Positions 1 to 64,000 of a stretch of 64,000 nucleotides of DNA are shown here, piece after piece. The position numbers and the translations under genes are program-made. Source of the stretch: an uncultured Lachnospiraceae bacterium (GTDB taxonomy: Bacteria; Bacillota; Clostridia; Lachnospirales; Lachnospiraceae); the NCBI GenBank assembly GCA_902779575.1, contig CACZBW010000012.1, positions 105,178 through 169,177 of the forward strand, written 5' to 3'. The notes beneath the pieces are model-generated. The model saw nothing but the letters and a program-made list of their open reading frames with translations, ran no database searches and had not been told where the DNA came from. Within the stretch, counting starts at the first letter, position 1; each line of letters starts with the position of its first letter.

Positions 1-767
1 CTCTGATAATACCTGGACCCTTCAACCGAACGCCATTCCGCCTGGAATGGAATCCCGCCCGTGCTGACCCGGGCGAGGACACGGTAAAAGGGGGTCTCCT
101 TAAAATCACGGATCTCCCTCTCCCTGCGGACCACCATGCCCAGGACACAGGTCATGACCCTGCCCACGGAGATCACGCAGTAGCGTTCCCCGAGAAAGGA
201 AGCCATCGAACTGCCGTACTTCAGGGTAAGGGCCCTGGAAAAATTAATCCCCATCAGATAGTCTTCCTTCGCGCGCAGATAGGCTGCCGCGCTCAGGTTA
301 TCATAGGCGCTCAGATCCTTCGCTTCCCGGATCCCGCGCCGGATCTCCTCCTCTGTCTGGGAATCGATCCAGACACGCTTCTCTTTCTTTCCCTTTACGC
401 CGGCCTCCTGCCGCACCAGGCGGTAGATATACTCGCCCTCCCGCCCGGAGTCCGTACAGACGTAAATCGTCTCCACATCCGGCCTGTTCAGGAGATGCTT
501 CACAATCCCGAACTGCTTTCTGGAGGACGGGATCGTCTCATACAGGAAATGATCCGGAAGAAACGGGAGCGTATCAAGACTCCATTTTTTATAGCGTTCA
601 TCGTAGGCATCCGGATAGCTCATGGTGATCAGGTGCCCGACGCACCAGGTCACGAGCAGGTTCTCCGATTCCTGGTAGCCGTCATGCCTTGTCATAGATT
701 CACCGAGCGCCTTCGCAAATTCCTGCGCGACGCTCGGCTTCTCTGCAATAAATAATGATTTGCCCAT
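1..767 (-). CDS. topB: DNA topoisomerase III, 5' part (runs off left edge)
   Basis: This is a type IA topoisomerase that passes single strands to decatenate replication and recombination intermediates. Translating the minus strand from the ATG at 767 gives MGKSLFIAEKPSVAQEFAKA, the Toprim-domain start typical of TopB, followed by the acidic metal-binding motif in the context TDSGREGEYIYRLV. About 255 residues are visible; the catalytic tyrosine region and C-terminus lie beyond position 1. The start was chosen because the Toprim strand begins two residues after it; upstream bases show only a weak AGGT ribosome binding site. No neighbour suggests plasmid or integrative-element context, though TopB homologues are also common on conjugative elements. 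Confidence 0.93.
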   Translation of the reverse strand, partial: MGKSLFIAEKPSVAQEFAKALGESMTRHDGYQESENLLVTWCVGHLITMSYPDAYDERYKKWSLDTLPFLPDHFLYETIPSSRKQFGIVKHLLNRPDVETIYVCTDSGREGEYIYRLVRQEAGVKGKKEKRVWIDSQTEEEIRRGIREAKDLSAYDNLSAAAYLRAKEDYLMGINFSRALTLKYGSSMASFLGERYCVISVGRVMTCVLGMVVRREREIRDFKETPFYRVLARVSTGGIPFQAEWRSVEGSRYYQ

Positions 768-930
768 ACCTGTCTGCCGGTACTCTCTCCATCTGTATAA
801 AGTGCCGCGAACCTGAAAGATCTCTCCTGACACGAAAAAGATCCGCGCCGGGAGAGACATCATCCTGCATCAGCTGAAAGACCGTTCACGGATCCCTGTA
901 CAGAAGGCGGGGAAACCGTGACCTGCAATC

Positions 931-992
931 ATTATGATTCACCCGCCGGAAGCATGGTCTGCATCTCCAGCCCGGCTTCCGGCGTGTCAATC
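931..992 (+). repeat. Dispersed intergenic repeat, copy 1 (partial)
   Basis: This copy carries the family's head TATGATTCAC and the core fragment ATGGTCTGC, enclosed by a 10-bp inverted repeat (CGCCGGAAGC / GCTTCCGGCG). It sits immediately 3' of the asd stop codon. The A-rich and CAATTCTGACGG parts seen in other copies are missing, so this is a degenerate member of the family described in the findings. Confidence 0.45.
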
Positions 993-996
993 ATCT

Positions 997-2082
997 TTAT
1001 TTCTTCGTAATATATCCCATGGACACAAGTGTCTCCGCGCAGAGGACAGCGCCTCCCGCGGCGCCGCGCAGCGTATTATGCGCCATGCCTATGAACTTCC
1101 AGTCATAGACCGTATCCTCTCTCAGGCGGCCGATCGATACGCCCATGCCTCTCTCGTAATCCACGTCGATCGTGATCTGCGGGCGATTCTCTTCTTCACA
1201 GTACTGGATAAACTGCTTCGGGGCGCTGGGAAGCGCATGCTCCTGGGGATAGCCCCGGAAACTGACCAGCTTTTCGATCAGCTCTTCCTTCGAGGGTTTC
1301 TCCCTGAAGCGCACAAAGGCGGCCGCAGTATGTCCGTTGAGGACGGGGATCCGCACGCACTGGCAGGTAATAACCGGCTCCTTTGCCGGAACGATGACGC
1401 CGTTCTCGATCTGTCCGAAGATGCGCAGCGGCTCCTTCTCGCTCTTCTCTTCCTCGCCGGAAATAAAGGGAATCACGTTCCCCACCATCTCCGGCCAGTC
1501 GCGGAAGGTCTTGCCCGCTCCGGAAATCGCCTGGTAAGTGGCCGCGACCAGTTCTGTCGGGCCGAACTCCTTCCATGCCGCAAGAGCCGGCGTATAAGCC
1601 TGAATCGAACAGTTGGGCTTCACGGCGATAAATCCGCGTTCCGTTCCCAGTCTTTTCTTCTGGAAAGGAATCACGTCGAAATGCTCCACGTTAATCTCCG
1701 GTACGACCATGGGGACGTCCGGCGTCCAGCGGTGCGCGCTGTTGTTGGATACGACAGGAGTTTCCGTCTTCGCGTAAGCTTCCTCGATCCGGCGGATCTC
1801 ATCCTTGCTCATATCGACTGCGGAGAAGACCATGTCAACCTGAGAAGCTACCTTCTCCACTTCCGTGACGTTCATTACTGTCATCCGGGCAACCTTCTCC
1901 GGCATCGGCGTTTCCATCTTCCAGCGGCCGCCGACCGCCTCCTCATAGGTTTTTCCGGCGCTGCGCGGACTCGCCGCCAGGGCGGCGATCTCAAAATACG
2001 GATGATCCGCAAGCAGCGAGATAAAACGCTGGCCTACCATGCCGGTTGCTCCGAGAATTCCTGCTTTCAGTTTCTGTTCCAT
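997..2082 (-). CDS. asd: Aspartate-semialdehyde dehydrogenase
   Basis: It reduces L-aspartyl-4-phosphate to aspartate semialdehyde with NADPH, the branch point to lysine/diaminopimelate, threonine and methionine. The 361-residue protein opens with the Rossmann motif GILGATGMVGQRFISLL and has the active-site cysteine in VKPNCSIQAY, the arrangement of the archaeal/fungal-type enzyme found in many Clostridia rather than the E. coli type. The open frame extends 31 codons further upstream, but the ATG at 2082 has an ideal GGAGG site and matches the family start. A strong promoter (TTGTTC, 17 bp, TATACT) ends only about 15 bp before the start codon, so the mRNA leader would be extremely short. Confidence 0.96.
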   Translation of the reverse strand: MEQKLKAGILGATGMVGQRFISLLADHPYFEIAALAASPRSAGKTYEEAVGGRWKMETPMPEKVARMTVMNVTEVEKVASQVDMVFSAVDMSKDEIRRIEEAYAKTETPVVSNNSAHRWTPDVPMVVPEINVEHFDVIPFQKKRLGTERGFIAVKPNCSIQAYTPALAAWKEFGPTELVAATYQAISGAGKTFRDWPEMVGNVIPFISGEEEKSEKEPLRIFGQIENGVIVPAKEPVITCQCVRIPVLNGHTAAAFVRFREKPSKEELIEKLVSFRGYPQEHALPSAPKQFIQYCEEENRPQITIDVDYERGMGVSIGRLREDTVYDWKFIGMAHNTLRGAAGGAVLCAETLVSMGYITKK

Positions 2083-2097
2083 GGTTTTTCCTCCTGT

Positions 2098-2126
2098 AGT
2101 ATAACACAGATTTCTGATCCGAACAA
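2098..2126 (-). promoter_or_regulatory. Promoter of asd
   Basis: The minus strand shows -35 TTGTTC at 2121-2126 and -10 TATACT at 2098-2103 with a 17-bp spacer. The predicted transcription start near 2091 falls on or just before the GGAGG ribosome binding site of asd. Confidence 0.75.
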
Positions 2127-2185
2127 GCGTTCGTTTTTTGTGGGAGTTTTGGCGGTACGAAGCTGTGATACGCACCCGTCCCGGA

Positions 2186-3598
2186 TTAATCCTCCGTCAG
2201 GCAGCTGTATTCAGCGCTCTGGCGGGTGCTGAGGTATTCCCTGGACGCTGCGATCGCCTTTTCCATGGAAGCCCTCCCGGGAGCGCCTTCCGTCAGGCGT
2301 TTCTCCACACAGGTCTTCAGGGAAATCGCCTCGTAGATATCCCCGTCAAAACAATCCGAAAACTGTCTGAATTCTTCAAGGCTCAGGTCATCCAGAGCTT
2401 TCCCCTTTTCGATGCAGTACAGCACCAGCCTTCCGGTAATGGCATGCGCGTCCCGGAAGGGAACGCCTCTGGAAGCCAGATAATCCGCTGCGTCCGTAGC
2501 GTTTGTAAAACCGTTTTTCGCGGAAGCTTCCATCACTTCCCTGCGGAATTTCATGGTGGAAACCATGCCGTCGAAGAGACGGATGTTCATTTTGACCGTG
2601 TCAATCGCGTCAAAAGCGCTCTCCTTATCCTCCTGCATGTCCTTGTTATAGGCAAGCGGAATCCCTTTCATCACTGTCAGCAGGCCCATCAGGGCGCCGT
2701 AGACGCGCCCGGTCTTGCCCCTGACCAGTTCCGCGATATCCGGATTCTTTTTCTGCGGCATAATGCTGGAGCCGGTTGAATAGGCGTCGTCCAGTTCCAC
2801 GAACCGGTATTCATTGCTGTTCCAGATGATCACTTCCTCGGAGAAACGGCTCAGATGCATCTGGCAGGCCGCCAGAATACTGAGAAACTCGATCAGGTAA
2901 TCCCTGTCGGAAACCCCGTCCATGGAATTGGCGCAGGGACGGCTGAAGCCAAGCTCCCTGGCGGTAAAGCAGCGGTCCAACGGATAGGTCGTCCCGGCGA
3001 GGGCCCCGCTTCCGAGGGGGCAGGTGTCCATGCGCTCTGTCAGGGAACTTAAATGTTCCCTGTCCCTGCGGAACATCTCAAAATAAGCCCCGAAATGATG
3101 GGCGAGGGTGACCGGCTGCGCCTTCTGCAGGTGGGTGAAACCCGGCATGAAGGTATCCAGATTCTCCTCCATGACGCGCAGGATGGTCTCCAGAAAATGC
3201 TTCAGCAGGGCGTCCGTCTCGTGTATCTCGTCACGGATATACAGTTTCATATCCAGCGCGACCTGGTCATTGCGGCTGCGCCCGGTATGCAGCTTCTTTC
3301 CGGCGTCCCCGATCCTACTGATCAGATGTGCCTCCACAAAGCTGTGAATATCCTCATATTCATCCGTAAATGCAAGTTCCCCGCTCTCGATATCCCTGAG
3401 AATGGAGCCGAGTCCGCCGACAATCTGCTCCACCTCCCCGTCTGACAGGATGCCCTGCTTGCCGAGCATCGCGGCGTGGGCCATGCTGCCCTGGATATCC
3501 TGCCGGTAAAGACGGCGGTCAAAGGGAAGCGAGTCGTTGAACCGCTTCACAAGTGCGTCTGTTTCTTTCGTAAATCTGCCGCCCCAAAGCTGCGCCAT
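2186..3598 (-). CDS. argH: Argininosuccinate lyase
   Basis: It cleaves argininosuccinate to arginine and fumarate, the last step of arginine synthesis. The 470-residue protein starts with the family signature MAQLWGGRFTKETDALVKRF and has the fumarase/aspartase-superfamily loop GSSIMPQKKNPD near residue 273. Other family blocks are the HTGRSRNDQVALD segment and GFTHLQKAQP. Length is normal for the family. A GGAGGT site precedes the ATG. No other arginine gene is in the window; upstream on the same strand are queH and dut, separated from argH by a 90-bp tandem repeat. Confidence 0.97.
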   Translation of the reverse strand: MAQLWGGRFTKETDALVKRFNDSLPFDRRLYRQDIQGSMAHAAMLGKQGILSDGEVEQIVGGLGSILRDIESGELAFTDEYEDIHSFVEAHLISRIGDAGKKLHTGRSRNDQVALDMKLYIRDEIHETDALLKHFLETILRVMEENLDTFMPGFTHLQKAQPVTLAHHFGAYFEMFRRDREHLSSLTERMDTCPLGSGALAGTTYPLDRCFTARELGFSRPCANSMDGVSDRDYLIEFLSILAACQMHLSRFSEEVIIWNSNEYRFVELDDAYSTGSSIMPQKKNPDIAELVRGKTGRVYGALMGLLTVMKGIPLAYNKDMQEDKESAFDAIDTVKMNIRLFDGMVSTMKFRREVMEASAKNGFTNATDAADYLASRGVPFRDAHAITGRLVLYCIEKGKALDDLSLEEFRQFSDCFDGDIYEAISLKTCVEKRLTEGAPGRASMEKAIAASREYLSTRQSAEYSCLTED

Positions 3599-3642
3599 AT
3601 CTGCGACCTCCTTCTGGAAACCGGCCGGCGGTTTCCATACTG

Positions 3643-3934
3643 TGCTGTCCTCATCTGCTCCCGGATCCCGGTATCTTCAGCTGCGAGGCTTTATCTGTGC
3701 GCCTACGGTATCCGCCGGAAACTTCCATGATCTGCTGTCCTCATCTGCTCCCGGATCCCGGTATCTTCAGCTGCCAGGCTTCATCTGTGCGCCCGCGGCA
3801 TCCGCCGGAGACTTCCATGATCTGCAGTCCTGATCTGCTCCCGGATCCCGGTATCTTCAGCTGCCAGGCTTCATCTGTGCGCCCGCGGCATCCGCCGGAG
3901 ACTTCCATGATCTGCTGTCCTGATCTGCTCCCGG
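3643..3934. repeat. 90-bp tandem repeat, three full copies plus a partial
   Basis: Contiguous direct repeats begin at 3643, 3733, 3823 and 3913, exactly 90 bp apart. The second and third copies differ at only two positions; the first differs from the second at about six; the fourth stops matching after about 22 bp. There are no unique spacers, so it is not a CRISPR. Because 90 is a multiple of three, open frames run through it on both strands, but none has a convincing start. It fills the gap between queH and argH. Confidence 0.9.
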
Positions 3935-3960
3935 CAGCCGGAAGCCCGGGCTGGTATTCC

Positions 3961-4605
3961 TCACGCTTTCTTCTCCGTCTCCCGCTCTTTCTTTGAAAAA
4001 ACGCAGCCGCAGTAATCCTGCCGGTAGAGATCATACTCCCGGCTCAGCTGTATGGAACGGAGATAGCCGTTTCGTTTCTTAAAATCCGAAGGGAGATGGC
4101 GGACCTGATAAGTCCCGGCCAGCTCCTCTCCGATCTCATTGATCTTCTGTGCGTTCTTGAGAGGGCTTATGGAAAGAGTCGTCGTGAAATAATCATACGC
4201 GCCTTCCGCCGCCAGCCTGGCTGCCTCCTCCATCCTGAGCCGGTAGCAGGCAAAGCAGCGCTCCCCGCCCTCCCGGATCTGTTCCAGGCCTTTTACCGCG
4301 CGGTAGTATTCCCCCGGATCATAGCGGCCGGCACAAAAGTGAACGGGATAACGCGGCTTCATCTCAGCGATCAGCCGCACAAGCTCTTCCTCCCTGCGCC
4401 GGTATTCCTCCGGCGGTTCAATATTCGGATTATAGAAAAAATCCGTAATCTCGAAGTAATCGGAAAGATATTCCAGCACATAGCTGGAGCACGGAGCGCA
4501 GCAGCTGTGCAGGAACAGCCTCGGGACTTTTTCTCCCTGCTGCGTCTGTCTGCTGATCTCCTCCAGAAGAGCATCCAGTTTCTTCTGATAATTGATCTGA
4601 TTCAT
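3961..4605 (-). CDS. queH: Epoxyqueuosine reductase QueH
   Basis: It reduces epoxyqueuosine to queuosine in the anticodon of GUN-type tRNAs, the non-cobalamin alternative to QueG. The 214-residue product carries the conserved cysteine motifs HSCCAPCSSYV near the N-terminus, RCFACYRLRM in the middle and YCGC near the C-terminus, which bind the metal centre in this family, plus the FKKRNGY block. The open frame extends to 4698, but that would overlap dut; the ATG at 4605 begins 22 bp after the dut stop and fits family length. It is probably co-transcribed with dut. queA and tgt lie elsewhere in the window. Confidence 0.94.
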   Translation of the reverse strand: MNQINYQKKLDALLEEISRQTQQGEKVPRLFLHSCCAPCSSYVLEYLSDYFEITDFFYNPNIEPPEEYRRREEELVRLIAEMKPRYPVHFCAGRYDPGEYYRAVKGLEQIREGGERCFACYRLRMEEAARLAAEGAYDYFTTTLSISPLKNAQKINEIGEELAGTYQVRHLPSDFKKRNGYLRSIQLSREYDLYRQDYCGCVFSKKERETEKKA

Positions 4606-4627
4606 AACTTTACAATAAAGACCGGTA

Positions 4628-5068
4628 TCAATAAAGACCGGTATGTCCGAATCCGCCTTCTCCGCGGTCCGTCCTGTCCAGACTTCCGCACTCCTCAAAC
4701 TCAGCCTTCATGCAGGGAAGGATCAGAAGCTGGGCGATCCGTTCCCCCTGCTCTATGATCCGCTCCGTTCCGGAATCGTTGTGCAGGGAAACGCAGATCT
4801 CCCCGCGGTAATCGGGATCAATCACTCCGACACAGTTCGCCGGCCGCAGCCCCTGCTTCAGGGACAGGCCGCTCCTTGCGAAGATGCCTCCGAAATATCC
4901 TTCCGGAATCGCCGCGGCAAGCCCCGTCCCGATCAGCTTCGCCGAATGTGGGGGAATAACCGTTCTTTCTTCCTTCATACAGGCGCACAGATCATATCCC
5001 GCGCTGTGTCCGGTTCCCGCAGCCGGGACGACGGCCCGTTCATCCAGTTTCACAATCTTTATCTTCAT
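4628..5068 (-). CDS. dut: dUTP diphosphatase
   Basis: It hydrolyses dUTP to dUMP and pyrophosphate, keeping uracil out of DNA and feeding thymidylate synthesis. All trimeric dUTPase motifs are visible in 146 residues: AGTGHSAGYDLCA (motif 1), GIFARSGLSLKQG (motif 3 region), GVIDPDYRGEICV, GERIAQLLI, and the C-terminal glycine-rich arm RGEGGFGHTG. Length is typical. A consensus promoter lies about 95 bp upstream, and queH follows 22 bp after the stop. Confidence 0.96.
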   Translation of the reverse strand: MKIKIVKLDERAVVPAAGTGHSAGYDLCACMKEERTVIPPHSAKLIGTGLAAAIPEGYFGGIFARSGLSLKQGLRPANCVGVIDPDYRGEICVSLHNDSGTERIIEQGERIAQLLILPCMKAEFEECGSLDRTDRGEGGFGHTGLY

Positions 5069-5163
5069 TCTCTGTCTTCCGTTCCGGATCCGCTTCTGTC
5101 TTCTTTCCTGTGCCTCTCTTCTCCCCGCGGCTCAGCGCCGCAGAGAAAGGAATTGATCGGTCT

Positions 5164-5192
5164 ATTATCTCAAAAGTCAGTTCTGAGGTCAA
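5164..5192 (-). promoter_or_regulatory. Promoter of dut-queH
   Basis: The minus strand reads TTGACC at 5187-5192, a 17-bp spacer, and GATAAT at 5164-5169. This close-to-consensus site leaves a leader of about 90 nt before dut. It lies in the gap after the RyR-domain gene. Confidence 0.75.
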
Positions 5193-5269
5193 GAAGAGCT
5201 TTTCCGGCAATCCGGCGGATCCGGATCTGCTTTTTCACAGACAGTCCGGACAGAAAGGCCGGACGGATC

Positions 5270-7357
5270 TTATTTCCATTTGAAGTACAGTTCGTACCCG
5301 ATCTCCCGGAGCTGTCCCGGAATCTCCCTGACCTGCCGGCGAATGAAAGACCGGGTCGTCTCATTCAGCTGCTCGTATGGAACCAGTTCCGGCGTCTGCT
5401 TCAGGTCCGGATTCGCCGTTCCCACCGTCCATCCCGCAGTCATGCGGTCCCGCATCCATCTTTCATGCTCAAGGGAAGCAAATTCTTCCAGCACCGGTCC
5501 GAAGAGTTCCGTTATGGCGTCCGGAGCGGCCGGAAGAAGAAGCGCTGTCTCTGTTTCTCCGGCCGGTTCATCCGGCCTGTCGGACGAGACGCTTCTCCCC
5601 GCGATCGGCCTGAGTCCGACCTGCATATCATAGTCCTGCAGTTTTTCCCCGAGAAAGCGGATATGCGAGCGGTAGCTTTCTTTATAGCATTCCTCCAGAT
5701 CCTTCCATGGAGCGAGCTCATCCGGGCAGTGGGCAGTTTCGAAGGTCATACTGATCTCTCCGGCGCTCATCGAGGCTGCGGACAGCGCTTCCGGAAACGC
5801 AGCAGTCCCTGCCTCTTTATCAAATGGCGGCTGACCGTCCGTCTCCCCGGCGCCGGGATGTTTTTTGAGAAGATTCATATGCGCGATTCTCGCGTACTGC
5901 TCCACGGCATCCCCCATCACCTGCTCGAAAGCCAGCTTGTTCCGGAAGTCCTTCACATCCAGGTGGAGATCCAGCTGCTCATCCATGGGGAGGCAGGAGG
6001 GCGTGAAACGGTTGACGTCGGAAAGCCTGCACATGGAGAGGATGAACTCAAGGGACCTTGCCCCGTGCCGGTACTCAGACACTCTGAGCAGGGCGGAAAG
6101 AAGGCCTCTGGAGATATTGATCAGCCCGCCGTCCGAATTGTAGATGCCGGGGATCCTGCGGATAATCTGCTCTCTGAGCAGGACAGCCCTCCGGATAATA
6201 TGGCTGCGGTCCGTGAAGCTGACCGGATTCAGGCCCTTGATATTCAGGATTCCTTTCAGCCTGCTGACGAAATCCGGACCCTTGACCCTGCGGAAGGCGT
6301 CGGACTGGGCAGTTGAATCCCCCTGGTCCGCGGGAAGAAACTGGCGGAAGGATTCCGCAGTTCCGCCCGCGAAGACAAATACGGCGTCGTCGATGGATCT
6401 TGTCCTGCCGCTCAGGGTATACTCCCCGTCCTGCATTGGGGCCAGGAAATATTTCAGCCAGCCCCTCGCCTCTGAATCCAGTTCCGAATCAAATTCATCA
6501 AAGAAAATGAGAGGAATGCTGCCTTTCGGACATTTCAGGGCTTCCTCCAGCGCTTCAAAAAGGGCGTCGGGACCCTTATACTGGGAAACATTCAGGGATG
6601 TGACAGCAAATCTTCCCGAGGTGGAGGCAATCTGCTTCACTCCGAAGGATTTCCCCGCACCCGGAGGGCCGAAAACCGCTATGGAAAGCGGCTGCAGCAT
6701 ATCGCCCGGCTGCATGCTGTCGCACTGGAGAATGTAATCATCCAGCAGGGCGCGGATTGTCTGGTAGTTCTCGATCTCATCCCGGTCCACGGTCGCAAGG
6801 GCATTATAATGGCAGACCGGCACATGCCGGTACAGTTCCTCCGGACCCGCGAAAACGATCTGTTCCGCCGCGGCAAGGTATCCTCCCGGCTGGGACATGC
6901 AGTATTCATCAAGAATGCAGAAAGGATTCTTCCCGGATACCAGCGCCTTCATGCTCCGCTCAGGTACGCGGATCCTGCATACGGTTCCTTCCTTCTCCTT
7001 CTTCATAAGGGAGCGGAGGACCGGATAGAGCGGGGCGTCCTCGCTGAGGGAAGAACCTTCCGCGCACAGGGGGGTAAAGAGAAGGATCCATCTGCCGTCC
7101 TCGCGGATCAGCGCTCCTTCCTCGTTCAGCAGAATCACCAGGTCCCTGCGGACCTTCAATGCGTGCAGGGAATCATTCACCGCAAGCTGCAGGAGAAATT
7201 CATCCACAGTGCGCTCATAGGATAAATGCCTGCTGATGGGGTAATCCAGATTTCTGAGATGCGCCATCTGCATCATCGGTATTTTATTGGTCTCAAAAGC
7301 CTCGGCAAAAGAACTGCCGGGCACATATTCTTTATAATCGTTTCTGTTTTTCAACAT
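5270..7357 (-). CDS. AAA+ ATPase with C-terminal RyR (ryanodine-receptor-type) domain
   Basis: The biological role of this 695-residue protein is unknown. Residues 1 to about 220 have no recognised domain. An AAA+ module follows, with Walker A GPPGAGKS at 230-237, Walker B IFFDEFD near 284-290, a strand VFVFAGGT where sensor 1 is expected, and a possible arginine finger in DFVSRLKG near 362-369. At the C-terminus, about 627-692 matches the RyR fold (FASLEHERWMRDRMTAGW, then VPYEQL and the R..V..IPGQLREIGYEL block), and 549-583 looks like a second, partial RyR unit. RyR domains in bacteria occur in signalling and conflict-type proteins as putative ligand-binding modules; here they could sense a ligand and gate the ATPase. 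No transmembrane segment is visible. The gene has its own promoter and no partner effector beside it. Confidence 0.85.
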   Translation of the reverse strand: MLKNRNDYKEYVPGSSFAEAFETNKIPMMQMAHLRNLDYPISRHLSYERTVDEFLLQLAVNDSLHALKVRRDLVILLNEEGALIREDGRWILLFTPLCAEGSSLSEDAPLYPVLRSLMKKEKEGTVCRIRVPERSMKALVSGKNPFCILDEYCMSQPGGYLAAAEQIVFAGPEELYRHVPVCHYNALATVDRDEIENYQTIRALLDDYILQCDSMQPGDMLQPLSIAVFGPPGAGKSFGVKQIASTSGRFAVTSLNVSQYKGPDALFEALEEALKCPKGSIPLIFFDEFDSELDSEARGWLKYFLAPMQDGEYTLSGRTRSIDDAVFVFAGGTAESFRQFLPADQGDSTAQSDAFRRVKGPDFVSRLKGILNIKGLNPVSFTDRSHIIRRAVLLREQIIRRIPGIYNSDGGLINISRGLLSALLRVSEYRHGARSLEFILSMCRLSDVNRFTPSCLPMDEQLDLHLDVKDFRNKLAFEQVMGDAVEQYARIAHMNLLKKHPGAGETDGQPPFDKEAGTAAFPEALSAASMSAGEISMTFETAHCPDELAPWKDLEECYKESYRSHIRFLGEKLQDYDMQVGLRPIAGRSVSSDRPDEPAGETETALLLPAAPDAITELFGPVLEEFASLEHERWMRDRMTAGWTVGTANPDLKQTPELVPYEQLNETTRSFIRRQVREIPGQLREIGYELYFKWK

Positions 7358-7388
7358 ATTTATTCATCCCCTTTCGGTTTAAACGGGA

Positions 7389-7416
7389 ATTATAGCACGA
7401 TCTGTAAAGAATGCAA
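7389..7416 (-). promoter_or_regulatory. Promoter of the RyR-domain AAA+ gene
   Basis: The minus strand shows TTGCAT at 7411-7416, a 16-bp spacer and a perfect TATAAT at 7389-7394. It is located between the 71-residue orphan gene and the AAA+ gene, so the latter can be transcribed alone. Confidence 0.75.
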
Positions 7417-7545
7417 GTGCCCCTTTCTTTCCTTTTTCTTATTTCACAGTTCTTTCACAGGCGGACTCTCCGCAGGGCTGTCAGGCACAAAGCTGCTTTG
7501 CCCCGGAAGAGCCTCAAGCAGGCGGCAGCGCTCCAAAGAGGCGGT

Positions 7546-7761
7546 TCAGAGCGTATCCAGGATCTTCCGTACCTCCTCCTCTTCCATCCCGCACAGGTCG
7601 CTGACCATACCGATCATGGCGTCGCCTCCATGGGCGTTCATCTTCCGGTCCAGCTCCAGAAAACGCTGCGCAATCACCCTGCGCTCATTCCTGGCGCCCT
7701 CTTCCCTGCACTGTTCTCCGTATTCACGGACCTGTTCAATCAGAATATCAAATCTGTTCAT
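7546..7761 (-). CDS. Small hypothetical protein, 71 residues
   Basis: I do not recognise this protein. It is charged and predicted mostly helical: MNRFDILIEQVREYGEQCRE, then an Arg/Glu-rich helix and a C-terminal acidic segment EEEEVRKILDTL. There is no signal peptide, membrane segment or cysteine motif. A clear AAGGAG site seven bases before the ATG supports translation. It is upstream of the RyR-domain AAA+ gene on the same strand, 188 bp apart with a promoter in between, so any functional link is only suggestive. Confidence 0.6.
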   Translation of the reverse strand: MNRFDILIEQVREYGEQCREEGARNERRVIAQRFLELDRKMNAHGGDAMIGMVSDLCGMEEEEVRKILDTL

Positions 7762-7821
7762 GCTGTCACTCCTTCTGTCCGGCCGCCCTGGACAGGCAGT
7801 CTGTATAAAATATCATTTCGG

Positions 7822-7859
7822 GCTGCGCAGCGGAAGGCTTGCTCAGCAAGCCGCGCAGC
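7822..7859. repeat. Nested palindrome upstream of the 71-residue gene
   Basis: An inner perfect hairpin GGCTTGC-TCA-GCAAGCC (7836-7852) is nested in an outer pair GCTGCGC / GCGCAGC (7822-7828, 7853-7859). It would fold in the leader of the 71-residue gene. No T-tract follows on either strand, so it is not an obvious terminator. Confidence 0.7.
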
Positions 7860-7888
7860 ACGCGGCTTTGATCGCATTTCGCGCTCAA

Positions 7889-7916
7889 AGAATATAAAGG
7901 GAAATGCTGTTTCCAA
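7889..7916 (-). promoter_or_regulatory. Possible promoter of the 71-residue gene
   Basis: On the minus strand TTGGAA (7911-7916) and TATTCT (7889-7894) are separated by 16 bp. The match is moderate. The implied leader of about 120 nt would contain the nested palindrome at 7822-7859. Confidence 0.4.
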
Positions 7917-7954
7917 GGTATCATCAGTTGTCAGTCAGAATAGATGCGTTTCCC

Positions 7955-7990
7955 TAAAAAAAGCTCTGCGCCGAAGGGCACAGAGCCGCT
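7955..7990 (-). terminator. Rho-independent terminator of the DUF6465-type gene
   Basis: On the minus strand the stem GGCTCTGTGCCC-TTCG-GCGCAGAGC is followed by a run of seven Ts. It begins about 25 bp after the stop codon of the DUF6465-type gene. Confidence 0.85.
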
Positions 7991-8013
7991 TTAAAAACAG
8001 AAAACAAAGTTCA

Positions 8014-8403
8014 TCAGATATCTATGGAACCATCCTCCGAACCGTTCACCAGGTAATAGGCTTTCTCATCTTCATGCTTCAGATAAACGCTGATCGAACG
8101 GATTCTCTTACCTCTTCCGCCGTAATTCTTCTTCCAGTCCTCTTTGCATTTTTCTGCAATCTCAGCTACATCCAGAGACTTTCCGGCGTACTGAAGGAAG
8201 GTTTTGACTTCGGGCAGTCCGGCCGCTTTGTCCGCGACTTTTTCGACTGCTTTTGAAGCTTTCTTTCTCGCTTTCTTTACGGGAGCGGCTTCCTCCACGG
8301 CTTCCGCGGCCTTCTCAAGATCGGCCTTCGCGGCTCCGACCGCTTTTTCAATCTTTTCCGTCAGTTTTGTCTCTGCTGAAGCTTCCGCTTTCTTTCTGGG
8401 CAT
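8014..8403 (-). CDS. DUF6465-type protein with Lys/Ala-rich N-terminal region
   Basis: The function is unknown. The 129-residue protein has two parts. Residues 1 to about 65 are rich in Lys, Ala and Glu (for example VKKARKKASKAVEKV), resembling histone-H1-like tails. Residues from about 66 on form a compact domain, FLQYAGKSLDVAEIAEK, then DWKKNYGGRGKRIRSI and YYLVNGSEDGSID, a family I associate with Lachnospiraceae and relatives. A basic, low-complexity tail suggests nucleic-acid or polyanion binding, but that is inference. A GGAGG site precedes the ATG, and a strong terminator follows. Confidence 0.75.
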   Translation of the reverse strand: MPRKKAEASAETKLTEKIEKAVGAAKADLEKAAEAVEEAAPVKKARKKASKAVEKVADKAAGLPEVKTFLQYAGKSLDVAEIAEKCKEDWKKNYGGRGKRIRSISVYLKHEDEKAYYLVNGSEDGSIDI

Positions 8404-8540
8404 AACGATCCTCCTGTTTCACATTTTCTGCTGTTCTCTTTGTGTCTGTAAGCCTGATTGCTTTATATCACACATTGTAAAACCTTTTCCCGAATCTGTC
8501 ATGTACAATGTGTAACTATTCAGTTTATTATTCAGCAGCC

Positions 8541-8620
8541 AGAAATAAAGGCTGCAAAAAATGTATAAGCAATTCTGACGGCATGACTTCATGCAGGTGA
8601 ACCAAACTATGATTCACAGC
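8541..8620 (+). repeat. Dispersed intergenic repeat, copy 2
   Basis: It matches the family core as GGCTGCAAAAAATGTATAAG then CAATTCTGACGGCATGACTT, with a small GCATGA/TCATGC hairpin in the tail and a second TATGATTCAC at 8609. It lies directly 3' of the MATE gene stop. Confidence 0.65.
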
Positions 8621-8640
8621 ATTAAGTTTTTTCAAGTATC

Positions 8641-9978
8641 TCAGTGCGGCACTTCTTCTCCCATATGAAAACCTCTCTCCCTCCCAAAGAGGAAGGGTGC
8701 GGACAGCAGCAGGGCTTTTGTGACATTGTCGGCGATCATACAGTACCAGACCTCGAGAAGACCCAGCTTCCATATCTTTACACAGAGAAAGGTAAAGAAA
8801 ATCCGCACGCCCCAGATACTGACCGCTTCCACCCAGAAGGGATAGCGGGTCCGTCCCATGCCGTAATAGATCCCCTCCATGACCACATAAAGACCGAAGA
8901 AGGGTTCGGAAAAAGCCACGAGCCGCAGCATCTGCGCTCCAAGTTCGACTACTCTCTCAGAAGGCGTAAACAGGCTCATCAGCCAGTGCGCGCAGAAATA
9001 CAGAATAATTCCGCTCAGAACCATCATTCCCACGGTCAGGAATGTGGCAATTCTGCAGTAACTGGAAAATTTTTCCCCGTTCCGCTCTCCGATCGCCGCT
9101 CCTGTCAGTGCCGTAGCGGCCGTCCTCAGTCCGTAGCCGGGTATATAGAAAATCGTCTCCGCCGTAACCGCAATGGAATGAGCCGCAAAGATGGTTGTTC
9201 CCATACCGGAAACCATGCCCGCGAATACCACATATCCCATACAGGTCACGCAGCTGATCCCCATGACCGGGAAGGCAATCTCCATGCTTTCCCACACCAG
9301 ACGCCGGTCGGGCATCCGCCAGCCTTTCTGCCTGAGAAAGGGTGTTCTCCGCATCAGGATCAGATTCAGGATTCCGGAAACGGTAAAACACACGGCTGTT
9401 GCAGCCGCCGCCCCCGTAACGCCGTATCCGCAGGGATAGATCAGGATATAGTCGAGCACCACATTCAGAAGGCTGACCGTCAGGCTGATCAGCATCGGCC
9501 GCCTGGTATCCTGCGCTCCCCGGACCGCGCTCCCGCAGAGGGCTGTGAGGGCGCGGAAGAACATGGGAAGGCTGATAATCGTAAAGTAGCGGCTGGCTTC
9601 GCCCCGGATCTTTACATCCGCCCCCATCCAGACCGGAATATGGGGACTTAACAAAATGCTGATCCCCCCGATCAGGATCCCGAATACCAGCGCCAGAATC
9701 AGGCTCAGGGAAGAAAGCATCTCCCCCTTCTCTTTATCCTTCGCTCCGTAAGCCCTGGCCGTCAGGGTCAGGATGGCTGCGCCTCCGCCGTAGATGACGC
9801 TGCCGACCAGCCACCCGATTGTCGATGTAACGCTTACCGACGCGGTTGCCTCCTCCCCCAGCCTTCCGACCATGGCAGTGTCCACATACTGAAACAGGGT
9901 GGACAGAATCTGCTCTGTAACCGTCGGAAGGGAGAGAAGCAGGAATGTCTTCAGAAGCGGACGGATTTCCCTCTTCAT
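8641..9978 (-). CDS. MATE family multidrug/Na+ efflux transporter
   Basis: This membrane antiporter exports small molecules, driven by an Na+ or H+ gradient. The 445-residue protein shows the family start LLLSLPTVTEQILSTLFQYV, the DTAMVGRLG motif after the first helix, and about twelve hydrophobic segments in two similar halves (second half from about residue 235, ESMEIAFPVMGISCVTCMGY). The substrate cannot be told from sequence. Its ATG overlaps the stop of the upstream GH13 gene in a TGATG junction, so translation is probably coupled. The partnership of a sugar hydrolase and an exporter is unusual, and may only reflect operon convenience. Confidence 0.92.
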   Translation of the reverse strand: MKREIRPLLKTFLLLSLPTVTEQILSTLFQYVDTAMVGRLGEEATASVSVTSTIGWLVGSVIYGGGAAILTLTARAYGAKDKEKGEMLSSLSLILALVFGILIGGISILLSPHIPVWMGADVKIRGEASRYFTIISLPMFFRALTALCGSAVRGAQDTRRPMLISLTVSLLNVVLDYILIYPCGYGVTGAAAATAVCFTVSGILNLILMRRTPFLRQKGWRMPDRRLVWESMEIAFPVMGISCVTCMGYVVFAGMVSGMGTTIFAAHSIAVTAETIFYIPGYGLRTAATALTGAAIGERNGEKFSSYCRIATFLTVGMMVLSGIILYFCAHWLMSLFTPSERVVELGAQMLRLVAFSEPFFGLYVVMEGIYYGMGRTRYPFWVEAVSIWGVRIFFTFLCVKIWKLGLLEVWYCMIADNVTKALLLSAPFLFGRERGFHMGEEVPH

Positions 9979-11579
9979 CAGAAGACAAGGAAGGACTGCG
10001 GCCCTGCTTTCAGTATTCCGTCTTTCAGGCAGCCTTCCCCGACGCTGAAAATGAGATCACGGTCCTCCGCATCCAGCCTGACGCTCACTTCCGCCGATCC
10101 CGGATTGACGGCGAGGATCCTCGCGCCTCTGCGGTAGACAAAGGGAAGTCTTCCCGCCTCTGCGTAAAGAACTTCAAGTTCCGCGTCCGCCTGAAGATCC
10201 GGATCACTGTGTCTGAGCTTAAGAAGCGCTTTCACCATATTCAGGAGAGAATCCGGGTCCTTCAGGGAATCCTCCGCGTTCGGCGCGTCGCCGGCAGGAT
10301 CCACCGGCAGATAAAGCGCTTCCGCCTCAGCGTCTGAGAAGCCAAGGTTCTTTCCGCGCTTCCACTGCATCGGGGAGCGGGATCCCGTCCGGAAATAGCC
10401 TCCCTCTTTCGTGGGAAGGTTCAGATAGCGCATACCGATCTCATCCCCGTAATAGAGGAAGGGGACGCCCGGGAAGGTGAAGATCATGCCGTAAAATACC
10501 TTCAGCTCCCTGTCCGTAAGGTTGTAGGAAGGCCTGACCGTATCGTGATTGCAGGTCAGCATGCTGATATAACCCTTCCCCTTCGAAGCATTATAAAAGT
10601 TCAGATACTCCTCCAGGAAGAGGCAGATATCTCCGCCGCCGTCCTTCTTGAAAAAGCTGTGATCCTCATACTGTCCCTTCTCATCAATACCGGCCGCGCC
10701 GGTAAAGAAAGGATCCGACAGAATATTGTGATCCGTGTTGTTCTGGTAATCACGGATCAGACGGCTGTAGCCGCCCCCGTGCACGTTGAGCAGGAAATCC
10801 ATATGGAAGCCCGCTTTCAGGGCGATGTCCGGCTGGCTCCATTCCGACACCAGGGCGCATTCCGGATATTCCCGGTCCATCATGGCCCGGATGTCCTGCC
10901 AGAACAGGCTCGTGCCAGTTTTCTTTACGTCGTCGCACTTGACAAGGGAGCCGGCCATATCCACGCGGAATCCGTCGCAGCCCCGGTCCATCCAGAAACG
11001 CATGACGTCCTTCATGGCTTCCCTGGTGGCGACAGCTGCCTCGGAATCAATGGCGCATTTCCAGCTCTCGTCCGGATTCAGCCAGCCATAGTTCAGGGCC
11101 GGCTGGCATTTGAAGAAGCTGAGCAGGTAGGTCCCGCTCCGTTCGCTCTCACCGCCGATGTAAGGATAATCCCTGCTGCCGGAAAAACAGAAATCCGTCC
11201 AGATAAAACGGTCGGAATATTCATTTTTCTCATTCTTTTTACTTTTGAGAAACCACTCGTGCTCTTCGCTGGTATGGCCGGGAACAAGGTCCAGAAGAAC
11301 TTTGATGCCCTTTTTATGAGCCTCATCAAAAAGCCTGTACAGATCTTCATTGCTTCCGTAGCGCTCCGCCGTCTTCTTATAGTCTCTTACGTCGTAGCCG
11401 GCATCCTTGAAGGGGGAATCAAAGCAGGGATTGATCCACAGGGCGTTGCAGCCCAGATCCGCGATATAATCGAGTTTCTCGATGATACCGTTAAAATCGC
11501 CGATTCCGTCCGCGTTCGTATCCCTGAAGGACTGCGGGTAAATTTCATAAAATACAGCATCTTTCAACCAGGATGGCAT
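9978..11579 (-). CDS. GH13 family alpha-glucosidase / oligo-1,6-glucosidase-like enzyme
   Basis: It is a cytoplasmic alpha-amylase-superfamily hydrolase of 533 residues. The four conserved GH13 regions are present: DLVPGHTSEEHEW (region I), GFRVDMAGS with the nucleophile Asp (II), ALVSEWSQP with the acid/base Glu (III), and LTCNHDTVRPS with the third Asp (IV). The start WLKDAVFYEIYPQSFRDTNA is typical of neopullulanase/oligoglucosidase subfamilies. There is no signal peptide, so it should act on imported oligosaccharides; exact linkage preference is not readable. AGGAGG precedes the ATG. A catabolite-response-element-like site lies in its upstream region, and a MATE exporter is coupled downstream. 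Confidence 0.88.
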   Translation of the reverse strand: MPSWLKDAVFYEIYPQSFRDTNADGIGDFNGIIEKLDYIADLGCNALWINPCFDSPFKDAGYDVRDYKKTAERYGSNEDLYRLFDEAHKKGIKVLLDLVPGHTSEEHEWFLKSKKNEKNEYSDRFIWTDFCFSGSRDYPYIGGESERSGTYLLSFFKCQPALNYGWLNPDESWKCAIDSEAAVATREAMKDVMRFWMDRGCDGFRVDMAGSLVKCDDVKKTGTSLFWQDIRAMMDREYPECALVSEWSQPDIALKAGFHMDFLLNVHGGGYSRLIRDYQNNTDHNILSDPFFTGAAGIDEKGQYEDHSFFKKDGGGDICLFLEEYLNFYNASKGKGYISMLTCNHDTVRPSYNLTDRELKVFYGMIFTFPGVPFLYYGDEIGMRYLNLPTKEGGYFRTGSRSPMQWKRGKNLGFSDAEAEALYLPVDPAGDAPNAEDSLKDPDSLLNMVKALLKLRHSDPDLQADAELEVLYAEAGRLPFVYRRGARILAVNPGSAEVSVRLDAEDRDLIFSVGEGCLKDGILKAGPQSFLVF

Positions 11580-11602
11580 CTTTCTTTCCTCCTACGAATT
11601 GT

Positions 11603-11617
11603 TTGTAAACGGTTTTT
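11603..11617. promoter_or_regulatory. Candidate catabolite-response element (CcpA-type)
   Basis: On the plus strand TTGTAAACGGTTTTT matches the cre consensus WTGNAANCGNWNNCW at all but one defined position. It lies 24-38 bp upstream of the GH13 start codon, where CcpA repression would be expected for a sugar hydrolase. A chance match cannot be excluded. Confidence 0.35.
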
Positions 11618-11729
11618 ACGGTATCGGCCGGCAGGGCGCACAGTCCCTCCGGGTGTCATAGTCTGCGGCAGCATATCCGATGCTCCTGTCTGAGGCTGTA
11701 CAGGAGCTTCCATGAACAGGAACCGTGCC

Positions 11730-12761
11730 TCAGCAGATCAGCATCGCGTCGCCGAAAGAGAAGAAGCGGTAGCGCTCCTTCACCGCCTCGGCGTAGGCAT
11801 CCATAATCTGCTCTTTGCCCGCGAAAGCGGATACCAGCATGACCAGGGTGGATTCCGGAAGATGGAAATTCGTGATCAGTGCGTCCATCACCTTAAAGCG
11901 GTATCCCGGATAGATGAAAATCGAGGTATCCATCTCTCCGCTTCTCACGCCGCCGTCCTCAAGGGCCATGGATTCCAGGGTCCGGCAGCTTGTCGTTCCC
12001 ACTGCGACCACACGGCCGCCCGCGCGTTTTGTCTCATTGATCATCTCCGCCGTCTGCGCATCGATCATGCAGTGCTCTGTATGCATGTGATGCTGCGCGA
12101 CATCATCCACCTTCACGGGCCGGAAGGTCCCGAGTCCCACGTGGAGGGTCAGCTGCGCGATCTTCACGCCCTTCTCCCGGATCTGCTCAAGAAGCTCCCG
12201 GGTAAAATGGAGGCCTGCCGTAGGAGCAGCGGCGGAACCGTCATACTTTGCGTATACGGTCTGGTAGCGGTTCCTGTCCTGCAGCGCATGGGTGATATAA
12301 GGGGGCAGCGGCATCTGTCCCAGCCGGTCCAGTATCTCCTCAAAAACGCCGTCATACTCGAAACGGACATAACGGTTCCCGTCGTCGACGATCTCTGTAA
12401 CTTCCCCGGTGAGAAGCCCGTCCCCGAAGGACAGTCGGGCCCCCGGCCTGCACTTTTTGCCGGGCTTTACCAGCGTCTCCCATTCGGATTCCCTGCCCGG
12501 AAGACGCTTCAGGAGAAGGACTTCCACAGCGGCGCCCGTATCCTCTTTCACGCCGATGAGCCTCGCGGGGATCACCTTCGTATTATTGATGACGAGGCAG
12601 TCCCCGGGATTCAGATAATCCACAATCTCCCGGAACACATGATGCTCAACCTTCCCCGTCTGCCTGTCCAGAACCATCAGCCTGGAGGAAGCGCGGTCCT
12701 CCAGCGGATCCTGGGCAATCAGTTCTTTGGGAAGATCATACCAGAAATCACTTGTTTTCAT
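11730..12761 (-). CDS. queA: S-adenosylmethionine:tRNA ribosyltransferase-isomerase
   Basis: It transfers and isomerises the ribosyl group of SAM onto 7-aminomethyl-7-deazaguanine in tRNA, giving epoxyqueuosine, which QueH then reduces. The 343-residue protein shows the family start [32 protein letters not shown], and the signature [14 protein letters not shown], with [17 protein letters not shown] near the C-terminus. Length is normal. The ribosome binding site is weak (TGGA just before the ATG at 12761). It is followed by a short inverted repeat (11681-11708) without a T-tract. Confidence 0.97.
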
Positions 12762-12791
12762 TCCATTGTCTCACAATCTGTCAGATGAACG

Positions 12792-13026
12792 AAAAAGAGA
12801 GGACATACGAGTATGTCCTCCTGCGATGCCCGGAGTGCCGATGCCCTGTCTTTTGACTCCTAGCGTAAAGCCAGGTGGGTAACCGCAGCTGCGTCTCTGC
12901 CTTCCACTCCAAGGAGGCCTGACATCAATCACAGCAATAGTAGGAAACCCGTTCAAGTCGATGTAGGTTCAAAAATAAACAGAACTGTCGCACACCCCAG
13001 GTTATTCGAATCGTAACTGAATTACA
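12792..13026 (-). ncRNA. Stand-alone structured ncRNA, candidate 6S RNA (SsrS)
   Basis: About 235 nt of non-coding sequence has its own consensus promoter and ends in a strong terminator (GAGGACATAC-TCG-TATGTCCTC then TCTTTTT, 12792-12820). The body is GC-rich and self-complementary, including GGAGTG pairing with CACTCC near its middle and 3' part. It lies between pheT and queA and contains no ORF with a ribosome binding site. Size, isolation and structure suit 6S RNA, which mimics an open promoter to bind RNA polymerase, but I identify it from general resemblance only. It lacks the SRP domain IV loop and tmRNA or RNase P motifs that I would recognise. Confidence 0.6.
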
Positions 13027-13032
13027 TGTTTA

Positions 13033-13061
13033 ATTATGACACTTCTTTCCCTTTAAGTCAA
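13033..13061 (-). promoter_or_regulatory. Promoter of the ncRNA gene
   Basis: The minus strand shows TTGACT (13056-13061), a 17-bp spacer and CATAAT (13033-13038). Nothing coding follows it for about 260 bp, which is the main evidence that the transcript is an independent RNA. Confidence 0.8.
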
Positions 13062-13103
13062 CTTTAAGATGGGGAAAGTACTGCATTTGTTTAAACTTTT
13101 TCT

Positions 13104-15524
13104 TTAACTCCTGAGTTCAATATCAAGCTCTTTTTTGAGATTCTTCAGAATCTTCTTTACAAAAGCATCCACGGCGGCATCCGTAAGCTCTTCCTCATCC
13201 GGGCTGAAAGTGATGGTGAAAGCCATACTCCGCTTGTCCGGCCGGATCTGGGCGCCCTCATAGATGTCAAACAGATTGATCCTGGAGACCTTCGGGCAGC
13301 TTAAGCGGATCAGCTCTTCCACCTGTCCGCAGCTGATGCCTTTGTCCATGACAAGGGCCAGGTCCCTCTTCTCATCCGGGTATTTGCTCAGCGGCCTGAA
13401 CACGGGCTTTCTTCCGTAGAATTTCTCCAGGGCGCTCAGGTCAATCTCCATGATATAGGCGCTGGTCCGCAGGCTCAGCTGGGCCTCGATATCATAGGCA
13501 AGCTCGCCGAGATATCCGATCTTCTCTCCTTCGCAGAACAGCTCCGCCGTACGGTAGGGATGCAGGAAAGTTTTTTTCGCGCTTACGCAGCTGAATTCCA
13601 GCAGAAGGCAGTCCGCGACAGCCTGGGCGATTCCCTTCAGCGTATAGAAGCTCTCTTTACTGCCCCAGATTCCGACGCAGAGGGTCTGCTTTTCATCGGG
13701 ATATTCCGTGAGCGGAAGCCCCTTCGGGACAAAGCGGCTGGCGACTTCAAACAGCCTTCCGGAGATGGTTCCGTTCTTCTGGTTGCGCTCGATCGCATGC
13801 AGCATGGAGGCCGCCAGAGTGGTCCGCATGATGGACAGCTCCTCGTTAATCGGGTTGAGAATGCGGATGGCATTGCGTTCCGGCGCGTCCTCCGGGAACC
13901 TGAGCAGATCCAGGTCCGACGGGCTGAAGAAGGAATAATGCATGGCTTCATACAGTCCATCCGCGCAGAGCCTGTTCTTGATGGCCAGCTCGGTGCGCTG
14001 CTTCAGGTTCAGGCCGCCCGCCGTAACCTGCGCGGTTTCGAGCAGGGTCGGACGGATATGCTCATATCCGTACATCCGGATCACTTCCTCGGAGATGTCC
14101 GGATAACTCTCGATATCCTCACGGTAAGCCGGGATCTGAAGGGTCAGCTCATCGCCGTCGATCGCGGGGGCAAAATCCAGATTCTTCATGATCCTCAGGA
14201 TCTCTTCATCCGGTACGGTGATTCCGAGGACGGAATTCACTTTGGCGATCGAGACCTTCATCTCGCGGGGTTCAACGGAATTGCCGGTATTTACGTCAAG
14301 GTGCGTGGAGGCGACTTTTCCGCAGCCAAGCTCCTCCACCAGATGCAGGGCTCTCTTCATGGCCATGACGGTGCCGTACTCATCGATTCCCTTCTCGAAC
14401 CTTGCGCTGGAATCTGTTCTCTTTCCGAGGGCGCGGGAGGTCTTGCGGATATTGTCGCGGGCAAACTTCGCGGATTCAAAGAGAACGCCCTTCGTCGTAT
14501 CGCGGATCTCCGAGTTGAGCCCGCCCATCACGCCGGCGAGCGCCACCGGCCCGACTCCGTCGCAGATGCACAGGTTATTGGAATTCATCTCATATTCCTG
14601 CTCATCCAGGGTGACAATCTTCTCCCCTTCCTCAGCCCGGCGGACCAGAATCTTGTTGCCGCGGATGAAATCCTCGTCGAAGGCGTGCATCGGCTGGCCG
14701 AGCTCCATGAGGATGTAATTGGTGATGTCGACGATATTGGAAATGGAATTCATGCCGACCAGGGCCAGCCTTCTCTTCATCCAGGCCGGGGACTCGCCGA
14801 TCGTCACATCGGTTACATAATGGGAAATATAGCGCGGGCACAGATCCGGCGCCTCCACTTCCACGGTAAAGCCTTCTTTTTCAATCCCGGACTCATGGTA
14901 ACCGAGCGCGGGCATCTTCAGTTCTTTGCCCAGGACCGCGGCCACTTCGCGGGCGATTCCGAAAATGGACTGGCAGTCCGGCCTGTTTGCCGTGATGGCG
15001 ATGTCGAAAATCCAGTCGTCCAGCCCGAGGATCGGCTTCACATCCGCGCCCGGCTGCGCGTCGTCCGGAAGCAGAAGAAGGCCGTTATAGCCGGCTCCCG
15101 GGTACATATCCTCATTTACGCCCAGTTCCGTTCCGGAGCAGAGCATGCCGAAGGAATCATATCCGCGCAGTTTCCCTTTTTTGATCTTCATCACGCCCTC
15201 GACCGTGACGTGATCCTTTGCCGTCGCATAAACCGTTGCGCCGACCATGGCGAAGGGGAATTTCTTTCCGGCAGCCACATTGTCCGCGCCGCAGCAGACC
15301 TGGAAAGTTCCGTACTCTCCGGCATTTACGGTAGTAAGATGCAGATGGGTCTCCGGAATCGGCTCACAGGTCTCGACCAGGCCGACCATGACTCCGCTGA
15401 TCTCCTCTCCCACCTGATGGAGCTCCTCCACCTCGAAGCCGCAGGAGAACAGCTTATCCTGCAGTTCCTGCGCGCTAACGTCGATATCCACATATTCTTT
15501 CAGCCAGCTTAATGGTGCTAACAT
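13104..15524 (-). CDS. pheT: Phenylalanyl-tRNA synthetase beta subunit
   Basis: It is the non-catalytic, tRNA-binding and editing subunit of the (alpha-beta)2 enzyme that charges tRNA-Phe. The 806-residue protein begins MLAPLSWLKEYVDIDVSAQE and includes the tRNA-binding OB fold (residues about 40-150), the B3/B4 editing domain (about 210-370, with DEDFIRGNKILVRRA), the B5 domain, and the C-terminal ferredoxin-like anticodon-binding domain ending RPDKRSMAFTITF...KELDIELRS. Length is standard. It lies 56 bp after pheS, under the same T-box control. Confidence 0.98.
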   Translation of the reverse strand: MLAPLSWLKEYVDIDVSAQELQDKLFSCGFEVEELHQVGEEISGVMVGLVETCEPIPETHLHLTTVNAGEYGTFQVCCGADNVAAGKKFPFAMVGATVYATAKDHVTVEGVMKIKKGKLRGYDSFGMLCSGTELGVNEDMYPGAGYNGLLLLPDDAQPGADVKPILGLDDWIFDIAITANRPDCQSIFGIAREVAAVLGKELKMPALGYHESGIEKEGFTVEVEAPDLCPRYISHYVTDVTIGESPAWMKRRLALVGMNSISNIVDITNYILMELGQPMHAFDEDFIRGNKILVRRAEEGEKIVTLDEQEYEMNSNNLCICDGVGPVALAGVMGGLNSEIRDTTKGVLFESAKFARDNIRKTSRALGKRTDSSARFEKGIDEYGTVMAMKRALHLVEELGCGKVASTHLDVNTGNSVEPREMKVSIAKVNSVLGITVPDEEILRIMKNLDFAPAIDGDELTLQIPAYREDIESYPDISEEVIRMYGYEHIRPTLLETAQVTAGGLNLKQRTELAIKNRLCADGLYEAMHYSFFSPSDLDLLRFPEDAPERNAIRILNPINEELSIMRTTLAASMLHAIERNQKNGTISGRLFEVASRFVPKGLPLTEYPDEKQTLCVGIWGSKESFYTLKGIAQAVADCLLLEFSCVSAKKTFLHPYRTAELFCEGEKIGYLGELAYDIEAQLSLRTSAYIMEIDLSALEKFYGRKPVFRPLSKYPDEKRDLALVMDKGISCGQVEELIRLSCPKVSRINLFDIYEGAQIRPDKRSMAFTITFSPDEEELTDAAVDAFVKKILKNLKKELDIELRS

Positions 15525-15580
15525 TCTCTAATCCCTCCTGATTCTGTCTTCCCTGATATCCGGATCACGCGGTCCGGCGT

Positions 15581-16624
15581 TCAGTGATCGTTGATCTGGC
15601 TGAGCACGCGCAGATCCGATTCGAACAGCTGCTTGATGTTATTGATTCCGTACTTAAGCATGGCGATGCGCTCAAGGCCGATCCCAAAGGCGAGGCCGGA
15701 ATACTCGTCCGGATCGATTCCGCAGTTTTCAAGAACCTTGCGGTTTACGATGCCTGCGCCGAGAACCTCGATCCAGCCGGTGTGCTTGCAGAGATTGCAG
15801 CCTTTGCCGCCGCATTCGAAGCAGCTTACGTCCACTTCCACGCTGGGTTCCGTGAAGGGGAAGAAGGACGGCCTGAGTCTGGTGCGGACGTCATCGCCGT
15901 AGATCTTTTTTACGAAAACATCAAGCATGCCCTGAAGGTCGCCCAGAGTAATGCTCCGGTCCACAACCAGTCCTTCCATCTGGGAGAACATGGGGCTGTG
16001 GGTCGCATCGTCATCGGAGCGGAAAACTTTGCCGGGGGACAGAATCTTGATCGGAGGCTTCCGGTTCTCCATGACGTGGATCTGCCCGGAAGAGGTCTGT
16101 GTTCTCAGCAGGAATTCCGGGGACAGATAGAAGGTATCCTGCATATCTCTCGCGGGATGATCCTGCGGGGTATTCAGGGCGGTGAAGTTATAGTAATCAT
16201 TTTCCACTTCACTGCCTTCGTAGATCTCAAATCCCATTCCGGAGAAAATGTCAATCAGCTGATTGCGCATCTGTGTAACCGGGTGCAGGCATCCGACTTC
16301 GTGCGTTACGGCAGGCATGGTAACGTCGATCTTCTCGCTCTCATAGCGCAGCTCCAGTTCCTTCTCCTTCATCTTCTCATCCATGGAGCTGAAGTAATTC
16401 TGGGCCCAGTTCTTGAGTTCATTAACCTTCTGGCCGAAGTCCGCCCTCTGGGAGGGATCGATCTCTCTCATAAACCTCATCATCTGGCCGATTCTGCCGT
16501 TCTTGTCGAGGAAGGTTTTCTTCATCTCATAGACCATTTTAGAATCGGACAGGTCGCTGGTCTCAGACAGTATGCTCTGCCGGATCCCTGACATCTTCTC
16601 AATCAGTTCGTTTAAATCCTGCAT
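15581..16624 (-). CDS. pheS: Phenylalanyl-tRNA synthetase alpha subunit
   Basis: It is the catalytic class II subunit that activates phenylalanine and transfers it to tRNA-Phe. The 347-residue protein has an N-terminal coiled-coil arm, motif 2 region [12 protein letters not shown], the cysteine-bearing segment [14 protein letters not shown], and motif 3 [18 protein letters not shown]. The ATG at 16624 has an AGGAG site. Expression is under a T-box leader immediately upstream, and pheT follows. Confidence 0.98.
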
Positions 16625-16713
16625 GTCTTAACTCTCCTTTATCTTCCGTTTTCCTGCATCCCCGGCGGCCGGCTTTCTCGTCGGACAGGCAGGCGTTTCT
16701 CTCCCCGTCCAAA

Positions 16714-16978
16714 ATAAAAAACCCGTCCCAGGATCTCCTTGGGACGGGTCTGACTAAACAATCCGCGGTACCACCCAAATTCAGGCTGTATCTGCAGCCT
16801 GCACTCTCTATGCTTTCATGCAGCATCTACATCCGCTTACTGCCGCCCGCGCGGCTTTTCGCGGAAGACTCCAGTGCTGAAATTCATACTCCCTTTATCC
16901 TGCTGTCCTTTCAGCCGGTGAAACAGCTCTCTGTAAGGCATACACGGAGACTACTTACACACCTTCTCAGTCCCCGCT
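16714..16978 (-). promoter_or_regulatory. T-box riboswitch, tRNA-Phe responsive
   Basis: The minus strand carries the T-box sequence GGGTGGTACCGCGG (about 16763-16776) and an intrinsic terminator (CCCGTCCCA paired with TGGGACGGG, T-run at 16714-16720). Upstream is a long Stem I; its specifier loop contains AGTA and the codon TTC (16879-16881), which is Phe. Uncharged tRNA-Phe would stabilise the antiterminator and allow pheST transcription. Confidence 0.93.
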
Positions 16979-17007
16979 ATTCTACCCTTGCGCAGAAAGA
17001 ATGTCAA
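16979..17007 (-). promoter_or_regulatory. Promoter of the T-box-pheST operon
   Basis: The minus strand has a perfect -35 TTGACA (17002-17007), a 17-bp spacer and TAGAAT (16979-16984), directly before the T-box leader. Confidence 0.88.
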
Positions 17008-17084
17008 GTTCAACTGCTGCACGCTTTTTCCGGCAGATCTGTCTTCCGGCTTTTCCCGGGAACTGCTTCCGGAAATGTCCCGTT

Positions 17085-19673
17085 TCAGCTGCTTTTTGGA
17101 CTTTTCCTGCTGTAGAAGGTATCCTCCAGAGGCAGGCTGGTCCGGAATTTTCCGTCCAGGGCGTAGTATGCTCCGGCGATGGCGGGCGCTGCCGGGATGG
17201 AGGTAATTTCCCCGATCCCCTTGGCCCCGCAGGCGACGTCGAGGTATTCCCCCTTCTTCGCCGTGATGGCATGGATCCGCGGGATCTGGGGCGCCCGCAG
17301 AAGACCGAGAGTGCCGAGTTTCGCCTTCGGCACACAGTCCTCCAGGTCAAAATGTTCCGTGAGCGCATATCCCATGGACATCAGGGCGCCGCCCTCAATC
17401 TGGCCCTCGAGGGCAATGGGATTGACCACCTGCCCGGCATCGTAGGCCGCATAGAGGTCCGTCAGCTTCCCGCTGTCGTCCAGGATCGCCAGGTTGGTCG
17501 CGTAGGCGTAGGCGATATGGCTCTTCGGGTTAGGCTTATCCGTTCCGAGCGGGTCGGTCGGCTCAAAATATTCATAGAAGAATTCCCGGCCGTTCAGGGC
17601 TTCCAGGTCCCGTCCGGCTTCTTCAAGGGCTTCTTTCAGTTTCGCCGCGGCTCCCCTGACTGCTTCCCCGGTCAGGAGGGTCTGCCTGGAACCGGAAGTG
17701 GTCCCGGAGTCGGGCGCATTTTCCGTATTCGACTTTCCGTTCCGGATCAGCTTCAGGGGCAGTCCGGTCGCCTGCGCGGCAATCTGGCAGAATACGGTAC
17801 TGCATCCCTGACCGATATCGGAAGCGGCCGAATAGATGACACAGCTGCCGTTCTCAATTACAATCCGGGCCCGCCCCTTGTCCGGCAGGCCGACGCCCAC
17901 GCCGGAATTCTTCATGGCACAGGCGATCCCCGCGTGCCCGGGATGCTGCTCATACGCTTCCTTCACGGCCAGCAGGGTCTCTTTCAGGGCTGTAGACCTG
18001 TCAGCGATCTGGCCGTTCGGGAGGACTCTGCCCGGCTCGATGGCGTTGCGCCAGCGGATCTCCCAGGGCGAAAGCGAAGCCTTTTCCGCCAGGGCGTTGA
18101 TCACCATCTCCAGGGCAAATTCACTCTGGCTGACGCCGAAGCCCCGGAAAGCGCCCGCAGGAGGATTGTTGGTATAATACCCGTAACCGCGGATATCGGT
18201 GTTCTGATAACAGTAGGGCCCCACCGCATGGGTACAGGCCCGCTCCAGGACAGGTCCGCAGAGGGAAGCATAGGCGCCCGTGTCAAAGCGGATCTCACAG
18301 TCCAGGCCCGTAAAGATGCCGTTCTCATCGCAGCCCAGGGTAAAATCAGCCTTCATGGCGTGGCGTTTGGGATGGAAACAGATGGACTCATGCCGGGACA
18401 GCTTCACTTTCACCGGCCGTTTCACATGCCAGGCCGCCAGGGCGGCCAGGTGCTGGACACTGACGTCCTCCTTGCCGCCGAAACCTCCTCCTACCAGCTG
18501 GTTCTCCACTACGATCTTCTCCGGATCCCAGCCGAACATGATCGCGATCTCCCGCCTGGTATCGTAAGCCCCCTGATCGGAGGAGAGAACCTTGATCCCT
18601 TCTCTGTAGGGGAAGGCGACAGCGCATTCCGGCTCCAGGAAAGCGTGCTCGGTAAAGGGGGTTTCGAAATGCGCGCTGACTTTGTATTTCGAACGGGCGA
18701 GCGCAGCTTCCGCGTCCCCCCTCTTCACATGCCTCTGCTGACAGAGATTGCCGCCCGAATGGACCCGGGGCGCATCCTCTGCCATGGCCTCGTCGATGTT
18801 CCGGACCGGCCTGAGCACCTCATATTCTACCCTGACCAGCTTTTTCGCTTCTTCCAGAATTTCCCGCTTTTCAGCGACCAGCAGGCAGATGGCGTCCCCC
18901 ATCATCCGGGTCGTCCCTCCCTCCGGGATCATGACGTCCCAGTCCTGCTGTATATGGCCGACTTTATTGTTGGGAACGTCGCGGGCTGTCAGGACGGCAA
19001 GGACACCCGGCAGCTTCTCCGCTTCCGAACAGTCGAGCTTTTTCACGACCGCTCTGGGATAAGCCGAACGCAGGCAGGATCCGTAAACCATGCCCTCCAT
19101 CTCGACATCGTCCGGATAGACGCCGCTTCCGAGAACCTTGTCCCTCACGTCCACCCGGAAGACATTTCTTCCGACCGCCCCTTCTCCTTCGGAAACAGGA
19201 GCCTGGATTTCCTCCTCGCCGCGCAGAATCCGGGCGGCGCAGAGGATCGCCTCAATGATCTTCTTGTATCCGGTGCAGCGGCACAGGTTCGGCCTGATTG
19301 CCGCCTTGATTTCATCCTCAGACGGATCGGAATTGCTGTCTAGAAGGGCTTTCGCGCTCATCACCATGCCGGGCGTGCAGAAGCCGCACTGAACCGCGCC
19401 TCTGCTGCCGAACGCATAGACATAGATCTCTTTTTCCCGGTCTGCAAGCCCTTCCACAGTCAGGATCTGTTTTCCTTCCGCCCGGGAAGTTTTCAGCACG
19501 CAGGCGCGGACCGGCTTTCCGTCGGCAAGGATCGTGCAGGCGCCGCACGCGCCTTCGGAACACCCGTCCTTGACCGAATGAAGATGCAGGTCATCACGCA
19601 AAAACCGCAGGAGGCTCTTGTCCTCCTGCGTCTGAACCAGTTTGCCGTTAACGGTCAGGCTATATGTACACAT
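17085..19673 (-). CDS. Fused xanthine-dehydrogenase-family molybdoenzyme (possibly selenium-dependent type)
   Basis: A [2Fe-2S] subunit and a molybdopterin subunit are fused in 862 residues. The N-terminal ferredoxin domain has Cys38, Cys43, Cys46 and Cys58 (DGCSEGACGACTI); the second cluster domain has QCGFCTPG and LCRCTGY. The molybdopterin part has GGGFGGKEDVSVQHLAALAA, GAFRGFGVSQSEFALE, DIGQGCSTVF and the catalytic glutamate in GAKGIGEITS. This fused, FAD-less layout of about 850 residues is that of the selenium-dependent xanthine dehydrogenase family of Clostridia, but the labile selenium is not encoded and cannot be read here. Start 19673 was chosen because the ferredoxin fold begins there; upstream in-frame residues are not family-like. 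No FAD subunit or cofactor-maturation gene is adjacent. Confidence 0.85.
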   Translation of the reverse strand: MCTYSLTVNGKLVQTQEDKSLLRFLRDDLHLHSVKDGCSEGACGACTILADGKPVRACVLKTSRAEGKQILTVEGLADREKEIYVYAFGSRGAVQCGFCTPGMVMSAKALLDSNSDPSEDEIKAAIRPNLCRCTGYKKIIEAILCAARILRGEEEIQAPVSEGEGAVGRNVFRVDVRDKVLGSGVYPDDVEMEGMVYGSCLRSAYPRAVVKKLDCSEAEKLPGVLAVLTARDVPNNKVGHIQQDWDVMIPEGGTTRMMGDAICLLVAEKREILEEAKKLVRVEYEVLRPVRNIDEAMAEDAPRVHSGGNLCQQRHVKRGDAEAALARSKYKVSAHFETPFTEHAFLEPECAVAFPYREGIKVLSSDQGAYDTRREIAIMFGWDPEKIVVENQLVGGGFGGKEDVSVQHLAALAAWHVKRPVKVKLSRHESICFHPKRHAMKADFTLGCDENGIFTGLDCEIRFDTGAYASLCGPVLERACTHAVGPYCYQNTDIRGYGYYTNNPPAGAFRGFGVSQSEFALEMVINALAEKASLSPWEIRWRNAIEPGRVLPNGQIADRSTALKETLLAVKEAYEQHPGHAGIACAMKNSGVGVGLPDKGRARIVIENGSCVIYSAASDIGQGCSTVFCQIAAQATGLPLKLIRNGKSNTENAPDSGTTSGSRQTLLTGEAVRGAAAKLKEALEEAGRDLEALNGREFFYEYFEPTDPLGTDKPNPKSHIAYAYATNLAILDDSGKLTDLYAAYDAGQVVNPIALEGQIEGGALMSMGYALTEHFDLEDCVPKAKLGTLGLLRAPQIPRIHAITAKKGEYLDVACGAKGIGEITSIPAAPAIAGAYYALDGKFRTSLPLEDTFYSRKSPKSS

Positions 19674-19771
19674 TCCTGTCACCCGCCTTTTCTCCGGTCC
19701 GGAGGAAGACCCGGGCAGGCAGAGCCTTCTCCCGGCCGCGGCCGGGAGAAACGCTCTCATGATTTCCCGTC

Positions 19772-22240
19772 TTATTCCTCCGTCTTTTCTGCAGTTCCGC
19801 TGATGGAAGCAGCGGCCTTTCCCGCTGTCTCCGCTATCTTTGCCGCAGCCTTCTCGGCCGTTTTCGCGGCGCTCCTGGCAGCTGTCTTTGCCTTGTTTCC
19901 GGCCGATTTTGCCGTCTTTGCCGCACTCTCGGCGGCGGCTCTCACGGCAGTCTTCTTCGCCGCGCTTTTCTTTTCTCCTTCAGCTGCTTTTTTCGCCGTG
20001 CTTTTCTTTGCCGCTGTCTTCACGGGAGCTTTTTCAGCCTCCTCCAGCCTGCTGCAGGAGAAAACGCTGATCCCCATGGGCGGCACCAGAACGCGGATGG
20101 AGTTCGGAAGCTCGTCGCATTCATCGGCTTTAGAGCTCTTCACTCTCGGATTCACATTCCCTTCTCCGCCAAAGGCTGCGGCGTCGGAATTGAAAATCTC
20201 CTTATATTTTCCGCGGAAAGGAACGCCGATCTTGTGATCCGCGTAGGCAAGCGCCGAGAAATTCACCACAACAAGCAGCATCTGTTCTTCGATCGAGCTC
20301 TTCCGCAGGAATACCAGCATATTTTCGTTGGCGGAAATATTATTGATCCATTCAAAACCGTCCGGGTCATAATCCAGGGCGTAGAGGGCCGGATTCTCCC
20401 GGTAGAACTTCATCAGAGCGGCCATATAATTCCGGAACTGAACGTTCTCTTCCTCCTCCAGGCAGCTCCAGTCCACGCCGCTCACCGGACTCATGCCGCT
20501 CTTCTGGGCAATGTCGCAGCCCATGGAAAGAAGCTTCTTGCCCGGGTGCAGGAAGAGGTATCCGTATGCCGCCCTGAGATTGGCCAGTTTATTCTTTTTC
20601 TTTCCCGGGACCTTGGCATACATGGAGCCGAAAGCTTCCGTCATGTCCTGCCAGGGCAGGGCGAGCATGAAATTCTCGGAATAGTTGTAGACCATGCTGA
20701 AAATCAGCTCCGCATGGTGGGACCCGCGGAAAATGGGATCGAGCTGCATATATTCGATCAGGGCGTTTTTGAAGCCTTTGTTCCATTTGAAATCAAAGCC
20801 GAGCCCGTCGTCCTCCACGCTTCCTGTCACCATGGGCCACTCGGAGGTGTCCTCCGCGATCAGGACCGCTCCCGGGACCTCTTTGTGGAAAACGGAATTC
20901 AGGTGCTTGAAGAATTCCACTGCGTCCAGATTTTCATTTCCTCCGTAGAGGTTGGAGACCCATTCTCCCGGTCTCTTCCCGTAATCCAGATAAAGAACGC
21001 GGGAGATATCGTCAAAGCGCAGGCCGTCCGCGTGGAACTCCTTCGCCCAGTAAAGGGCGTTCGCAATCAGGAAATTCTTGACCTCGGCTCTTGCGTAGTT
21101 GTAGCACAGACCGCCGTCCGCCGCGAACAGCGCCCTGCGCGGATCGCTGTGTTCATAGAGACAGGTCCCGTCAAAACCGATCAGCGCGTGGGTATCCCGC
21201 GGGAAATGGCTGGGAACCCAGTCCAGCAGTACGCCGATCTTCTGCTGGTGCAGATAATCGATAAAATAGCGGAAATCATCCGGCGTCCCGTAGCGGGAAG
21301 TCGGCGCGTAATACCCCGTAACGGCAAAGCCCATGGAAGCGTCGTCCATATGCTCCATGACCGGGAAAAGCTCCACATGGGTATAGCCCATCTTCTTTAC
21401 ATAATCCGCCAGTTCCTTCGCGATCTCCCTGTAATTGCGGAAACTGTCCGGATCCTCCGCCTCCAGCCAGGTCGCCGGATGCAGCTGGTAGACGGATACG
21501 GGATCCGTATGAATCCGCTCCCCGGCGCGCATCTCCATCCAGGCCTGGTCATGCCAGACATAGGCGGAATCACCGCAGACAATCGAAGCGGTATCCGGAC
21601 GCCGCTCCGCTTCGAAGGCATAGGGATCCGACTTCAGGAAGGTAAGGCTGTTCTTCGCCTTAATCTCATACTTATACAGACTGCCCGGCTTCATCCCGGG
21701 AAGGAAGAGCTCGAAAATCCCGCTCTCGGGAAGTCTTCTCATGGGGAGCCTGCGCCCGTCCCAGAGATTGAAATCTCCTACCAGGCTGACGCGCATCGCG
21801 TTCGGCGCCCAGACGGCAAAATAGACGCCTTCCGTCCCGTCCACGGTCATGGGATGCGCTCCCAGATAACGGTAAATGTCATAGCAGATGCCTGCCGCGA
21901 ATTTTTTCAGGACCTTCTGCGGAATCTGCGGCTCATAATTATAGGGATCCATGTAGGATTCGGCGGACCCGTTGTCAAATTCCGCCTCGATCGTATAGGC
22001 CGGAATCTTCTGTCCGGGGAGAAAAGCTGCAAAAAAGCCGTTCTCATCCACCTTCTCCATGGGATAGAGCACGTCCCCGGATCTGATATTCACACGCAGC
22101 GCGGTCGGCAGAAAGGTCTGCACAAGAATCCCGTCCTCCGTGACAGATGCTCCGAGAAAATCATGCGGATTGTCTTCTTCGGAATAAACCAGCCCCTCAA
22201 TCCGGGCCCAGTCCATGGCATTATAGAGTTTCCCGTTCAT
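19772..22240 (-). CDS. GlgB-like protein with altered active site and histone-H1-like tail
   Basis: Overall this is a 1,4-alpha-glucan branching enzyme homologue: CBM48-type N-terminal region (about residues 25-225), GH13 barrel (about 240-600), C-terminal beta domain to about 733. The nucleophile (GLRFDD, Asp410) and acid/base (LIAEDTSEW, Glu463) positions are kept. The third catalytic position is not: where E. coli GlgB has SHDEVV with Asp526, this protein has PWQDMT (529-534), giving Trp-Gln for His-Asp. The GYQ motif near E. coli Tyr300 is GFA here, and GNEFAQ is GCDIAQ. Residues about 733-822 are a Lys/Ala-rich tail (KTAAKKSTAKKAAEGEKK and similar). Branching activity is therefore doubtful; a glycogen-binding or regulatory role is possible. 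GGAGGT precedes the ATG and a consensus promoter is upstream. Confidence 0.85.
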   Translation of the reverse strand: MNGKLYNAMDWARIEGLVYSEEDNPHDFLGASVTEDGILVQTFLPTALRVNIRSGDVLYPMEKVDENGFFAAFLPGQKIPAYTIEAEFDNGSAESYMDPYNYEPQIPQKVLKKFAAGICYDIYRYLGAHPMTVDGTEGVYFAVWAPNAMRVSLVGDFNLWDGRRLPMRRLPESGIFELFLPGMKPGSLYKYEIKAKNSLTFLKSDPYAFEAERRPDTASIVCGDSAYVWHDQAWMEMRAGERIHTDPVSVYQLHPATWLEAEDPDSFRNYREIAKELADYVKKMGYTHVELFPVMEHMDDASMGFAVTGYYAPTSRYGTPDDFRYFIDYLHQQKIGVLLDWVPSHFPRDTHALIGFDGTCLYEHSDPRRALFAADGGLCYNYARAEVKNFLIANALYWAKEFHADGLRFDDISRVLYLDYGKRPGEWVSNLYGGNENLDAVEFFKHLNSVFHKEVPGAVLIAEDTSEWPMVTGSVEDDGLGFDFKWNKGFKNALIEYMQLDPIFRGSHHAELIFSMVYNYSENFMLALPWQDMTEAFGSMYAKVPGKKKNKLANLRAAYGYLFLHPGKKLLSMGCDIAQKSGMSPVSGVDWSCLEEEENVQFRNYMAALMKFYRENPALYALDYDPDGFEWINNISANENMLVFLRKSSIEEQMLLVVVNFSALAYADHKIGVPFRGKYKEIFNSDAAAFGGEGNVNPRVKSSKADECDELPNSIRVLVPPMGISVFSCSRLEEAEKAPVKTAAKKSTAKKAAEGEKKSAAKKTAVRAAAESAAKTAKSAGNKAKTAARSAAKTAEKAAAKIAETAGKAAASISGTAEKTEE

Positions 22241-22383
22241 TCAGCTACCTCCCACGTCAAGTCCTTCTCTGCGTAGCATATGCAGTACAGGACTGCCTTT
22301 CTGATCAGGCCTGCAGCAGGACGCGCTGCGGACAGCAGGCGTCTTTTCATTCTTCCTGTACTGAAAAATAGAAATACAAAATA

Positions 22384-22412
22384 ATATTATCATTAATCAT
22401 CCACAAATACAA
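22384..22412 (-). promoter_or_regulatory. Promoter of the GlgB-like gene
   Basis: The minus strand reads TTGTAT (22407-22412), a 17-bp spacer and TAATAT (22384-22389), leaving a leader of about 135 nt. The rest of the 448-bp gap upstream of the gene holds a dispersed repeat copy and the DUF1015 terminator; I see no gene in it. Confidence 0.6.
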
Positions 22413-22451
22413 CCAATCCGCGAAAGATCCTCTCGGACATTCTGTACAAGA

Positions 22452-22530
22452 TATTATGATTCACGCGCTAAAAGTAGGGTCTCCAAAAAATTATATAAAC
22501 AATTCTGACGGCTTCCGCGTGAAGAACTTC
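22452..22530 (+). repeat. Dispersed intergenic repeat, copy 3
   Basis: It carries the head TATGATTCACGCGC, the core GTAGGGTCTCCAAAAAATTA, and CAATTCTGACGGCTTCCGCG. It lies beyond the terminator of the DUF1015 gene, in the gap upstream of the GlgB-like gene. Confidence 0.65.
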
Positions 22531-22561
22531 TAAGCTCCTCATAAAGATGCTGAGTACGTTC

Positions 22562-22591
22562 AAAAAAGTCCCGGCTCACAACCGGGACTTT
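22562..22591 (-). terminator. Terminator of the serC-serA-DUF1015 operon
   Basis: The minus strand reads AAAGTCCCGG-TTGTGAG-CCGGGACTTTTTTG, a 10-bp stem with a T-tract, about 100 bp after the DUF1015 stop. Confidence 0.85.
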
Positions 22592-22688
22592 CATGCGGCA
22601 GAATTACCGCGGAGCATATTCATTTTCTTTGACCGGACAGGGATAAGCTCATTTTATATCCGGTCCTGCCGGGTACGGAAATCTTCTG

Positions 22689-23924
22689 TCAGTCCAGGGC
22701 GTGCAGAAACAGTCCGCTCCGGAGCTTCGGTTCAAACCAGGTGGATTTCGGCGGCATCAGAAGCCCCGCGTCCGCCACGGCGAAAAGTTCCTCAATCGAG
22801 GTGGGATACATGGCAAAGGCGGCTTTGCAGTCCTCTCCGCAGCGTTCGATCAGTTCCGCGTACCCGCGGATTCCGCCGACAAAATCAATCCGTTCATCGG
22901 TCCTTGGATCCGCAATGCCCAGGATCGGACCGAGTATCTCCCTCTGAAGAATCGATACGTCCAGTCCTTCCACAGGGTCGGAAGACCTGAGAGCCGGGCG
23001 GAAGGACATCCGGAACCAGTTTCCGGCAAGATACAGGGAGAATTCTCCTTTCGAGGCAGGCCTGAGCGGGGAAAAGCGGACATCCTTTATCTCGCATTTT
23101 TCCTCCAGCTTCTTAAGAAATGCTTCCGGGCTCAGTCCGTTCAGATCCTTTACGACCCGGTTGTAATCCATAATCATGAGCTCGTCATCCGGGAAAAGAA
23201 CCGAGAGGAAATAATTAAACGGTTCTTCTCCGCTGTATCCCGGATTCTGCTCCCTTCTTTTCAGCCCCACTTTCACGGCGCTGGCCGCCCGGTGATGGCC
23301 GTCGGCGATATAGACCTGCCCGACCGACCGGAAAGCATCCCGGATCATCTCCGCATCTTTTCCGGAAACTCTCCAGCCTCTGTGGCGCACCCCGTCGGAG
23401 GAAACAAAGTCAAAAAGAGCGGCCTGCTCCCGGATCCGGGCCGAGATCTCCCTGAGGCTGCCGCTCTGCCGGTAGGCAAGCAGAATGGGGCCGGTCTGGG
23501 CGTTTACGGTATCCACATGCCGGATCCGGTCCAGTTCCTTCTCCTCCCTCGTCAGCTCATGTCTGCGGATAACCCCGTTCAGGTAATCATCTATACTGGC
23601 ACAGCCGACGAATCCGGTCTGGCTCCTTCCCTCCATCGTCAGCTCATAAAGATAATAGGAAGCCGTCTCATCCCGGACAAATGAGCCTTCCCGGATCCGC
23701 TCCTCAAGCAGTTCCCGGGCTTTATCGTAAACCTTGGGGGCATACATGTCGCAGTCCTCCGGGAACTGGGTTTCCGGGCGGTCAATATTCAGAAAAGAGA
23801 GCGGATCCTTCGCCGCCTCCTCCCTCGCTTCTTTGCGGCTGTAAACATCATAGGGAAGCGCCGCGATCCTCTGCCACAGCCCGTCAGCGGGATGTATGGC
23901 GCAGAAGGGTCTGATCTTTGCCAT
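22689..23924 (-). CDS. DUF1015 family protein
   Basis: This 411-residue protein has no assigned biochemical function. It begins MAKIRPFCAIHPADGLWQRI, with the family's early PYDVYS motif, then RPETQFPED, and the TGPILLAYR and YIADGHHRAASA blocks. The HHR-type segment suggests a catalytic or metal site but this is not proven. The frame is open further upstream, but the ATG at 23924 has an ideal GGAGGT site. It follows serA by 73 bp, and the linkage to serC and serA is widespread in Clostridia, implying a role connected with serine or phosphoserine metabolism. A terminator closes the operon. Confidence 0.93.
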   Translation of the reverse strand: MAKIRPFCAIHPADGLWQRIAALPYDVYSRKEAREEAAKDPLSFLNIDRPETQFPEDCDMYAPKVYDKARELLEERIREGSFVRDETASYYLYELTMEGRSQTGFVGCASIDDYLNGVIRRHELTREEKELDRIRHVDTVNAQTGPILLAYRQSGSLREISARIREQAALFDFVSSDGVRHRGWRVSGKDAEMIRDAFRSVGQVYIADGHHRAASAVKVGLKRREQNPGYSGEEPFNYFLSVLFPDDELMIMDYNRVVKDLNGLSPEAFLKKLEEKCEIKDVRFSPLRPASKGEFSLYLAGNWFRMSFRPALRSSDPVEGLDVSILQREILGPILGIADPRTDERIDFVGGIRGYAELIERCGEDCKAAFAMYPTSIEELFAVADAGLLMPPKSTWFEPKLRSGLFLHALD

Positions 23925-23997
23925 CTCCAAACCTCCGTTATCCGTAAAACAGCCCGGCTCATACAGAAATATCTCTGACAGCCGGGCCATCTGGTTC

Positions 23998-25155
23998 TTA
24001 TTTTACAACTCTGACGCGGAGCACATCCGGAATTCTGCCGATCTCCGCCACCGTCTCGGGCCTGATCGTCTCGTCGAGATCAATCATCGTATAGGCGTAC
24101 TCGCCGCGGCTGGTATTGGACATGTTGGCAACATTCGTGTTGGAAAGCTTATCCATGATCTGCCGGATCATATGCTTGACATTCCTGTGGTAGATGGCAA
24201 TCCGCTGCGCGCTGCTGCATACGCCCATATTGCAGGACGGGTAATTGACGGAATTGCTGATGTTGCCGTTCTCGAGGAACTCCATCAGCTGGGTAACTGC
24301 CATGACGGCGCAGTTTTCCTCTGATTCCGCCGTGGAGGCTCCCAGGTGCGGGGTCAGGAGGACGCCGCTGTGCCCGATCGTCTTCGTGTTCGGGAAATCG
24401 CAGACATACTTGCGGATTCTGCCCTCGTCAAGAGCTGCCAGGACAGCGTCTTCATCCACCAGAAGGTCTCTTGCGTAATTCAGGATGACAGCCGTCGGCT
24501 TCATCAGGGCAATGGCGTCCTTACCGATCATACCCCTCGTGGAATCCAGCAGCGGGACATGGATCGTGATGTAATCACACTCCCTGTAGATCTCATTTAC
24601 ATCATTGATGTGCTTTACCGAACGGCTCAGATTCCATGCGGCGTTGACGGAAATGTAGGGATCATAGCCGTACACATCCATCCCGAAATGGACTGCGGCG
24701 TTCGCGACCAGGCATCCGATCGCGCCGAGACCGATGATGCCCAGCTTTTTCCCGGAAAGCTCGGTTCCGGCATACTGCTTTTTCTGCTTCTCCACATCTT
24801 TGGCAATATTCAGATCCGAAACATTCTCATTGATCCAGTTGACGCCGCCTACGATATCGCGGGCTGCCAGCAGCATACCGGCAAAAACCATCTCCTTGAC
24901 GCCGTTCGCGTTTGCTCCGGGCGTATTGAAGACTACGACGCCCCGCTCCGCGTATTTGTCCAGCGGAATATTGTTAACGCCTGCTCCGGCCCTGGCGATG
25001 GCAAGGACCGAATCGTCAAGATGCATCTCGTGCATATTCGCGCTGCGCACCAGGATCGCGTCCGCGCCCTGTATATCGTCTGTCTTTCCGTAATCTGCGT
25101 TAAAGCAGGAAAGACCCTTCTGGCTGATGGCATTCAGGCAAGCATATTTATACAT
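23998..25155 (-). CDS. serA: D-3-phosphoglycerate dehydrogenase
   Basis: It oxidises 3-phosphoglycerate to 3-phosphohydroxypyruvate, the first step of serine synthesis. The 385-residue protein has the D-isomer dehydrogenase layout: substrate domain with AGAGVNNIPLDKYAERGV, NAD-binding motif GKKLGIIGLGAIGCLVANAA, the DYITIHVPLLDSTRGMIG segment, LLTPHLGASTAESEENCA with the catalytic His, and a short C-terminal ACT-like regulatory domain from about residue 310. This is the short SerA form. It lies between serC and DUF1015 on the same strand. Confidence 0.97.
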   Translation of the reverse strand: MYKYACLNAISQKGLSCFNADYGKTDDIQGADAILVRSANMHEMHLDDSVLAIARAGAGVNNIPLDKYAERGVVVFNTPGANANGVKEMVFAGMLLAARDIVGGVNWINENVSDLNIAKDVEKQKKQYAGTELSGKKLGIIGLGAIGCLVANAAVHFGMDVYGYDPYISVNAAWNLSRSVKHINDVNEIYRECDYITIHVPLLDSTRGMIGKDAIALMKPTAVILNYARDLLVDEDAVLAALDEGRIRKYVCDFPNTKTIGHSGVLLTPHLGASTAESEENCAVMAVTQLMEFLENGNISNSVNYPSCNMGVCSSAQRIAIYHRNVKHMIRQIMDKLSNTNVANMSNTSRGEYAYTMIDLDETIRPETVAEIGRIPDVLRVRVVK

Positions 25156-25279
25156 GTTATCTCCCTCTCCTCTGTATCTGATCTGTAGTTTCCGCGCCGC
25201 AGGCTGAGGAAGCCGTAATCAGCAGACCGCTTCATATTTCAGCAGCTCCGGTACCGGAGGCAAAATGACCGGCGGATGT

Positions 25280-26362
25280 TCAGATGTTCTCCGCCTCATA
25301 CGCTTTCATGAAATCGACAAGCTTCTCCACTCCCTCGACGGGCATGGCGTTATAAATGGAAGCTCTCATGCCGCCCACGCTTCTGTGGCCTTTCAGATTA
25401 ACGAAGCCTGCTTTTTCAGCCTTCGCAATGAAAACCGCGTCCTTCTCCTTATCTCCGGTGACAAACGGGACGTTCATCAGGGATCTGTCCTCTTTGGCGA
25501 CGGTTCCCCTGAACAGTCTGGAGGAATCAAGGTAATCGTACAGAAGCGCTGCCTTCTTTTCATTGATGGCCTTCATGCCGGCCAGGCCGCCGTTCTTCTT
25601 CAGCCATTTGAATACAAGGCCGCAGATATAGATATCCCAGCAGTTCGGCGTGTTGTACAGGGAGCCCGCGTCTGCCTGGGTCTTCCACTTCATGACAGTC
25701 GGTGTGCAGTCCAGGACATCGTCCGTAATCAGATCCTCGCGTACGATATTAATGGTCATGCCGGCAGGTCCGATATTCTTCTGTACGCCGCCGTAGATCA
25801 CGCCGTATTTCTCCACCTCCATCGGTTCGGAGAGGAAGCAGGAAGAAACGTCCGCGACAAGAAGCTTTCCCTTCGTATCCGGGAGCTTCCGGAACTTTGT
25901 TCCGTAAATCGTATTATTTTCGCAGATATAGACGAAATCCGCGTCGTCGTCGACCGGAAGATCCGAGCAGTCCGGAATATAGGAGAAAGTCCTGTCTTCA
26001 GAGGACGCGAGGGCAACTGCCTCCCCGTACTTTTTCCCTTCCTGGAAGGCTCTCTTTGACCACTGTCCGGTGATGATATAGTCTGCTTTCCGGTTTTTCA
26101 TCAGATTCATGCAGACTGCCGCAAACTGGTGATGGGCGGATCCGTTCAGGAACATGACTTTATAGTTGTCAGGAATCTGCAGCAGATCCCTGAGGTCAGC
26201 CTCGGCCTCATCGAGAATGCCCTGGAACACGGACGAGCGGTGGCTCATCTCCATAACGCTCATGCCGCATCCCCTGTAATCCATCATCTCCTCCGACGCC
26301 TGTCTGAGTACCTCTTCCGGCAGCACTGCCGGCCCTGCGGAAAAATTATAAACTCTGCTCAT
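25280..26362 (-). CDS. serC: Phosphoserine aminotransferase
   Basis: This PLP enzyme converts 3-phosphohydroxypyruvate and glutamate to phosphoserine, and also acts in pyridoxal synthesis in some bacteria. The 360-residue protein starts MSRVYNFSAGPAVLPEEVLR, the family signature, and has the PLP lysine in GGVQKNIGPAGMTINIVRED. The start at 26362 has a GGGAGG site; the longer open frame upstream is not family-like. It is first in a serC-serA-DUF1015 operon. No serB is in the window. Confidence 0.97.
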   Translation of the reverse strand: MSRVYNFSAGPAVLPEEVLRQASEEMMDYRGCGMSVMEMSHRSSVFQGILDEAEADLRDLLQIPDNYKVMFLNGSAHHQFAAVCMNLMKNRKADYIITGQWSKRAFQEGKKYGEAVALASSEDRTFSYIPDCSDLPVDDDADFVYICENNTIYGTKFRKLPDTKGKLLVADVSSCFLSEPMEVEKYGVIYGGVQKNIGPAGMTINIVREDLITDDVLDCTPTVMKWKTQADAGSLYNTPNCWDIYICGLVFKWLKKNGGLAGMKAINEKKAALLYDYLDSSRLFRGTVAKEDRSLMNVPFVTGDKEKDAVFIAKAEKAGFVNLKGHRSVGGMRASIYNAMPVEGVEKLVDFMKAYEAENI

Positions 26363-26431
26363 AGAATCCTCCCTGCAACATCCGCATGTAATCCGCAAAA
26401 GTACCTTTTTGCAGAATGATTACTTCAATGC

Positions 26432-26466
26432 GTTAAAGTGTGAATTCGCCATAACGCATAAAACAT
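26432..26466. promoter_or_regulatory. Inverted repeat upstream of serC
   Basis: ATGCGTTA and TAACGCAT flank a 16-18 nt centre that contains GAATTC, about 75-105 bp before the serC start and just after the ilvB terminator. It could be an operator or a leader hairpin for the serine operon. A partial promoter, TTGCAT-17-TAATGT, overlaps this region. Confidence 0.45.
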
Positions 26467-26492
26467 TAGCACTTCTGCAGGATGAATGCAAG

Positions 26493-26524
26493 AAAAAAAT
26501 CAGGAGCCCGGAGACTCCTGATTT
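26493..26524 (-). terminator. Terminator of ilvD-ilvB
   Basis: The minus strand reads AATCAGGAG-TCTCCGGG-CTCCTGATT followed by TTTTTC. It is about 100 bp after the ilvB stop, downstream of repeat copy 4. Confidence 0.88.
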
Positions 26525-26530
26525 TAAATC

Positions 26531-26592
26531 ACCAAAAAACCTGCGTTTATATGATTTTACAAACCATATTTCCGGCGTCGCTGTCATAACCT
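26531..26592 (-). repeat. Dispersed intergenic repeat, copy 4 (opposite orientation)
   Basis: Read on the minus strand it has the head TTATGACAGCGACGCCGGAA and core ATATGGTTTGTAAAATCATA. It sits between the ilvB stop and its terminator, so in this copy the family core is in the sense strand of the mRNA. Its plus-strand end GGCGTCGCTGTCATA matches the tail of copy 6. Confidence 0.6.
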
Positions 26593-26621
26593 GATTCCAG
26601 ATCGCAGGCGCACACCGGCAA

Positions 26622-28334
26622 TCAGATTTCGTCCTTTTTCTTGGTCCTGGCAGTGGAACGCTTTCCATCCAGGTCATCCTGGTCGAAGACCTCCGAGATC
26701 GCATGTCCCGCGGGAACCATCGGGAATACCTTGTCATCCTCGTCGATGATGCAGTCGATCAGAACCGGCCCGTTCAGCTCAAGCGCCTGGCGGAAAACCG
26801 TCTCAAACTCTTCCTTCTGCGTGACACGGAAAGCCGCGCAGCCCATCGCCTCCGCCAGCTTCACATAGTCCACCTTGTCGGAGAAAATGGTATGGGAATA
26901 GCGTCCGCCGTAAAACAGTTCCTGCCACTGATGCACCATCCCCAGCACATGGTTGTCCATAACCAGCTCGATGACCGGGATCTGATAGCGGGCGGCTGTG
27001 GCCAGTTCGTTCATGTTCATGCGCAGGCAGCCGTCTCCCGCCACATTGACGACGACCTTGTCCGGACGCCCTGTCTTGACGCCGATCGCGGCACCGAGAC
27101 CGTAGCCCATGGTTCCGAGGCCTCCCGATGTGAAGAGCTGATGGGGTTCCTTGTAGCGGAAATACTGGGCAGCCCACATCTGGTGCTGTCCGACTTCCGT
27201 GACGATTCTCGCGTCCCCGTCCGTCAGGCGGTAGATTTCTTCCATGATAAAGGGACCGCTCAGCCGGCTTCTGTCATATTTGAGCGGATGATTCTCGGAA
27301 ATGCTGAGGGATTCCGCGACCCACTGGCTGTGATCATTCTGTCCGATCATCGGGGTCAGACGTTTCAATACCTCTCTGACGTCGCCGATAATGCTGAGGT
27401 CCACACGGATATTCTTATTGATCTCCGCGGGATCGATATCGATCTGCAGAATCTTCGCGCCTTTCGCAAACTGCTTCGGATTTCCGATCACGCGGTCCGA
27501 GAAACGGGCGCCGATAACAACCAGCAGGTCGCTGTGGGAAACCGTCAGATTGGAAGCCTTGGTCCCGTGCATGCCCAGCATGCCCAGGTACAGTGGATCC
27601 TTCCCGTCGAAAGCGCCTTTCCCCATGAGGGAATCGCAGACCGGTGCCTGCAGCGCATAGACAAACTCTTTCAGTTCTTTCTGCGCGTTGGAAATGACCG
27701 CGCCTCCGCCCACGAAGACAACCGGTTTTCTGGCCTCCCGGATCATCCCGGCAGCCTGCTCCAGATCTTTTGTCCGGATGGAATCCGTAAAGGGCAGAAT
27801 CGGGGCCGGCTTTTTCGGCTCATACTCTGTCTGGTCTGCGGTGACATTTTTGGTAAGGTCGATCAGGACCGGGCCCGGGCGGCCTTCCTTCGCGATCCGG
27901 AAGGCTCTGCGGACCGTATCCGCCAGCTGATGAATATCCTTGACAATGAAATTGTGCTTGGTGATGGGCATGGTGATATCGTAGATATCCACCTCCTGGA
28001 AGGAATCCCTCCCGAGAAGGGAAATGCCCACATTGCAGGTGACCGCAACGATCGGGACGGAATCCATGTAGGCCGTCGCGATACCGGTAACCAGATTCGT
28101 GGCGCCCGGTCCGGAAGTCGCGAAGCACACGCCGACTTTCCCCGTAGCCCTGGCGTAGCCGTCAGCCGCATGGGAAGCGCCCTGTTCGTGGGAGGTCAGG
28201 ATATGCCGGATCTCCTTGTGCCTGTACAGCTCATCATAAACATTCAGGATCGCTCCGCCCGGATAGCCGAAAATGGTATCCACGCCCTGCTCCTTCAGAC
28301 ATTCAATCAGAATCTGTGAACCGTTCAGTTTCAT
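26622..28334 (-). CDS. ilvB: Acetolactate synthase large subunit
   Basis: This ThDP-dependent enzyme forms acetolactate or acetohydroxybutyrate for valine, leucine and isoleucine synthesis. The 570-residue protein has the N-terminal FGYPGGAILNVYDELYRH with the preceding EQG catalytic-glutamate segment (HILTSHEQGASHAADGYAR), FAD/regulatory middle domain, and the ThDP motif GDGCLRMNMNELATAARYQI near residue 440. It follows ilvD by 18 bp. No small regulatory subunit ilvN is adjacent: the operon terminates directly after ilvB, so the partner must be encoded elsewhere or the enzyme works alone. Confidence 0.96.
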   Translation of the reverse strand: MKLNGSQILIECLKEQGVDTIFGYPGGAILNVYDELYRHKEIRHILTSHEQGASHAADGYARATGKVGVCFATSGPGATNLVTGIATAYMDSVPIVAVTCNVGISLLGRDSFQEVDIYDITMPITKHNFIVKDIHQLADTVRRAFRIAKEGRPGPVLIDLTKNVTADQTEYEPKKPAPILPFTDSIRTKDLEQAAGMIREARKPVVFVGGGAVISNAQKELKEFVYALQAPVCDSLMGKGAFDGKDPLYLGMLGMHGTKASNLTVSHSDLLVVIGARFSDRVIGNPKQFAKGAKILQIDIDPAEINKNIRVDLSIIGDVREVLKRLTPMIGQNDHSQWVAESLSISENHPLKYDRSRLSGPFIMEEIYRLTDGDARIVTEVGQHQMWAAQYFRYKEPHQLFTSGGLGTMGYGLGAAIGVKTGRPDKVVVNVAGDGCLRMNMNELATAARYQIPVIELVMDNHVLGMVHQWQELFYGGRYSHTIFSDKVDYVKLAEAMGCAAFRVTQKEEFETVFRQALELNGPVLIDCIIDEDDKVFPMVPAGHAISEVFDQDDLDGKRSTARTKKKDEI

Positions 28335-28352
28335 ATAGGACCTCCGTGTATC

Positions 28353-30026
28353 TCAATCCTGTCCCGGCACTTTGAGTACCGCGCCGCGGTTTCCGCTGGT
28401 GACGAGAGCCGCGTAGCGGGCAAGATATCCGTCTGTGATCCTGGGTGTTCTCGGCGTCCACGCAGCCCTGCGCTCAGCAAGCTCCTCATCGGAAACTTTC
28501 AGCTCCAGCCTGTGATTCGGGATATCGATCAGGATCCTGTCTCCCTCTTCCACCAGCGCGATCGGGCCTCCTACTGCAGCTTCCGGCGACACGTGGCCGA
28601 TGGAAGCGCCCCTGGATGCGCCGGAGAACCGTCCGTCCGTGATCAGGGCCACCGTGCTGCCAAGGCCCATGCCCGCGATCGCAGAGGTCGGATTCAGCAT
28701 CTCTCTCATGCCGGGACCGCCCTTGGGTCCTTCATAGCGGATGACCACCACGTCGCCCGGATGAATCTGTCCGCCCAGAATCGCCTCGATGGCGTCCTCC
28801 TCGCAGTCGAAGACTCTCGCCGGTCCCTCGTGGACCATCATCTCCGGTACAACCGCGGATCTCTTTACGATTCCGGAATCCGGCGCAAGATTGCCTTTCA
28901 GCGCGGCAAGTCCGCCCGTCTCGGAATAGGGGTTCTCTAAAGGCCGGATAATCTCATGGTCGAGGTTCTCCGCATGGCTGATATTTTCTCCTACAGTCTT
29001 TCCGGTGCAGGTCATGCAGTCGAGATTCAGAAGGTTCTTCTTAGTCAGCTCCTTCATGACCGCATATACGCCGCCGGCTTCATTGAGCTCTTCCATATAA
29101 TGAGGACCTGCCGGCGCAAGATGGCAGAGATTCGGAGTGCGTTCGGATACTTCATTGGCGATATCCACGTCGATCTCGACGCCGGCCTCGTGGGCGATGG
29201 CCGGAAGATGCAGCATGGTATTGGTGGAGCAGCCCAGCGCCATATCGACTGTCAGCGCGTTCATGATCGACTCTTTCGTCATGATGTCGCGTGGACGGAT
29301 ATTCCGGCGCAGCAGCTCCATAACCTGCATGCCGGCCTGTTTCGCAAGACGGATCCTGTCGGAATAGACTGCCGGGATCGTACCGTTTCCGGACAGTCCC
29401 ATGCCGATTACTTCGGTCAGGCAGTTCATGCTGTTGGCCGTATACATGCCCGAGCAGCTTCCGCAGGTCGGACAGACTTTGCGCTCATATTCCAGCAGCT
29501 GTTCATCTGTAATCTTCCCTGCCGTATATTCTCCGACCGCCTCGAAAATGGAGGACAGGGATCTCTTTCTGCCGCCGACATGACCCGCAAGCATGGGGCC
29601 TCCGGATACGAATATGGTCGGAACGTTGATCCGGGCGGCCGCCATCAGAAGGCCGGGGACATTCTTGTCACAGTTGGGGATCATGACGAGAGCGTCAAAC
29701 TGATGGGCTTTTGCCATGCATTCGGTCGAGTCCGCAATCAGATCTCTTGTGACAAGAGAGTATTTCATCCCTTCATGTCCCATGGCGATGCCGTCGCAGA
29801 CAGCGATGGCCGGAAATACGCGCGGCACGCCTCCTGCCATGGCGACGCCCAGCTTAACGGCTTCCACAATCTTGTCAAGGTTCATATGCCCCGGGACAAT
29901 CTCATTATAGGAGCTCACGATGCCGACGAGGGGCTTTTCCAGCTCTTCGCGGGTGAATCCAAGCGCGTTGAACAGAGATCTGTGCGGAGCCTGCTGTACT
30001 CCGGTCTTTACTGCGTCACTTTTCAT
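28353..30026 (-). CDS. ilvD: Dihydroxy-acid dehydratase
   Basis: This Fe-S enzyme dehydrates dihydroxy-acids to the keto-acid precursors of valine and isoleucine. The 557-residue protein has the cluster cysteines in [14 protein letters not shown] and [19 protein letters not shown], and the C-terminal [20 protein letters not shown]. Two ATGs lie close together (30032 and 30026); AGGAGG at 30033-30039 is too close to the first, so 30026 is preferred. The leader contains a strong nested hairpin. It is the first gene of ilvD-ilvB, divergent from an Lrp-type regulator. Confidence 0.97.
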
Positions 30027-30049
30027 ATTCATTCCTCCTGAATGGTTCT

Positions 30050-30109
30050 CATTCACAGGCCTCCCCCGCATCCGCCTGCGGGGCGTATCCGTTTTTCCGG
30101 CTGTGAATG
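30050..30109 (-). promoter_or_regulatory. Nested hairpin in the ilvD leader
   Basis: An outer perfect pair CATTCACAG / CTGTGAATG (30050-30058 and 30101-30109) encloses a perfect inner hairpin CCCCGCA-GGCGGA-TGCGGGG. It ends 11 bp before the ilvD ribosome binding site. No T-tract follows it, so control of translation or RNA stability is more likely than classical attenuation. Confidence 0.65.
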
Positions 30110-30190
30110 ATAGTCCTGACTGGTCTTTCCACAAATTATGACCATCTTAAAATAATTTTTTATTTTTTTCAACTAAAACTGAAAATATTA

Positions 30191-30199
30191 TGATATAAT
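30191..30199 (+). promoter_or_regulatory. Extended -10 promoter of the Lrp-type gene
   Basis: TGATATAAT at 30191-30199 is a perfect extended -10 element, with no good -35. The 157-bp leader that follows contains the dyad CTGATACA / TGTATCAG (about 30288-30325), a possible autoregulatory site. The whole 330-bp gap between ilvD and lrp holds these elements and A/T-rich promoter DNA. Confidence 0.6.
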
Positions 30200-30356
30200 A
30201 ACGAAGTGGTTCCAAAAATCTTAGGGACAGCAAAGAAAAAGCCCTTTTCCCGCTGCCTGCGCGGCGCGGCCCGGCTTCTTTGCCCGCGCTGATACACAGC
30301 CCTCTTTCTCAGGGATCCTGTATCAGAGCAAAAAAACAAAGGCAGGTAAAACCATT

Positions 30357-30812
30357 ATGGACAATCTTGATTTTCAGATTCTGACCGAGCTGAAACAGAA
30401 CGCGAGACAGACCGCATCCGATATCAGTAAAACCATCCATCTGTCCGTATCCACCGTCATTGAGCGCATCAAGAAGATGGAGAAGTCGGGCCTGATCCAG
30501 TCCTATACCGTCATAACAGACGATTCCAAGCTGGGGAACGACATCACGGTCCTGATGGAGATCGGCATGGAGCATCCGCGCTATAACGACGAATTCATCA
30601 GCCAGGTCAATCTGGATCCCAACATCATCGCCTGCTACTATCTCACAGGCGAATTCGATTTTATGCTTAAGATCTGCTGCCGCTCGTCGGATCATCTGGA
30701 ACAGATCCACAACCGGATCAAGGATTATCCGGGCGTCCGGCTTACCAGAACCCATTATGTACTGCGAACCGTCAAGAATATTCACTCCTCCGGCTTCGAA
30801 ACGGAGCGCTGA
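30357..30812 (+). CDS. Lrp/AsnC family transcriptional regulator
   Basis: This 151-residue protein has an N-terminal winged helix (DFQILTELKQNARQTASDIS, recognition region SVSTVIERIKKMEKSGLI) and a C-terminal RAM/ACT-like ligand domain (about residues 65-145) that usually binds amino acids and drives oligomerisation. Its divergent placement next to ilvD-ilvB, with serC-serA nearby, suggests it senses an amino acid and controls these genes; that is inference from position. A bidirectional terminator follows, shared with yajC. Confidence 0.9.
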   Translation: MDNLDFQILTELKQNARQTASDISKTIHLSVSTVIERIKKMEKSGLIQSYTVITDDSKLGNDITVLMEIGMEHPRYNDEFISQVNLDPNIIACYYLTGEFDFMLKICCRSSDHLEQIHNRIKDYPGVRLTRTHYVLRTVKNIHSSGFETER

Positions 30813-30845
30813 GAGCGGATTTCTTTCTGACACAAGCCCTGACAA

Positions 30846-30875
30846 AAAGGCTGCCATCCTTATGGCAGCCTTTCT
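30846..30875. terminator. Bidirectional terminator between lrp-type gene and yajC
   Basis: AGGCTGCCAT-CCTT-ATGGCAGCCT is a perfect 10-bp stem with T-rich ends on both strands (TTTCTG on plus, TTTTTG on minus), between two convergent genes. Confidence 0.88.
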
Positions 30876-30982
30876 GTTGTCTTCATTCATCATCGCAGGA
30901 TACCTGCGGCTACAGCCGTGAATGGATGCATGTCCAGACAGCATTCCGCAGCCGCGCTTCCGGTCTTCTTCCGTTTTCTGTC

Positions 30983-31318
30983 TTATTTGCCGGAAGAAGC
31001 TTCTGCCGCGCCGTCGGAAGCCTTCTCGATCTCCGCGATCGCGGTTTTTCTCATCGGGATCCGGCAGTTTTTGTTGTTGCCGAATTCAACGATGCAGTCA
31101 TCCTCGGATACGGAGATAACGATTCCGTAAAAGCCGCTGGTCGTAACGACGACGTCCCCTACTTCCATCTGGGAAAGCATGGCGCTCAGCCTTTTCTGTT
31201 CCTTCTTCTGCGGCCTGATCGCGAAGAAATACATGGCGCCAAAGATAATCGCCACATAGGCAATCATCATGATCATCCCGCCGCCTGCCGCGGCCGCGCC
31301 TGCTTCAAGTAAGCTCAT
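30983..31318 (-). CDS. yajC: YajC family preprotein translocase subunit
   Basis: It is a small accessory membrane protein of the Sec-SecDF complex. The 111-residue protein has a single N-terminal transmembrane helix (MIMMIAYVAIIFGAMYFF), then the family motif RPQKKEQKRL and a soluble domain with VGDVVVTTSGFYGIVISV. An AGGAGG site precedes the ATG. It sits 175 bp after tgt, and the tgt-yajC order is widely conserved in bacteria. Confidence 0.95.
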   Translation of the reverse strand: MSLLEAGAAAAGGGMIMMIAYVAIIFGAMYFFAIRPQKKEQKRLSAMLSQMEVGDVVVTTSGFYGIVISVSEDDCIVEFGNNKNCRIPMRKTAIAEIEKASDGAAEASSGK

Positions 31319-31493
31319 ATTCTGTTCCTCCTGATTTTTCTGAAGAAAATACCTTTCTAATAATACACACTTTTACCGCTGCAGGCAAGCGCTTTCTCAG
31401 CCCGCCTCCGGCCTGCTTTCTCTCTGTCCCTGCAAATGGATGTTTCCCGCTCTCCGGATCCCTGCTTCTTCCCCCGCCTGCTGCCGGCTTCGC

Positions 31494-32639
31494 TCAGTCT
31501 TCGCTTCCGGACTCGTATCTCCTCATCCAGTCTCTGCGGAAGGCTTCATAGCGGTGTTCTTCGATCGCCCCGCGGATCTCTTCCATCAGGTGATTGTAGA
31601 AATACAGGTTGTGAAGGACGCAGAGCCTCATGCCCAGCATCTCCTTCGCCTTGAACAGGTGATGGATATAAGCCCTGGTATAGCTTCTGCATGCGGGACA
31701 GCCGCAGCCTTCCTCGATGGGCCTTTCATCGAAGGTATATTTCGCGTTAAAGAGATTGATCTTGCCGCGGTGGGTATATACGTGCCCGTGGCGGCCGTTT
31801 CTGGAGGGATAGACACAGTCGAAGAAATCGACGCCTCTGTAAACGCCCTCCACGATATTGACGGGAGTTCCCACGCCCATCAGATAAACCGGCTTGTTCT
31901 GCGGAAGGTGGGGGACTGTCACGTCGAGAATATGGTACATCTCCTCATGGGTCTCGCCGACCGCAAGGCCTCCGACCGCGTATCCGTCAAGGTCCAGTTC
32001 CGCGATGCGGTCCGCGTGGCTGATCCGGATATCCTCGTAGACGGCGCCCTGGTTGATCCCGAAGAGCATCTGTTCCCGGTTGATCGTATCCTCCAGACTG
32101 TTGAGCCTTCTCATCTCATCCCTGCAGCGGACCAGCCAGCGGAAGGTCCGGTCGGCGGACTTCTCCACATAATCCCGTTCCGCCCTGGCGGAAGGACACT
32201 CATCGAAGGCCATGGCGATCGTGGACGCCAGATTCGACTGGATCTGCATGGACTGCTCCGGCCCCATAAAGATGATCCGGCCGTCCACATGAGAATGGAA
32301 GGTGACTCCCTCTTCCTTAATCTTACGAAGGGAAGCCAGGGAGAAAACCTGGAATCCGCCGGAATCCGTCAGGATCGGCCTGTCCCAGTTCATAAGCCTG
32401 TGAAGGCCTCCCAGCTTCTTAACTGCCTCATCTCCCGTGCGCACGTGCATATGGTAAGTGTTCGACAGCTCGATCTGGGTTCCGATCTCACGCAGATCAT
32501 CCGTGGAAACGGCACCCTTTATGGCTGCCGCGGTTCCCACATTCATAAAAACCGGGGTCTGCACCGTACCGTGAACCGTCTCCAGCTGACCCCTCTTCGC
32601 TCTTCCGTCTGTTGTAATCAGAGTATATTTCCCGCTCAA
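31494..32639 (-). CDS. tgt: Queuine / preQ1 tRNA-guanine transglycosylase
   Basis: It exchanges G34 in GUN anticodons for preQ1 (or queuine), the entry step of tRNA queuosine modification. The 381-residue protein has the catalytic aspartates in LTDSGGFQVFSLASLR and DCVYPSRNGRHG, and the zinc site CGCPACRSYTRAYIHHLF. The initiation codon appears to be TTG, with GGAG eight bases upstream. A possible extended -10 promoter (TGGTATAAG) lies near 32698-32706 on the minus strand. queA and queH, elsewhere in the window, complete the later steps of the pathway. Confidence 0.96.
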   Translation of the reverse strand: MSGKYTLITTDGRAKRGQLETVHGTVQTPVFMNVGTAAAIKGAVSTDDLREIGTQIELSNTYHMHVRTGDEAVKKLGGLHRLMNWDRPILTDSGGFQVFSLASLRKIKEEGVTFHSHVDGRIIFMGPEQSMQIQSNLASTIAMAFDECPSARAERDYVEKSADRTFRWLVRCRDEMRRLNSLEDTINREQMLFGINQGAVYEDIRISHADRIAELDLDGYAVGGLAVGETHEEMYHILDVTVPHLPQNKPVYLMGVGTPVNIVEGVYRGVDFFDCVYPSRNGRHGHVYTHRGKINLFNAKYTFDERPIEEGCGCPACRSYTRAYIHHLFKAKEMLGMRLCVLHNLYFYNHLMEEIRGAIEEHRYEAFRRDWMRRYESGSED

Positions 32640-32865
32640 TTTATCCGCTCCGTATCTCTTTTCATATTCCCGGCCCGCAAAAACGGCCGTTGTTTCATCT
32701 TATACCACAGGCGCACCCTTGTCCAGAAAAATCACTCCGGAATCTCCTGAAAAGAACCGGATCCGCACGCTTCAGGTGCTTTCCTGAGCCGCAGTAAGAT
32801 GCATCTGACGGACAAAAGCCCATAAAGCCCGTTTAAATTGTGCAAAATTTACCGTTCCGAACTGT

Positions 32866-32894
32866 TTGAATTCCTGCCTGCTTAGAGTTATACT
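32866..32894 (+). promoter_or_regulatory. Promoter of the dehydratase-activase gene
   Basis: TTGAAT (32866-32871), a 17-bp spacer and TATACT (32889-32894) precede a leader of about 230 nt. That leader has the hairpin TTCCGG-CACTGTGT-CCGGAA near 32993-33012 and no ORF with a ribosome binding site. The rest of the 491-bp gap back to tgt shows nothing recognisable apart from a possible tgt promoter. Confidence 0.72.
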
Positions 32895-33130
32895 AAATAA
32901 ATCTGCGGGCATTAAAGACGGTAATCATTTCCGGAGAATTCCTTAACCGGACGGATCATTGTCCCGTCTCAGGCTGTTTCAGAATAAAAGCGTTCCGGCA
33001 CTGTGTCCGGAAAGCGCAGCGCCCGTTATATATGTCAAAACTCGCCGCGTAACCCTGAATGAAATCACGGATTATGCGCGATGAAGAATAAATTTTCCTG
33101 CCCATGCGGGTTAAGGAGGAGAACTGATCT

Positions 33131-36100
33131 ATGCCACATGACACAATTTACTCTCTCGGAATTGATATTGGCTCTACAACAGTAAAAGTTGCCCTGCTTG
33201 ATTCTGAAAAGCATCTGCTGTTTTCCGATTACAGAAGGCATTTTGCCGATATTCAGGGCACTCTGGCCGATCTGATCCAGGAAGCGCGAGACAAAACCGG
33301 CCCCCTGACCGTCTGCCCGGTCATTACCGGATCCGGCGGACTGACACTTGCCGGCAACATGCAGGTTCCTTTTGTACAGGAGGTCATCGCGGTATCTTCC
33401 GCACTGCAGCTTTTCGCCCCCCAGACGGACGTCGCCATCGAACTGGGCGGCGAGGACGCGAAGATCATCTATTTCCAGGGCGGTTCCATCGAACAGCGCA
33501 TGAACGGTACCTGCGCGGGAGGAACCGGATCCTTTATCGACCAGATGGCGTCCCTGCTTCAGACTGACGTGACGGGGCTGAACGAATACGCGAAGGAGTA
33601 TAAGTCTCTGTACACCATCGCCGCCAGGTGCGGCGTTTTTGCCAAATCCGACATCCAGCCCCTGATTAATGACGGGGCGACCAAGGAAGACCTGTCCGCC
33701 TCCATTTTCCAGGCGGTCGTCAACCAGACAATCTCAGGCCTCGCCTGCGGACGTCCGATCCGCGGACATGTCGCCTTCCTCGGAGGTCCCCTGCATTTCC
33801 TGAGTGAGCTTCGCCAGGCTTTCGTGCGGACCCTGAACCTGGACGGCGAACACGCCATCATGCCGGAGAATTCCCACCTGTTCGCCGCCATCGGATCGGC
33901 GCTCAACAGCAAAGAAGAGGTGCACGCCGGACTGGATGAACTGATTGCGAAGCTCAGACACGGCATCCGGATTGAATTCGAAGTTCCCAGAATGGAGCCC
34001 CTCTTCCCTTCCCGGGAGGAATACGATGATTTTATTCAGAGACAGAGCCGCTATAAAGTAAAGACCGCGGATCTGAAGAGCTACAGCGGGAACTGCTACC
34101 TCGGAATCGACGCCGGTTCCACCACCACCAAGGCCGCTCTGGTCTCGGAGGACGGTTCCCTGCTCTATTCCTTCTACAGCAACAACAACGGCAGTCCGCT
34201 GAAGACGGCGATCTCAGCGGTTCAGGAGATCTATTCCCTGATGCCGGACAGCGCCAGGATCGTCTACTCCTGCTCCACCGGCTACGGGGAGGCGCTTATG
34301 AAGGCGGCTCTGATGCTGGACGAGGGCGAGGTGGAAACGATCGCGCATTATTACGCCGCCTCTTTCTTTGATCCGGAGGTCGACTGCATCCTGGATATTG
34401 GCGGCCAGGATATGAAATGCATCAAGATCCGCGACCACGCGGTGGATTCCGTACAGCTGAACGAAGCCTGCTCCTCCGGCTGCGGTTCTTTCATAGAAAC
34501 CTTCGCGAAATCCCTGAACTATTCGGTCCGGGACTTTGCAAAAGCGGCGCTGTTCGCGGAGCATCCCTTTGATCTGGGTACCCGCTGCACGGTGTTCATG
34601 AACTCCAAAGTAAAGCAGGCCCAGAAGGAAGGCGCGACAGTAGAGGACATCTCCGCGGGCCTTTCCTATTCCGTGATCAAGAATGCCCTTTATAAAGTCA
34701 TAAAAGTCTCTGACGCGGCGGAACTTGGAAAACATATCGTCGTACAGGGCGGTACTTTCTACAATGACGGCGTTCTGCGAGCTTTCGAAAAGATCGCAGG
34801 CTGCGAGGCCATCCGGCCGGATATAGCCGGAATCATGGGCGCCTTCGGGGCCGGCCTGATCGCGCGGGAGCGCTATGCCCAGGAAGGTCAGCCGAAGACC
34901 GGCATGCTCTCCATCGAGCAGATCAATTCCCTGCAGTACACGACTCACAACTCCAAGTGCCAGGGCTGTACCAACCACTGCCGTCTTACCATCAACCGCT
35001 TCTCCGGCGGCCGCCAGTTCATCAGCGGCAACCGCTGCGAGCGCGGCATCGGAAAGAAGCGCAATGCGGACAACCTGCCCAACCTTTACGATTTTAAAAA
35101 CAAACTGATCTTCCGGCGCGAGTCTCTCCCGGAGGACGAAGCGGACCGCGGCATAATCGGGATTCCGCGCGTGCTGAATATGTATGAACTGTATCCTTTC
35201 TGGCATACGTTCTTCACAAAGCTCCGCTACAGGGTCATCCTGTCCCCGGCCTCTTCCCATAAGCTCTATGAACTCGGGATCGAGTCCATCCCCTCCGAGT
35301 CGGAATGCTATCCGGCCAAGATTGCCCACGGGCACATCGAATGGCTGATCCACCAGGGGATTAAAACCATCTTCTATCCCTGCATCCCGTATGAGCGGAA
35401 GGAATTCAGGAATGCCGGCAATCATTATGACTGCCCCATCGTTACTTCCTACCCGATGAATATCAAAAACAATGTGGAGAACCTGAGGGAACAGAAGGTG
35501 GAATTCCTCTGCCCCTTCGTCGCCTTCACGGACGAGAATACGGTTACCAGCCAGCTGATCAGCCTCTTTAAAGAGATTCCTTCGCGGGAAGTCCGCACGG
35601 CCGCCGCCGAAGCATGGAAGGAACTCTCCTCCGTCCGGCAGGCCATCTATGCGGAGGGAAAACGCGTCCTCGACTATCTGCAAAAGAGCGGAAAACACGG
35701 GATTGTCCTGGCGGGCCGCCCCTATCATATCGACCCTGAGATCAACCACGGAATTCCGGAGCTGATCAATTCCTGCGGCATGGCGGTCCTCAGCGAGGAT
35801 TCCATATCGGACCTTGGGGAGATTGAGCGTCCCCTGATCGTACTGGACCAGTGGATGTACCATACAAGGCTTTACGCTGCCGCGGAATATGTGAAGCTGC
35901 GCGAAGACCTGGACCTGATCCAGCTCAACTCCTTCGGCTGCGGCGTGGACGCCGTGACGACCGACGAGGTGGATGACATTCTGTCCGGATCAGGCAAGAT
36001 CTATACCTGCCTGAAGATCGACGAAGTGAGCAACCTGGGGGCCGCCCGGATCCGGATTCGCTCCCTGATCGCCGCCATCCGCATCCGCAATGCGAACAAA

Positions 36101-37381
36101 ACTCCGCGTGAGGTACACTCATCCGCTGTTCAGCCGGTTGTCTTCACAAAGGACATGCGGAAGACCTATACGATCCTCTGCCCGCAGATGAGTCCGATCC
36201 ATTTCAACATCATGGCTGCGGGACTCAATGCGTCCGGCTACCGCCTTGTGATGGTAAACCCGCCGGAACACGAGGCAGTGGACCTGGGACTGAAATATGT
36301 CAACAATGACGCCTGCTACCCGTCCCTCATTGTCGTCGGTCAGATGATGGCGGAGCTTACCAGCGGCAAATATGACCTGAGCCGCACCGCCATCATCATG
36401 TCCCAGACAGGCGGCGGCTGCCGGGCCTCCAACTATATGGGATTCTTCCGCCGCGCGCTGAAAAAGGCAGGTCTTGACCATGTGCCGGTCATCTCCGCTT
36501 CCGTACAGGGGCTGGAGTCCAATCCGGGATTCAAGGTGAACCTGACCCTGCTCCTTCGCATGCTTTACGCAATAGAGTTCGGCGATCTGTTCATGAAATG
36601 TCTCTACAGGGTCCGCCCCTACGAGCAGGAAAAGGGAAGCGCCAACCGGCTGCATGAACGGCTGGAAAAAGAATGCATCGATTTCCTGTCTTCCGGCAGC
36701 ACCTCCTCCAGGCGCTTCAATGCACTGTGCCGGAAGATCGTGCATGAGTTTGATATTCTTCCCATCACGGATGAGAAAAAACCAAGAGTCGGCATCGTGG
36801 GAGAGATCCTGGTCAAGTTCCTGCCCGCCGCCAACAACCACCTGGTTGAGCTTCTCGAGCGGGAAGGCGCGGAAGCGGTTCAGCCCGAAATGATGGATTT
36901 CTTCCTCTACAGTTTTTACAATGAGAACTTCAAGGCGGAAAACCACTATGCCAGCAAATGGACCGCGCGGGTCTGCAATATCGTAATCTATTATCTGGAG
37001 CATATCCGCAAAGCCGGCAGGGAAGCCCTGGCCCGCTCGGAACGCTTTACCCCGCCCCACCATATCCGGGAACTGGGCGAAATGGCCAGGGACATCGTTT
37101 CCCTGGGCAACCAGACCGGGGAAGGATGGTTCCTGACCGGGGAGATGCTGGAGCTGATCGAGGAAGGAACCAACAACATCGTCTGCACGCAGCCCTTCGG
37201 CTGCCTGCCCAACCACGTAGTCGGAAAAGGCGTCATCAAGGAGGTACGCCGGCAGCACCCGCTGGCCAATATCGTCGCGATCGATTTTGACCCGGGAGCC
37301 TCCGAGGTCAACCAGATCAACCGGATCAAACTGATGCTCTCCACCGCTGTAAAGCAGATGAAGGGAGTGCAGGAAGCTTAA
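33131..37381 (+). CDS. Fused 2-hydroxyacyl-CoA dehydratase activase (BadF/BcrA-type ATPase, DUF2229)
   Basis: It belongs to the large activase family whose ATPase modules drive electrons into 2-hydroxyacyl-CoA dehydratase or benzoyl-CoA reductase-type enzymes. There are two ASKHA ATPase domains: residues about 7-270 (LGIDIGSTTVKVALLD, GTCAGGTGSFIDQMA) and about 320-580 (LGIDAGSTTTKAALVSEDGS, DIGGQDMKCIKI, CSSGCGSFIE). A cysteine cluster CQGCTNHCR near 615-623 and dehydratase-like DUF2229 regions fill the C-terminal half (SESECYPAKIAHGH, GCGVDAVTTDEVDD, CTQPFGCLPNHVVGKG). Length, 1416 residues, is typical of the clostridial fused form. Its substrate is not known. No separate dehydratase subunits are adjacent. 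AGGAGG precedes the ATG and a perfect terminator follows. Confidence 0.92.
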   Translation: MPHDTIYSLGIDIGSTTVKVALLDSEKHLLFSDYRRHFADIQGTLADLIQEARDKTGPLTVCPVITGSGGLTLAGNMQVPFVQEVIAVSSALQLFAPQTDVAIELGGEDAKIIYFQGGSIEQRMNGTCAGGTGSFIDQMASLLQTDVTGLNEYAKEYKSLYTIAARCGVFAKSDIQPLINDGATKEDLSASIFQAVVNQTISGLACGRPIRGHVAFLGGPLHFLSELRQAFVRTLNLDGEHAIMPENSHLFAAIGSALNSKEEVHAGLDELIAKLRHGIRIEFEVPRMEPLFPSREEYDDFIQRQSRYKVKTADLKSYSGNCYLGIDAGSTTTKAALVSEDGSLLYSFYSNNNGSPLKTAISAVQEIYSLMPDSARIVYSCSTGYGEALMKAALMLDEGEVETIAHYYAASFFDPEVDCILDIGGQDMKCIKIRDHAVDSVQLNEACSSGCGSFIETFAKSLNYSVRDFAKAALFAEHPFDLGTRCTVFMNSKVKQAQKEGATVEDISAGLSYSVIKNALYKVIKVSDAAELGKHIVVQGGTFYNDGVLRAFEKIAGCEAIRPDIAGIMGAFGAGLIARERYAQEGQPKTGMLSIEQINSLQYTTHNSKCQGCTNHCRLTINRFSGGRQFISGNRCERGIGKKRNADNLPNLYDFKNKLIFRRESLPEDEADRGIIGIPRVLNMYELYPFWHTFFTKLRYRVILSPASSHKLYELGIESIPSESECYPAKIAHGHIEWLIHQGIKTIFYPCIPYERKEFRNAGNHYDCPIVTSYPMNIKNNVENLREQKVEFLCPFVAFTDENTVTSQLISLFKEIPSREVRTAAAEAWKELSSVRQAIYAEGKRVLDYLQKSGKHGIVLAGRPYHIDPEINHGIPELINSCGMAVLSEDSISDLGEIERPLIVLDQWMYHTRLYAAAEYVKLREDLDLIQLNSFGCGVDAVTTDEVDDILSGSGKIYTCLKIDEVSNLGAARIRIRSLIAAIRIRNANKTPREVHSSAVQPVVFTKDMRKTYTILCPQMSPIHFNIMAAGLNASGYRLVMVNPPEHEAVDLGLKYVNNDACYPSLIVVGQMMAELTSGKYDLSRTAIIMSQTGGGCRASNYMGFFRRALKKAGLDHVPVISASVQGLESNPGFKVNLTLLLRMLYAIEFGDLFMKCLYRVRPYEQEKGSANRLHERLEKECIDFLSSGSTSSRRFNALCRKIVHEFDILPITDEKKPRVGIVGEILVKFLPAANNHLVELLEREGAEAVQPEMMDFFLYSFYNENFKAENHYASKWTARVCNIVIYYLEHIRKAGREALARSERFTPPHHIRELGEMARDIVSLGNQTGEGWFLTGEMLELIEEGTNNIVCTQPFGCLPNHVVGKGVIKEVRRQHPLANIVAIDFDPGASEVNQINRIKLMLSTAVKQMKGVQEA

Positions 37382-37388
37382 ATTCTCC

Positions 37389-37418
37389 GGGCAGCCCGCA
37401 GCAGGGCTGCCCGTTTTT
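37389..37418 (+). terminator. Terminator of the activase gene
   Basis: GGGCAGCCC-GCAGCA-GGGCTGCCC followed by GTTTTT, eight bases after the stop codon. Confidence 0.92.
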
Positions 37419-37555
37419 CCGTTCTGCCTGAATTCATCCTCCTTTCAGGTCCGGGCACGCCCGGCCGGCATATGACGGAATATGTGAGCCGCAGGTTCGC
37501 TGCTTCAGATCCGGCACGCCCGGCCCGGGGTGCTGACTGTTTACAGCTTCAGCGC

Positions 37556-37590
37556 GCAAAAAATCCCCGGGCTCTCAGGCCCGGGGATTC
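37556..37590 (-). terminator. Terminator of efp
   Basis: On the minus strand AATCCCCGGGC-CTGAGA-GCCCGGGGATT is followed by TTTTGC, about 45 bp after the efp stop. Confidence 0.92.
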
Positions 37591-37633
37591 ACCGGATGCT
37601 TCTATGCGGGAAACAGTGTCTGTTCTCTCAGGA

Positions 37634-38191
37634 TCAGACTCTGGACAGATACTCGCCGGTTCTGGTATCGATCTTCAGCTTGTCGCCTGTGTTGACGAAA
37701 AGCGGAACCATAACCTGGGCGCCGGTCTCTACGATCGCCGGTTTGGTGGCGCCGGTCGCGGTGTTGCCCTTGACTCCGGGCTCTGTCTCCGTGACAACCA
37801 GCTCGACGAAGAGAGGCGGCTCGATGGCGAATACGCTGCCGTTATAGGACAGAACCTTGCACATCTCATTCTCTTTGACGAACTTCATGTTGTCGCCGAC
37901 GATATCGGTGCTGATGGCAACCTGGTCGTAGGTCTCGACGTTCATGAAGTTGTAAAGATCGCCGTCCGCGTACAGATACTGCATATCAACGCGGTCGATC
38001 CTGGCCTGCGGGAACTTCTCAGTCGGACGGAAGGTTTTCTCAACTACGCCGCCGTCGATCACATTCCTCAGCTTGGTTCTTACAAAGGCAGCGCCCTTCC
38101 CCGGTTTTACATGCTGAAATTCCATAACCTGCATGACCTGCCCGTCAATCTCAAGTGTGATGCCGTTTCTGAAATCGCCTGCTGATACCAT
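37634..38191 (-). CDS. efp: Elongation factor P
   Basis: It binds ribosomes stalled at polyproline stretches and restores peptide-bond formation. The 185-residue protein has the KOW-like N-terminal domain with the loop [17 protein letters not shown], whose lysine is the usual site of modification, and two OB domains ending [19 protein letters not shown] lies upstream of the ATG. It is separated from aroK by 173 bp and closed by a strong terminator. Confidence 0.98.
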
Positions 38192-38364
38192 AAAAAACCC
38201 TCCTTAAACTGTCTTTGCCGGTATTCCGGCAATGAAAAAACTGCTCTGGCTCGTCCCGGTCTGTATAGAAGCCGGTCTGAACAGTGTCTTTCAAAAAATG
38301 ATTTCAACCGATCCCTGCCCGTCAGGCAGGTCAGAATTCTCTTTATTTTAATACATCTGAGCGC

Positions 38365-38880
38365 TCAATTCAACCTATTTCTTATCTCGGCGGTAAGCTG
38401 GCCGATGCTTTTGCGCTCATTTTTCACTATAAGGTCCGCCGCGTCCAGATACATCGGCATGCGCTCCGAAAGAAGCGCTCCGATCCTGCTTTCCAGGCTT
38501 CCCTCCCCTCTCAGGTTCGGCCGGTCTGTCGCCCTGCTGAGCCTGCGCGTAAGAACCGGTACGGAGGAATCAAGCAGGATGACCGTACCAAGGGCACGCA
38601 TCAGCGGGCGGTTCTCCTCTCTTAAGGGCATGCCGCCGCCGCAAGACAGAATATAACGGTCCGTGCGGTCTGCCAGATTTCTCAGGACCCGGGTTTCCGC
38701 GTCCCGGAAATAGGGCTGCCCCTTCCGGGCAAAGATCTCATTGATCGTCATCCCCTCCATCTCCTCGATCAGACGGTCGCTGTCGAGTACGGGGATGCCC
38801 ATTTCCCTGGACAGGGCCCTTCCTACACTTGATTTTCCTGTTCCCATAAATCCGATCAGGACAATATTTTTTTCCGGCAT
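38365..38880 (-). CDS. aroK: Shikimate kinase
   Basis: It phosphorylates shikimate in the chorismate pathway. The 171-residue protein has Walker A in IVLIGFMGTGKSSVGRAL, the substrate DSD motif (VLDSDRLIE), FRDAETRVL, and the CGGGMPLREENR loop, with the lid arginine in RATDRPNLRG. Length is typical. pheA, which uses the pathway product, lies about 12 kb away on the same strand. Confidence 0.96.
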   Translation of the reverse strand: MPEKNIVLIGFMGTGKSSVGRALSREMGIPVLDSDRLIEEMEGMTINEIFARKGQPYFRDAETRVLRNLADRTDRYILSCGGGMPLREENRPLMRALGTVILLDSSVPVLTRRLSRATDRPNLRGEGSLESRIGALLSERMPMYLDAADLIVKNERKSIGQLTAEIRNRLN

Positions 38881-39001
38881 TCCAAACTCCCTTTTATATC
38901 ACTCCATCAGGCGGACTTACGGACCTGCAGGCGCGTGCCTGATACACTGCCCCGCAGCCGCGGGCGTGAGAAACAGATCAGATGATAACCGCAGCCTTCT
39001 G

Positions 39002-42000
39002 TCAGCCTCCCAGAAGATCGAAAATCGACAGCTGGTCCGATTCCGGAAGTCCTTCCAGAATTCCCAGGCTTACCAGTTTTTCCGAGATGGTTCTCGAACA
39101 TTTTGTGCGTTCCCGGAAGTTATCCAGCGAAAGGAAGGGACCGTCCTTGCAGGCGTCCACAATCTGCGCGGCGACATTGTCCCCCAGGCCCTCGATCTTG
39201 TTCAGGGACGGCATCAGCATTCCGTCTATAATGCGGAATTTGGTTGCCCTTGCCTGAAAAACATCGATTTTCACAAAGGAAAATCCGCGGGCGTACATCT
39301 CCCGGACCACCTTCATAGCCTTATACTGCTCCTGCTCCTTCTGCTCCTGGTCTTTTTTATCCTTGGCCTCGAACTCCTCCATGTGCCGGCGGAGTACTTC
39401 CGGTCCCTGGCACATCTTCTCATAGTCAAAGCCCGGAGAGCGGATCGAGAAGAAAGCCGCATAATAGGCCAGCGGTTCATTGATCTTATACCAGGCGATT
39501 CTCCACGCCATCATGACATAGGCCGCGGCGTGGGCTTTCGGAAACATGTATTTGATCTTCTTGCAGGATTTGATGTACCATTCCGGCACATCATGCTTTC
39601 TCATCTCCTCCTCCCACTCGGGAGTCAGGCCTTTCCCTTTCCGGACCTTCTCCATGATCATGAAAGACATCTCCGGGTCAAGACCCTTGCCGATCAGGTA
39701 AATCATGATGTCGTCACGGCAGCAGATGGCGGTCGAGATCGTGCAGGTCCCGCTCATAATCAGGTCCTGGGCGTTGCCCAGCCAGACGTCGGTTCCGTGC
39801 GCAAGACCGGCGATCCGGACCAGGTCCGACAGGTACTGAGGTTTTGTGTCGACCAGCATCTGGATCGCAAATTCCGTTCCGAACTCCGGGATTCCCAGGG
39901 ATCCCAGCGGACAGCCGCCGATATCCTCCGGTTTTATGCCGAGGGCATCCGTGTTCTGGAACAGGGTCATCACCTTCCGGTCGTCCAGAGGAACGTCGAC
40001 CGCCCTCACCCCGGTCAGGTCCTCCAGCATCCGGATCATGGTCGGATCATCATGGCCCAGGATATCCAGCTTCAGCAGGTTGTGATCGATCTTATGATAG
40101 TCAAAATGCGTCGTGATGGTATTCTCATCCTTCGGGGGATGCTGCACCGGCGTGAAGGTGTTGATCTCCTCCCCGTAGGGAAGAACGATGATTCCGCCCG
40201 GATGCTGCCCCGTCGACTTGCGCACGTCCACGCAGCCGTTCGCGATCCGGACCACCTCCGCCGTCCGCTTGTTTTCCCCGTGATCCTCAAAATACTTTTT
40301 CACATATCCGAACGCCGTCTTGTCCGCAACGCCCGTAACCGTGCCGGCCCGGAAGGTCTGTCCGGCCCCGAAGATCACCTCCGTATATTTGTGGGCCTTG
40401 GACTGATATTCCCCTGAAAAATTCAGGTCGATATCCGGCTCCTTGTTGCCCTTGAAGCCTAGGAAGGTCTCGAAGGGTATGTCAAAGCCGAGCTTATCAA
40501 GCTTTGTTCCGCAGTTCGGGCACTCCCTGTCCGGCATATCGCAGCCGGCCATTCCGTCGAATTTCCTGACCAGCTCTGAATCGAAATCCACATAATGGCA
40601 GCTGGGACACAGATAGTGGGGATGCAGCGAATTGACCTCGGTAATTCCCGCCATATTGGCGACGAAGGAAGAACCGACGGAACCTCTGGATCCAACCAGA
40701 TACCCGTCCGCTACGGACTTCCAGACCAGCTTCTGGGCAATGATATACATGACCGCGAAGCCGTTGGAGATAATGGAGTTCAGCTCCCTTTTCAGGCGTT
40801 CCTCCACGATTTCGGGGAGTTCGTCCCCGTAAATCTCGTGGGCTTTATCGTAGCAGATCCTGGTCAGCATCTCATCCGAATTCGGGATGACCGGAGGACA
40901 TTTGTCCGGCCTGACCGGGGAAAAACGCTCAACCTGGTCAGCAATCATATTGGGATTGCGGATGACCACCTCCAGAGCCTTCTCCTCGCCCAGGTATTCG
41001 AACTCCTTCAGCATCTCCTCCGTCGTGCGCAGATAGAGGGGCGGCTGGTCGTCCGCCTCGTCAAAGTCCAGGGCGAACTGCAGAATTCTGCGGTAGATCT
41101 CATCCTCCGGATTCAGGAAATGAACGTCGCAGGTTGCGGCCACCGGTTTGGAATACTGTTCTCCCAGGGCTACGATTCTCCGGTTATAGTTTTTCAGATC
41201 CTCCACCGTCTTCGGCTCGTTTTTCAGTTCCCCGTTCTTATCGTATTTCGGCACGGTCAGAAACAGATTGTTTCCGATCGGCTGGATCTCCAGGTAATCG
41301 TAAAAATCAACCAGACGCTTGAGCTCCTTCTGCCCCGCGCCCCTTTCAATCGCCTGATAGAGTTCGCCCGCCTCACAGGCCGATCCGATGATCAGGCCTT
41401 CCCGGTGCTGCGCCAGATAACTCTTGGGCAGGCGGGGATGACGCGCGAAATAATCCAGATGCGACTTCGACACGCAGCGGTAGAGATTGACCCGGCCGGT
41501 TTCATTTTTCGCCAGCAGAATGACGTGGTAGGTGGGCATCTTCCGGATCCTGGAATCGTCCGCCCTGCACCAGGCGTTCATCTCATCCAGATTCTTTATC
41601 TTCAGGTCGCCCAGCATGCGGATGAAGCGCAGGAAGATATCCGCCGTGCAGGCTGCGTCGTCCACTGCCCTGTGGTGATGGCCCAGGCTGACGTTCAGGG
41701 CCTTTGCCACATTGTCCAGCTTATATTTGCTGATCCCGGGAAGAAGAACCCGCGCAAGAGCCACGGTATCAACCGAAGTGAAATTATGCGCAAAGCCCAG
41801 CCGGTCACAGTTCTCCTCGATAAAGCTGACGTCAAAGGCGGCATTGTGCGCCACCAGCACCGCGCCCTCGCAGAAAGCCAGAAAACGAGGGAGAATCTTC
41901 TCAATGGTCTCCGCCTTTATGACCATGGCGTCGCTGATGCTCGTCAGCTGCTCGATCCGGAAGGGAATCGGGACTTCGGGGTTTACAAATTCAGAGAAAC

Positions 42001-43534
42001 GATCCGTGATTTTTCCGTTTTCCACCTTCACGGCGCCGATCTCGATGATCCGGTTTTCAACAGGAGAAAATCCCGTTGTCTCTATGTCGAAGACGACGAA
42101 GCTGCCGGACAGCTCCTGCCCCTTCGAATTGACGGCGGTTTCCATCTGGTCGTCCACCAGATAGGCCTCGCAGCCGTAGATGACCTTGAAATCCGAATCC
42201 GGCGGCACGGCGTGCCATGCATCCGGAAGCGCCTGCACCACGCCGTGGTCCGTGACGGCGATCGCTTTATGCCCCCAGGAAGCGGCCGTCTTCACGATGG
42301 TCTTCACATCGCTGACCGCGTCCATCGCGCTCATCTTCGTATGGCAGTGCAGCTCCACCCGCTTCTCCGGCCAGGTGTCCATGCGGCGCACCCTGAAATC
42401 CGCCGTCTTTTTGATCCCGTAAATATTCGAGATCACAATATCCGAATCATACAGATCCTGGGACGCCATGCCTTTTACCCGGACAAAACTTCCGGGCTTC
42501 AGCGCCGCTGTCAGTTCCCCTTTGAGCGAAGGATCCAGGAAAAGCTTGACGTTCATCGTATCGGTAAAGTCGGTCATGCTGATGATAACCAGGTTCAGGT
42601 CGCGGCCTTTCTTTGTATGGATATCCCTGACATCGACCGCCGAAATCTGTCCTCTGACCGTGACGTCTCCGATCGCGCCGAGAATTGTCTTCATCTCGAC
42701 GGTATCGTCATCAAAATCCTTTCCGTATATCACATCCGGATTGTCCGACCAGCTGAGCGCCTGCGCGCGGGTCTCCTCCCCGCTTCCTGCTCCTTTGCCC
42801 CGGCCGGCGCTTCCTTTCACAGATCCCCTGCGGCCGGCGCTTTTTACCGGGCGGCTTCCGGAAACCGGGGCGGCTTTTTCCGTATTCTTTTCCTTTTCTA
42901 TTTCCTCTTCCGCCTGCCGCTTCTCCTTCTGCAAAGGATCTGCTCCCGCAAAGATACTCCCGGCGCCGGCTGCCACCTTCTCGTCCACCTGCATCTGGCG
43001 GAAAGCCCGTGTCTTTTCCGCAACTGACGCTTTCTTATAGGCGATGGTCAGCTTCAGGTTCAGGCCGCATCTCTCTGTAAAGATCTTGTCCAGCACCCGC
43101 TTCAGCTCATCCTCATACTGGCGGGCTACGATAGAATCTTCTATATAAAGAACACAGGTTTCCTCATCCGAAAATACACATTCGGAGCTCCTGAAGAGCG
43201 TATACAGACACTTCTGATAACCCTTCAGCTCATAGAGAATGCTGCTGCGGTAGACTTTCATCAGATATTTCGCGCTGTACTGTTCAGAAAGGTGGAATTT
43301 CTCTATGATCCTGGTCTTCATACCCAGCGGTTCGGCGATCTGTTCGTCCATCACCGCTTCCAGCTTTGCGACATCCTTTTTCGGAATCAGGCGGTCCGCG
43401 TCAATATAGACCTTCAGAAGGGTCTTTCCGCTGTTCATGGTCAGGCGCGTGACCGACGTATGCCGGAGAATCCCCCTGATATCCTCATCCTCCGGCATGA
43501 CGCCGGGAAATGCCTCAAAAAAAGCCTTGGTCAT
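39002..43534 (-). CDS. polC: DNA polymerase III PolC-type alpha subunit
   Basis: This is the replicative polymerase of low-GC Gram-positives, with built-in proofreading. In the 1510-residue protein the order is an N-terminal domain, an OB fold (about 285-380), PHP segment (RVELHCHTKMSAMDAVSDV near 395) interrupted by the DEDDh exonuclease (FVVFDIETTGFSPVENRII near 480; AHNAAFDVSF), then the rest of PHP, a zinc cysteine pair (CPSCHY / CPNCGT near 975-1010), and the polymerase core with PDIDLNFSGEYQ near 1035. A low-complexity Lys/Gly/Ser linker lies near 205-255. Length is slightly above the usual 1430-1450 residues. It is last in the ispG-side gene run. Confidence 0.98.
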   Translation of the reverse strand: MTKAFFEAFPGVMPEDEDIRGILRHTSVTRLTMNSGKTLLKVYIDADRLIPKKDVAKLEAVMDEQIAEPLGMKTRIIEKFHLSEQYSAKYLMKVYRSSILYELKGYQKCLYTLFRSSECVFSDEETCVLYIEDSIVARQYEDELKRVLDKIFTERCGLNLKLTIAYKKASVAEKTRAFRQMQVDEKVAAGAGSIFAGADPLQKEKRQAEEEIEKEKNTEKAAPVSGSRPVKSAGRRGSVKGSAGRGKGAGSGEETRAQALSWSDNPDVIYGKDFDDDTVEMKTILGAIGDVTVRGQISAVDVRDIHTKKGRDLNLVIISMTDFTDTMNVKLFLDPSLKGELTAALKPGSFVRVKGMASQDLYDSDIVISNIYGIKKTADFRVRRMDTWPEKRVELHCHTKMSAMDAVSDVKTIVKTAASWGHKAIAVTDHGVVQALPDAWHAVPPDSDFKVIYGCEAYLVDDQMETAVNSKGQELSGSFVVFDIETTGFSPVENRIIEIGAVKVENGKITDRFSEFVNPEVPIPFRIEQLTSISDAMVIKAETIEKILPRFLAFCEGAVLVAHNAAFDVSFIEENCDRLGFAHNFTSVDTVALARVLLPGISKYKLDNVAKALNVSLGHHHRAVDDAACTADIFLRFIRMLGDLKIKNLDEMNAWCRADDSRIRKMPTYHVILLAKNETGRVNLYRCVSKSHLDYFARHPRLPKSYLAQHREGLIIGSACEAGELYQAIERGAGQKELKRLVDFYDYLEIQPIGNNLFLTVPKYDKNGELKNEPKTVEDLKNYNRRIVALGEQYSKPVAATCDVHFLNPEDEIYRRILQFALDFDEADDQPPLYLRTTEEMLKEFEYLGEEKALEVVIRNPNMIADQVERFSPVRPDKCPPVIPNSDEMLTRICYDKAHEIYGDELPEIVEERLKRELNSIISNGFAVMYIIAQKLVWKSVADGYLVGSRGSVGSSFVANMAGITEVNSLHPHYLCPSCHYVDFDSELVRKFDGMAGCDMPDRECPNCGTKLDKLGFDIPFETFLGFKGNKEPDIDLNFSGEYQSKAHKYTEVIFGAGQTFRAGTVTGVADKTAFGYVKKYFEDHGENKRTAEVVRIANGCVDVRKSTGQHPGGIIVLPYGEEINTFTPVQHPPKDENTITTHFDYHKIDHNLLKLDILGHDDPTMIRMLEDLTGVRAVDVPLDDRKVMTLFQNTDALGIKPEDIGGCPLGSLGIPEFGTEFAIQMLVDTKPQYLSDLVRIAGLAHGTDVWLGNAQDLIMSGTCTISTAICCRDDIMIYLIGKGLDPEMSFMIMEKVRKGKGLTPEWEEEMRKHDVPEWYIKSCKKIKYMFPKAHAAAYVMMAWRIAWYKINEPLAYYAAFFSIRSPGFDYEKMCQGPEVLRRHMEEFEAKDKKDQEQKEQEQYKAMKVVREMYARGFSFVKIDVFQARATKFRIIDGMLMPSLNKIEGLGDNVAAQIVDACKDGPFLSLDNFRERTKCSRTISEKLVSLGILEGLPESDQLSIFDLLGG

Positions 43535-43628
43535 AATGAAAGAATCCTTTTCTTCCCAGCGCTTCTGCCGGATGCCTCAGACGCGCTGTCCATTGAAATG
43601 CTGCTTCAGCAGTTTCTGAAATAGCTTC

Positions 43629-44690
43629 TTATTTCCCTGCCATCCGGTCCAGCTCTGTCTTCAGCTCCGACAGGAGTTCCTTTTCAGGAACCTTCTTAAT
43701 CACTTCACCGCCGCGGATCAGAAGCCCCGACCCTTTTCCGCCGGCGATTCCGATATCCGCCTCCCGGGCTTCCCCCGGCCCGTTGACGACGCATCCCATG
43801 ACAGCAACCTTGATATTCAGCGGATAACTCTGAACCAGGTCTTCCACCTGCCCCGCCAGGGAAATCAGGTCGATCTCCGTCCTTCCGCAGGTCGGGCAGG
43901 ACACAACTTCGACGCCGCCGCTCCGAAGGCCAAGGGTGCGCAGGATCAGCTTCGCGCTCTTGATCTCCTCCACCGGATCCCCCGTCAGGGAGACGCGTAC
44001 CGTGTCACCGATCCCCTTTGACAGGATCAGGGCAAGGCCGACAGCGGACTTGATATTCCCGGACAGAACCGTCCCTGCCTCCGTGATTCCGACGTGCAGC
44101 GGATAATCCGACTGCTCCGCGAATTTCTCATATGCCTCCGCGCACATGAGCACGTCCGAGGACTTGATGGAGACGACCAGATTATCATAGTCCATGCTCT
44201 CGATCCATCTGCATTTGTCAAGGGCGCTCTCCACCAGTCCGTCCGCGGTCACGCCATGATATTTCTCAATCAGCTCTTTCTCCAGGGACCCGGAATTCAC
44301 GCCGACCCGGATCGGAACGCCGAAGGCTTTCGCCGTATCCACGACCGCTTTCACGCGCTCCCTGGAGCCGATGTTGCCGGGATTGATCCGGATCTTGTCC
44401 GCGCCGTTCTCAATGGCCGCGATGGCCAGCCGGTAATCAAAGTGTATGTCGGCAATCAGCGGAATCGATATTCTGCTCTTTATCTCCTTCAGTGCCCGGG
44501 CGGCCTCCATGGTCGGCACCGTGCAGCGTATCAGTTCGCAGCCGGCTTCCTCCAGGGCATGAATCTGGCGCACCGTCGCTTCGACATCCTCTGTCTTTGT
44601 ATTGGTCATCGACTGAATCAGAACAGGATGACCGCCTCCGATCAGGCGGTCTTTGATCCTGACAGTCCTTGTATCCTGTCTTGTATACAT
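43629..44690 (-). CDS. ispG: 4-hydroxy-3-methylbut-2-enyl-diphosphate synthase
   Basis: This [4Fe-4S] enzyme makes HMBPP in the methylerythritol phosphate isoprenoid pathway. The 353-residue short-form protein has the TIM-barrel start [46 protein letters not shown], and the cluster cysteines in [12 protein letters not shown] and [17 protein letters not shown] site precedes the ATG. It lies 29 bp after ppk and 94 bp before polC on the same strand. Confidence 0.97.
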
Positions 44691-44719
44691 CTTTTTCTCT
44701 CCCGGAAGGCTGTGCTTCC

Positions 44720-46996
44720 TTACTCCTGCCCGTCTTTCTCTTCTTCCTCATGCGTTTCGGAAACGGAGGGTGTGAAGACGCGGCTGACAATGGGATCTTC
44801 AGGCTTTACCGCTTCCATGGCTTCTCTCATGAAGCTTTCCTGAGCCCCGATCCGTTCTTTTCCTCTCCTGTCGATCTTCTCGTACTGATTGGTCTCCTTG
44901 AGCTCATGAGCCTTGAGCGTATCCGCCAGCTGAACGTCCAGGATATGCCTTGCCGCAGCCGCGCTGTCTTTGTCCTCCAGGGGGAACATGATCTCAACGC
45001 GCCGGTCGAGATTTCTGGGCATCCAGTCCGCGGAAGCCATGTAGAGTTCTTCGTGGCCGCCGTTTCCGAAGCAGAAGATGCGTGCATGCTCCAGGAAAGT
45101 TCCGACTACAGAGCGCACGGAGATGTTCTCCGATACGCCCGGAATCCCGACCCTGAGGCAGCAGATTCCGCGCACAATCAGCTGAATCTTAACGCCCGCC
45201 GCGGACGCCTCATAGAGCTTCGCGATCACGTCCCGGTCGCAGAGAGAATTCATCTTGGCGATGATATAAGCCTCCTCTCCCGCCTTCGCATGCTCAATCT
45301 CACGGTCAATCAGGCGGTACAGCCTGTCCCTGAGCCAGATCGGGGCAAGGGCGAGCCGGTTCCAGTGCCTGGGCTCGCTGTAGCCGGAGAGCATGTTGAA
45401 TACGGCTGTCGCATCCTCGCCGAACGCCTCATTGCAGGTCATAATGCCGCAGTCTGTATAGAGCCTCGCCGTGGAATCGTTGTAGTTGCCGGTGGCCAGA
45501 TGCACATAACGGCGGATTCCGTCTTCCTCCCTGCGAACGACAAGCGCGATCTTGCTGTGGGTCTTCAGGCCGACCAGGCCGTAAATGACATGGCAGCCGC
45601 TCTTTTCAAGCATTTCCGCCCACTGGATATTGTTCTCCTCGTCAAATCTGGCCTTCAGCTCTACCAGGGCCGTCACCTGCTTCCCGTTCTCCGCCGCCTG
45701 CGCCAGCGCAGCGACGATCGGGGAATGTCCGGAGACGCGGTAGAGGGTAATCTTGATCGCGAACACGTCCGGATCTGTCGAAGCCATCCGGATCAGATCC
45801 ACAACCGGATCGAAAGTTTCATAGGGATGATGGAGGAAAATATCTTTTTTGCGGATGGCCGCGAAGAGATCCTCATCCTCCTTCAGATTCATCAGCGCCG
45901 GTACCGGCTGGGGCGTCCAGGGTTTCTCCTTCAGATGGTCGAACCCTTTCATCCCGTAAGCCTTCATGAGGAAGGTCAGGTCCAGAGGACCCGCGATGGG
46001 GTACATTTCCTCCTGCCGGACCCCGAACTCTTTCTTCAGGATCTTGAGCAGCCTGGGATTCATGCTGTCCTCATACTCAAAGCGGATAACCTCGCCCCAC
46101 TGCCTCTTCTTGATCTTTTTCTGGATCTCTTCCAGAAGATCGTCGGAATCATCCTCGTCCAGAGTCAGGTCCGCGTTCCTAGTTACCCGGTACGGATGTG
46201 CGCAGACTACGTTGAATCCGGTAAAGAGCTTGTCCATATTGCGCTCGATCACGTCCTCCAGCAGGACGCCGGAATGTGTCCCGTCTTCCTTGTCGGGCAG
46301 TACGATGATTCTGGGCAGGACGCCCGGAACCTGGACCGTGGCAAAAACCGTACCGCCCTTGAGCGCTTTGTCCTTTGTGACTTTTTCCGCCTTGAGCTCC
46401 CCGTTCTTCTGCAGATTCTTCATGACGGTCTGGGCAACGGAGTTCTCGGCGTCGTCTTCCTTCCGGGAGATCAGGGCGCCGATATTGAGCGACTTGTTGC
46501 GGATCAGGGGAAACGGCCTCGACGCGTCCATGGCCATGGGCGTCAGTACGGGATATACATTTTCCTTGAAATAACTGTCCGCGAAAGCAGCCTGGTCCGG
46601 AGTAAGATCCTCAAAATCAGTGATGATTTCCAGCTTGTTCTGCTTCAGGGCGGGAACCAGGGAGCGGATCAGGGTGGAATACTGCCGCTCGATCAGCTCA
46701 TGGCACTTTTTCTGAACCAGTTCCAGCTGCTGATCGGCGCGGAGCCCGGCCAGATCCGGCTTTGAATATTTGGCATGGACCATGTCCTTCAGGGAAGCAA
46801 CGCGGACCATAAAAAACTCATCCAGGTTGGAGGCGGTGATGGACAGAAATTTCAGGCGCTCGAAGAGCGGATTCTTCTTGTCACGGGCCTCGTCCAGAAT
46901 CCTGTAATTGAAATCCAGCCAGCTCAGCTCCCGGTTGGTATACCAGGCCGGATTTCTGTAATCGATCGTATTCACGGAATCATTACTCTTAGCCAT
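44720..46996 (-). CDS. ppk: Polyphosphate kinase 1
   Basis: It reversibly builds long-chain polyphosphate from ATP. The 758-residue protein has the N-terminal domain start [20 protein letters not shown], the head domain, and the C-terminal catalytic domains with [35 protein letters not shown], the autophosphorylated-histidine region [13 protein letters not shown] and the second PLD-like motif. The start at 46996 matches the family; a longer open frame upstream does not. Its neighbour ppx encodes the opposing activity, giving a polyphosphate turnover module. Confidence 0.97.
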
Positions 46997-47072
46997 CTTT
47001 CCAATCCTTCCATATGACGGCAGCCCGCCGGACAGAAACACCCGGCCGCCGCAGCCGGCAATCCTTAACCTC

Positions 47073-48620
47073 TCAGCTGACCGGTTTCTTCTGATGCAGT
47101 ACCGGCTTCAGGTTGAATACTTCCTCAAACAGGGAGTTTCCTCCCGCCTCCAGCGTTCCTTTTTCCAGCGTCAGGTCCTCCCCGCTCTGTGCAGTGATGA
47201 CGACCTCGTCTCCCTTCAGGACTACGGATATGCTGCTGATCCTCTGCGAATGCGAACGGTCAAGCGCGTTGGCCGCGCGCAGGATCGCCGTCAGCTTGGC
47301 GATGACCAGATATTCTTCCATGCTGACAGTGCTGGTCAGGTTGAGATCGTCAAAATACAGGAGCGCCGCTGTATTGAAGCGTACGACATTCGCCACAATC
47401 TGCCTCTCGGCATGGCTCAGGCCGATGATCTCGGTCGCCATGATAATATTGTAGGCGCAGTCCGATACATCCTTGAGGGAAATATATTTCCCGCAGTTAT
47501 GCAGGATCGCGGAAATCTGCAGCAGCAGGCGCTCCCTCTTTCCCATGCCGTGCACTTTCTTCATCCGGTCGAAGAGAATCAGGCTGATCTCCTCCACCAT
47601 TTTTGTGTGGGCCTGGTTTGATTTATAGCGCTTTGCAATACTGCGGGACGCCGCGATGATATCCTCGTCAAATGCATGCGGCGAGCGGATCGCCTTGTTC
47701 TGCATGGCGAAATCGTAGGCGAGGCCGTCCCCGATGGATACGTCCGGAAGCCAGACACTGTCCGCTTCGAAGCGTTCCAGCAGGGATCTGCAGATAATCA
47801 TGGAAGACACCGCGAAGCGCGCCGTCTCCGAAGGCACGCCGAGCCGGGTCGTAATCTCTCCCGGATCCAGATAGACGATCTGCCGGTAAAGGTCCAGAAA
47901 TTCCTCCTTTGAAACAATCGAAGAAGCTTTTTTCTCTGCCAGCGGCTTGAAAAGCTGCTGCAGCTCCCGGTTGGTCGCGATCAGGGTCTTGATCTGGCGG
48001 TCTTTCTGGTAAAGTTTTCCGAAACCTGTAAGCTCCAGATCCATCAGCTGCGCCAGGATCTTCTCGTAGTGTTCATTGTTCCTGGCAAGCGGGTGAAAGC
48101 GGACCTGGGTGGAAATCTTACCGATCCGGATATTCTGTGTCGTGAAGAGCTTGTCCTTGTCAAAGACGGAAATCTGAACGGAACTGCCGCCGATATCGAC
48201 AATCGCGGTTCCGCTCTTTATCACTTCTTCAAAGGAATCCGTCTGGGAAGCGATCGACTTGTAGTCCAGGAATCTCTGTTCGGAATTGGACAGGATCGTC
48301 AGACTCAGCCCTGTCTGCTTTTCAATATGATCCTTGGTGATCAGGCCCGTACGGATCTCACGCAGGGCGGAGGTCCCGACCATGCGGTAGCCGTCCACAT
48401 GAAAACCGTCCATCTGACGCCGGAAATCCTTCAGTGTCTCCACAAGTCTCTCCACCTTCTCCGTGGACAGTCTTCCGCGGTCATAGGCGTCGATCCCGAG
48501 ATCGATCCTGCGGCTGACACAGCTCAGCTGACGGATCCCTCTCCTCTGCGACAGATCATACAGTTTCATCTCTGTCTCGGTCGACCCGATCACGATCGCC
48601 GCAAAAAGTTTCACTGCCAT
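47073..48620 (-). CDS. ppx: Ppx/GppA family phosphatase (exopolyphosphatase-like) with HD-like domain
   Basis: It is predicted to hydrolyse polyphosphate ends or pppGpp. The 515-residue protein has two ASKHA ATPase-fold halves (about 1-310) and a C-terminal HD-like helical domain (about 320-480). Some motif residues deviate: the first phosphate loop is AAIVIGSTETEM where the family usually has a D-x-GSN pattern, the second is VDIGGSSVQ rather than GGGSTE, and the HD site reads LHNCGKYISL. Catalytic competence therefore needs testing. It lies 76 bp upstream of ppk and 28 bp after the DUF815 gene on the same strand. Confidence 0.9.
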   Translation of the reverse strand: MAVKLFAAIVIGSTETEMKLYDLSQRRGIRQLSCVSRRIDLGIDAYDRGRLSTEKVERLVETLKDFRRQMDGFHVDGYRMVGTSALREIRTGLITKDHIEKQTGLSLTILSNSEQRFLDYKSIASQTDSFEEVIKSGTAIVDIGGSSVQISVFDKDKLFTTQNIRIGKISTQVRFHPLARNNEHYEKILAQLMDLELTGFGKLYQKDRQIKTLIATNRELQQLFKPLAEKKASSIVSKEEFLDLYRQIVYLDPGEITTRLGVPSETARFAVSSMIICRSLLERFEADSVWLPDVSIGDGLAYDFAMQNKAIRSPHAFDEDIIAASRSIAKRYKSNQAHTKMVEEISLILFDRMKKVHGMGKRERLLLQISAILHNCGKYISLKDVSDCAYNIIMATEIIGLSHAERQIVANVVRFNTAALLYFDDLNLTSTVSMEEYLVIAKLTAILRAANALDRSHSQRISSISVVLKGDEVVITAQSGEDLTLEKGTLEAGGNSLFEEVFNLKPVLHQKKPVS

Positions 48621-48648
48621 ACTCTTATCCTCTAATTCTGCCGGACCG

Positions 48649-49968
48649 TTATTCCGGCGCTTTTCCCAGCAGATAATCGATAAACTGCTGGGCGGTTCTT
48701 CCGCTTCTCCCTCCGTGGGAAAGCTCCCATTTGTTCGCCTCCAGGAAAAGCTCTTCCTCAGGCAGATTTACGCCGCTCCGGTCCGCGATCCCTTTCAGGA
48801 TTTCCTGGAACTCTTTCTTGACAGGAGCCGGGAAATAGATGGTCACGCCGAAGCGGTAAGCCAGGGAAAGCTTCTCCTGCACAGTATCGCTTGTATGCAT
48901 GTCGGAACGGATATCGCCCTCCTTGTCCGCGTAATTCTCCCGGATCAGGTGGCGGCGGTTGCTGGTCGCATAGATCAGCACATTGTCGGGTTTCTTCTCA
49001 AGACCTCCCTCAATCACAGCCTTCAGGTATTTATATTCGGTCTCAAACTCCTCGAAGGAGAGGTCGTCCATATAGATGATAAAGCGGTAGTTGCGGTTCT
49101 TGATCTGGGCGATCACGTCCACCAGATCCCTCAGCTGATGTTTATAGATTTCGATGACGCGCAGGCCCCGGTCATAGTATTCATTAAGGATGCCCTTGAT
49201 GCTCGAGGATTTCCCTGTGCCGGCGTCGCCGAAAAGCAGGCAGTTGTTGGCCCTGCGTCCCGCGAGAAAGGCCTCTGTATTCTCCCTGAGCTTCTGCTTC
49301 TGGCTCTCATAGCCGATCAGGTCATCCAGCCTCACGTGGGCGATGTTGGTGATCGGCACAATCACCGGCTGCGCCTCCCCTTCCCTGTGAAGCACGCGGA
49401 AAGCCTTGTGCAGGCCGAATTTTCCGCAGCCGAAATCCTTGTAAAAAGCATCCACGGCTGCCTTGAAAGCCTCTACCGTACCGGCCTGTGCCAGTTTCAC
49501 CGACAGATTCTCGATCCGGTCCCGGATTCTCCGGTTGAAAAGCCTGCGGTCGTCTCCTCCCACGGGAAAATCCGAAGCCATCCGGTAAAGCTGCAGCCCG
49601 AGGGCTTCTTCTATATCCCGGAAATCATATGCAAAGAGTTCGATAAAGATCTGAAAATCATGCTCCGCAACCGGATTGATCCCCCCTGCGATAGTTCCCC
49701 GGATCTCGCAGGCCCTGGAATAGGCATTTTCATGGTAGACCAGCAGGTAAGTCAGGTAGCTGTGCCAGAGATTGCCCGAAAAGCCGTGGCTCATGGCCGT
49801 CTCCACGAGCTCCTGCATAATCTCCATGCATAAGTCGGCAGCCTGCTGCCGCTGTTTCTCATCCCCGGAGCGCATAAGGTCCGCGCAGCGGCTCTGAAGA
49901 TCCGAGAGGCGGCTGAGAAGTCCCCCCTCGCGGTCCCGGTATAGAATCAGTTCACTGATACGGCTCAT
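48649..49968 (-). CDS. DUF815 family ATP-binding protein
   Basis: This AAA+-type P-loop ATPase of 439 residues has no established role. The N-terminal half (to about 215) is alpha-helical with no known motif. The ATPase part has DLIGYESQKQKLRENTEAFL, Walker A CLLFGDAGTGKSSSIKGI near 245, Walker B RFIIYMDDLSFEE near 300, sensor-like NVLIYATSNRRHLIREN, and the family block DSMHTSDTVQEKLSLAYRFG-like region (here DMHTSDTVQEKLSLAYRFG). GGAGG precedes the ATG. It is first in a run with ppx, ppk, ispG and polC. Confidence 0.92.
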   Translation of the reverse strand: MSRISELILYRDREGGLLSRLSDLQSRCADLMRSGDEKQRQQAADLCMEIMQELVETAMSHGFSGNLWHSYLTYLLVYHENAYSRACEIRGTIAGGINPVAEHDFQIFIELFAYDFRDIEEALGLQLYRMASDFPVGGDDRRLFNRRIRDRIENLSVKLAQAGTVEAFKAAVDAFYKDFGCGKFGLHKAFRVLHREGEAQPVIVPITNIAHVRLDDLIGYESQKQKLRENTEAFLAGRRANNCLLFGDAGTGKSSSIKGILNEYYDRGLRVIEIYKHQLRDLVDVIAQIKNRNYRFIIYMDDLSFEEFETEYKYLKAVIEGGLEKKPDNVLIYATSNRRHLIRENYADKEGDIRSDMHTSDTVQEKLSLAYRFGVTIYFPAPVKKEFQEILKGIADRSGVNLPEEELFLEANKWELSHGGRSGRTAQQFIDYLLGKAPE

Positions 49969-50075
49969 CTCGTTTTTCCTCCGCCTCTTCCGGCAATTTC
50001 ATATTTTTCACAAGAAAACATGGATTCGTCTTTTTCAGCACAGAAACGCCGGAGGCGTTCCTGAACAGGACTTCT

Positions 50076-51206
50076 TCAGTAATTCCCCAGGATTTTCATG
50101 TTGATCGCCTCTTCCCGGATGCCTCTGAGCGCGTTCTTCACACTTGCTTCGTTCAGGTTGCCCTCAAAATCGATAAAGAAGCGGTACTCCCAGGTTCTCC
50201 CGGGGATCGGCCTGGATTCGATGTGCGTCATGTTGACGTTATTGAAAATAAAGTGCGAAAGAATATGGTACAGGGTTCCGGAGGAATGAGGAAGTTCGAA
50301 ACAGATCGTAATCTTCCCGGCGTCCTTCCGGAAAATCCGCTGGTTGGTCACGATCATGAAACGCGTCGAATTGGCTTCCTGGTCATTCACATGTTCCTGA
50401 AGGATCTGAAGACCGAACAGCTCTGCCGCAAACGCGCTTCCGATGGCCGCCTCATCCGCCGCCTGGTCCGCCGCGATCTTTTTTGCGGCGAGAGCCGTGT
50501 TGTCATAAGCCACCGGCTCCCAGTTCCTGTGCTGCGCAAAGAGCTTTTCGCACTGCGCCAGAGCCTGCGGATGCGAATATACCTTCCGGATCTGCTCCGG
50601 GCGGACGCCCTTCGCCGCCATCAGGACGTGCTCCACTCTGATGATCTGCTCCGCGACGATATAGTTCTCAAAATCCACCAGCAGGTCGAAGATATCCGTC
50701 ACGATCCCGGCGGTCGAATTCTCCAGGGGAAGCACTGCATAGTCCGCCGCCCCCTCCGCGATCGCCTCCATGGCGTCCCGGAAGCTCCTGACGTGGAAGC
50801 TGTTCACATTCTTTCCGAAGAAACGGCACATGGCCGCATGGCTGTAAGCGCCCTCCACCCCCTGGAAAACAACGCGGATTTTCTCCAGATCAAGCTGGTC
50901 GACGCTGATAAAGGGAAGACGGCCGCCGGCCCCTTTTTCAGCCAGCATGGCATACTGCCTCTTCCGGCTCATGGCCATCAGCTGTTCAAAAAGCTCCGCA
51001 ACAGCGTGCTTGTTGAAATCCCCCTCGACAAGGCCTTTCACGGTTTCGATCTTTTCCCGCTCCCGTTCTCTGTCAAATACCTTTTTCCCGTTCTCGATCT
51101 TATAGCGCCCGACCTCGTCAGTGACCTCCATGCGCTGTTCAAAAAGACGCACGATCTCACGGTCAATTTTGTCGATCTCGCCCCGAAGCTGCAGCAGATC
51201 ACTCAT
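50076..51206 (-). CDS. pheA: Bifunctional chorismate mutase / prephenate dehydratase
   Basis: It converts chorismate through prephenate to phenylpyruvate for phenylalanine synthesis. In the 376-residue protein, residues 1 to about 90 form an AroQ chorismate mutase (LRGEIDKIDREIVRLFEQRM), about 110-285 the prephenate dehydratase (VVFQGVEGAYSHAAMCRFFG, PLENSTAGIVTDIFDLL, and the catalytic STRFMIV region NSTRFMIVTN), and about 295-376 the ACT regulatory domain with ESRPIPGRTWEYRFFIDFEG. Feedback inhibition by Phe is expected. An extended -10 promoter (TGGTAAAAT) lies at about 51245-51253 on the minus strand. Confidence 0.97.
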   Translation of the reverse strand: MSDLLQLRGEIDKIDREIVRLFEQRMEVTDEVGRYKIENGKKVFDREREREKIETVKGLVEGDFNKHAVAELFEQLMAMSRKRQYAMLAEKGAGGRLPFISVDQLDLEKIRVVFQGVEGAYSHAAMCRFFGKNVNSFHVRSFRDAMEAIAEGAADYAVLPLENSTAGIVTDIFDLLVDFENYIVAEQIIRVEHVLMAAKGVRPEQIRKVYSHPQALAQCEKLFAQHRNWEPVAYDNTALAAKKIAADQAADEAAIGSAFAAELFGLQILQEHVNDQEANSTRFMIVTNQRIFRKDAGKITICFELPHSSGTLYHILSHFIFNNVNMTHIESRPIPGRTWEYRFFIDFEGNLNEASVKNALRGIREEAINMKILGNY

Positions 51207-51308
51207 TTTTGAACCTCATTTCCGAATCACAAAAGTACCGCTCTATTTTACCATAAATGGCTGCCGGTGTCCGCACATATTTGGCGTCAGCCGTTCCTGT
51301 CCGCAGCC

Positions 51309-51587
51309 TTACTCATCCCAGCCCTCTGTCATCCGGTAATGCACCATGATGTTTCTGGCCTCCTGTCCGGGCAGAAGCTGTATATCCTCCAGATCGGTCA
51401 CACCGGGCATCCTGGGGTCCTCTTCCTGAAGTTCCAGATCAATCCAGTTATATGCGGCAAGCCGCGCCTCATCCAGGGCGTCCTGCAGGGTCGGCCCCTC
51501 GCAGCGGCACATATACAGATCCGGGAATTCCCCCGTATAGGATCCGTCCTCATGTCTGGTAAGAACAACCGGATAGATAAATGTCAT
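51309..51587 (-). CDS. Orphan HicB-like protein
   Basis: This 92-residue protein has the HicB antitoxin-type fold: IYPVVLTRHEDGSYTGEFPD followed by a DALDEARLAAYNWI helix. In hicAB systems HicB neutralises the mRNA-targeting toxin HicA. No HicA-like gene (small, dsRBD-fold, with the G-S-H motif) is on either side, and no C-terminal DNA-binding domain is obvious; the tail is LPGQEARNIMVHYRMTEGWD. It may be a solitary regulator or a HicB-fold protein with another job. It has its own promoter (TTGCTT-16-TATAAT) and an AGGAGG site, divergent from pyrBI. Confidence 0.8.
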   Translation of the reverse strand: MTFIYPVVLTRHEDGSYTGEFPDLYMCRCEGPTLQDALDEARLAAYNWIDLELQEEDPRMPGVTDLEDIQLLPGQEARNIMVHYRMTEGWDE

Positions 51588-51653
51588 AACAAAATCCTCC
51601 TTTTCGGATACCCGGGCTCGCGCCGCGGGTTCTGCCGTCTGAATCTATTACCG

Positions 51654-51681
51654 ATTATAGACCAGCCCGAAAAGAAAGCAA
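51654..51681 (-). promoter_or_regulatory. Promoter of the HicB-like gene
   Basis: The minus strand shows TTGCTT (51676-51681), a 16-bp spacer and a perfect TATAAT (51654-51659). It is back to back with the pyrBI promoter. Confidence 0.75.
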
Positions 51682-51718
51682 AGAAAAAAAGGTGGGGCGC
51701 TTCTCCCGAAAAAAGCTG

Positions 51719-51747
51719 TTGCGCCCTTCCCTGCTTTCGTGTAAGAT
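51719..51747 (+). promoter_or_regulatory. Promoter of pyrBI
   Basis: TTGCGC (51719-51724), a 17-bp spacer and TAAGAT (51742-51747). The predicted start site lies on the first bases of a perfect hairpin. Confidence 0.6.
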
Positions 51748-51751
51748 AATT

Positions 51752-51787
51752 GCGGCTGAAAAGAAATCCGCTTTTCAGCCGCTTTTC
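51752..51787 (+). promoter_or_regulatory. Terminator-like hairpin at the start of the pyrBI transcript
   Basis: GCGGCTGAAAAG (51752-51763) pairs perfectly with CTTTTCAGCCGC (51771-51782) across a 7-nt loop, followed by TTTTC. It lies between the predicted promoter and pyrB, so it could act as an attenuator or as a 5' stabilising stem. I see no leader peptide and no clear PyrR-binding loop. Confidence 0.65.
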
Positions 51788-51850
51788 TGAATTCCGGTTC
51801 AGAGCCGCACAGAAGCACGCGATTGCAGTTTGCACCACATGGAGGTCAGG

Positions 51851-52771
51851 ATGAGACATTGCATGAGTCCCCTGGATTTCTCGGTTGAAGAACTTGACCA
51901 GATGCTGGATCTGGCAGTTGATATCGAGCATAATCCGGAAAAGTATTCCCACGCATGTGAAGGGAAAAAAATAGCGACATGTTTTTATGAGCCAAGTACC
52001 CGTACCCGTCTCAGTTTCGAAGCAGCCATGCTGAACCTGGGAGGTCAGGTGCTTGGTTTTTCTTCTGCCCAGTCAAGTTCCGCGGCCAAAGGCGAGAGCG
52101 TCGCCGATACCATCCGCGTTATCTCCTGTTTCGCCGATATCGCGGCGATCCGCCACCCGAAGGAAGGCGCGGCCTATGTGGCGTCGACCGTGTCCGGGAT
52201 TCCGGTGATCAATGCCGGCGACGGCGGACATCAGCACCCGACCCAGACTCTGACTGACCTGATGACGATCCGTTCCATCAAAGGAAAGCTGGGTGAAATG
52301 ACCATCGGCCTGTGCGGCGACCTGAAATTCGGCCGTACGGTCCATTCTCTGATCAGCGCACTGGTCCGCTATCCGGGAATCCGTTTTGTACTGATTTCCC
52401 CGGAAGAGCTTCGGGTTCCCGATTATGTGCGGGATGACGTCCTCAGGAAAAACAACGTTCCCTTTGAAGAAGTCATCCGTCTGGAGGACGCCCTTCCCGA
52501 ACTGGACGTGCTCTACATGACCCGCGTTCAGAAAGAGCGCTTCTTCAACGAGGAAGATTATGTCCGCATGAAGGATTTCTACATCCTGGACAAGCCCAAG
52601 ATGGACCTGGCAAAGAAGGACATGTGCGTGCTCCATCCGCTCCCGCGCGTCAATGAAATCTCCGTCGAGGTGGACAGCGACCCGAGAGCCTGCTATTTCA
52701 GACAGGTGCAGTACGGAGTCTATATCCGTATGGCGCTGATTCTCACATTACTGGGGGTGAAGGTATGCTGA
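51851..52771 (+). CDS. pyrB: Aspartate carbamoyltransferase catalytic subunit
   Basis: It condenses carbamoyl phosphate with aspartate, the committed step of pyrimidine synthesis. The 306-residue protein has the carbamoyl-phosphate loop [17 protein letters not shown], the HPTQTLTDL motif in [15 protein letters not shown], and the C-terminal [20 protein letters not shown]. The ATG at 51851 directly follows GGAGGTCAGG; an in-frame upstream ATG lacks support. Its stop overlaps the start of pyrI, as in other pyrBI operons. Confidence 0.97.
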
Positions 52772-53202
52772 GCGTAGGACAGTTGAATGAAGGCGTCGTA
52801 CTCGACCATATTCCGGCCGGAAAAGCCATGGATATCTACCGCAAGCTGAAGCTGAACCAGATGGACTGCCAGGTGGCCATGATCATGCAGGCGAGATCCA
52901 GCAAGATGGGGCTCAAAGACATCATCAAGGTGGAATGCCCCCTGGAGCTTCTGAATCTGGACGCGCTGGGCTTCATCGATCACACGATCACGGTCAACAT
53001 CATCCGTGACGGAGAGATCGTGGAAAAGAAAAAGCTGAAGCTTCCCAAAAAGCTGGTCAACATTATCCACTGCAAGAATCCCCGCTGCATCACATCCATC
53101 GAGCAGGGACTCAACCATATCTTCTATCTGGCCGATGAAGAGAAGGAGCTTTACCGCTGCCAGTACTGTGACGAGAAATATCATTCCCACAGCAAGGAAT
53201 AA
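52765..53202 (+). CDS. pyrI: Aspartate carbamoyltransferase regulatory subunit
   Basis: It binds ATP/CTP and confers allosteric control on PyrB. The 145-residue protein has the N-terminal allosteric domain ([20 protein letters not shown]) and the C-terminal zinc domain with four cysteines, [14 protein letters not shown] and [10 protein letters not shown]. It overlaps pyrB by seven bases, implying coupled translation. A bidirectional terminator follows. Confidence 0.97.
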
Positions 53203-53252
53203 TCCGGATGTCTGCTGCTGCAGGCATTGCGGCCGATTCCGTATAGATTGCG

Positions 53253-53292
53253 AAAAACAGTTCAGCACTGAAAAGGGCTGAACTGTTTTTAA
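53253..53292. terminator. Bidirectional terminator after pyrI
   Basis: AAAAACAGTTCAGC-loop-GCTGAACTGTTTTT forms a long stem with A/T tracts on both sides, between convergent pyrI and livF. Confidence 0.88.
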
Positions 53293-53300
53293 ATGAGCTC

Positions 53301-53383
53301 CTATGATCCGCTCTCCATAAAGTATGGTCTGCAAAAATCGTATAAGCAATTTTCTCCGACCTGACTTTTGGTGTCGCAAGCAT
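53301..53383 (+). repeat. Dispersed intergenic repeat, copy 5
   Basis: Core AGTATGGTCTGCAAAAATCG followed by TATAAGCAATTTTCTCCGAC and CTGACTTTTGGTGTCGC. It is among the least degenerate cores, located between the pyrI terminator and the livF stop. Confidence 0.7.
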
Positions 53384-53466
53384 ATTTTCTTATTCAATTG
53401 GTTTTTTAACTTCCTGCTGCAGCGCAGAGTACCGGCCGGAGCAGAAAAAGACACGCCAGCCCGTAA

Positions 53467-54189
53467 TCATTTGGCTCCGAGATAAGCTCTCTTCACCTCG
53501 GGATTATCCGCAAGCTCGGAAGCCTTCCCCTCCATGATGATATTCCCTGTCTCAAGCACATAGCCGCGGTCGGCGATGTTCAGCGCCATCTTCGCGTTCT
53601 GTTCCACAAGGAGAACTGTAACGCCGCTCTTTTTGTTGACGTCTTCGATAATGTGGAAAATCTCTTTTACGAGCAGCGGGCTCAGGCCCATGGAAGGCTC
53701 GTCCAGCAGAAGCATCTTGGGCTTGCACATGAGAGCCCGGCCGATCGCCAGCATCTGCTGCTCGCCTCCGGACAGTGTGCCCGCGGACTGGTTCCGCCGC
53801 TCCTTCAGGCGCGGCAGAAGGTCGAAAACCAGATCGAAATCATCCTGGATGGCGTCCTTTCCGTCCTTCCGGGAATAGGCGCCCATCTCCAGGTTCTCGT
53901 GAACCGTCAGGCCGGAGAAGACCCGCCGCCCTTCCGGGCACTGGGCAAGACCCAGGGAAACGATTTTGTGCGGCTCGATCCTGGAAATCATCTTCCCGTC
54001 GTAGCTGATCGTCCCGCTCGCGATCTTCAGAAGACCGGAGATCGCATGCATCGTGGTGGTTTTTCCGGCTCCGTTCGCGCCGATCATGGTAACGATCTCA
54101 CCCTCGTCCACGTGGAAAGAGACATCCTTGATGGCGTGGATGGAACCGTAATATACATTGACTCCTTCAACTCTCAGCAGTTCACCCAT
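53467..54189 (-). CDS. livF: Branched-chain amino-acid ABC transporter ATP-binding protein LivF
   Basis: It is one of two ATPases powering BCAA import. The 240-residue protein has Walker A GANGAGKTTTMHAISGLL, the signature LSGGEQQMLAIGRAL, Walker B MLLLDEPSMGLSPLLV and H-loop VEQNAKMAL, typical of LivF. Its ATG overlaps the livG stop (TGATG), so translation is coupled. It is last in livKHMGF. Confidence 0.95.
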   Translation of the reverse strand: MGELLRVEGVNVYYGSIHAIKDVSFHVDEGEIVTMIGANGAGKTTTMHAISGLLKIASGTISYDGKMISRIEPHKIVSLGLAQCPEGRRVFSGLTVHENLEMGAYSRKDGKDAIQDDFDLVFDLLPRLKERRNQSAGTLSGGEQQMLAIGRALMCKPKMLLLDEPSMGLSPLLVKEIFHIIEDVNKKSGVTVLLVEQNAKMALNIADRGYVLETGNIIMEGKASELADNPEVKRAYLGAK

Positions 54190-54956
54190 CAGTCGTCATC
54201 TCCTCCCAGATATGCAGCTATGACTCTCGGGTCATTGCTGATTGTCTCGCCGCTGCCCCTGGCTATGATACGGCCGTATTCCAGAACCGTGATCTCCTCA
54301 CAGATTCCCATGACGAATTTCATATCATGCTCAATCAGGAGGATGGCGATCCCGAAATCGTCTCTTACTTTACGCACTGTCTCCATCAGCTCCTGGGTCT
54401 CATTCGGATTCATGCCGGCAGCCGGCTCGTCCAGAAGAAGAAGCTTGGGATCCGAGGCAAGCGCCCGGCAGATCTCCAGTTTTCTCTGCTGGCCGTAGGG
54501 AAGGGCGGATGCGGAAAGCTCCGCCTTGTCTTCCATCCCGAACACCTTCAGAAGCTTCAGGGCCTTGCGGTTCATGTCATGCTCCGTCTCCCTGTAGGAG
54601 CGGGTCCGCAAAAGGCCTGCCCACATGCTGTACTCCATACGGTTGTGCATGCCGACCTTTACGTTGTCCAGAACCATCATCTCGTCGAAGAGACGGATAT
54701 TCTGAAATGTTCTTGCGATTCCGGCCTTTGAAATGTATTCCGGGCTTTTTCCGGTTATATCCACTCCGTCCAGACGGATATTTCCCTCGCTGGGGCGGTA
54801 CATGCCGGTCAGCATGTTGAAGGCAGTGGTCTTGCCCGCGCCGTTCGGCCCGATCAGGCCGTACAGCCGGCCTGTCTCCACGGTCAGGTCGAAAGCAGCG
54901 ACCGCCTGAAGGCCGCCGAAAGAGATTCCCAGATTGGTAACTTCCAGAAGTGCCAT
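54189..54956 (-). CDS. livG: Branched-chain amino-acid ABC transporter ATP-binding protein LivG
   Basis: It is the second ATPase of the importer. The 255-residue protein has Walker A GPNGAGKTTAFNMLTGMY, the LivG-type insert GIARTFQNIRLFDEMMVLDN, signature LPYGQQRKLEICRAL (LSxGQQ variant), Walker B LLLLDEPAAGMNPNET and IEHDMKFVMGICEEI. GGAGG precedes the ATG, which is one base after the livM stop region. Confidence 0.95.
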   Translation of the reverse strand: MALLEVTNLGISFGGLQAVAAFDLTVETGRLYGLIGPNGAGKTTAFNMLTGMYRPSEGNIRLDGVDITGKSPEYISKAGIARTFQNIRLFDEMMVLDNVKVGMHNRMEYSMWAGLLRTRSYRETEHDMNRKALKLLKVFGMEDKAELSASALPYGQQRKLEICRALASDPKLLLLDEPAAGMNPNETQELMETVRKVRDDFGIAILLIEHDMKFVMGICEEITVLEYGRIIARGSGETISNDPRVIAAYLGGDDD

Positions 54957-54957
54957 A

Positions 54958-56037
54958 TCAGATGCCCTCCTTTCCGCTTACAGGAGCTTTCTTCCTGAAG
55001 CGCATCATGAAGCGCTTTCTCCAGGAAACAAAGGCAGGCGCCTGATTGAACAGCATCATGACAATCAGGACGATCGAGTAGATAAACATACGGTACTGGG
55101 AGAAGCCGCGCAGCATCTCCGGAAGAACCGTAAGGATAATCGCTGCTATGATTCCGCCCAGAACATTGCCCATACCGCCGAGAACGACCATGACCAGGAC
55201 ATTGATCGACAGGTTGTAATCAAACTTGTCCGCGACCAGGGAGGAGTAATTCAGTGCGTACAGAACGCCGGCGAAACCCGCGAACACCGCAGCGGATACA
55301 AACGCCATCAGCTTGTACTTGGTCAGGTTGATGCCTGTCGCTCTTGCAGCGATCTCATCGTCGCGGATGGCCGTGATGGCGCGGCCGGCCCTGGAATTCA
55401 TCAGGTTCGTCACGAAAATCAGGGTAATCAGGATCAGTACAATACCTACGGTAAAGACCGAAAACTTCTTTATACCCATAATACCCATCGCGCCTTTTAA
55501 AAGCATCTTCCCGTCCGGCTCCATCCCGAGAGAGAACTGGTCTTTCAGGGAAAAATGCAGGCCTCTGGAGTCTGAGCCGATGTACATGGCTCCCAGGACA
55601 TTTTTCAGAATCTCGCCGGATGCCAGGGTAACAATCGCAAGATAATCGCCCGACAGCCTCAGAACAGGGATGCCGACCAGAACGCCGAAAATACCCGCCG
55701 CCGCGCCGCCGATCAGAAATGCGATCAGGACCGCCAGCCACTGGGGCAGGGCCGCACCGGCTGTCGTATAGAAATAAATGCCCGCAAAAGCACCCGCGCT
55801 CATGAAAGCGGCGTGCCCGAGGGAGAGCTCTCCCAGAAAGCCGACAACCAGATTCAGCGAAATCGCCATGACAACATAGGCGCATACCGGGATCAGAAGG
55901 CCGCCGATTTTGGCGGTCATATGTCCCGTCATCCGGACAATCTCAATCAGTGCCCAGAACGCAATCACAAAACCAAACGTCATGAGGTTCGATCTTGTGG
56001 ACTTCTTCATCTTTTTTCTGCCTGCCACAATCTTCAC
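54958..56037 (-). CDS. livM: Branched-chain amino-acid ABC transporter permease LivM
   Basis: This inner permease of 359 residues has about nine hydrophobic segments. LivM-type motifs are NLVVGFLGELSLGHAAFMSA and the coupling loop RAGRAITAIRDDEIAARATG. The longest frame begins with GTG at 56037, one base after the livH stop; an ATG at 56010 (ten residues in) has an AGGCAG-like site and is a good alternative start. The basic C-terminus extends past the last helix (WRKRFMMRFRKKAPVSGKEG). Confidence 0.94.
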   Translation of the reverse strand: MKIVAGRKKMKKSTRSNLMTFGFVIAFWALIEIVRMTGHMTAKIGGLLIPVCAYVVMAISLNLVVGFLGELSLGHAAFMSAGAFAGIYFYTTAGAALPQWLAVLIAFLIGGAAAGIFGVLVGIPVLRLSGDYLAIVTLASGEILKNVLGAMYIGSDSRGLHFSLKDQFSLGMEPDGKMLLKGAMGIMGIKKFSVFTVGIVLILITLIFVTNLMNSRAGRAITAIRDDEIAARATGINLTKYKLMAFVSAAVFAGFAGVLYALNYSSLVADKFDYNLSINVLVMVVLGGMGNVLGGIIAAIILTVLPEMLRGFSQYRMFIYSIVLIVMMLFNQAPAFVSWRKRFMMRFRKKAPVSGKEGI

Positions 56038-56038
56038 C

Positions 56039-56920
56039 TCACACTTTCACAGTTGTTTTCCTGCCCAGAAGTCCGGTTGGCTTCACGAGCAGAACTACGA
56101 TCAGAACCAGGAATACAACCGCATCCGACAGCTGCGTAGAGATATACGCCTTGGAAAGATTTTCTATAATGCCCAGAAGAATTCCTCCCAGGAACGCGCC
56201 GGGGATCGAACCGATCCCGCCGAAAACGGCGGCGACAAAAGCCTTGATGCCGGGCATGGCGCCGGTCGTCGGAATCAGGGTCGGATAGGAGCTCAGAAGC
56301 AGAGCGCCCGCCACCGCGGCAAGCGCGGAGCCGATCGCAAAGGTCATGGAGATGATTCCGTTCACATTGATTCCCATCAGCTGGGCCGCTCCGCGGTCCT
56401 CGGAGACCGCCTGCATGGCATGGCCCGGTTTCGTATACTGGACAAACCAGATCAGCACGATCATGATCACGACAGAGACTAAAATCGTGACAATCGACTC
56501 AGCGGAGATCTGCAGCTGCCCGCCGAAAAGGACAAGGGGTTTCAGTTTTACGACGGAAGTAAAAGACTTCGGATCGGATTTCCACAGAAGCATGGCCCCG
56601 TTCTGCAGAAAATAACTGACGCCGATGGCTGTGATCAGAACAGACAGAGAGGAGGCGCCCCGAAGCGGCCTGTACGCAACTCTCTCGATCGTTATACCAA
56701 GAAGGGTACAGGCTCCCATGGCGATGATAATCGCCAGGACCGGATGGATTCCCCCCTTGCAGAATGTGAAGAAAACGACGTATCCGCCTACCATGATGAC
56801 GTCACCGTGCGCAAAGTTCAGCATCTTGGCGATACCATAGACCATGGTATAGCCCAACGCAATCAGTGCGTAGACGCTTCCCAGCGAAATCCCTCTGGCC
56901 AGATAGGATAGAAATTGCAT
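56039..56920 (-). CDS. livH: Branched-chain amino-acid ABC transporter permease LivH
   Basis: This partner permease of 293 residues has eight or so membrane segments and LivH signatures: GISLGSVYALIALGYTMVYG, NFAHGDVIMVGGYV, and RGAAQLMGINVNGIISMTFA in the coupling region. The start at 56920 follows a GGGGGT site; the open frame upstream is not family-like. It is 126 bp after livK. Confidence 0.95.
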   Translation of the reverse strand: MQFLSYLARGISLGSVYALIALGYTMVYGIAKMLNFAHGDVIMVGGYVVFFTFCKGGIHPVLAIIIAMGACTLLGITIERVAYRPLRGASSLSVLITAIGVSYFLQNGAMLLWKSDPKSFTSVVKLKPLVLFGGQLQISAESIVTILVSVVIMIVLIWFVQYTKPGHAMQAVSEDRGAAQLMGINVNGIISMTFAIGSALAAVAGALLLSSYPTLIPTTGAMPGIKAFVAAVFGGIGSIPGAFLGGILLGIIENLSKAYISTQLSDAVVFLVLIVVLLVKPTGLLGRKTTVKV

Positions 56921-57046
56921 GTGATTACCCCCGGTTCTTTCGGTCCGGAAGACCTGGTGCCCGTTTCCGCCCGAATATGGTGAAGCGGTCCCGCCGAACG
57001 GGACCGCCTGATTCCTGTATATTCCCAAACGATGTCAGAGGCTGAC

Positions 57047-58186
57047 TTAATCCATCGGCTGGTAAACGCCGTCCTGGATCACCATGCCGCGCGGATCCTT
57101 GGAAACCGCACCGCTTGCGTCCCAGGTCATGCTCTCGCCGGTCAGTCCGTCATAGGAGAATCCGTCGCTCGTAATCACGGCCTTGAGCGCTTCGCAGATG
57201 TCGGAAGCGGACATATCCGCTGTCACGCCGGCTTCGGTGCAGGCCTTGTACAGTACTTTGACGACGTCGTAGGCGTCTGCCGCGAACTGGTTCGGGATGT
57301 CGCCGGTCTTGTCCTGATAAGCCTTGACGAAAGCAACCGTAAGGTCATCGGTGGAAGTTGCGACGAACGGGGTCAGGAGCATGACGCCCTCTGCAAGGGA
57401 AGTATCGAAGCCTTCAACAGAAAGGATTCCGTCCATGCCGTCGACGCCGAAGAACTTCGTCTCGTAGCCCATATCATTGGCAGCCTTCAGGATCTGGCTT
57501 GCCGGAGTATAGTAAATCGGAAGGAAGATCAGATCCGCGCCGGCATCCTTGCAGGCCTGGACCTGGGTGGTAAGGTCTGTGGAGTTGTCATCCGTGAACG
57601 CTTCGTTGGCGACGACCTCAAGGTTCTTCTCCTGTGCTTCCGCAAGGAAGGTGTTCAGGATACCTGTGGAGTACGCGTCCGAAGAGTTGTAGATGATACC
57701 GATCTTGGAACCCAGCTCCATCTCGGAGATATAGTCCGCGGAAGCGCGTCCCTGGTTCGGGTCGGTGAAGCAGACCTGGAAGACGTTGTCGCCGATGCTG
57801 ATGACGTCCTGGGAGGACGCTGACGGTGTCAGCATGAACATATTATCGCTGACTGCCTCGGAACCGACTGCGATGCAGGGATTCGTGGTGACAGTACCGC
57901 CGAGAATCTGCATGCCCCAGTCTTTAAGGGAGTTGTATGCGTTCACGGAAGTCTCCGGATCATGCTGGTCATCCTCAAACTGAAGCTCAAACTGAATGTC
58001 TCCGCCTTCCGCGTTGACTTCCTCTACCGCGATCTCCATCGCATTCTGAACGTTGGAGCCGTAGATGGCTGCCGGTCCGGTGGTCGGTCCGATGCCGCCG
58101 ATCTTGATGACTTCTGCAGCCATGGAACTCATGGCAAGGCCGGCTGTCACAGCACCCGTCAGAGCAACACACATCATTTTTCTCAT
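57047..58186 (-). CDS. livK: Branched-chain amino-acid ABC transporter substrate-binding protein LivK
   Basis: It captures BCAAs outside the cell for LivHMGF. The 379-residue protein is a type I periplasmic-binding fold (VIKIGGIGPTTGPAAIYGSN, QFEDDQHDPETSVNAYNSL, FMLTPSASSQDVI). The N-terminus MRKMMCVALTGAVTAGLAMS then SMAAEV is a signal peptide, but no lipobox cysteine follows the hydrophobic stretch; cleavage after SMAA by signal peptidase I is more likely. That is unusual for a Gram-positive importer, which normally anchors this protein as a lipoprotein. AGGAGG precedes the ATG, with a consensus promoter and an operator-like palindrome upstream. Confidence 0.95.
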   Translation of the reverse strand: MRKMMCVALTGAVTAGLAMSSMAAEVIKIGGIGPTTGPAAIYGSNVQNAMEIAVEEVNAEGGDIQFELQFEDDQHDPETSVNAYNSLKDWGMQILGGTVTTNPCIAVGSEAVSDNMFMLTPSASSQDVISIGDNVFQVCFTDPNQGRASADYISEMELGSKIGIIYNSSDAYSTGILNTFLAEAQEKNLEVVANEAFTDDNSTDLTTQVQACKDAGADLIFLPIYYTPASQILKAANDMGYETKFFGVDGMDGILSVEGFDTSLAEGVMLLTPFVATSTDDLTVAFVKAYQDKTGDIPNQFAADAYDVVKVLYKACTEAGVTADMSASDICEALKAVITSDGFSYDGLTGESMTWDASGAVSKDPRGMVIQDGVYQPMD

Positions 58187-58220
58187 ACACTTCTCCTCCT
58201 GTACACTTTTAAAAACCTCA

Positions 58221-58238
58221 TGCCAAAGCAGTTTGGCA
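58221..58238. promoter_or_regulatory. Operator-like palindrome before livK
   Basis: TGCCAAA-GCAG-TTTGGCA is a perfect 7-bp dyad just downstream of the predicted livK transcription start, a usual repressor position. A CodY-like sequence (CATTTTCGACAAATT on the minus strand, 11 of 15 consensus positions) lies further upstream near 58315-58332. Confidence 0.5.
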
Positions 58239-58248
58239 GATAGTGAGT

Positions 58249-58277
58249 ATTGTAACACTCAGAAACTGATGATTCAA
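58249..58277 (-). promoter_or_regulatory. Promoter of livKHMGF
   Basis: The minus strand shows TTGAAT (58272-58277), a 17-bp spacer and TACAAT (58249-58254). The 467-bp gap upstream of livK otherwise holds A/T-rich DNA and repeat copy 6; no gene is seen in it. Confidence 0.78.
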
Positions 58278-58566
58278 TGGTAGATTCACACATATTTCGC
58301 AATTTTTGCGATTTGGAAATTTGTCGAAAATGCACAAGAATGATTTCTGAATAACCGCGAAAATTTGATTCTTTTTTCTGTAAAACCCGCCTTAAGAAAA
58401 AAATATTGCACCGTTCCTCCGCAAAGCGGACCGGGAAGGCGGAACTGTCCCGTCTCCCCGGTCCGGAGTCCGATATAAATATTCCGGTCTGACTGCCGTT
58501 CATTCAAAAAAATTGGCAGTCCCTTCCTTGCTGATCCTGTTCCCTTAAAACCGGGCACGACCATTC

Positions 58567-58652
58567 TATAATGATTGCGGCGTCAGAAGTATGGTCTGTA
58601 AAATCGTAAAAACAAGTCACTCCGGCCTGACTTCAGGCGCCGCTGTCATATA
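58567..58652 (+). repeat. Dispersed intergenic repeat, copy 6
   Basis: It is closed by a near-perfect 14-bp inverted repeat (GCGGCG..AGAAGT with ACTTCAGGCGCCGC) that encloses the core ATGGTCTGTAAAATCGTAAA. It ends two bases before the stop codon of the Cna-B/LRR gene. It is the clearest palindromic member of the family. Confidence 0.72.
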
Positions 58653-58653
58653 G

Positions 58654-61600
58654 TTACTCACTTACATACTCAACAACGGTCCCGCTGCCCCATACGGCGT
58701 TCAGGCTTCCCTCCGGCTGATGGATCCGGATATGGACCGGGGCGGCCAGGCTCCCGCTGCAGCACCACCTGCCGGCGCTTTCCACATTTTCCCAGATATC
58801 AAGGCTGGAAATGGATGTCGTGACAAAAGCCTGCTGTCCCAGAGTTATCAGCGAATGGGGAAGGGTGACCGAACTGAGCGTCCTGCAGTAACCGCAGGCC
58901 ATCGTGCCGATCCTGAGGATGCCCTCGCTGAAGCAGATTGAACTGATCGGCAGGTTTCTGAAACAGTCTGTCCCGATCTGAGTGATCTCCAGGATCCTGC
59001 CGTGGTAAAAGACATAATGCGGTACCCTGACATCTCCCTGTTTCAGCTGCAGCTTCTCTTTCGTTTCCGGATCCCGGACATCATCCAGCATATCGGCAGT
59101 AAGGACACAGTCCGGGACAATATCCTCCAGGGTAAACACCGCCCCGTCGCCCTCGCGGACCGGCTCCGGAAGTCCGGAATACGCCAGAATCCTGTCAAGC
59201 TTCCATGGAAGCCGGCAGTCCTCCCTTACCCTCCATCTTGTACCGGCAGGCAGCAGAAATCTCGCGCAGCTGCCGCCTTTTAAAAAGAAGGATCCGTCCG
59301 CTCCGGTCCTGCCCTCCTCTTCTTTGCCATCCCCGTCGATCCTGAAAATCTGATAGCTTCTTCCGCAGGCCGCGGTCTCCTCCCCGCTGTCCAGCAGCTG
59401 TGTCAGAATCATGCGGAAGCGTGTTCCCGATGATTCCCCCGTTTCCTTGGCTACCTCCAGGACCCGCTCCCGGTTGGAATTATAGAAGGTATTCTCCTCG
59501 CAGACGCTCAGATATCCGAAAGCAGGATCAGACGCTTCGTAATCTTCCCGGATTCTCAGATCCCCTTCCGAAGGAGCGTGGTCTCTGTACCAGTCCGCAG
59601 GCCGGACCTCACCCCGGGCAAGAGCCAGAGGCTGTATCTTCCGGTTCTGTCCGTCCTCTCCTTCCCAGCCGTCCGCGTGCCGGACGAGATAAATCAGCCC
59701 GTCCGGTCCGGTTCTCTGTACCCGGCCGCCCACTGTATAGTTCAGGTCCGTCTGGATCCAGGGAACTCCTTCCGCACAGATCCATGAGCCGCCCGCAAAG
59801 CGCTCGACACGGAAAGCCAGCCTTGCGCCGTCCGGAATCCGGCTCCAGCCTTCCTCCCCGTCCGTCATCTCTTTCCGGATCAGGGAAGCGGGTTGCGCCG
59901 TTACCGCGCTGATGCGGTTGACAAAGCTGATTTCCTTAAGACCCGGGCCGGCAGTTTCAAAGACGGTATCCTGATCCGGGAAGATCCTGTCGCCGGAAAA
60001 CAGAATGGTCTTTCCATCGTCCTCCGGAAGGCGCGCCGCATTGCTCCTCTCCTCGGAAACGGAGATACGGGTCCCGTCCGGAAGCCCTGACAGAATCGCG
60101 GTCTGCGTCTCACTGAGCCAGACGACGCCCCCGCAGACCCGGCGGATGCTCACCGATCCGTCAGAAGAATCCGCAATCCTGAGCGCCCCGTTATAAGGCT
60201 CCATTCCTCCGTTTCTGTCCGTCTCGATCCGGAGCGGTGCAAGAAGACGGAACGGCTGGTTCAGAAGGCCGGAACGGTATGCGGACAGAAATGCTTCCGC
60301 GTCCCCGTCTGCCGCCGCAAAGGACTTCCGGATCAGGAACTGGCCGTCTGTGCCGTTCACGAACATGACCCGGTTTTCAGACTCTGATCCCAGTGTTCCT
60401 TCCAGAGCTTTCCCATCAGCGGGATAAACCTGCGGACAGGAAGGATCCGCTTCCTCTTTAATTCTCCAGGAAAGTCCTTCCTCTCCAAGGTCCTCAAAAT
60501 GGGCGGTCTCCCCGGCGTGCAGACGGAAGGAACCGTCCCCGCCCGTGACTTCCTCCCTGCCGCCGGCCGTATACGTTTTTTCTGCCGCCGCAGCGTAGCT
60601 GCCGTCCTCCTGCATCAGTTCCAGATAAAAATGAAACTCTCTGTCCCCCGTACCTGAAGAAGCCGGGCCAGGGCTGCTGCCTGCATGAAGCACGGTAATC
60701 TGTACCAGAAAGCCCTCTGCGTCGGAACTGTCATAGGACTTGTAAACGATCTTCAGGTGTTTGGCGCCGCTGACCTCAATCGTCCTTCCTCCGGGCGCAA
60801 TATGGCGCACGGAAGCTTCCGCTTCCAGGTTCCCGTCCCCGTAGACCGCCAGATATTCATACTGCTCAAAATGAATACCGGTCGGAAACTCAATCCGGTA
60901 CCCGGTCACATCCTCTTCCGGCTCATAGTCAAAGAGAACCTTCTCCTGACCGGAGGACGGAATCCGGCCCGGATATCCCTCGGTAGCCGTGAGCGTGCAG
61001 TCCCGGTCAGCGTTTTCGAGGACCAGCTTTGAGAGATCAAGATCCCTGAGCCGGTAACTGTTTGTAATCTCCGCGCCGCGCTGCTTACTATAGACAGGCA
61101 TGAGACAGACCGCTGTCCCGGAATTCACCATCGTATAATTCACCGGAACCTCCGTTTCCTGTACCGTGTAGACCCTGCCTCCTTCCAGTCCTTTCACTAC
61201 AATCGTCTTACCTGCGCAGGCACAGGAAAGGCAGCCCTCTGCGTCCGTAACGCCGCTATGGGAACCATCGCTCAGTTCCCAGGAAAGCCCTGCCGCCGGC
61301 TCAAAGCCGTCCGCCTGTGTGTCTGTTCCCGGATTCCCGGGAGAGACTGCCGACGGGTCCGTCCCCTCCGGCAGCTTCCGGATCCGGAAAGTGAACAGAT
61401 CATCACAGTCCTCCGCCTCCCGGTGCAGGATTTTTTTACTGATCAGAAGATCCTTCCATCTCCAGGCATTTTCCAGAGTCACCCTGCTGCCGTTCAGGGC
61501 AAGCAGGCCGGACGCGTCTGTCGATACGCCGATAAAATCTGTTCCTTCCCCGAAGGATCCTTCCATCTCTTCAACTGTATAGCTGCACGCTGCATCGCCC

Positions 61601-63915
61601 GGAAACAGAGCCAGCAGCTCGCCGGGGGAAATGCTGATGCAGCTGTCTTCGTCAATGACCCGCTCTCCCAGCTTTCTCCCGCTGAAGGTAAGCGCTGACA
61701 GAGGATCCATGATCCAGGCAGTCTGCCCCGCCATGGAGTTCCCGTCTGCGCTGACCCGCACCCGGAAGCTTCTCCCTTCCAGGGATACGCCGTCAGGAAC
61801 GGCAAGACATCTTTTCTCCAGAAGAAGGGGCGGTCTGTAATGATTCACTGCCACGATCGAACGGGCGTCTTCCCCGCCCTCTTCCTCCATGCTGCAGGCA
61901 AAGAAAAGATCCGGATCTTCACTCACAGTCATATCATCTGTTCCCGCAGCATCTTCAAATACAGCTCTCTGGCCGTCTTTCAGAAGAAAGCGTCCGTCCG
62001 CGTCCGTCGCATGCAGTTTCCCGTCCGCTTCCCAGCCTTTCTCAGTGTAATTTTCCAGGCTGTATTCCAGGCCGGCGCAGGGCTGCTCCCCGGATTCCTC
62101 CTTCTTTTTCAGCCGGAAAATAAACTCCTGATCCTTTCTGCCGTCCGGTACCTCCCCCTCGGTCTTTTTGCGCACGATCAGCGTACGGCGGGGACTGAGC
62201 CTTACGCGTACGGAATTTCCTGTCACACAGGATTGTGTCTGTGTCTCGACGCCTTCACTGTAGAAGGAACTGCAGTTATAAGCATACCGGGCTTCCCCGC
62301 CGTCCGCGGGAGCCTTCATGTGCAGAAAAATACGCACGCGGTCTCCTCCTTTCAGCTGCCAGGAAGCTTCCTCCCGGCCCCGGCTCAGATCCGCCGCTAT
62401 GGACCTGACTTTTGACAGGTCCTCCGTCCAGCTCTCTTCCCGGATCCAGCCGTTCTCCTCCGTCAGAATCTCCTGCGCCGTCTGTCCCTCCAGCGGGAGC
62501 GGCGCCTCCTCGGAAGCACTGTAATAAAGGACCGGATTGATCCCTTTCTTTGCAGCCTCGCTCAGATCCGCGCCTTCAAAACTGCCTTCCCAGAAAAGCT
62601 CCTCAAAGTTCATGGAAAGCTCCGCTTCCGGGCGCTCCAGCGCAGCCTGTTCCAGGTGGTCGAAGATCACGATGCCCGTTATGGGATCCTTCGTCTCATT
62701 TGTCAGATCGATCCGGTAGGTATAAGTCTCCAGGCCGCCGGTCACTGCCTCTTTCTGAAAGGAAGCAAATCTGTCCGAATCCGTCCTGACCCATTTTGTA
62801 ATGCCGCTGGTCAGACCTACCGCCACATCCTCCGCGGCAGCCGCTTTCGCATAGAGAACAGTCTTCAGTCCGGACCTGCCGTCAGAGTCGATATCCTCTC
62901 CCAGAATCGCATAAGATGCCCTGTTCTCCTCCGTCCCGGGGACAACCACGCCGTCGTCAAGACCGGCCTCCTTATCTGTGCCAAGGATTTCCCTTCCTGC
63001 CGCGATATCCGCCTTCTCCGGCATGACCGCCGCCAGATTTGCCTCCTTCTGCATCTCCGCAAGATCCCTGTAGCTGCAGAAAGCCCCGAAGCGGATTCCG
63101 TATCCGTCAAACCACATGCCGGAAGCAAAACGCGGAATCATGGACGGATTTTTATGAAAACGCACATGAAAAACAAGCATGGTGCGGCCGCTGCCCCTCC
63201 AGTTCTCCATAATATCCGTTTTTCCCGAGATGCTGACGGTTACCGGGTCTGTATCCCAGCGGGAAGGAGAGGTGAAATCGGCGTTCTCCTGCCCTTCCAG
63301 CAGCCCTCCCGTGACAGGGACGGACGGGTCCAGGCTGACCCCGTGAGGGAGGAGATCATAAACCGCGAATCCCTCCCTGTCCGGAAGTACGAGGGCAGTC
63401 CCGGCTTCCGCGATTGTTTTCGCGGCGCTGATATCATACAGTTCGTACCCTTCTACAGCCGCAACCGTATAGAACAGGCGGACCCGGCTGTGCTCCGGAT
63501 CATTTACCGCTTCCGCTGTCTTCACCGCCTGAGCGTGACGGCCGAGCCCGGTCAGGGAGACAAAAGAGCTGTCCCGCATGAGAATCACATTGTAAAGCCG
63601 GCGGGTCAGTTCCTCGATGCCCGGCTCGGAATAATTCTCCGCCCCGTCCGTTCTCTGATCCTGCATCCAGCTTCCATATGCGCCGTCCGGACCGGCGCCT
63701 CTGCCGCTGATGCCTCCGAGGCACTCGATTCTGGCCTGATCTGTACGGACCGGATCCTCCGCGCAGAAAAGCCCGCTGACCTGACTGCCCGGACAGATCT
63801 CCATCTCCAGTTCGATTCTGCTTCTGGTCACGTAATCCGTGGAAGAGTGGACCGCCATGACGCGCCAGGGCTCTTGTGCAATCTGTTCCTCTGTAAAGGA
63901 ATAAGGAACTGTCAC
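58654..63915 (-). CDS. Large Cna-B/SpaA-repeat and leucine-rich-repeat surface-type protein, N-terminus uncertain
   Basis: This 1753-residue protein resembles clostridial adhesins or pilin-like proteins. Several Cna-B/DUF7601-like beta domains follow one another from about residue 595 (starts such as RRTLIVRKKTEGEVPD, KDLLISKKILHREAED, REFHFYLELMQEDG, TRFRMILTQLLDSG), each with a K/R-rich first strand and a GSF.L..G..A.F strand. The last 100 or so residues are a BspA-type LRR_5 segment (LRIGTMACGYCRTLSSVTLP). There is no signal peptide, no C-terminal sortase LPxTG motif and no membrane anchor. The only in-frame start is a GTG at 63915 without a ribosome binding site, inside a large inverted repeat; the frame has a stop a few codons upstream. 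The gene may be 5'-truncated, rearranged or silent. Confidence 0.75.
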   Translation of the reverse strand: MTVPYSFTEEQIAQEPWRVMAVHSSTDYVTRSRIELEMEICPGSQVSGLFCAEDPVRTDQARIECLGGISGRGAGPDGAYGSWMQDQRTDGAENYSEPGIEELTRRLYNVILMRDSSFVSLTGLGRHAQAVKTAEAVNDPEHSRVRLFYTVAAVEGYELYDISAAKTIAEAGTALVLPDREGFAVYDLLPHGVSLDPSVPVTGGLLEGQENADFTSPSRWDTDPVTVSISGKTDIMENWRGSGRTMLVFHVRFHKNPSMIPRFASGMWFDGYGIRFGAFCSYRDLAEMQKEANLAAVMPEKADIAAGREILGTDKEAGLDDGVVVPGTEENRASYAILGEDIDSDGRSGLKTVLYAKAAAAEDVAVGLTSGITKWVRTDSDRFASFQKEAVTGGLETYTYRIDLTNETKDPITGIVIFDHLEQAALERPEAELSMNFEELFWEGSFEGADLSEAAKKGINPVLYYSASEEAPLPLEGQTAQEILTEENGWIREESWTEDLSKVRSIAADLSRGREEASWQLKGGDRVRIFLHMKAPADGGEARYAYNCSSFYSEGVETQTQSCVTGNSVRVRLSPRRTLIVRKKTEGEVPDGRKDQEFIFRLKKKEESGEQPCAGLEYSLENYTEKGWEADGKLHATDADGRFLLKDGQRAVFEDAAGTDDMTVSEDPDLFFACSMEEEGGEDARSIVAVNHYRPPLLLEKRCLAVPDGVSLEGRSFRVRVSADGNSMAGQTAWIMDPLSALTFSGRKLGERVIDEDSCISISPGELLALFPGDAACSYTVEEMEGSFGEGTDFIGVSTDASGLLALNGSRVTLENAWRWKDLLISKKILHREAEDCDDLFTFRIRKLPEGTDPSAVSPGNPGTDTQADGFEPAAGLSWELSDGSHSGVTDAEGCLSCACAGKTIVVKGLEGGRVYTVQETEVPVNYTMVNSGTAVCLMPVYSKQRGAEITNSYRLRDLDLSKLVLENADRDCTLTATEGYPGRIPSSGQEKVLFDYEPEEDVTGYRIEFPTGIHFEQYEYLAVYGDGNLEAEASVRHIAPGGRTIEVSGAKHLKIVYKSYDSSDAEGFLVQITVLHAGSSPGPASSGTGDREFHFYLELMQEDGSYAAAAEKTYTAGGREEVTGGDGSFRLHAGETAHFEDLGEEGLSWRIKEEADPSCPQVYPADGKALEGTLGSESENRVMFVNGTDGQFLIRKSFAAADGDAEAFLSAYRSGLLNQPFRLLAPLRIETDRNGGMEPYNGALRIADSSDGSVSIRRVCGGVVWLSETQTAILSGLPDGTRISVSEERSNAARLPEDDGKTILFSGDRIFPDQDTVFETAGPGLKEISFVNRISAVTAQPASLIRKEMTDGEEGWSRIPDGARLAFRVERFAGGSWICAEGVPWIQTDLNYTVGGRVQRTGPDGLIYLVRHADGWEGEDGQNRKIQPLALARGEVRPADWYRDHAPSEGDLRIREDYEASDPAFGYLSVCEENTFYNSNRERVLEVAKETGESSGTRFRMILTQLLDSGEETAACGRSYQIFRIDGDGKEEEGRTGADGSFFLKGGSCARFLLPAGTRWRVREDCRLPWKLDRILAYSGLPEPVREGDGAVFTLEDIVPDCVLTADMLDDVRDPETKEKLQLKQGDVRVPHYVFYHGRILEITQIGTDCFRNLPISSICFSEGILRIGTMACGYCRTLSSVTLPHSLITLGQQAFVTTSISSLDIWENVESAGRWCCSGSLAAPVHIRIHQPEGSLNAVWGSGTVVEYVSE

Positions 63916-63965
63916 GAAATAAGTTGAACATATTGTAACGAAACAACTATTTTATTTTGTGACAG
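63909..63965. repeat. Large inverted repeat at the right edge
   Basis: CTGTCACGAAATAAGTTG (63909-63926) and its inverted counterpart CAACTATTTTATTTTGTGACAG (63944-63965, four extra bases) flank a 17-bp centre. The left arm contains the GTG start of the Cna-B/LRR gene, and the right arm abuts the plus-strand promoter. It may be a shared operator, or the scar or substrate of a recombination event. Confidence 0.75.
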
Positions 63966-63967
63966 TA

Positions 63968-64000
63968 TGGTATAATGTCTGTAGATCACTGAAAAGGAGA
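63968..64000 (+). promoter_or_regulatory. Promoter and ribosome binding site of a gene beyond the right edge
   Basis: An extended -10 TGGTATAAT (63968-63976) is followed, 18 bp later, by AAGGAGA at the last bases of the window. A plus-strand gene almost certainly starts just outside. Confidence 0.75.

Follow-up and report, generated by a model that had tools for sequence, protein, structure and literature searches.

Glycogen branching enzymes of the GH13_9 type have been solved from E. coli (1M7X/8SDB) and Cyanothece (5GQU). According to PMC10254366, the glucan-binding sites of E. coli GlgB include Trp159 (site IV), Trp628 (site VI), Trp586 (site I) and Phe294 (site XII), and its activity falls when site I, IV, VI or VII is mutated. 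Plant ISA2 offers a parallel to the gene analysed here, glgB2: in PMC12510319, ISA2 is a GH13 paralogue whose catalytic site is not functional, maintained next to an active paralogue, ISA1, by which it is bound, and its role is proposed through glucan-binding sites. ISA2 differs from GlgB2 in being eukaryotic and of the debranching family, and in that the complex is established for ISA2 while for GlgB2 we infer it. Naturally catalysis-deficient groups also stand beside α-glucan enzyme specificities in a different GH family. In Firmicutes, GlgD, a GlgC-like protein, is the regulatory subunit of ADP-glucose pyrophosphorylase; it belongs to the same pathway as GlgB2 but has an unrelated fold and an allosteric role. 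The role of GlgD is touched on in passing in PMC10395257, and the window genome holds four GlgD-profile matches, two of them above the curated cut-off. FdBE2 of Faecalibacterium duncaniae is likewise a second-type branching enzyme of a gut bacterium, but it matches a separate short GlgB (L120) and not the GlgB2 clade. Among the literature matches listed, covering few subscription journals, no bacterial GlgB paralogue of the GlgB2 kind (inactive, pseudoenzyme or paired) was reported.

The stretch of DNA analysed here, hereafter the window, is 64,000 nucleotides long and carries glgB2 together with the neighbouring genes listed in Table 1. Its product matches Pfam GlgB_N, CBM_48, Alpha-amylase and Alpha-amylase_C, and by Pfam, structure model and Foldseek it contains the whole GlgB domain set of N-domain, CBM48, GH13 barrel and C-terminal beta domain. 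It is 40% identical to E. coli GlgB across 724 aligned positions, with domain order and fold in common, and Foldseek aligned it to the GH13_9 GlgB 3k1d, which we take to be that of M. tuberculosis, with a TM-score of 0.92 (by target length) over 727 columns at 39% identity. The structure model backs the GlgB fold but says little on the pocket, the loops of which (residues 296-309, 535-537 and 574-576) have pLDDT <50. Compared with active GH13_9 GlgB, the window protein is without His525 and Asp526, has an eroded donor site and carries an additional lysine-rich tail.

Table 1. Positions of glgB2, its parts and its upstream neighbours in the window
Feature	Coordinates	Strand	Evidence
glgB2, putative pseudo-branching-enzyme gene, 822 aa	19772..22240	-	ORF, translation, Pfam, NCBIfam
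GlgB N-terminal domain (residues 11-100)	21941..22210	-	Pfam PF22019
CBM48 domain (residues 126-208)	21617..21865	-	Pfam PF02922
(beta/alpha)8 barrel with degenerate active site (residues about 213-620)	20381..21604	-	E. coli GlgB alignment, structure model
Asp410 codon, equivalent of nucleophile Asp405	21011..21013	-	alignment to E. coli GlgB
Glu463 codon, equivalent of acid/base Glu458	20852..20854	-	alignment to E. coli GlgB
Region IV Pro-Trp-Gln-Asp (529-532) replacing Ser-His-Asp-Glu	20645..20656	-	MAFFT, phmmer
C-terminal beta domain (residues 631-729)	20054..20350	-	Pfam PF02806
Lys/Ala-rich tail (residues 732-822)	19775..20047	-	composition, structure model
DUF1015 gene directly upstream of glgB2, in the conserved neighbourhood	22689..23990	-	Pfam PF06245; neighbour family F4
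Three upstream genes of the conserved glgB2 neighbourhood	23998..28334	-	neighbour families F1, F5, F3

An earlier note, made from the letters of the window, had proposed that this GlgB homologue keeps the nucleophile and the acid/base but has lost the third catalytic carboxylate by replacement of SHDE with PWQD. Alignment by MAFFT to K-12 GlgB (NC_000913) and by phmmer to solved branching enzymes was gapless through region IV in both cases and bears this out: His525, Asp526 and Glu527 of E. coli correspond to Trp530, Gln531 and Asp532, while Asp405 and Glu458 are kept as Asp410 and Glu463. Thus only two of the four residues that mark active GlgB (Asp405, Glu458, Asp526 and His525) are present. 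Elsewhere in the pocket, Tyr300 is changed to Phe305, and Asp335, His340 and Arg403 are kept as Asp340, His345 and Arg408; the other motif changes listed in the note (GYQ to GFA, VHGK to TEAF and GNEFAQ to GCDIAQ) are all correct in the alignment. A true His-Asp pair of region IV located elsewhere in the protein would overturn this reading by realignment, but HD dipeptides occur at residues 26 and 230 only, distant from region IV, and with the gapless alignment this leaves no room for a chance misalignment. Nor is PWQD an assembly or sequencing error, because the nearest orthologue, from a separate genome (G001; 91% identical), has PWAD at this site; and it is not a chance departure, because none of 137 GlgB outside the GlgB2 clade deviates at Asp405, Glu458, His525 or Asp526. 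The predicted catalytic death of window GlgB2 is well supported by sequence. A second, canonical glgB, for which the note had advised a search, is found elsewhere in the same genome (GlgB1; G000 C13) with intact motifs, so that, as for ISA2, an active-type paralogue is present beside the degenerate one.

Conservation of Trp-Gln-Asp across orthologues, another check advised in the note, gave a divided answer: His525 and Asp526 are missing in all 18 GlgB2 orthologues seen in the genus, but the replacements differ. The residues at Asp405/Glu458/Asp526 read DEQ in 1, DEA in 1, DEG in 5, DEE in 1, EQE in 7, AEE in 2 and DKE in 1, so that none of the three carboxylates is present throughout. These counts bear on the view that slow branching or transfer persists, for instance through a shifted carboxylate, Asp411, beside Asp410. 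Asp411 is indeed fixed in the genus, and the window protein has Asp410 and Glu463 and passes the cut-offs of three NCBIfam GlgB models; of the 18 orthologues, however, 8 have Gln or Lys for the acid/base, 9 have Ala or Glu for the nucleophile and all have another residue for Asp526, so that a migrated catalytic residue, conceivable for the window protein by itself, is unlikely across the genus and residual or changed catalysis as a whole very improbable.

Substitution rates show purifying selection on GlgB2 within the genus. Using 17 genus sequences, we obtained NG86 dN/dS of 0.043-0.158 for the six GlgB2 pairs whose dS did not exceed 1.3; the twelve lowest-dS pairs of GlgB1 gave 0.025-0.110. 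That glgB2 is a decaying pseudogene without function might be argued from its amino-acid evolution, about twice as fast as that of GlgB1, and from the canonical copy in the genome, but the low dN/dS in the closest pairs, the absence of internal stops from all 18 genus sequences (two run off contig ends), the open frames of 727-958 codons in 27 degenerate GlgB2 from outside the genus (sequences read as open frames), the neighbourhood kept in the loci read and the domain-specific conservation make this extremely unlikely. Loss of catalytic residues under purifying selection, the mark of a pseudoenzyme, is what the genus sequences present.

The apparent constraint on the surroundings of the active site is inverted between genus and active GlgB2: columns around the catalytic residues and columns in the remainder of the barrel had entropies of 0.90 vs 0.75 bits in the genus (p = 0.06) and 0.43 vs 1.12 bits in active GlgB2. 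For this reason, and since each carboxylate is replaced somewhere, the new transferase specificity offered by the note as its second option is disfavoured. A wider form of that option, in which the old active site has been repurposed, with newly fixed residues, for binding or sensing (or, with lower probability, for a new transferase or hydrolase reaction), is unlikely. It draws on Gln252 (E. coli E247), Asp375 (W370), Asp411 (A406), Asp464 (E459) and Ser466 (T461), each invariant among the genus sequences that include it, and on position 414, always Arg or Lys; such fixed replacements are however few among the 29 conserved columns replaced in at least half of the genus, most of which vary, the surroundings are as variable as the remaining barrel or more, and no single replacement pattern is common to other lineages.

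By phylogeny the window gene is placed in a GlgB2 clade that spans the family and carries a lysine-rich tail. The tree was built from 90 rows under a mixture model, with active-site columns left out and L120, the best solved match of which is FdBE2 (21JH/21KG), as outgroup. Every degenerate sequence falls inside this one clade (45 of 149 GlgB2 tips scored, as against 0 of 137 other GlgB in the sample), and 27 further genera also hold degenerate GlgB2. Twelve changes between the active and degenerate states are needed on the tree, of which 8 are forced by strong (starred) branches. A separate canonical-type GlgB match was found in all 27 degenerate-bearing genomes outside the genus, with motifs read as intact in 25. 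Among these 27 the classic positions are kept unevenly (Tyr300 0.74, Asp335 0.70, His525 0.56), and one sequence (L058) retains all three carboxylates. Among the matches listed from a named-species collection there was no degenerate form, all 80 relatives, GlgB2 included, being intact; the degenerate forms therefore rest on other genomes, which are in many cases fragmented or incomplete. The predicted catalytic loss extends to the whole genus and recurs elsewhere in the family, which a reader of the window alone could not see. Apparently repeated inactivation of the same copy in relatives suggests that it has a genuine function in glycogen storage other than catalysis.

In order to compare the glucan-binding parts with the active site, 131 reference columns, each conserved to at least 97% in 240 active GlgB, were scored in the 27 degenerate sequences outside the genus. 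Mean retention was 0.94 for CBM48 (20 columns), 0.99 for the C domain (5) and 0.63 for the barrel (101); the barrel differed from the other 30 columns with a Mann-Whitney p = 2e-10, the columns not being mutually independent. Erosion is strongest in the active site, with Trp298, Ala406, Ser460, Thr461, Val529 and His530, all next to this site, among the least-kept columns. Both aromatics of sites IV and VI are kept in the window protein, as Trp160 in CBM48 and Trp631 in the C-terminal domain. At the Trp159 position, Trp was found in 25 and Tyr in 2 of the 27, and Trp in all 17 genus sequences covering the column; at the Trp628 position, Trp in 26 and Phe in 1, and Trp in 18 of 18 genus sequences. 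The Trp586 position is kept in 18 of 18 genus GlgB2 and in 0.37 of the other 27, Phe294 is replaced by Asp or Glu in the genus, and most other E. coli surface-site residues are without counterpart in GlgB2, being mostly missing in GlgB1 and active GlgB2 too. Many structural residues are retained equally well or better (51 of 131 columns at 0.92 or above in the 27), and the retention of CBM48 and C domain could reflect folding instead of glucan binding.

We consider, with a probability of roughly 0.6, that the product of the window gene serves glycogen synthesis as a glucan-binding scaffold or partner devoid of catalysis; it would have lost retaining GH13 catalysis and kept the fold. The first option of the note, a pseudo-enzyme that would bind glycogen, is supported by the divergent catalytic loss, the purifying selection, the canonical GlgB elsewhere and the site IV and VI aromatics; its binding is a prediction. 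GlgB2 would bind glycogen through sites IV and VI and act beside the active paralogue much as ISA2 does beside ISA1, either as a subunit or scaffold, a role that we infer, keeping GlgB1 and/or GlgA attached to the elongating glucan, or as a protein bound to the granule and determining its structure. We put forward more tentatively, at somewhat less than even odds, that GlgB2 of Lachnospiraceae has been inactivated repeatedly, probably eight or more times, into a charged-tail glucan-binding granule organiser that recruits synthesis enzymes, in parallel to ISA2; if so, GlgB2 had a non-catalytic role before catalysis was lost. That catalysis was lost repeatedly in this paralogue and no other, with retention of the glucan-binding domains, points to a role in glycogen storage that is not enzymatic, and active and inactive GlgB2 orthologues form a natural series for testing a structural role of branching enzymes directly. 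Profile-based annotation would call degenerate GlgB2 'GlgB', three NCBIfam equivalog cut-offs being passed by the window protein, so that too many branching enzymes may be counted in bacteria of this kind.

The tail of the window protein is 21% Lys and 35% Ala with a net charge of +10, and is predicted helical with low model confidence. Among GlgB2 representatives, tails of at least 25 residues were found in 16 of the 17 from the genus, 20 of the 27 other degenerate ones and 76 of the 104 active ones; among other GlgB they were found in 16 of 137. The tail probably tethers the protein to something acidic; carried by active GlgB2 as well, it does not explain the catalytic loss. Around glgB2, the three genes upstream of the DUF1015 gene presumably resemble serA, serC and ilvB, judging from their translations, and from the gene names we take the conserved neighbourhood to be biosynthetic. 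No glycogen genes were found among the conserved neighbours in the compared loci, and no functional link is given by them; outside the genus, 25 of the 28 loci compared have an MscS gene downstream of glgB2. This neighbourhood, and the long tail typical of the clade, would suit a function unrelated to glucan, in which the tail binds nucleic acid, polyphosphate or membrane and is stably carried by the GlgB body. Active GlgB2 have tails of this kind too, and the site IV and VI aromatics survive even in the most eroded members; both points speak against such a function, and we regard it as rather improbable. As a separate observation on the tails, an LKEELEEKV-like C-terminal peptide, absent from the window protein, was seen in GlgB2 tails of the genus (7 of 16), of the other degenerate forms (2 of 20) and of the active ones (9 of 76), where shuffled sequences would give none; the pattern was defined by eye on the very tails counted.

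The glgB2 product of the window consists, according to Pfam, of the GlgB N-domain, CBM48, the GH13 barrel and the C-terminal beta domain, and its predicted structure has a mean pLDDT of 81. In alignment to E. coli K-12 GlgB (taken from NC_000913 and used for residue numbering), Asp405 and Glu458 are retained as Asp410 and Glu463, but His525, Asp526, Glu527 and Tyr300 are replaced by Trp530, Gln531, Asp532 and Phe305, respectively; all the sequence details quoted in the earlier note were borne out. Region IV aligned without gaps to solved branching enzymes in phmmer, and the sole HD dipeptides of the protein lie at residues 26 and 230, so that the missing His-Asp is not displaced to elsewhere. 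A profile search with Alpha-amylase_C identified two genes in the window's own genome, and the second, on contig C13 (locus L084), carries GLRVDAV, IAEEST and SHDE all intact, indicating that the canonical copy sought by the earlier note is present. The same genome also carries two gene pairs of the glgC/glgD type, and two of its genes score above the cut-off as glgA-type.

The search for relatives covered 98 genomes. Of the 18 that share the window's genus, the window's own genome not counted, 17 have a GlgB2 orthologue; G016 (72% complete) gave its GlgB1 as best match instead. The proposed test of W-Q-D across orthologues showed both His525 and Asp526 to be absent from all 18 genus GlgB2. 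The residues at Asp405/Glu458/Asp526 were DEQ, DEA, DEG (five), DEE, EQE (seven), AEE (two) and DKE, and thus each carboxylate is replaced in some species. Same-genus GlgB1 is intact in all 14 sequences with residues read, own genome included. Retaining GH13 chemistry depends on three residues (nucleophile, acid/base and transition-state Asp), so that the genus GlgB2 is very likely to be catalytically dead. By the NG86 method with 17 genus sequences, the six GlgB2 pairs whose dS did not exceed 1.3 had dN/dS of 0.043-0.158, and the following six reached at most 0.195; the mean silent difference across all pairs was 0.70, and most pairs are therefore near saturation. The corresponding GlgB1 values were 0.025-0.110 for the twelve lowest-dS pairs (NG86). 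When the 12 genomes that carry both were compared pairwise, GlgB2 divergence exceeded that of GlgB1, mostly about twofold, in all pairs except G004-G006.

Maximum-likelihood analysis of 79 sequences, from which nine catalytic columns had been left out, split the GlgB2 clade from same-family GlgB1 (SH-aLRT 98) and placed the window genus as one clade (100) within GlgB2. For a wider draw, 200 family genomes were searched with the degenerate GlgB2 L060 as query, of which 171 matched at 1e-100; the loci given plus 80 further listed matches, a set that leans to full-length GlgB2 and is no census, left 287 sequences after dropping identical rows. When any change at Asp405, Glu458, His525 or Asp526 was scored as degenerate, all 45 degenerate sequences fell within one 150-tip clade (FastTree, active-site stretches removed; 149 tips scored, all but L057, which is masked in region IV), against 0 of 137 outside. 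Of these, 18 belong to the window genus; the other 27 each come from a different genus, and one of them, L058, retains all three carboxylates. The degenerate sequences formed 13 maximal all-degenerate clades in FastTree. A mixture-model tree of 90 rows (27 degenerate outside the genus, 6 genus, 52 active GlgB2 and 5 outgroup) needed 12 changes of state, counted without direction, of which 8 are forced by starred branches; this tree is quick and includes several long rows, which weaken the stars and may have lumped or split losses. As a control, the best 80 relatives among the matches listed from a pattern scan of a named genome collection, which may omit genomes very near the window's, all retain Asp405, Glu458, His525 and Asp526; the closest of these is 59% identical, and the Lachnospiraceae label carried by many of the nearest among the matches listed is the basis of the family name. 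Each of the 27 degenerate-bearing genomes outside the genus has a separate canonical-type GlgB match; its motifs were read in all but G239 and are intact in 25, the G237 match failing the region II pattern.

The reference set was the 120 columns in which 159 active sequences are conserved to 97% or more. Throughout the genus sequences, the same 18 of 19 CBM48 columns and 5 of 5 C-domain columns are retained, and the same 19 of 96 barrel columns are lost (Fisher p = 0.013). Of the 36 barrel columns that lie no more than six residues from one of eight catalytic or substrate residues, 19 are lost in half or more of the genus; among the 65 remaining barrel columns the figure is 11 (Fisher p = 0.00025). 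Genus variability was slightly higher in the catalytic surroundings than in the rest of the barrel (0.90 versus 0.75 bits, p = 0.06), the opposite of active GlgB2, in which the surroundings are far less variable (0.43 versus 1.12 bits). In the 27 degenerate GlgB2 from other genera, conserved columns were retained on average at 0.94 in CBM48, 0.99 in the C domain and 0.63 in the barrel, the five N-domain columns having no separate tabulation; at the classic positions retention was His340 0.22, Asp405 0.22, Asp526 0.33, Glu458 0.41, Arg403 0.52, His525 0.56, Asp335 0.70 and Tyr300 0.74. In addition, Gln252, Asp375, Asp411 and Asp464 of the window protein are new residues, each invariant wherever a genus sequence covers the position, although the adjoining catalytic residues vary in the genus.

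Surface glucan-binding sites IV and VI of E. coli GlgB are represented by Trp159 and Trp628 in Table 1 of PMC10254366, and at both positions each of the 27 degenerate proteins from other genera has an aromatic residue (W 25 and Y 2; W 26 and F 1). In contrast, site I Trp586 is retained in 18 of 18 genus sequences but only 0.37 of the other 27, which counts against retention of the binding surface; the site XII residue is Asp or Glu in the genus, as against Phe, Leu or Tyr in active GlgB2 (n=19) and Phe or Tyr in GlgB1 (n=14). The remaining GlgB2 body is folded in the model and under selection, with site IV/VI aromatics present, and the best-supported role would be that of a non-catalytic glucan-binding partner in glycogen synthesis; for the window protein we infer putative glucan binding, complex formation and a role of the tail. 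Site I, the uneven retention at the classic positions, the bias of the sample and the intact relatives from the named collection weigh against this reading. The model is plant ISA2, described in PMC12510319 as a noncatalytic paralogue to which ISA1 binds and for which action via glucan-binding sites has been proposed. Inactive 'like' groups have been described for GH57 (PMC6037648), and one review reports that a glgA-glgB fusion in two chlamydial families renders the branching domain inactive (PMC11046441). Two or three glgB homologues are noted for species including Blautia obeum and Dorea longicatena in passages of a review, PMC10395257, that are silent on catalytic residues, and among the papers listed by literature searches, in a library of incomplete coverage, none describes a pseudoenzyme paralogue of bacterial GlgB of the GlgB2 kind.

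The neighbourhood was compared for 40 loci, 12 from the genus and several incomplete. Among the window's neighbour families, DUF1015 recurred at 18 loci, and those which we take, from their translations, to be serA-, serC- and ilvB-like at 26, 18 and 21. An MscS-type gene, an assignment checked by Pfam for one member, lies 3' of glgB2 at 25 of the 28 loci from other genera and at 0 of the 12 from the window's genus. The degenerate L049, L055, L058, L060 and L061 share the window-type neighbourhood and are therefore positional orthologues. It is also found around L053, which belongs to another family and falls outside the GlgB2 clade, so that the locus may be the older glgB site.

Positions of glgB2 and of other genes referred to (in the window unless a locus or contig is named)
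Feature	Position	Strand	Remark
glgB2 ORF	19772-22240	-	822-residue product, by translation
Codons of residues 252, 375, 411, 464	within 20849-21487	-	
Single-chain molybdenum hydroxylase	17085-19760	-	2Fe-2S and molybdopterin-binding domains fused; immediately downstream of glgB2
695-aa protein	5270-7357	-	RyR domain near C-terminus, only Pfam match at 1e-5
Polyphosphate kinase (Pfam)	44720-47041	-	
1753-aa protein	58654-63915	-	DUF7601 and BspA-type leucine-rich repeats
MscS-type channel gene	L075 10647-11519 and equivalents		after glgB2
glgC/glgD-type gene pairs	G000 (window's genome) C4 58986-61207, C6 204181-206534		
glgA-type genes	G000 C12 70791-72215, C17 61625-63052		

A Lys-rich tail of at least 25 residues was found in 16 of 17 genus sequences, 20 of 27 other degenerate and 76 of 104 active GlgB2 representatives, and in 16 of 137 other GlgB, some rows in this count ending at contig ends. 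The tail of the window protein is 91 residues long, with 21% Lys and 35% Ala. In a number of tails, from both active and inactive GlgB2, a fast-evolving Lys-rich linker is followed at the C-terminus by a short peptide resembling (S/T)LKEELEEKV (L017, L018, L021, L024, L026, L027, L031, L032, L043, L045 and others); in the tails compared, none was seen in the window protein or its nearest orthologue, L016. The polyphosphate kinase gene, about 22 kb from glgB2, is of possible interest given the Lys-rich tail.
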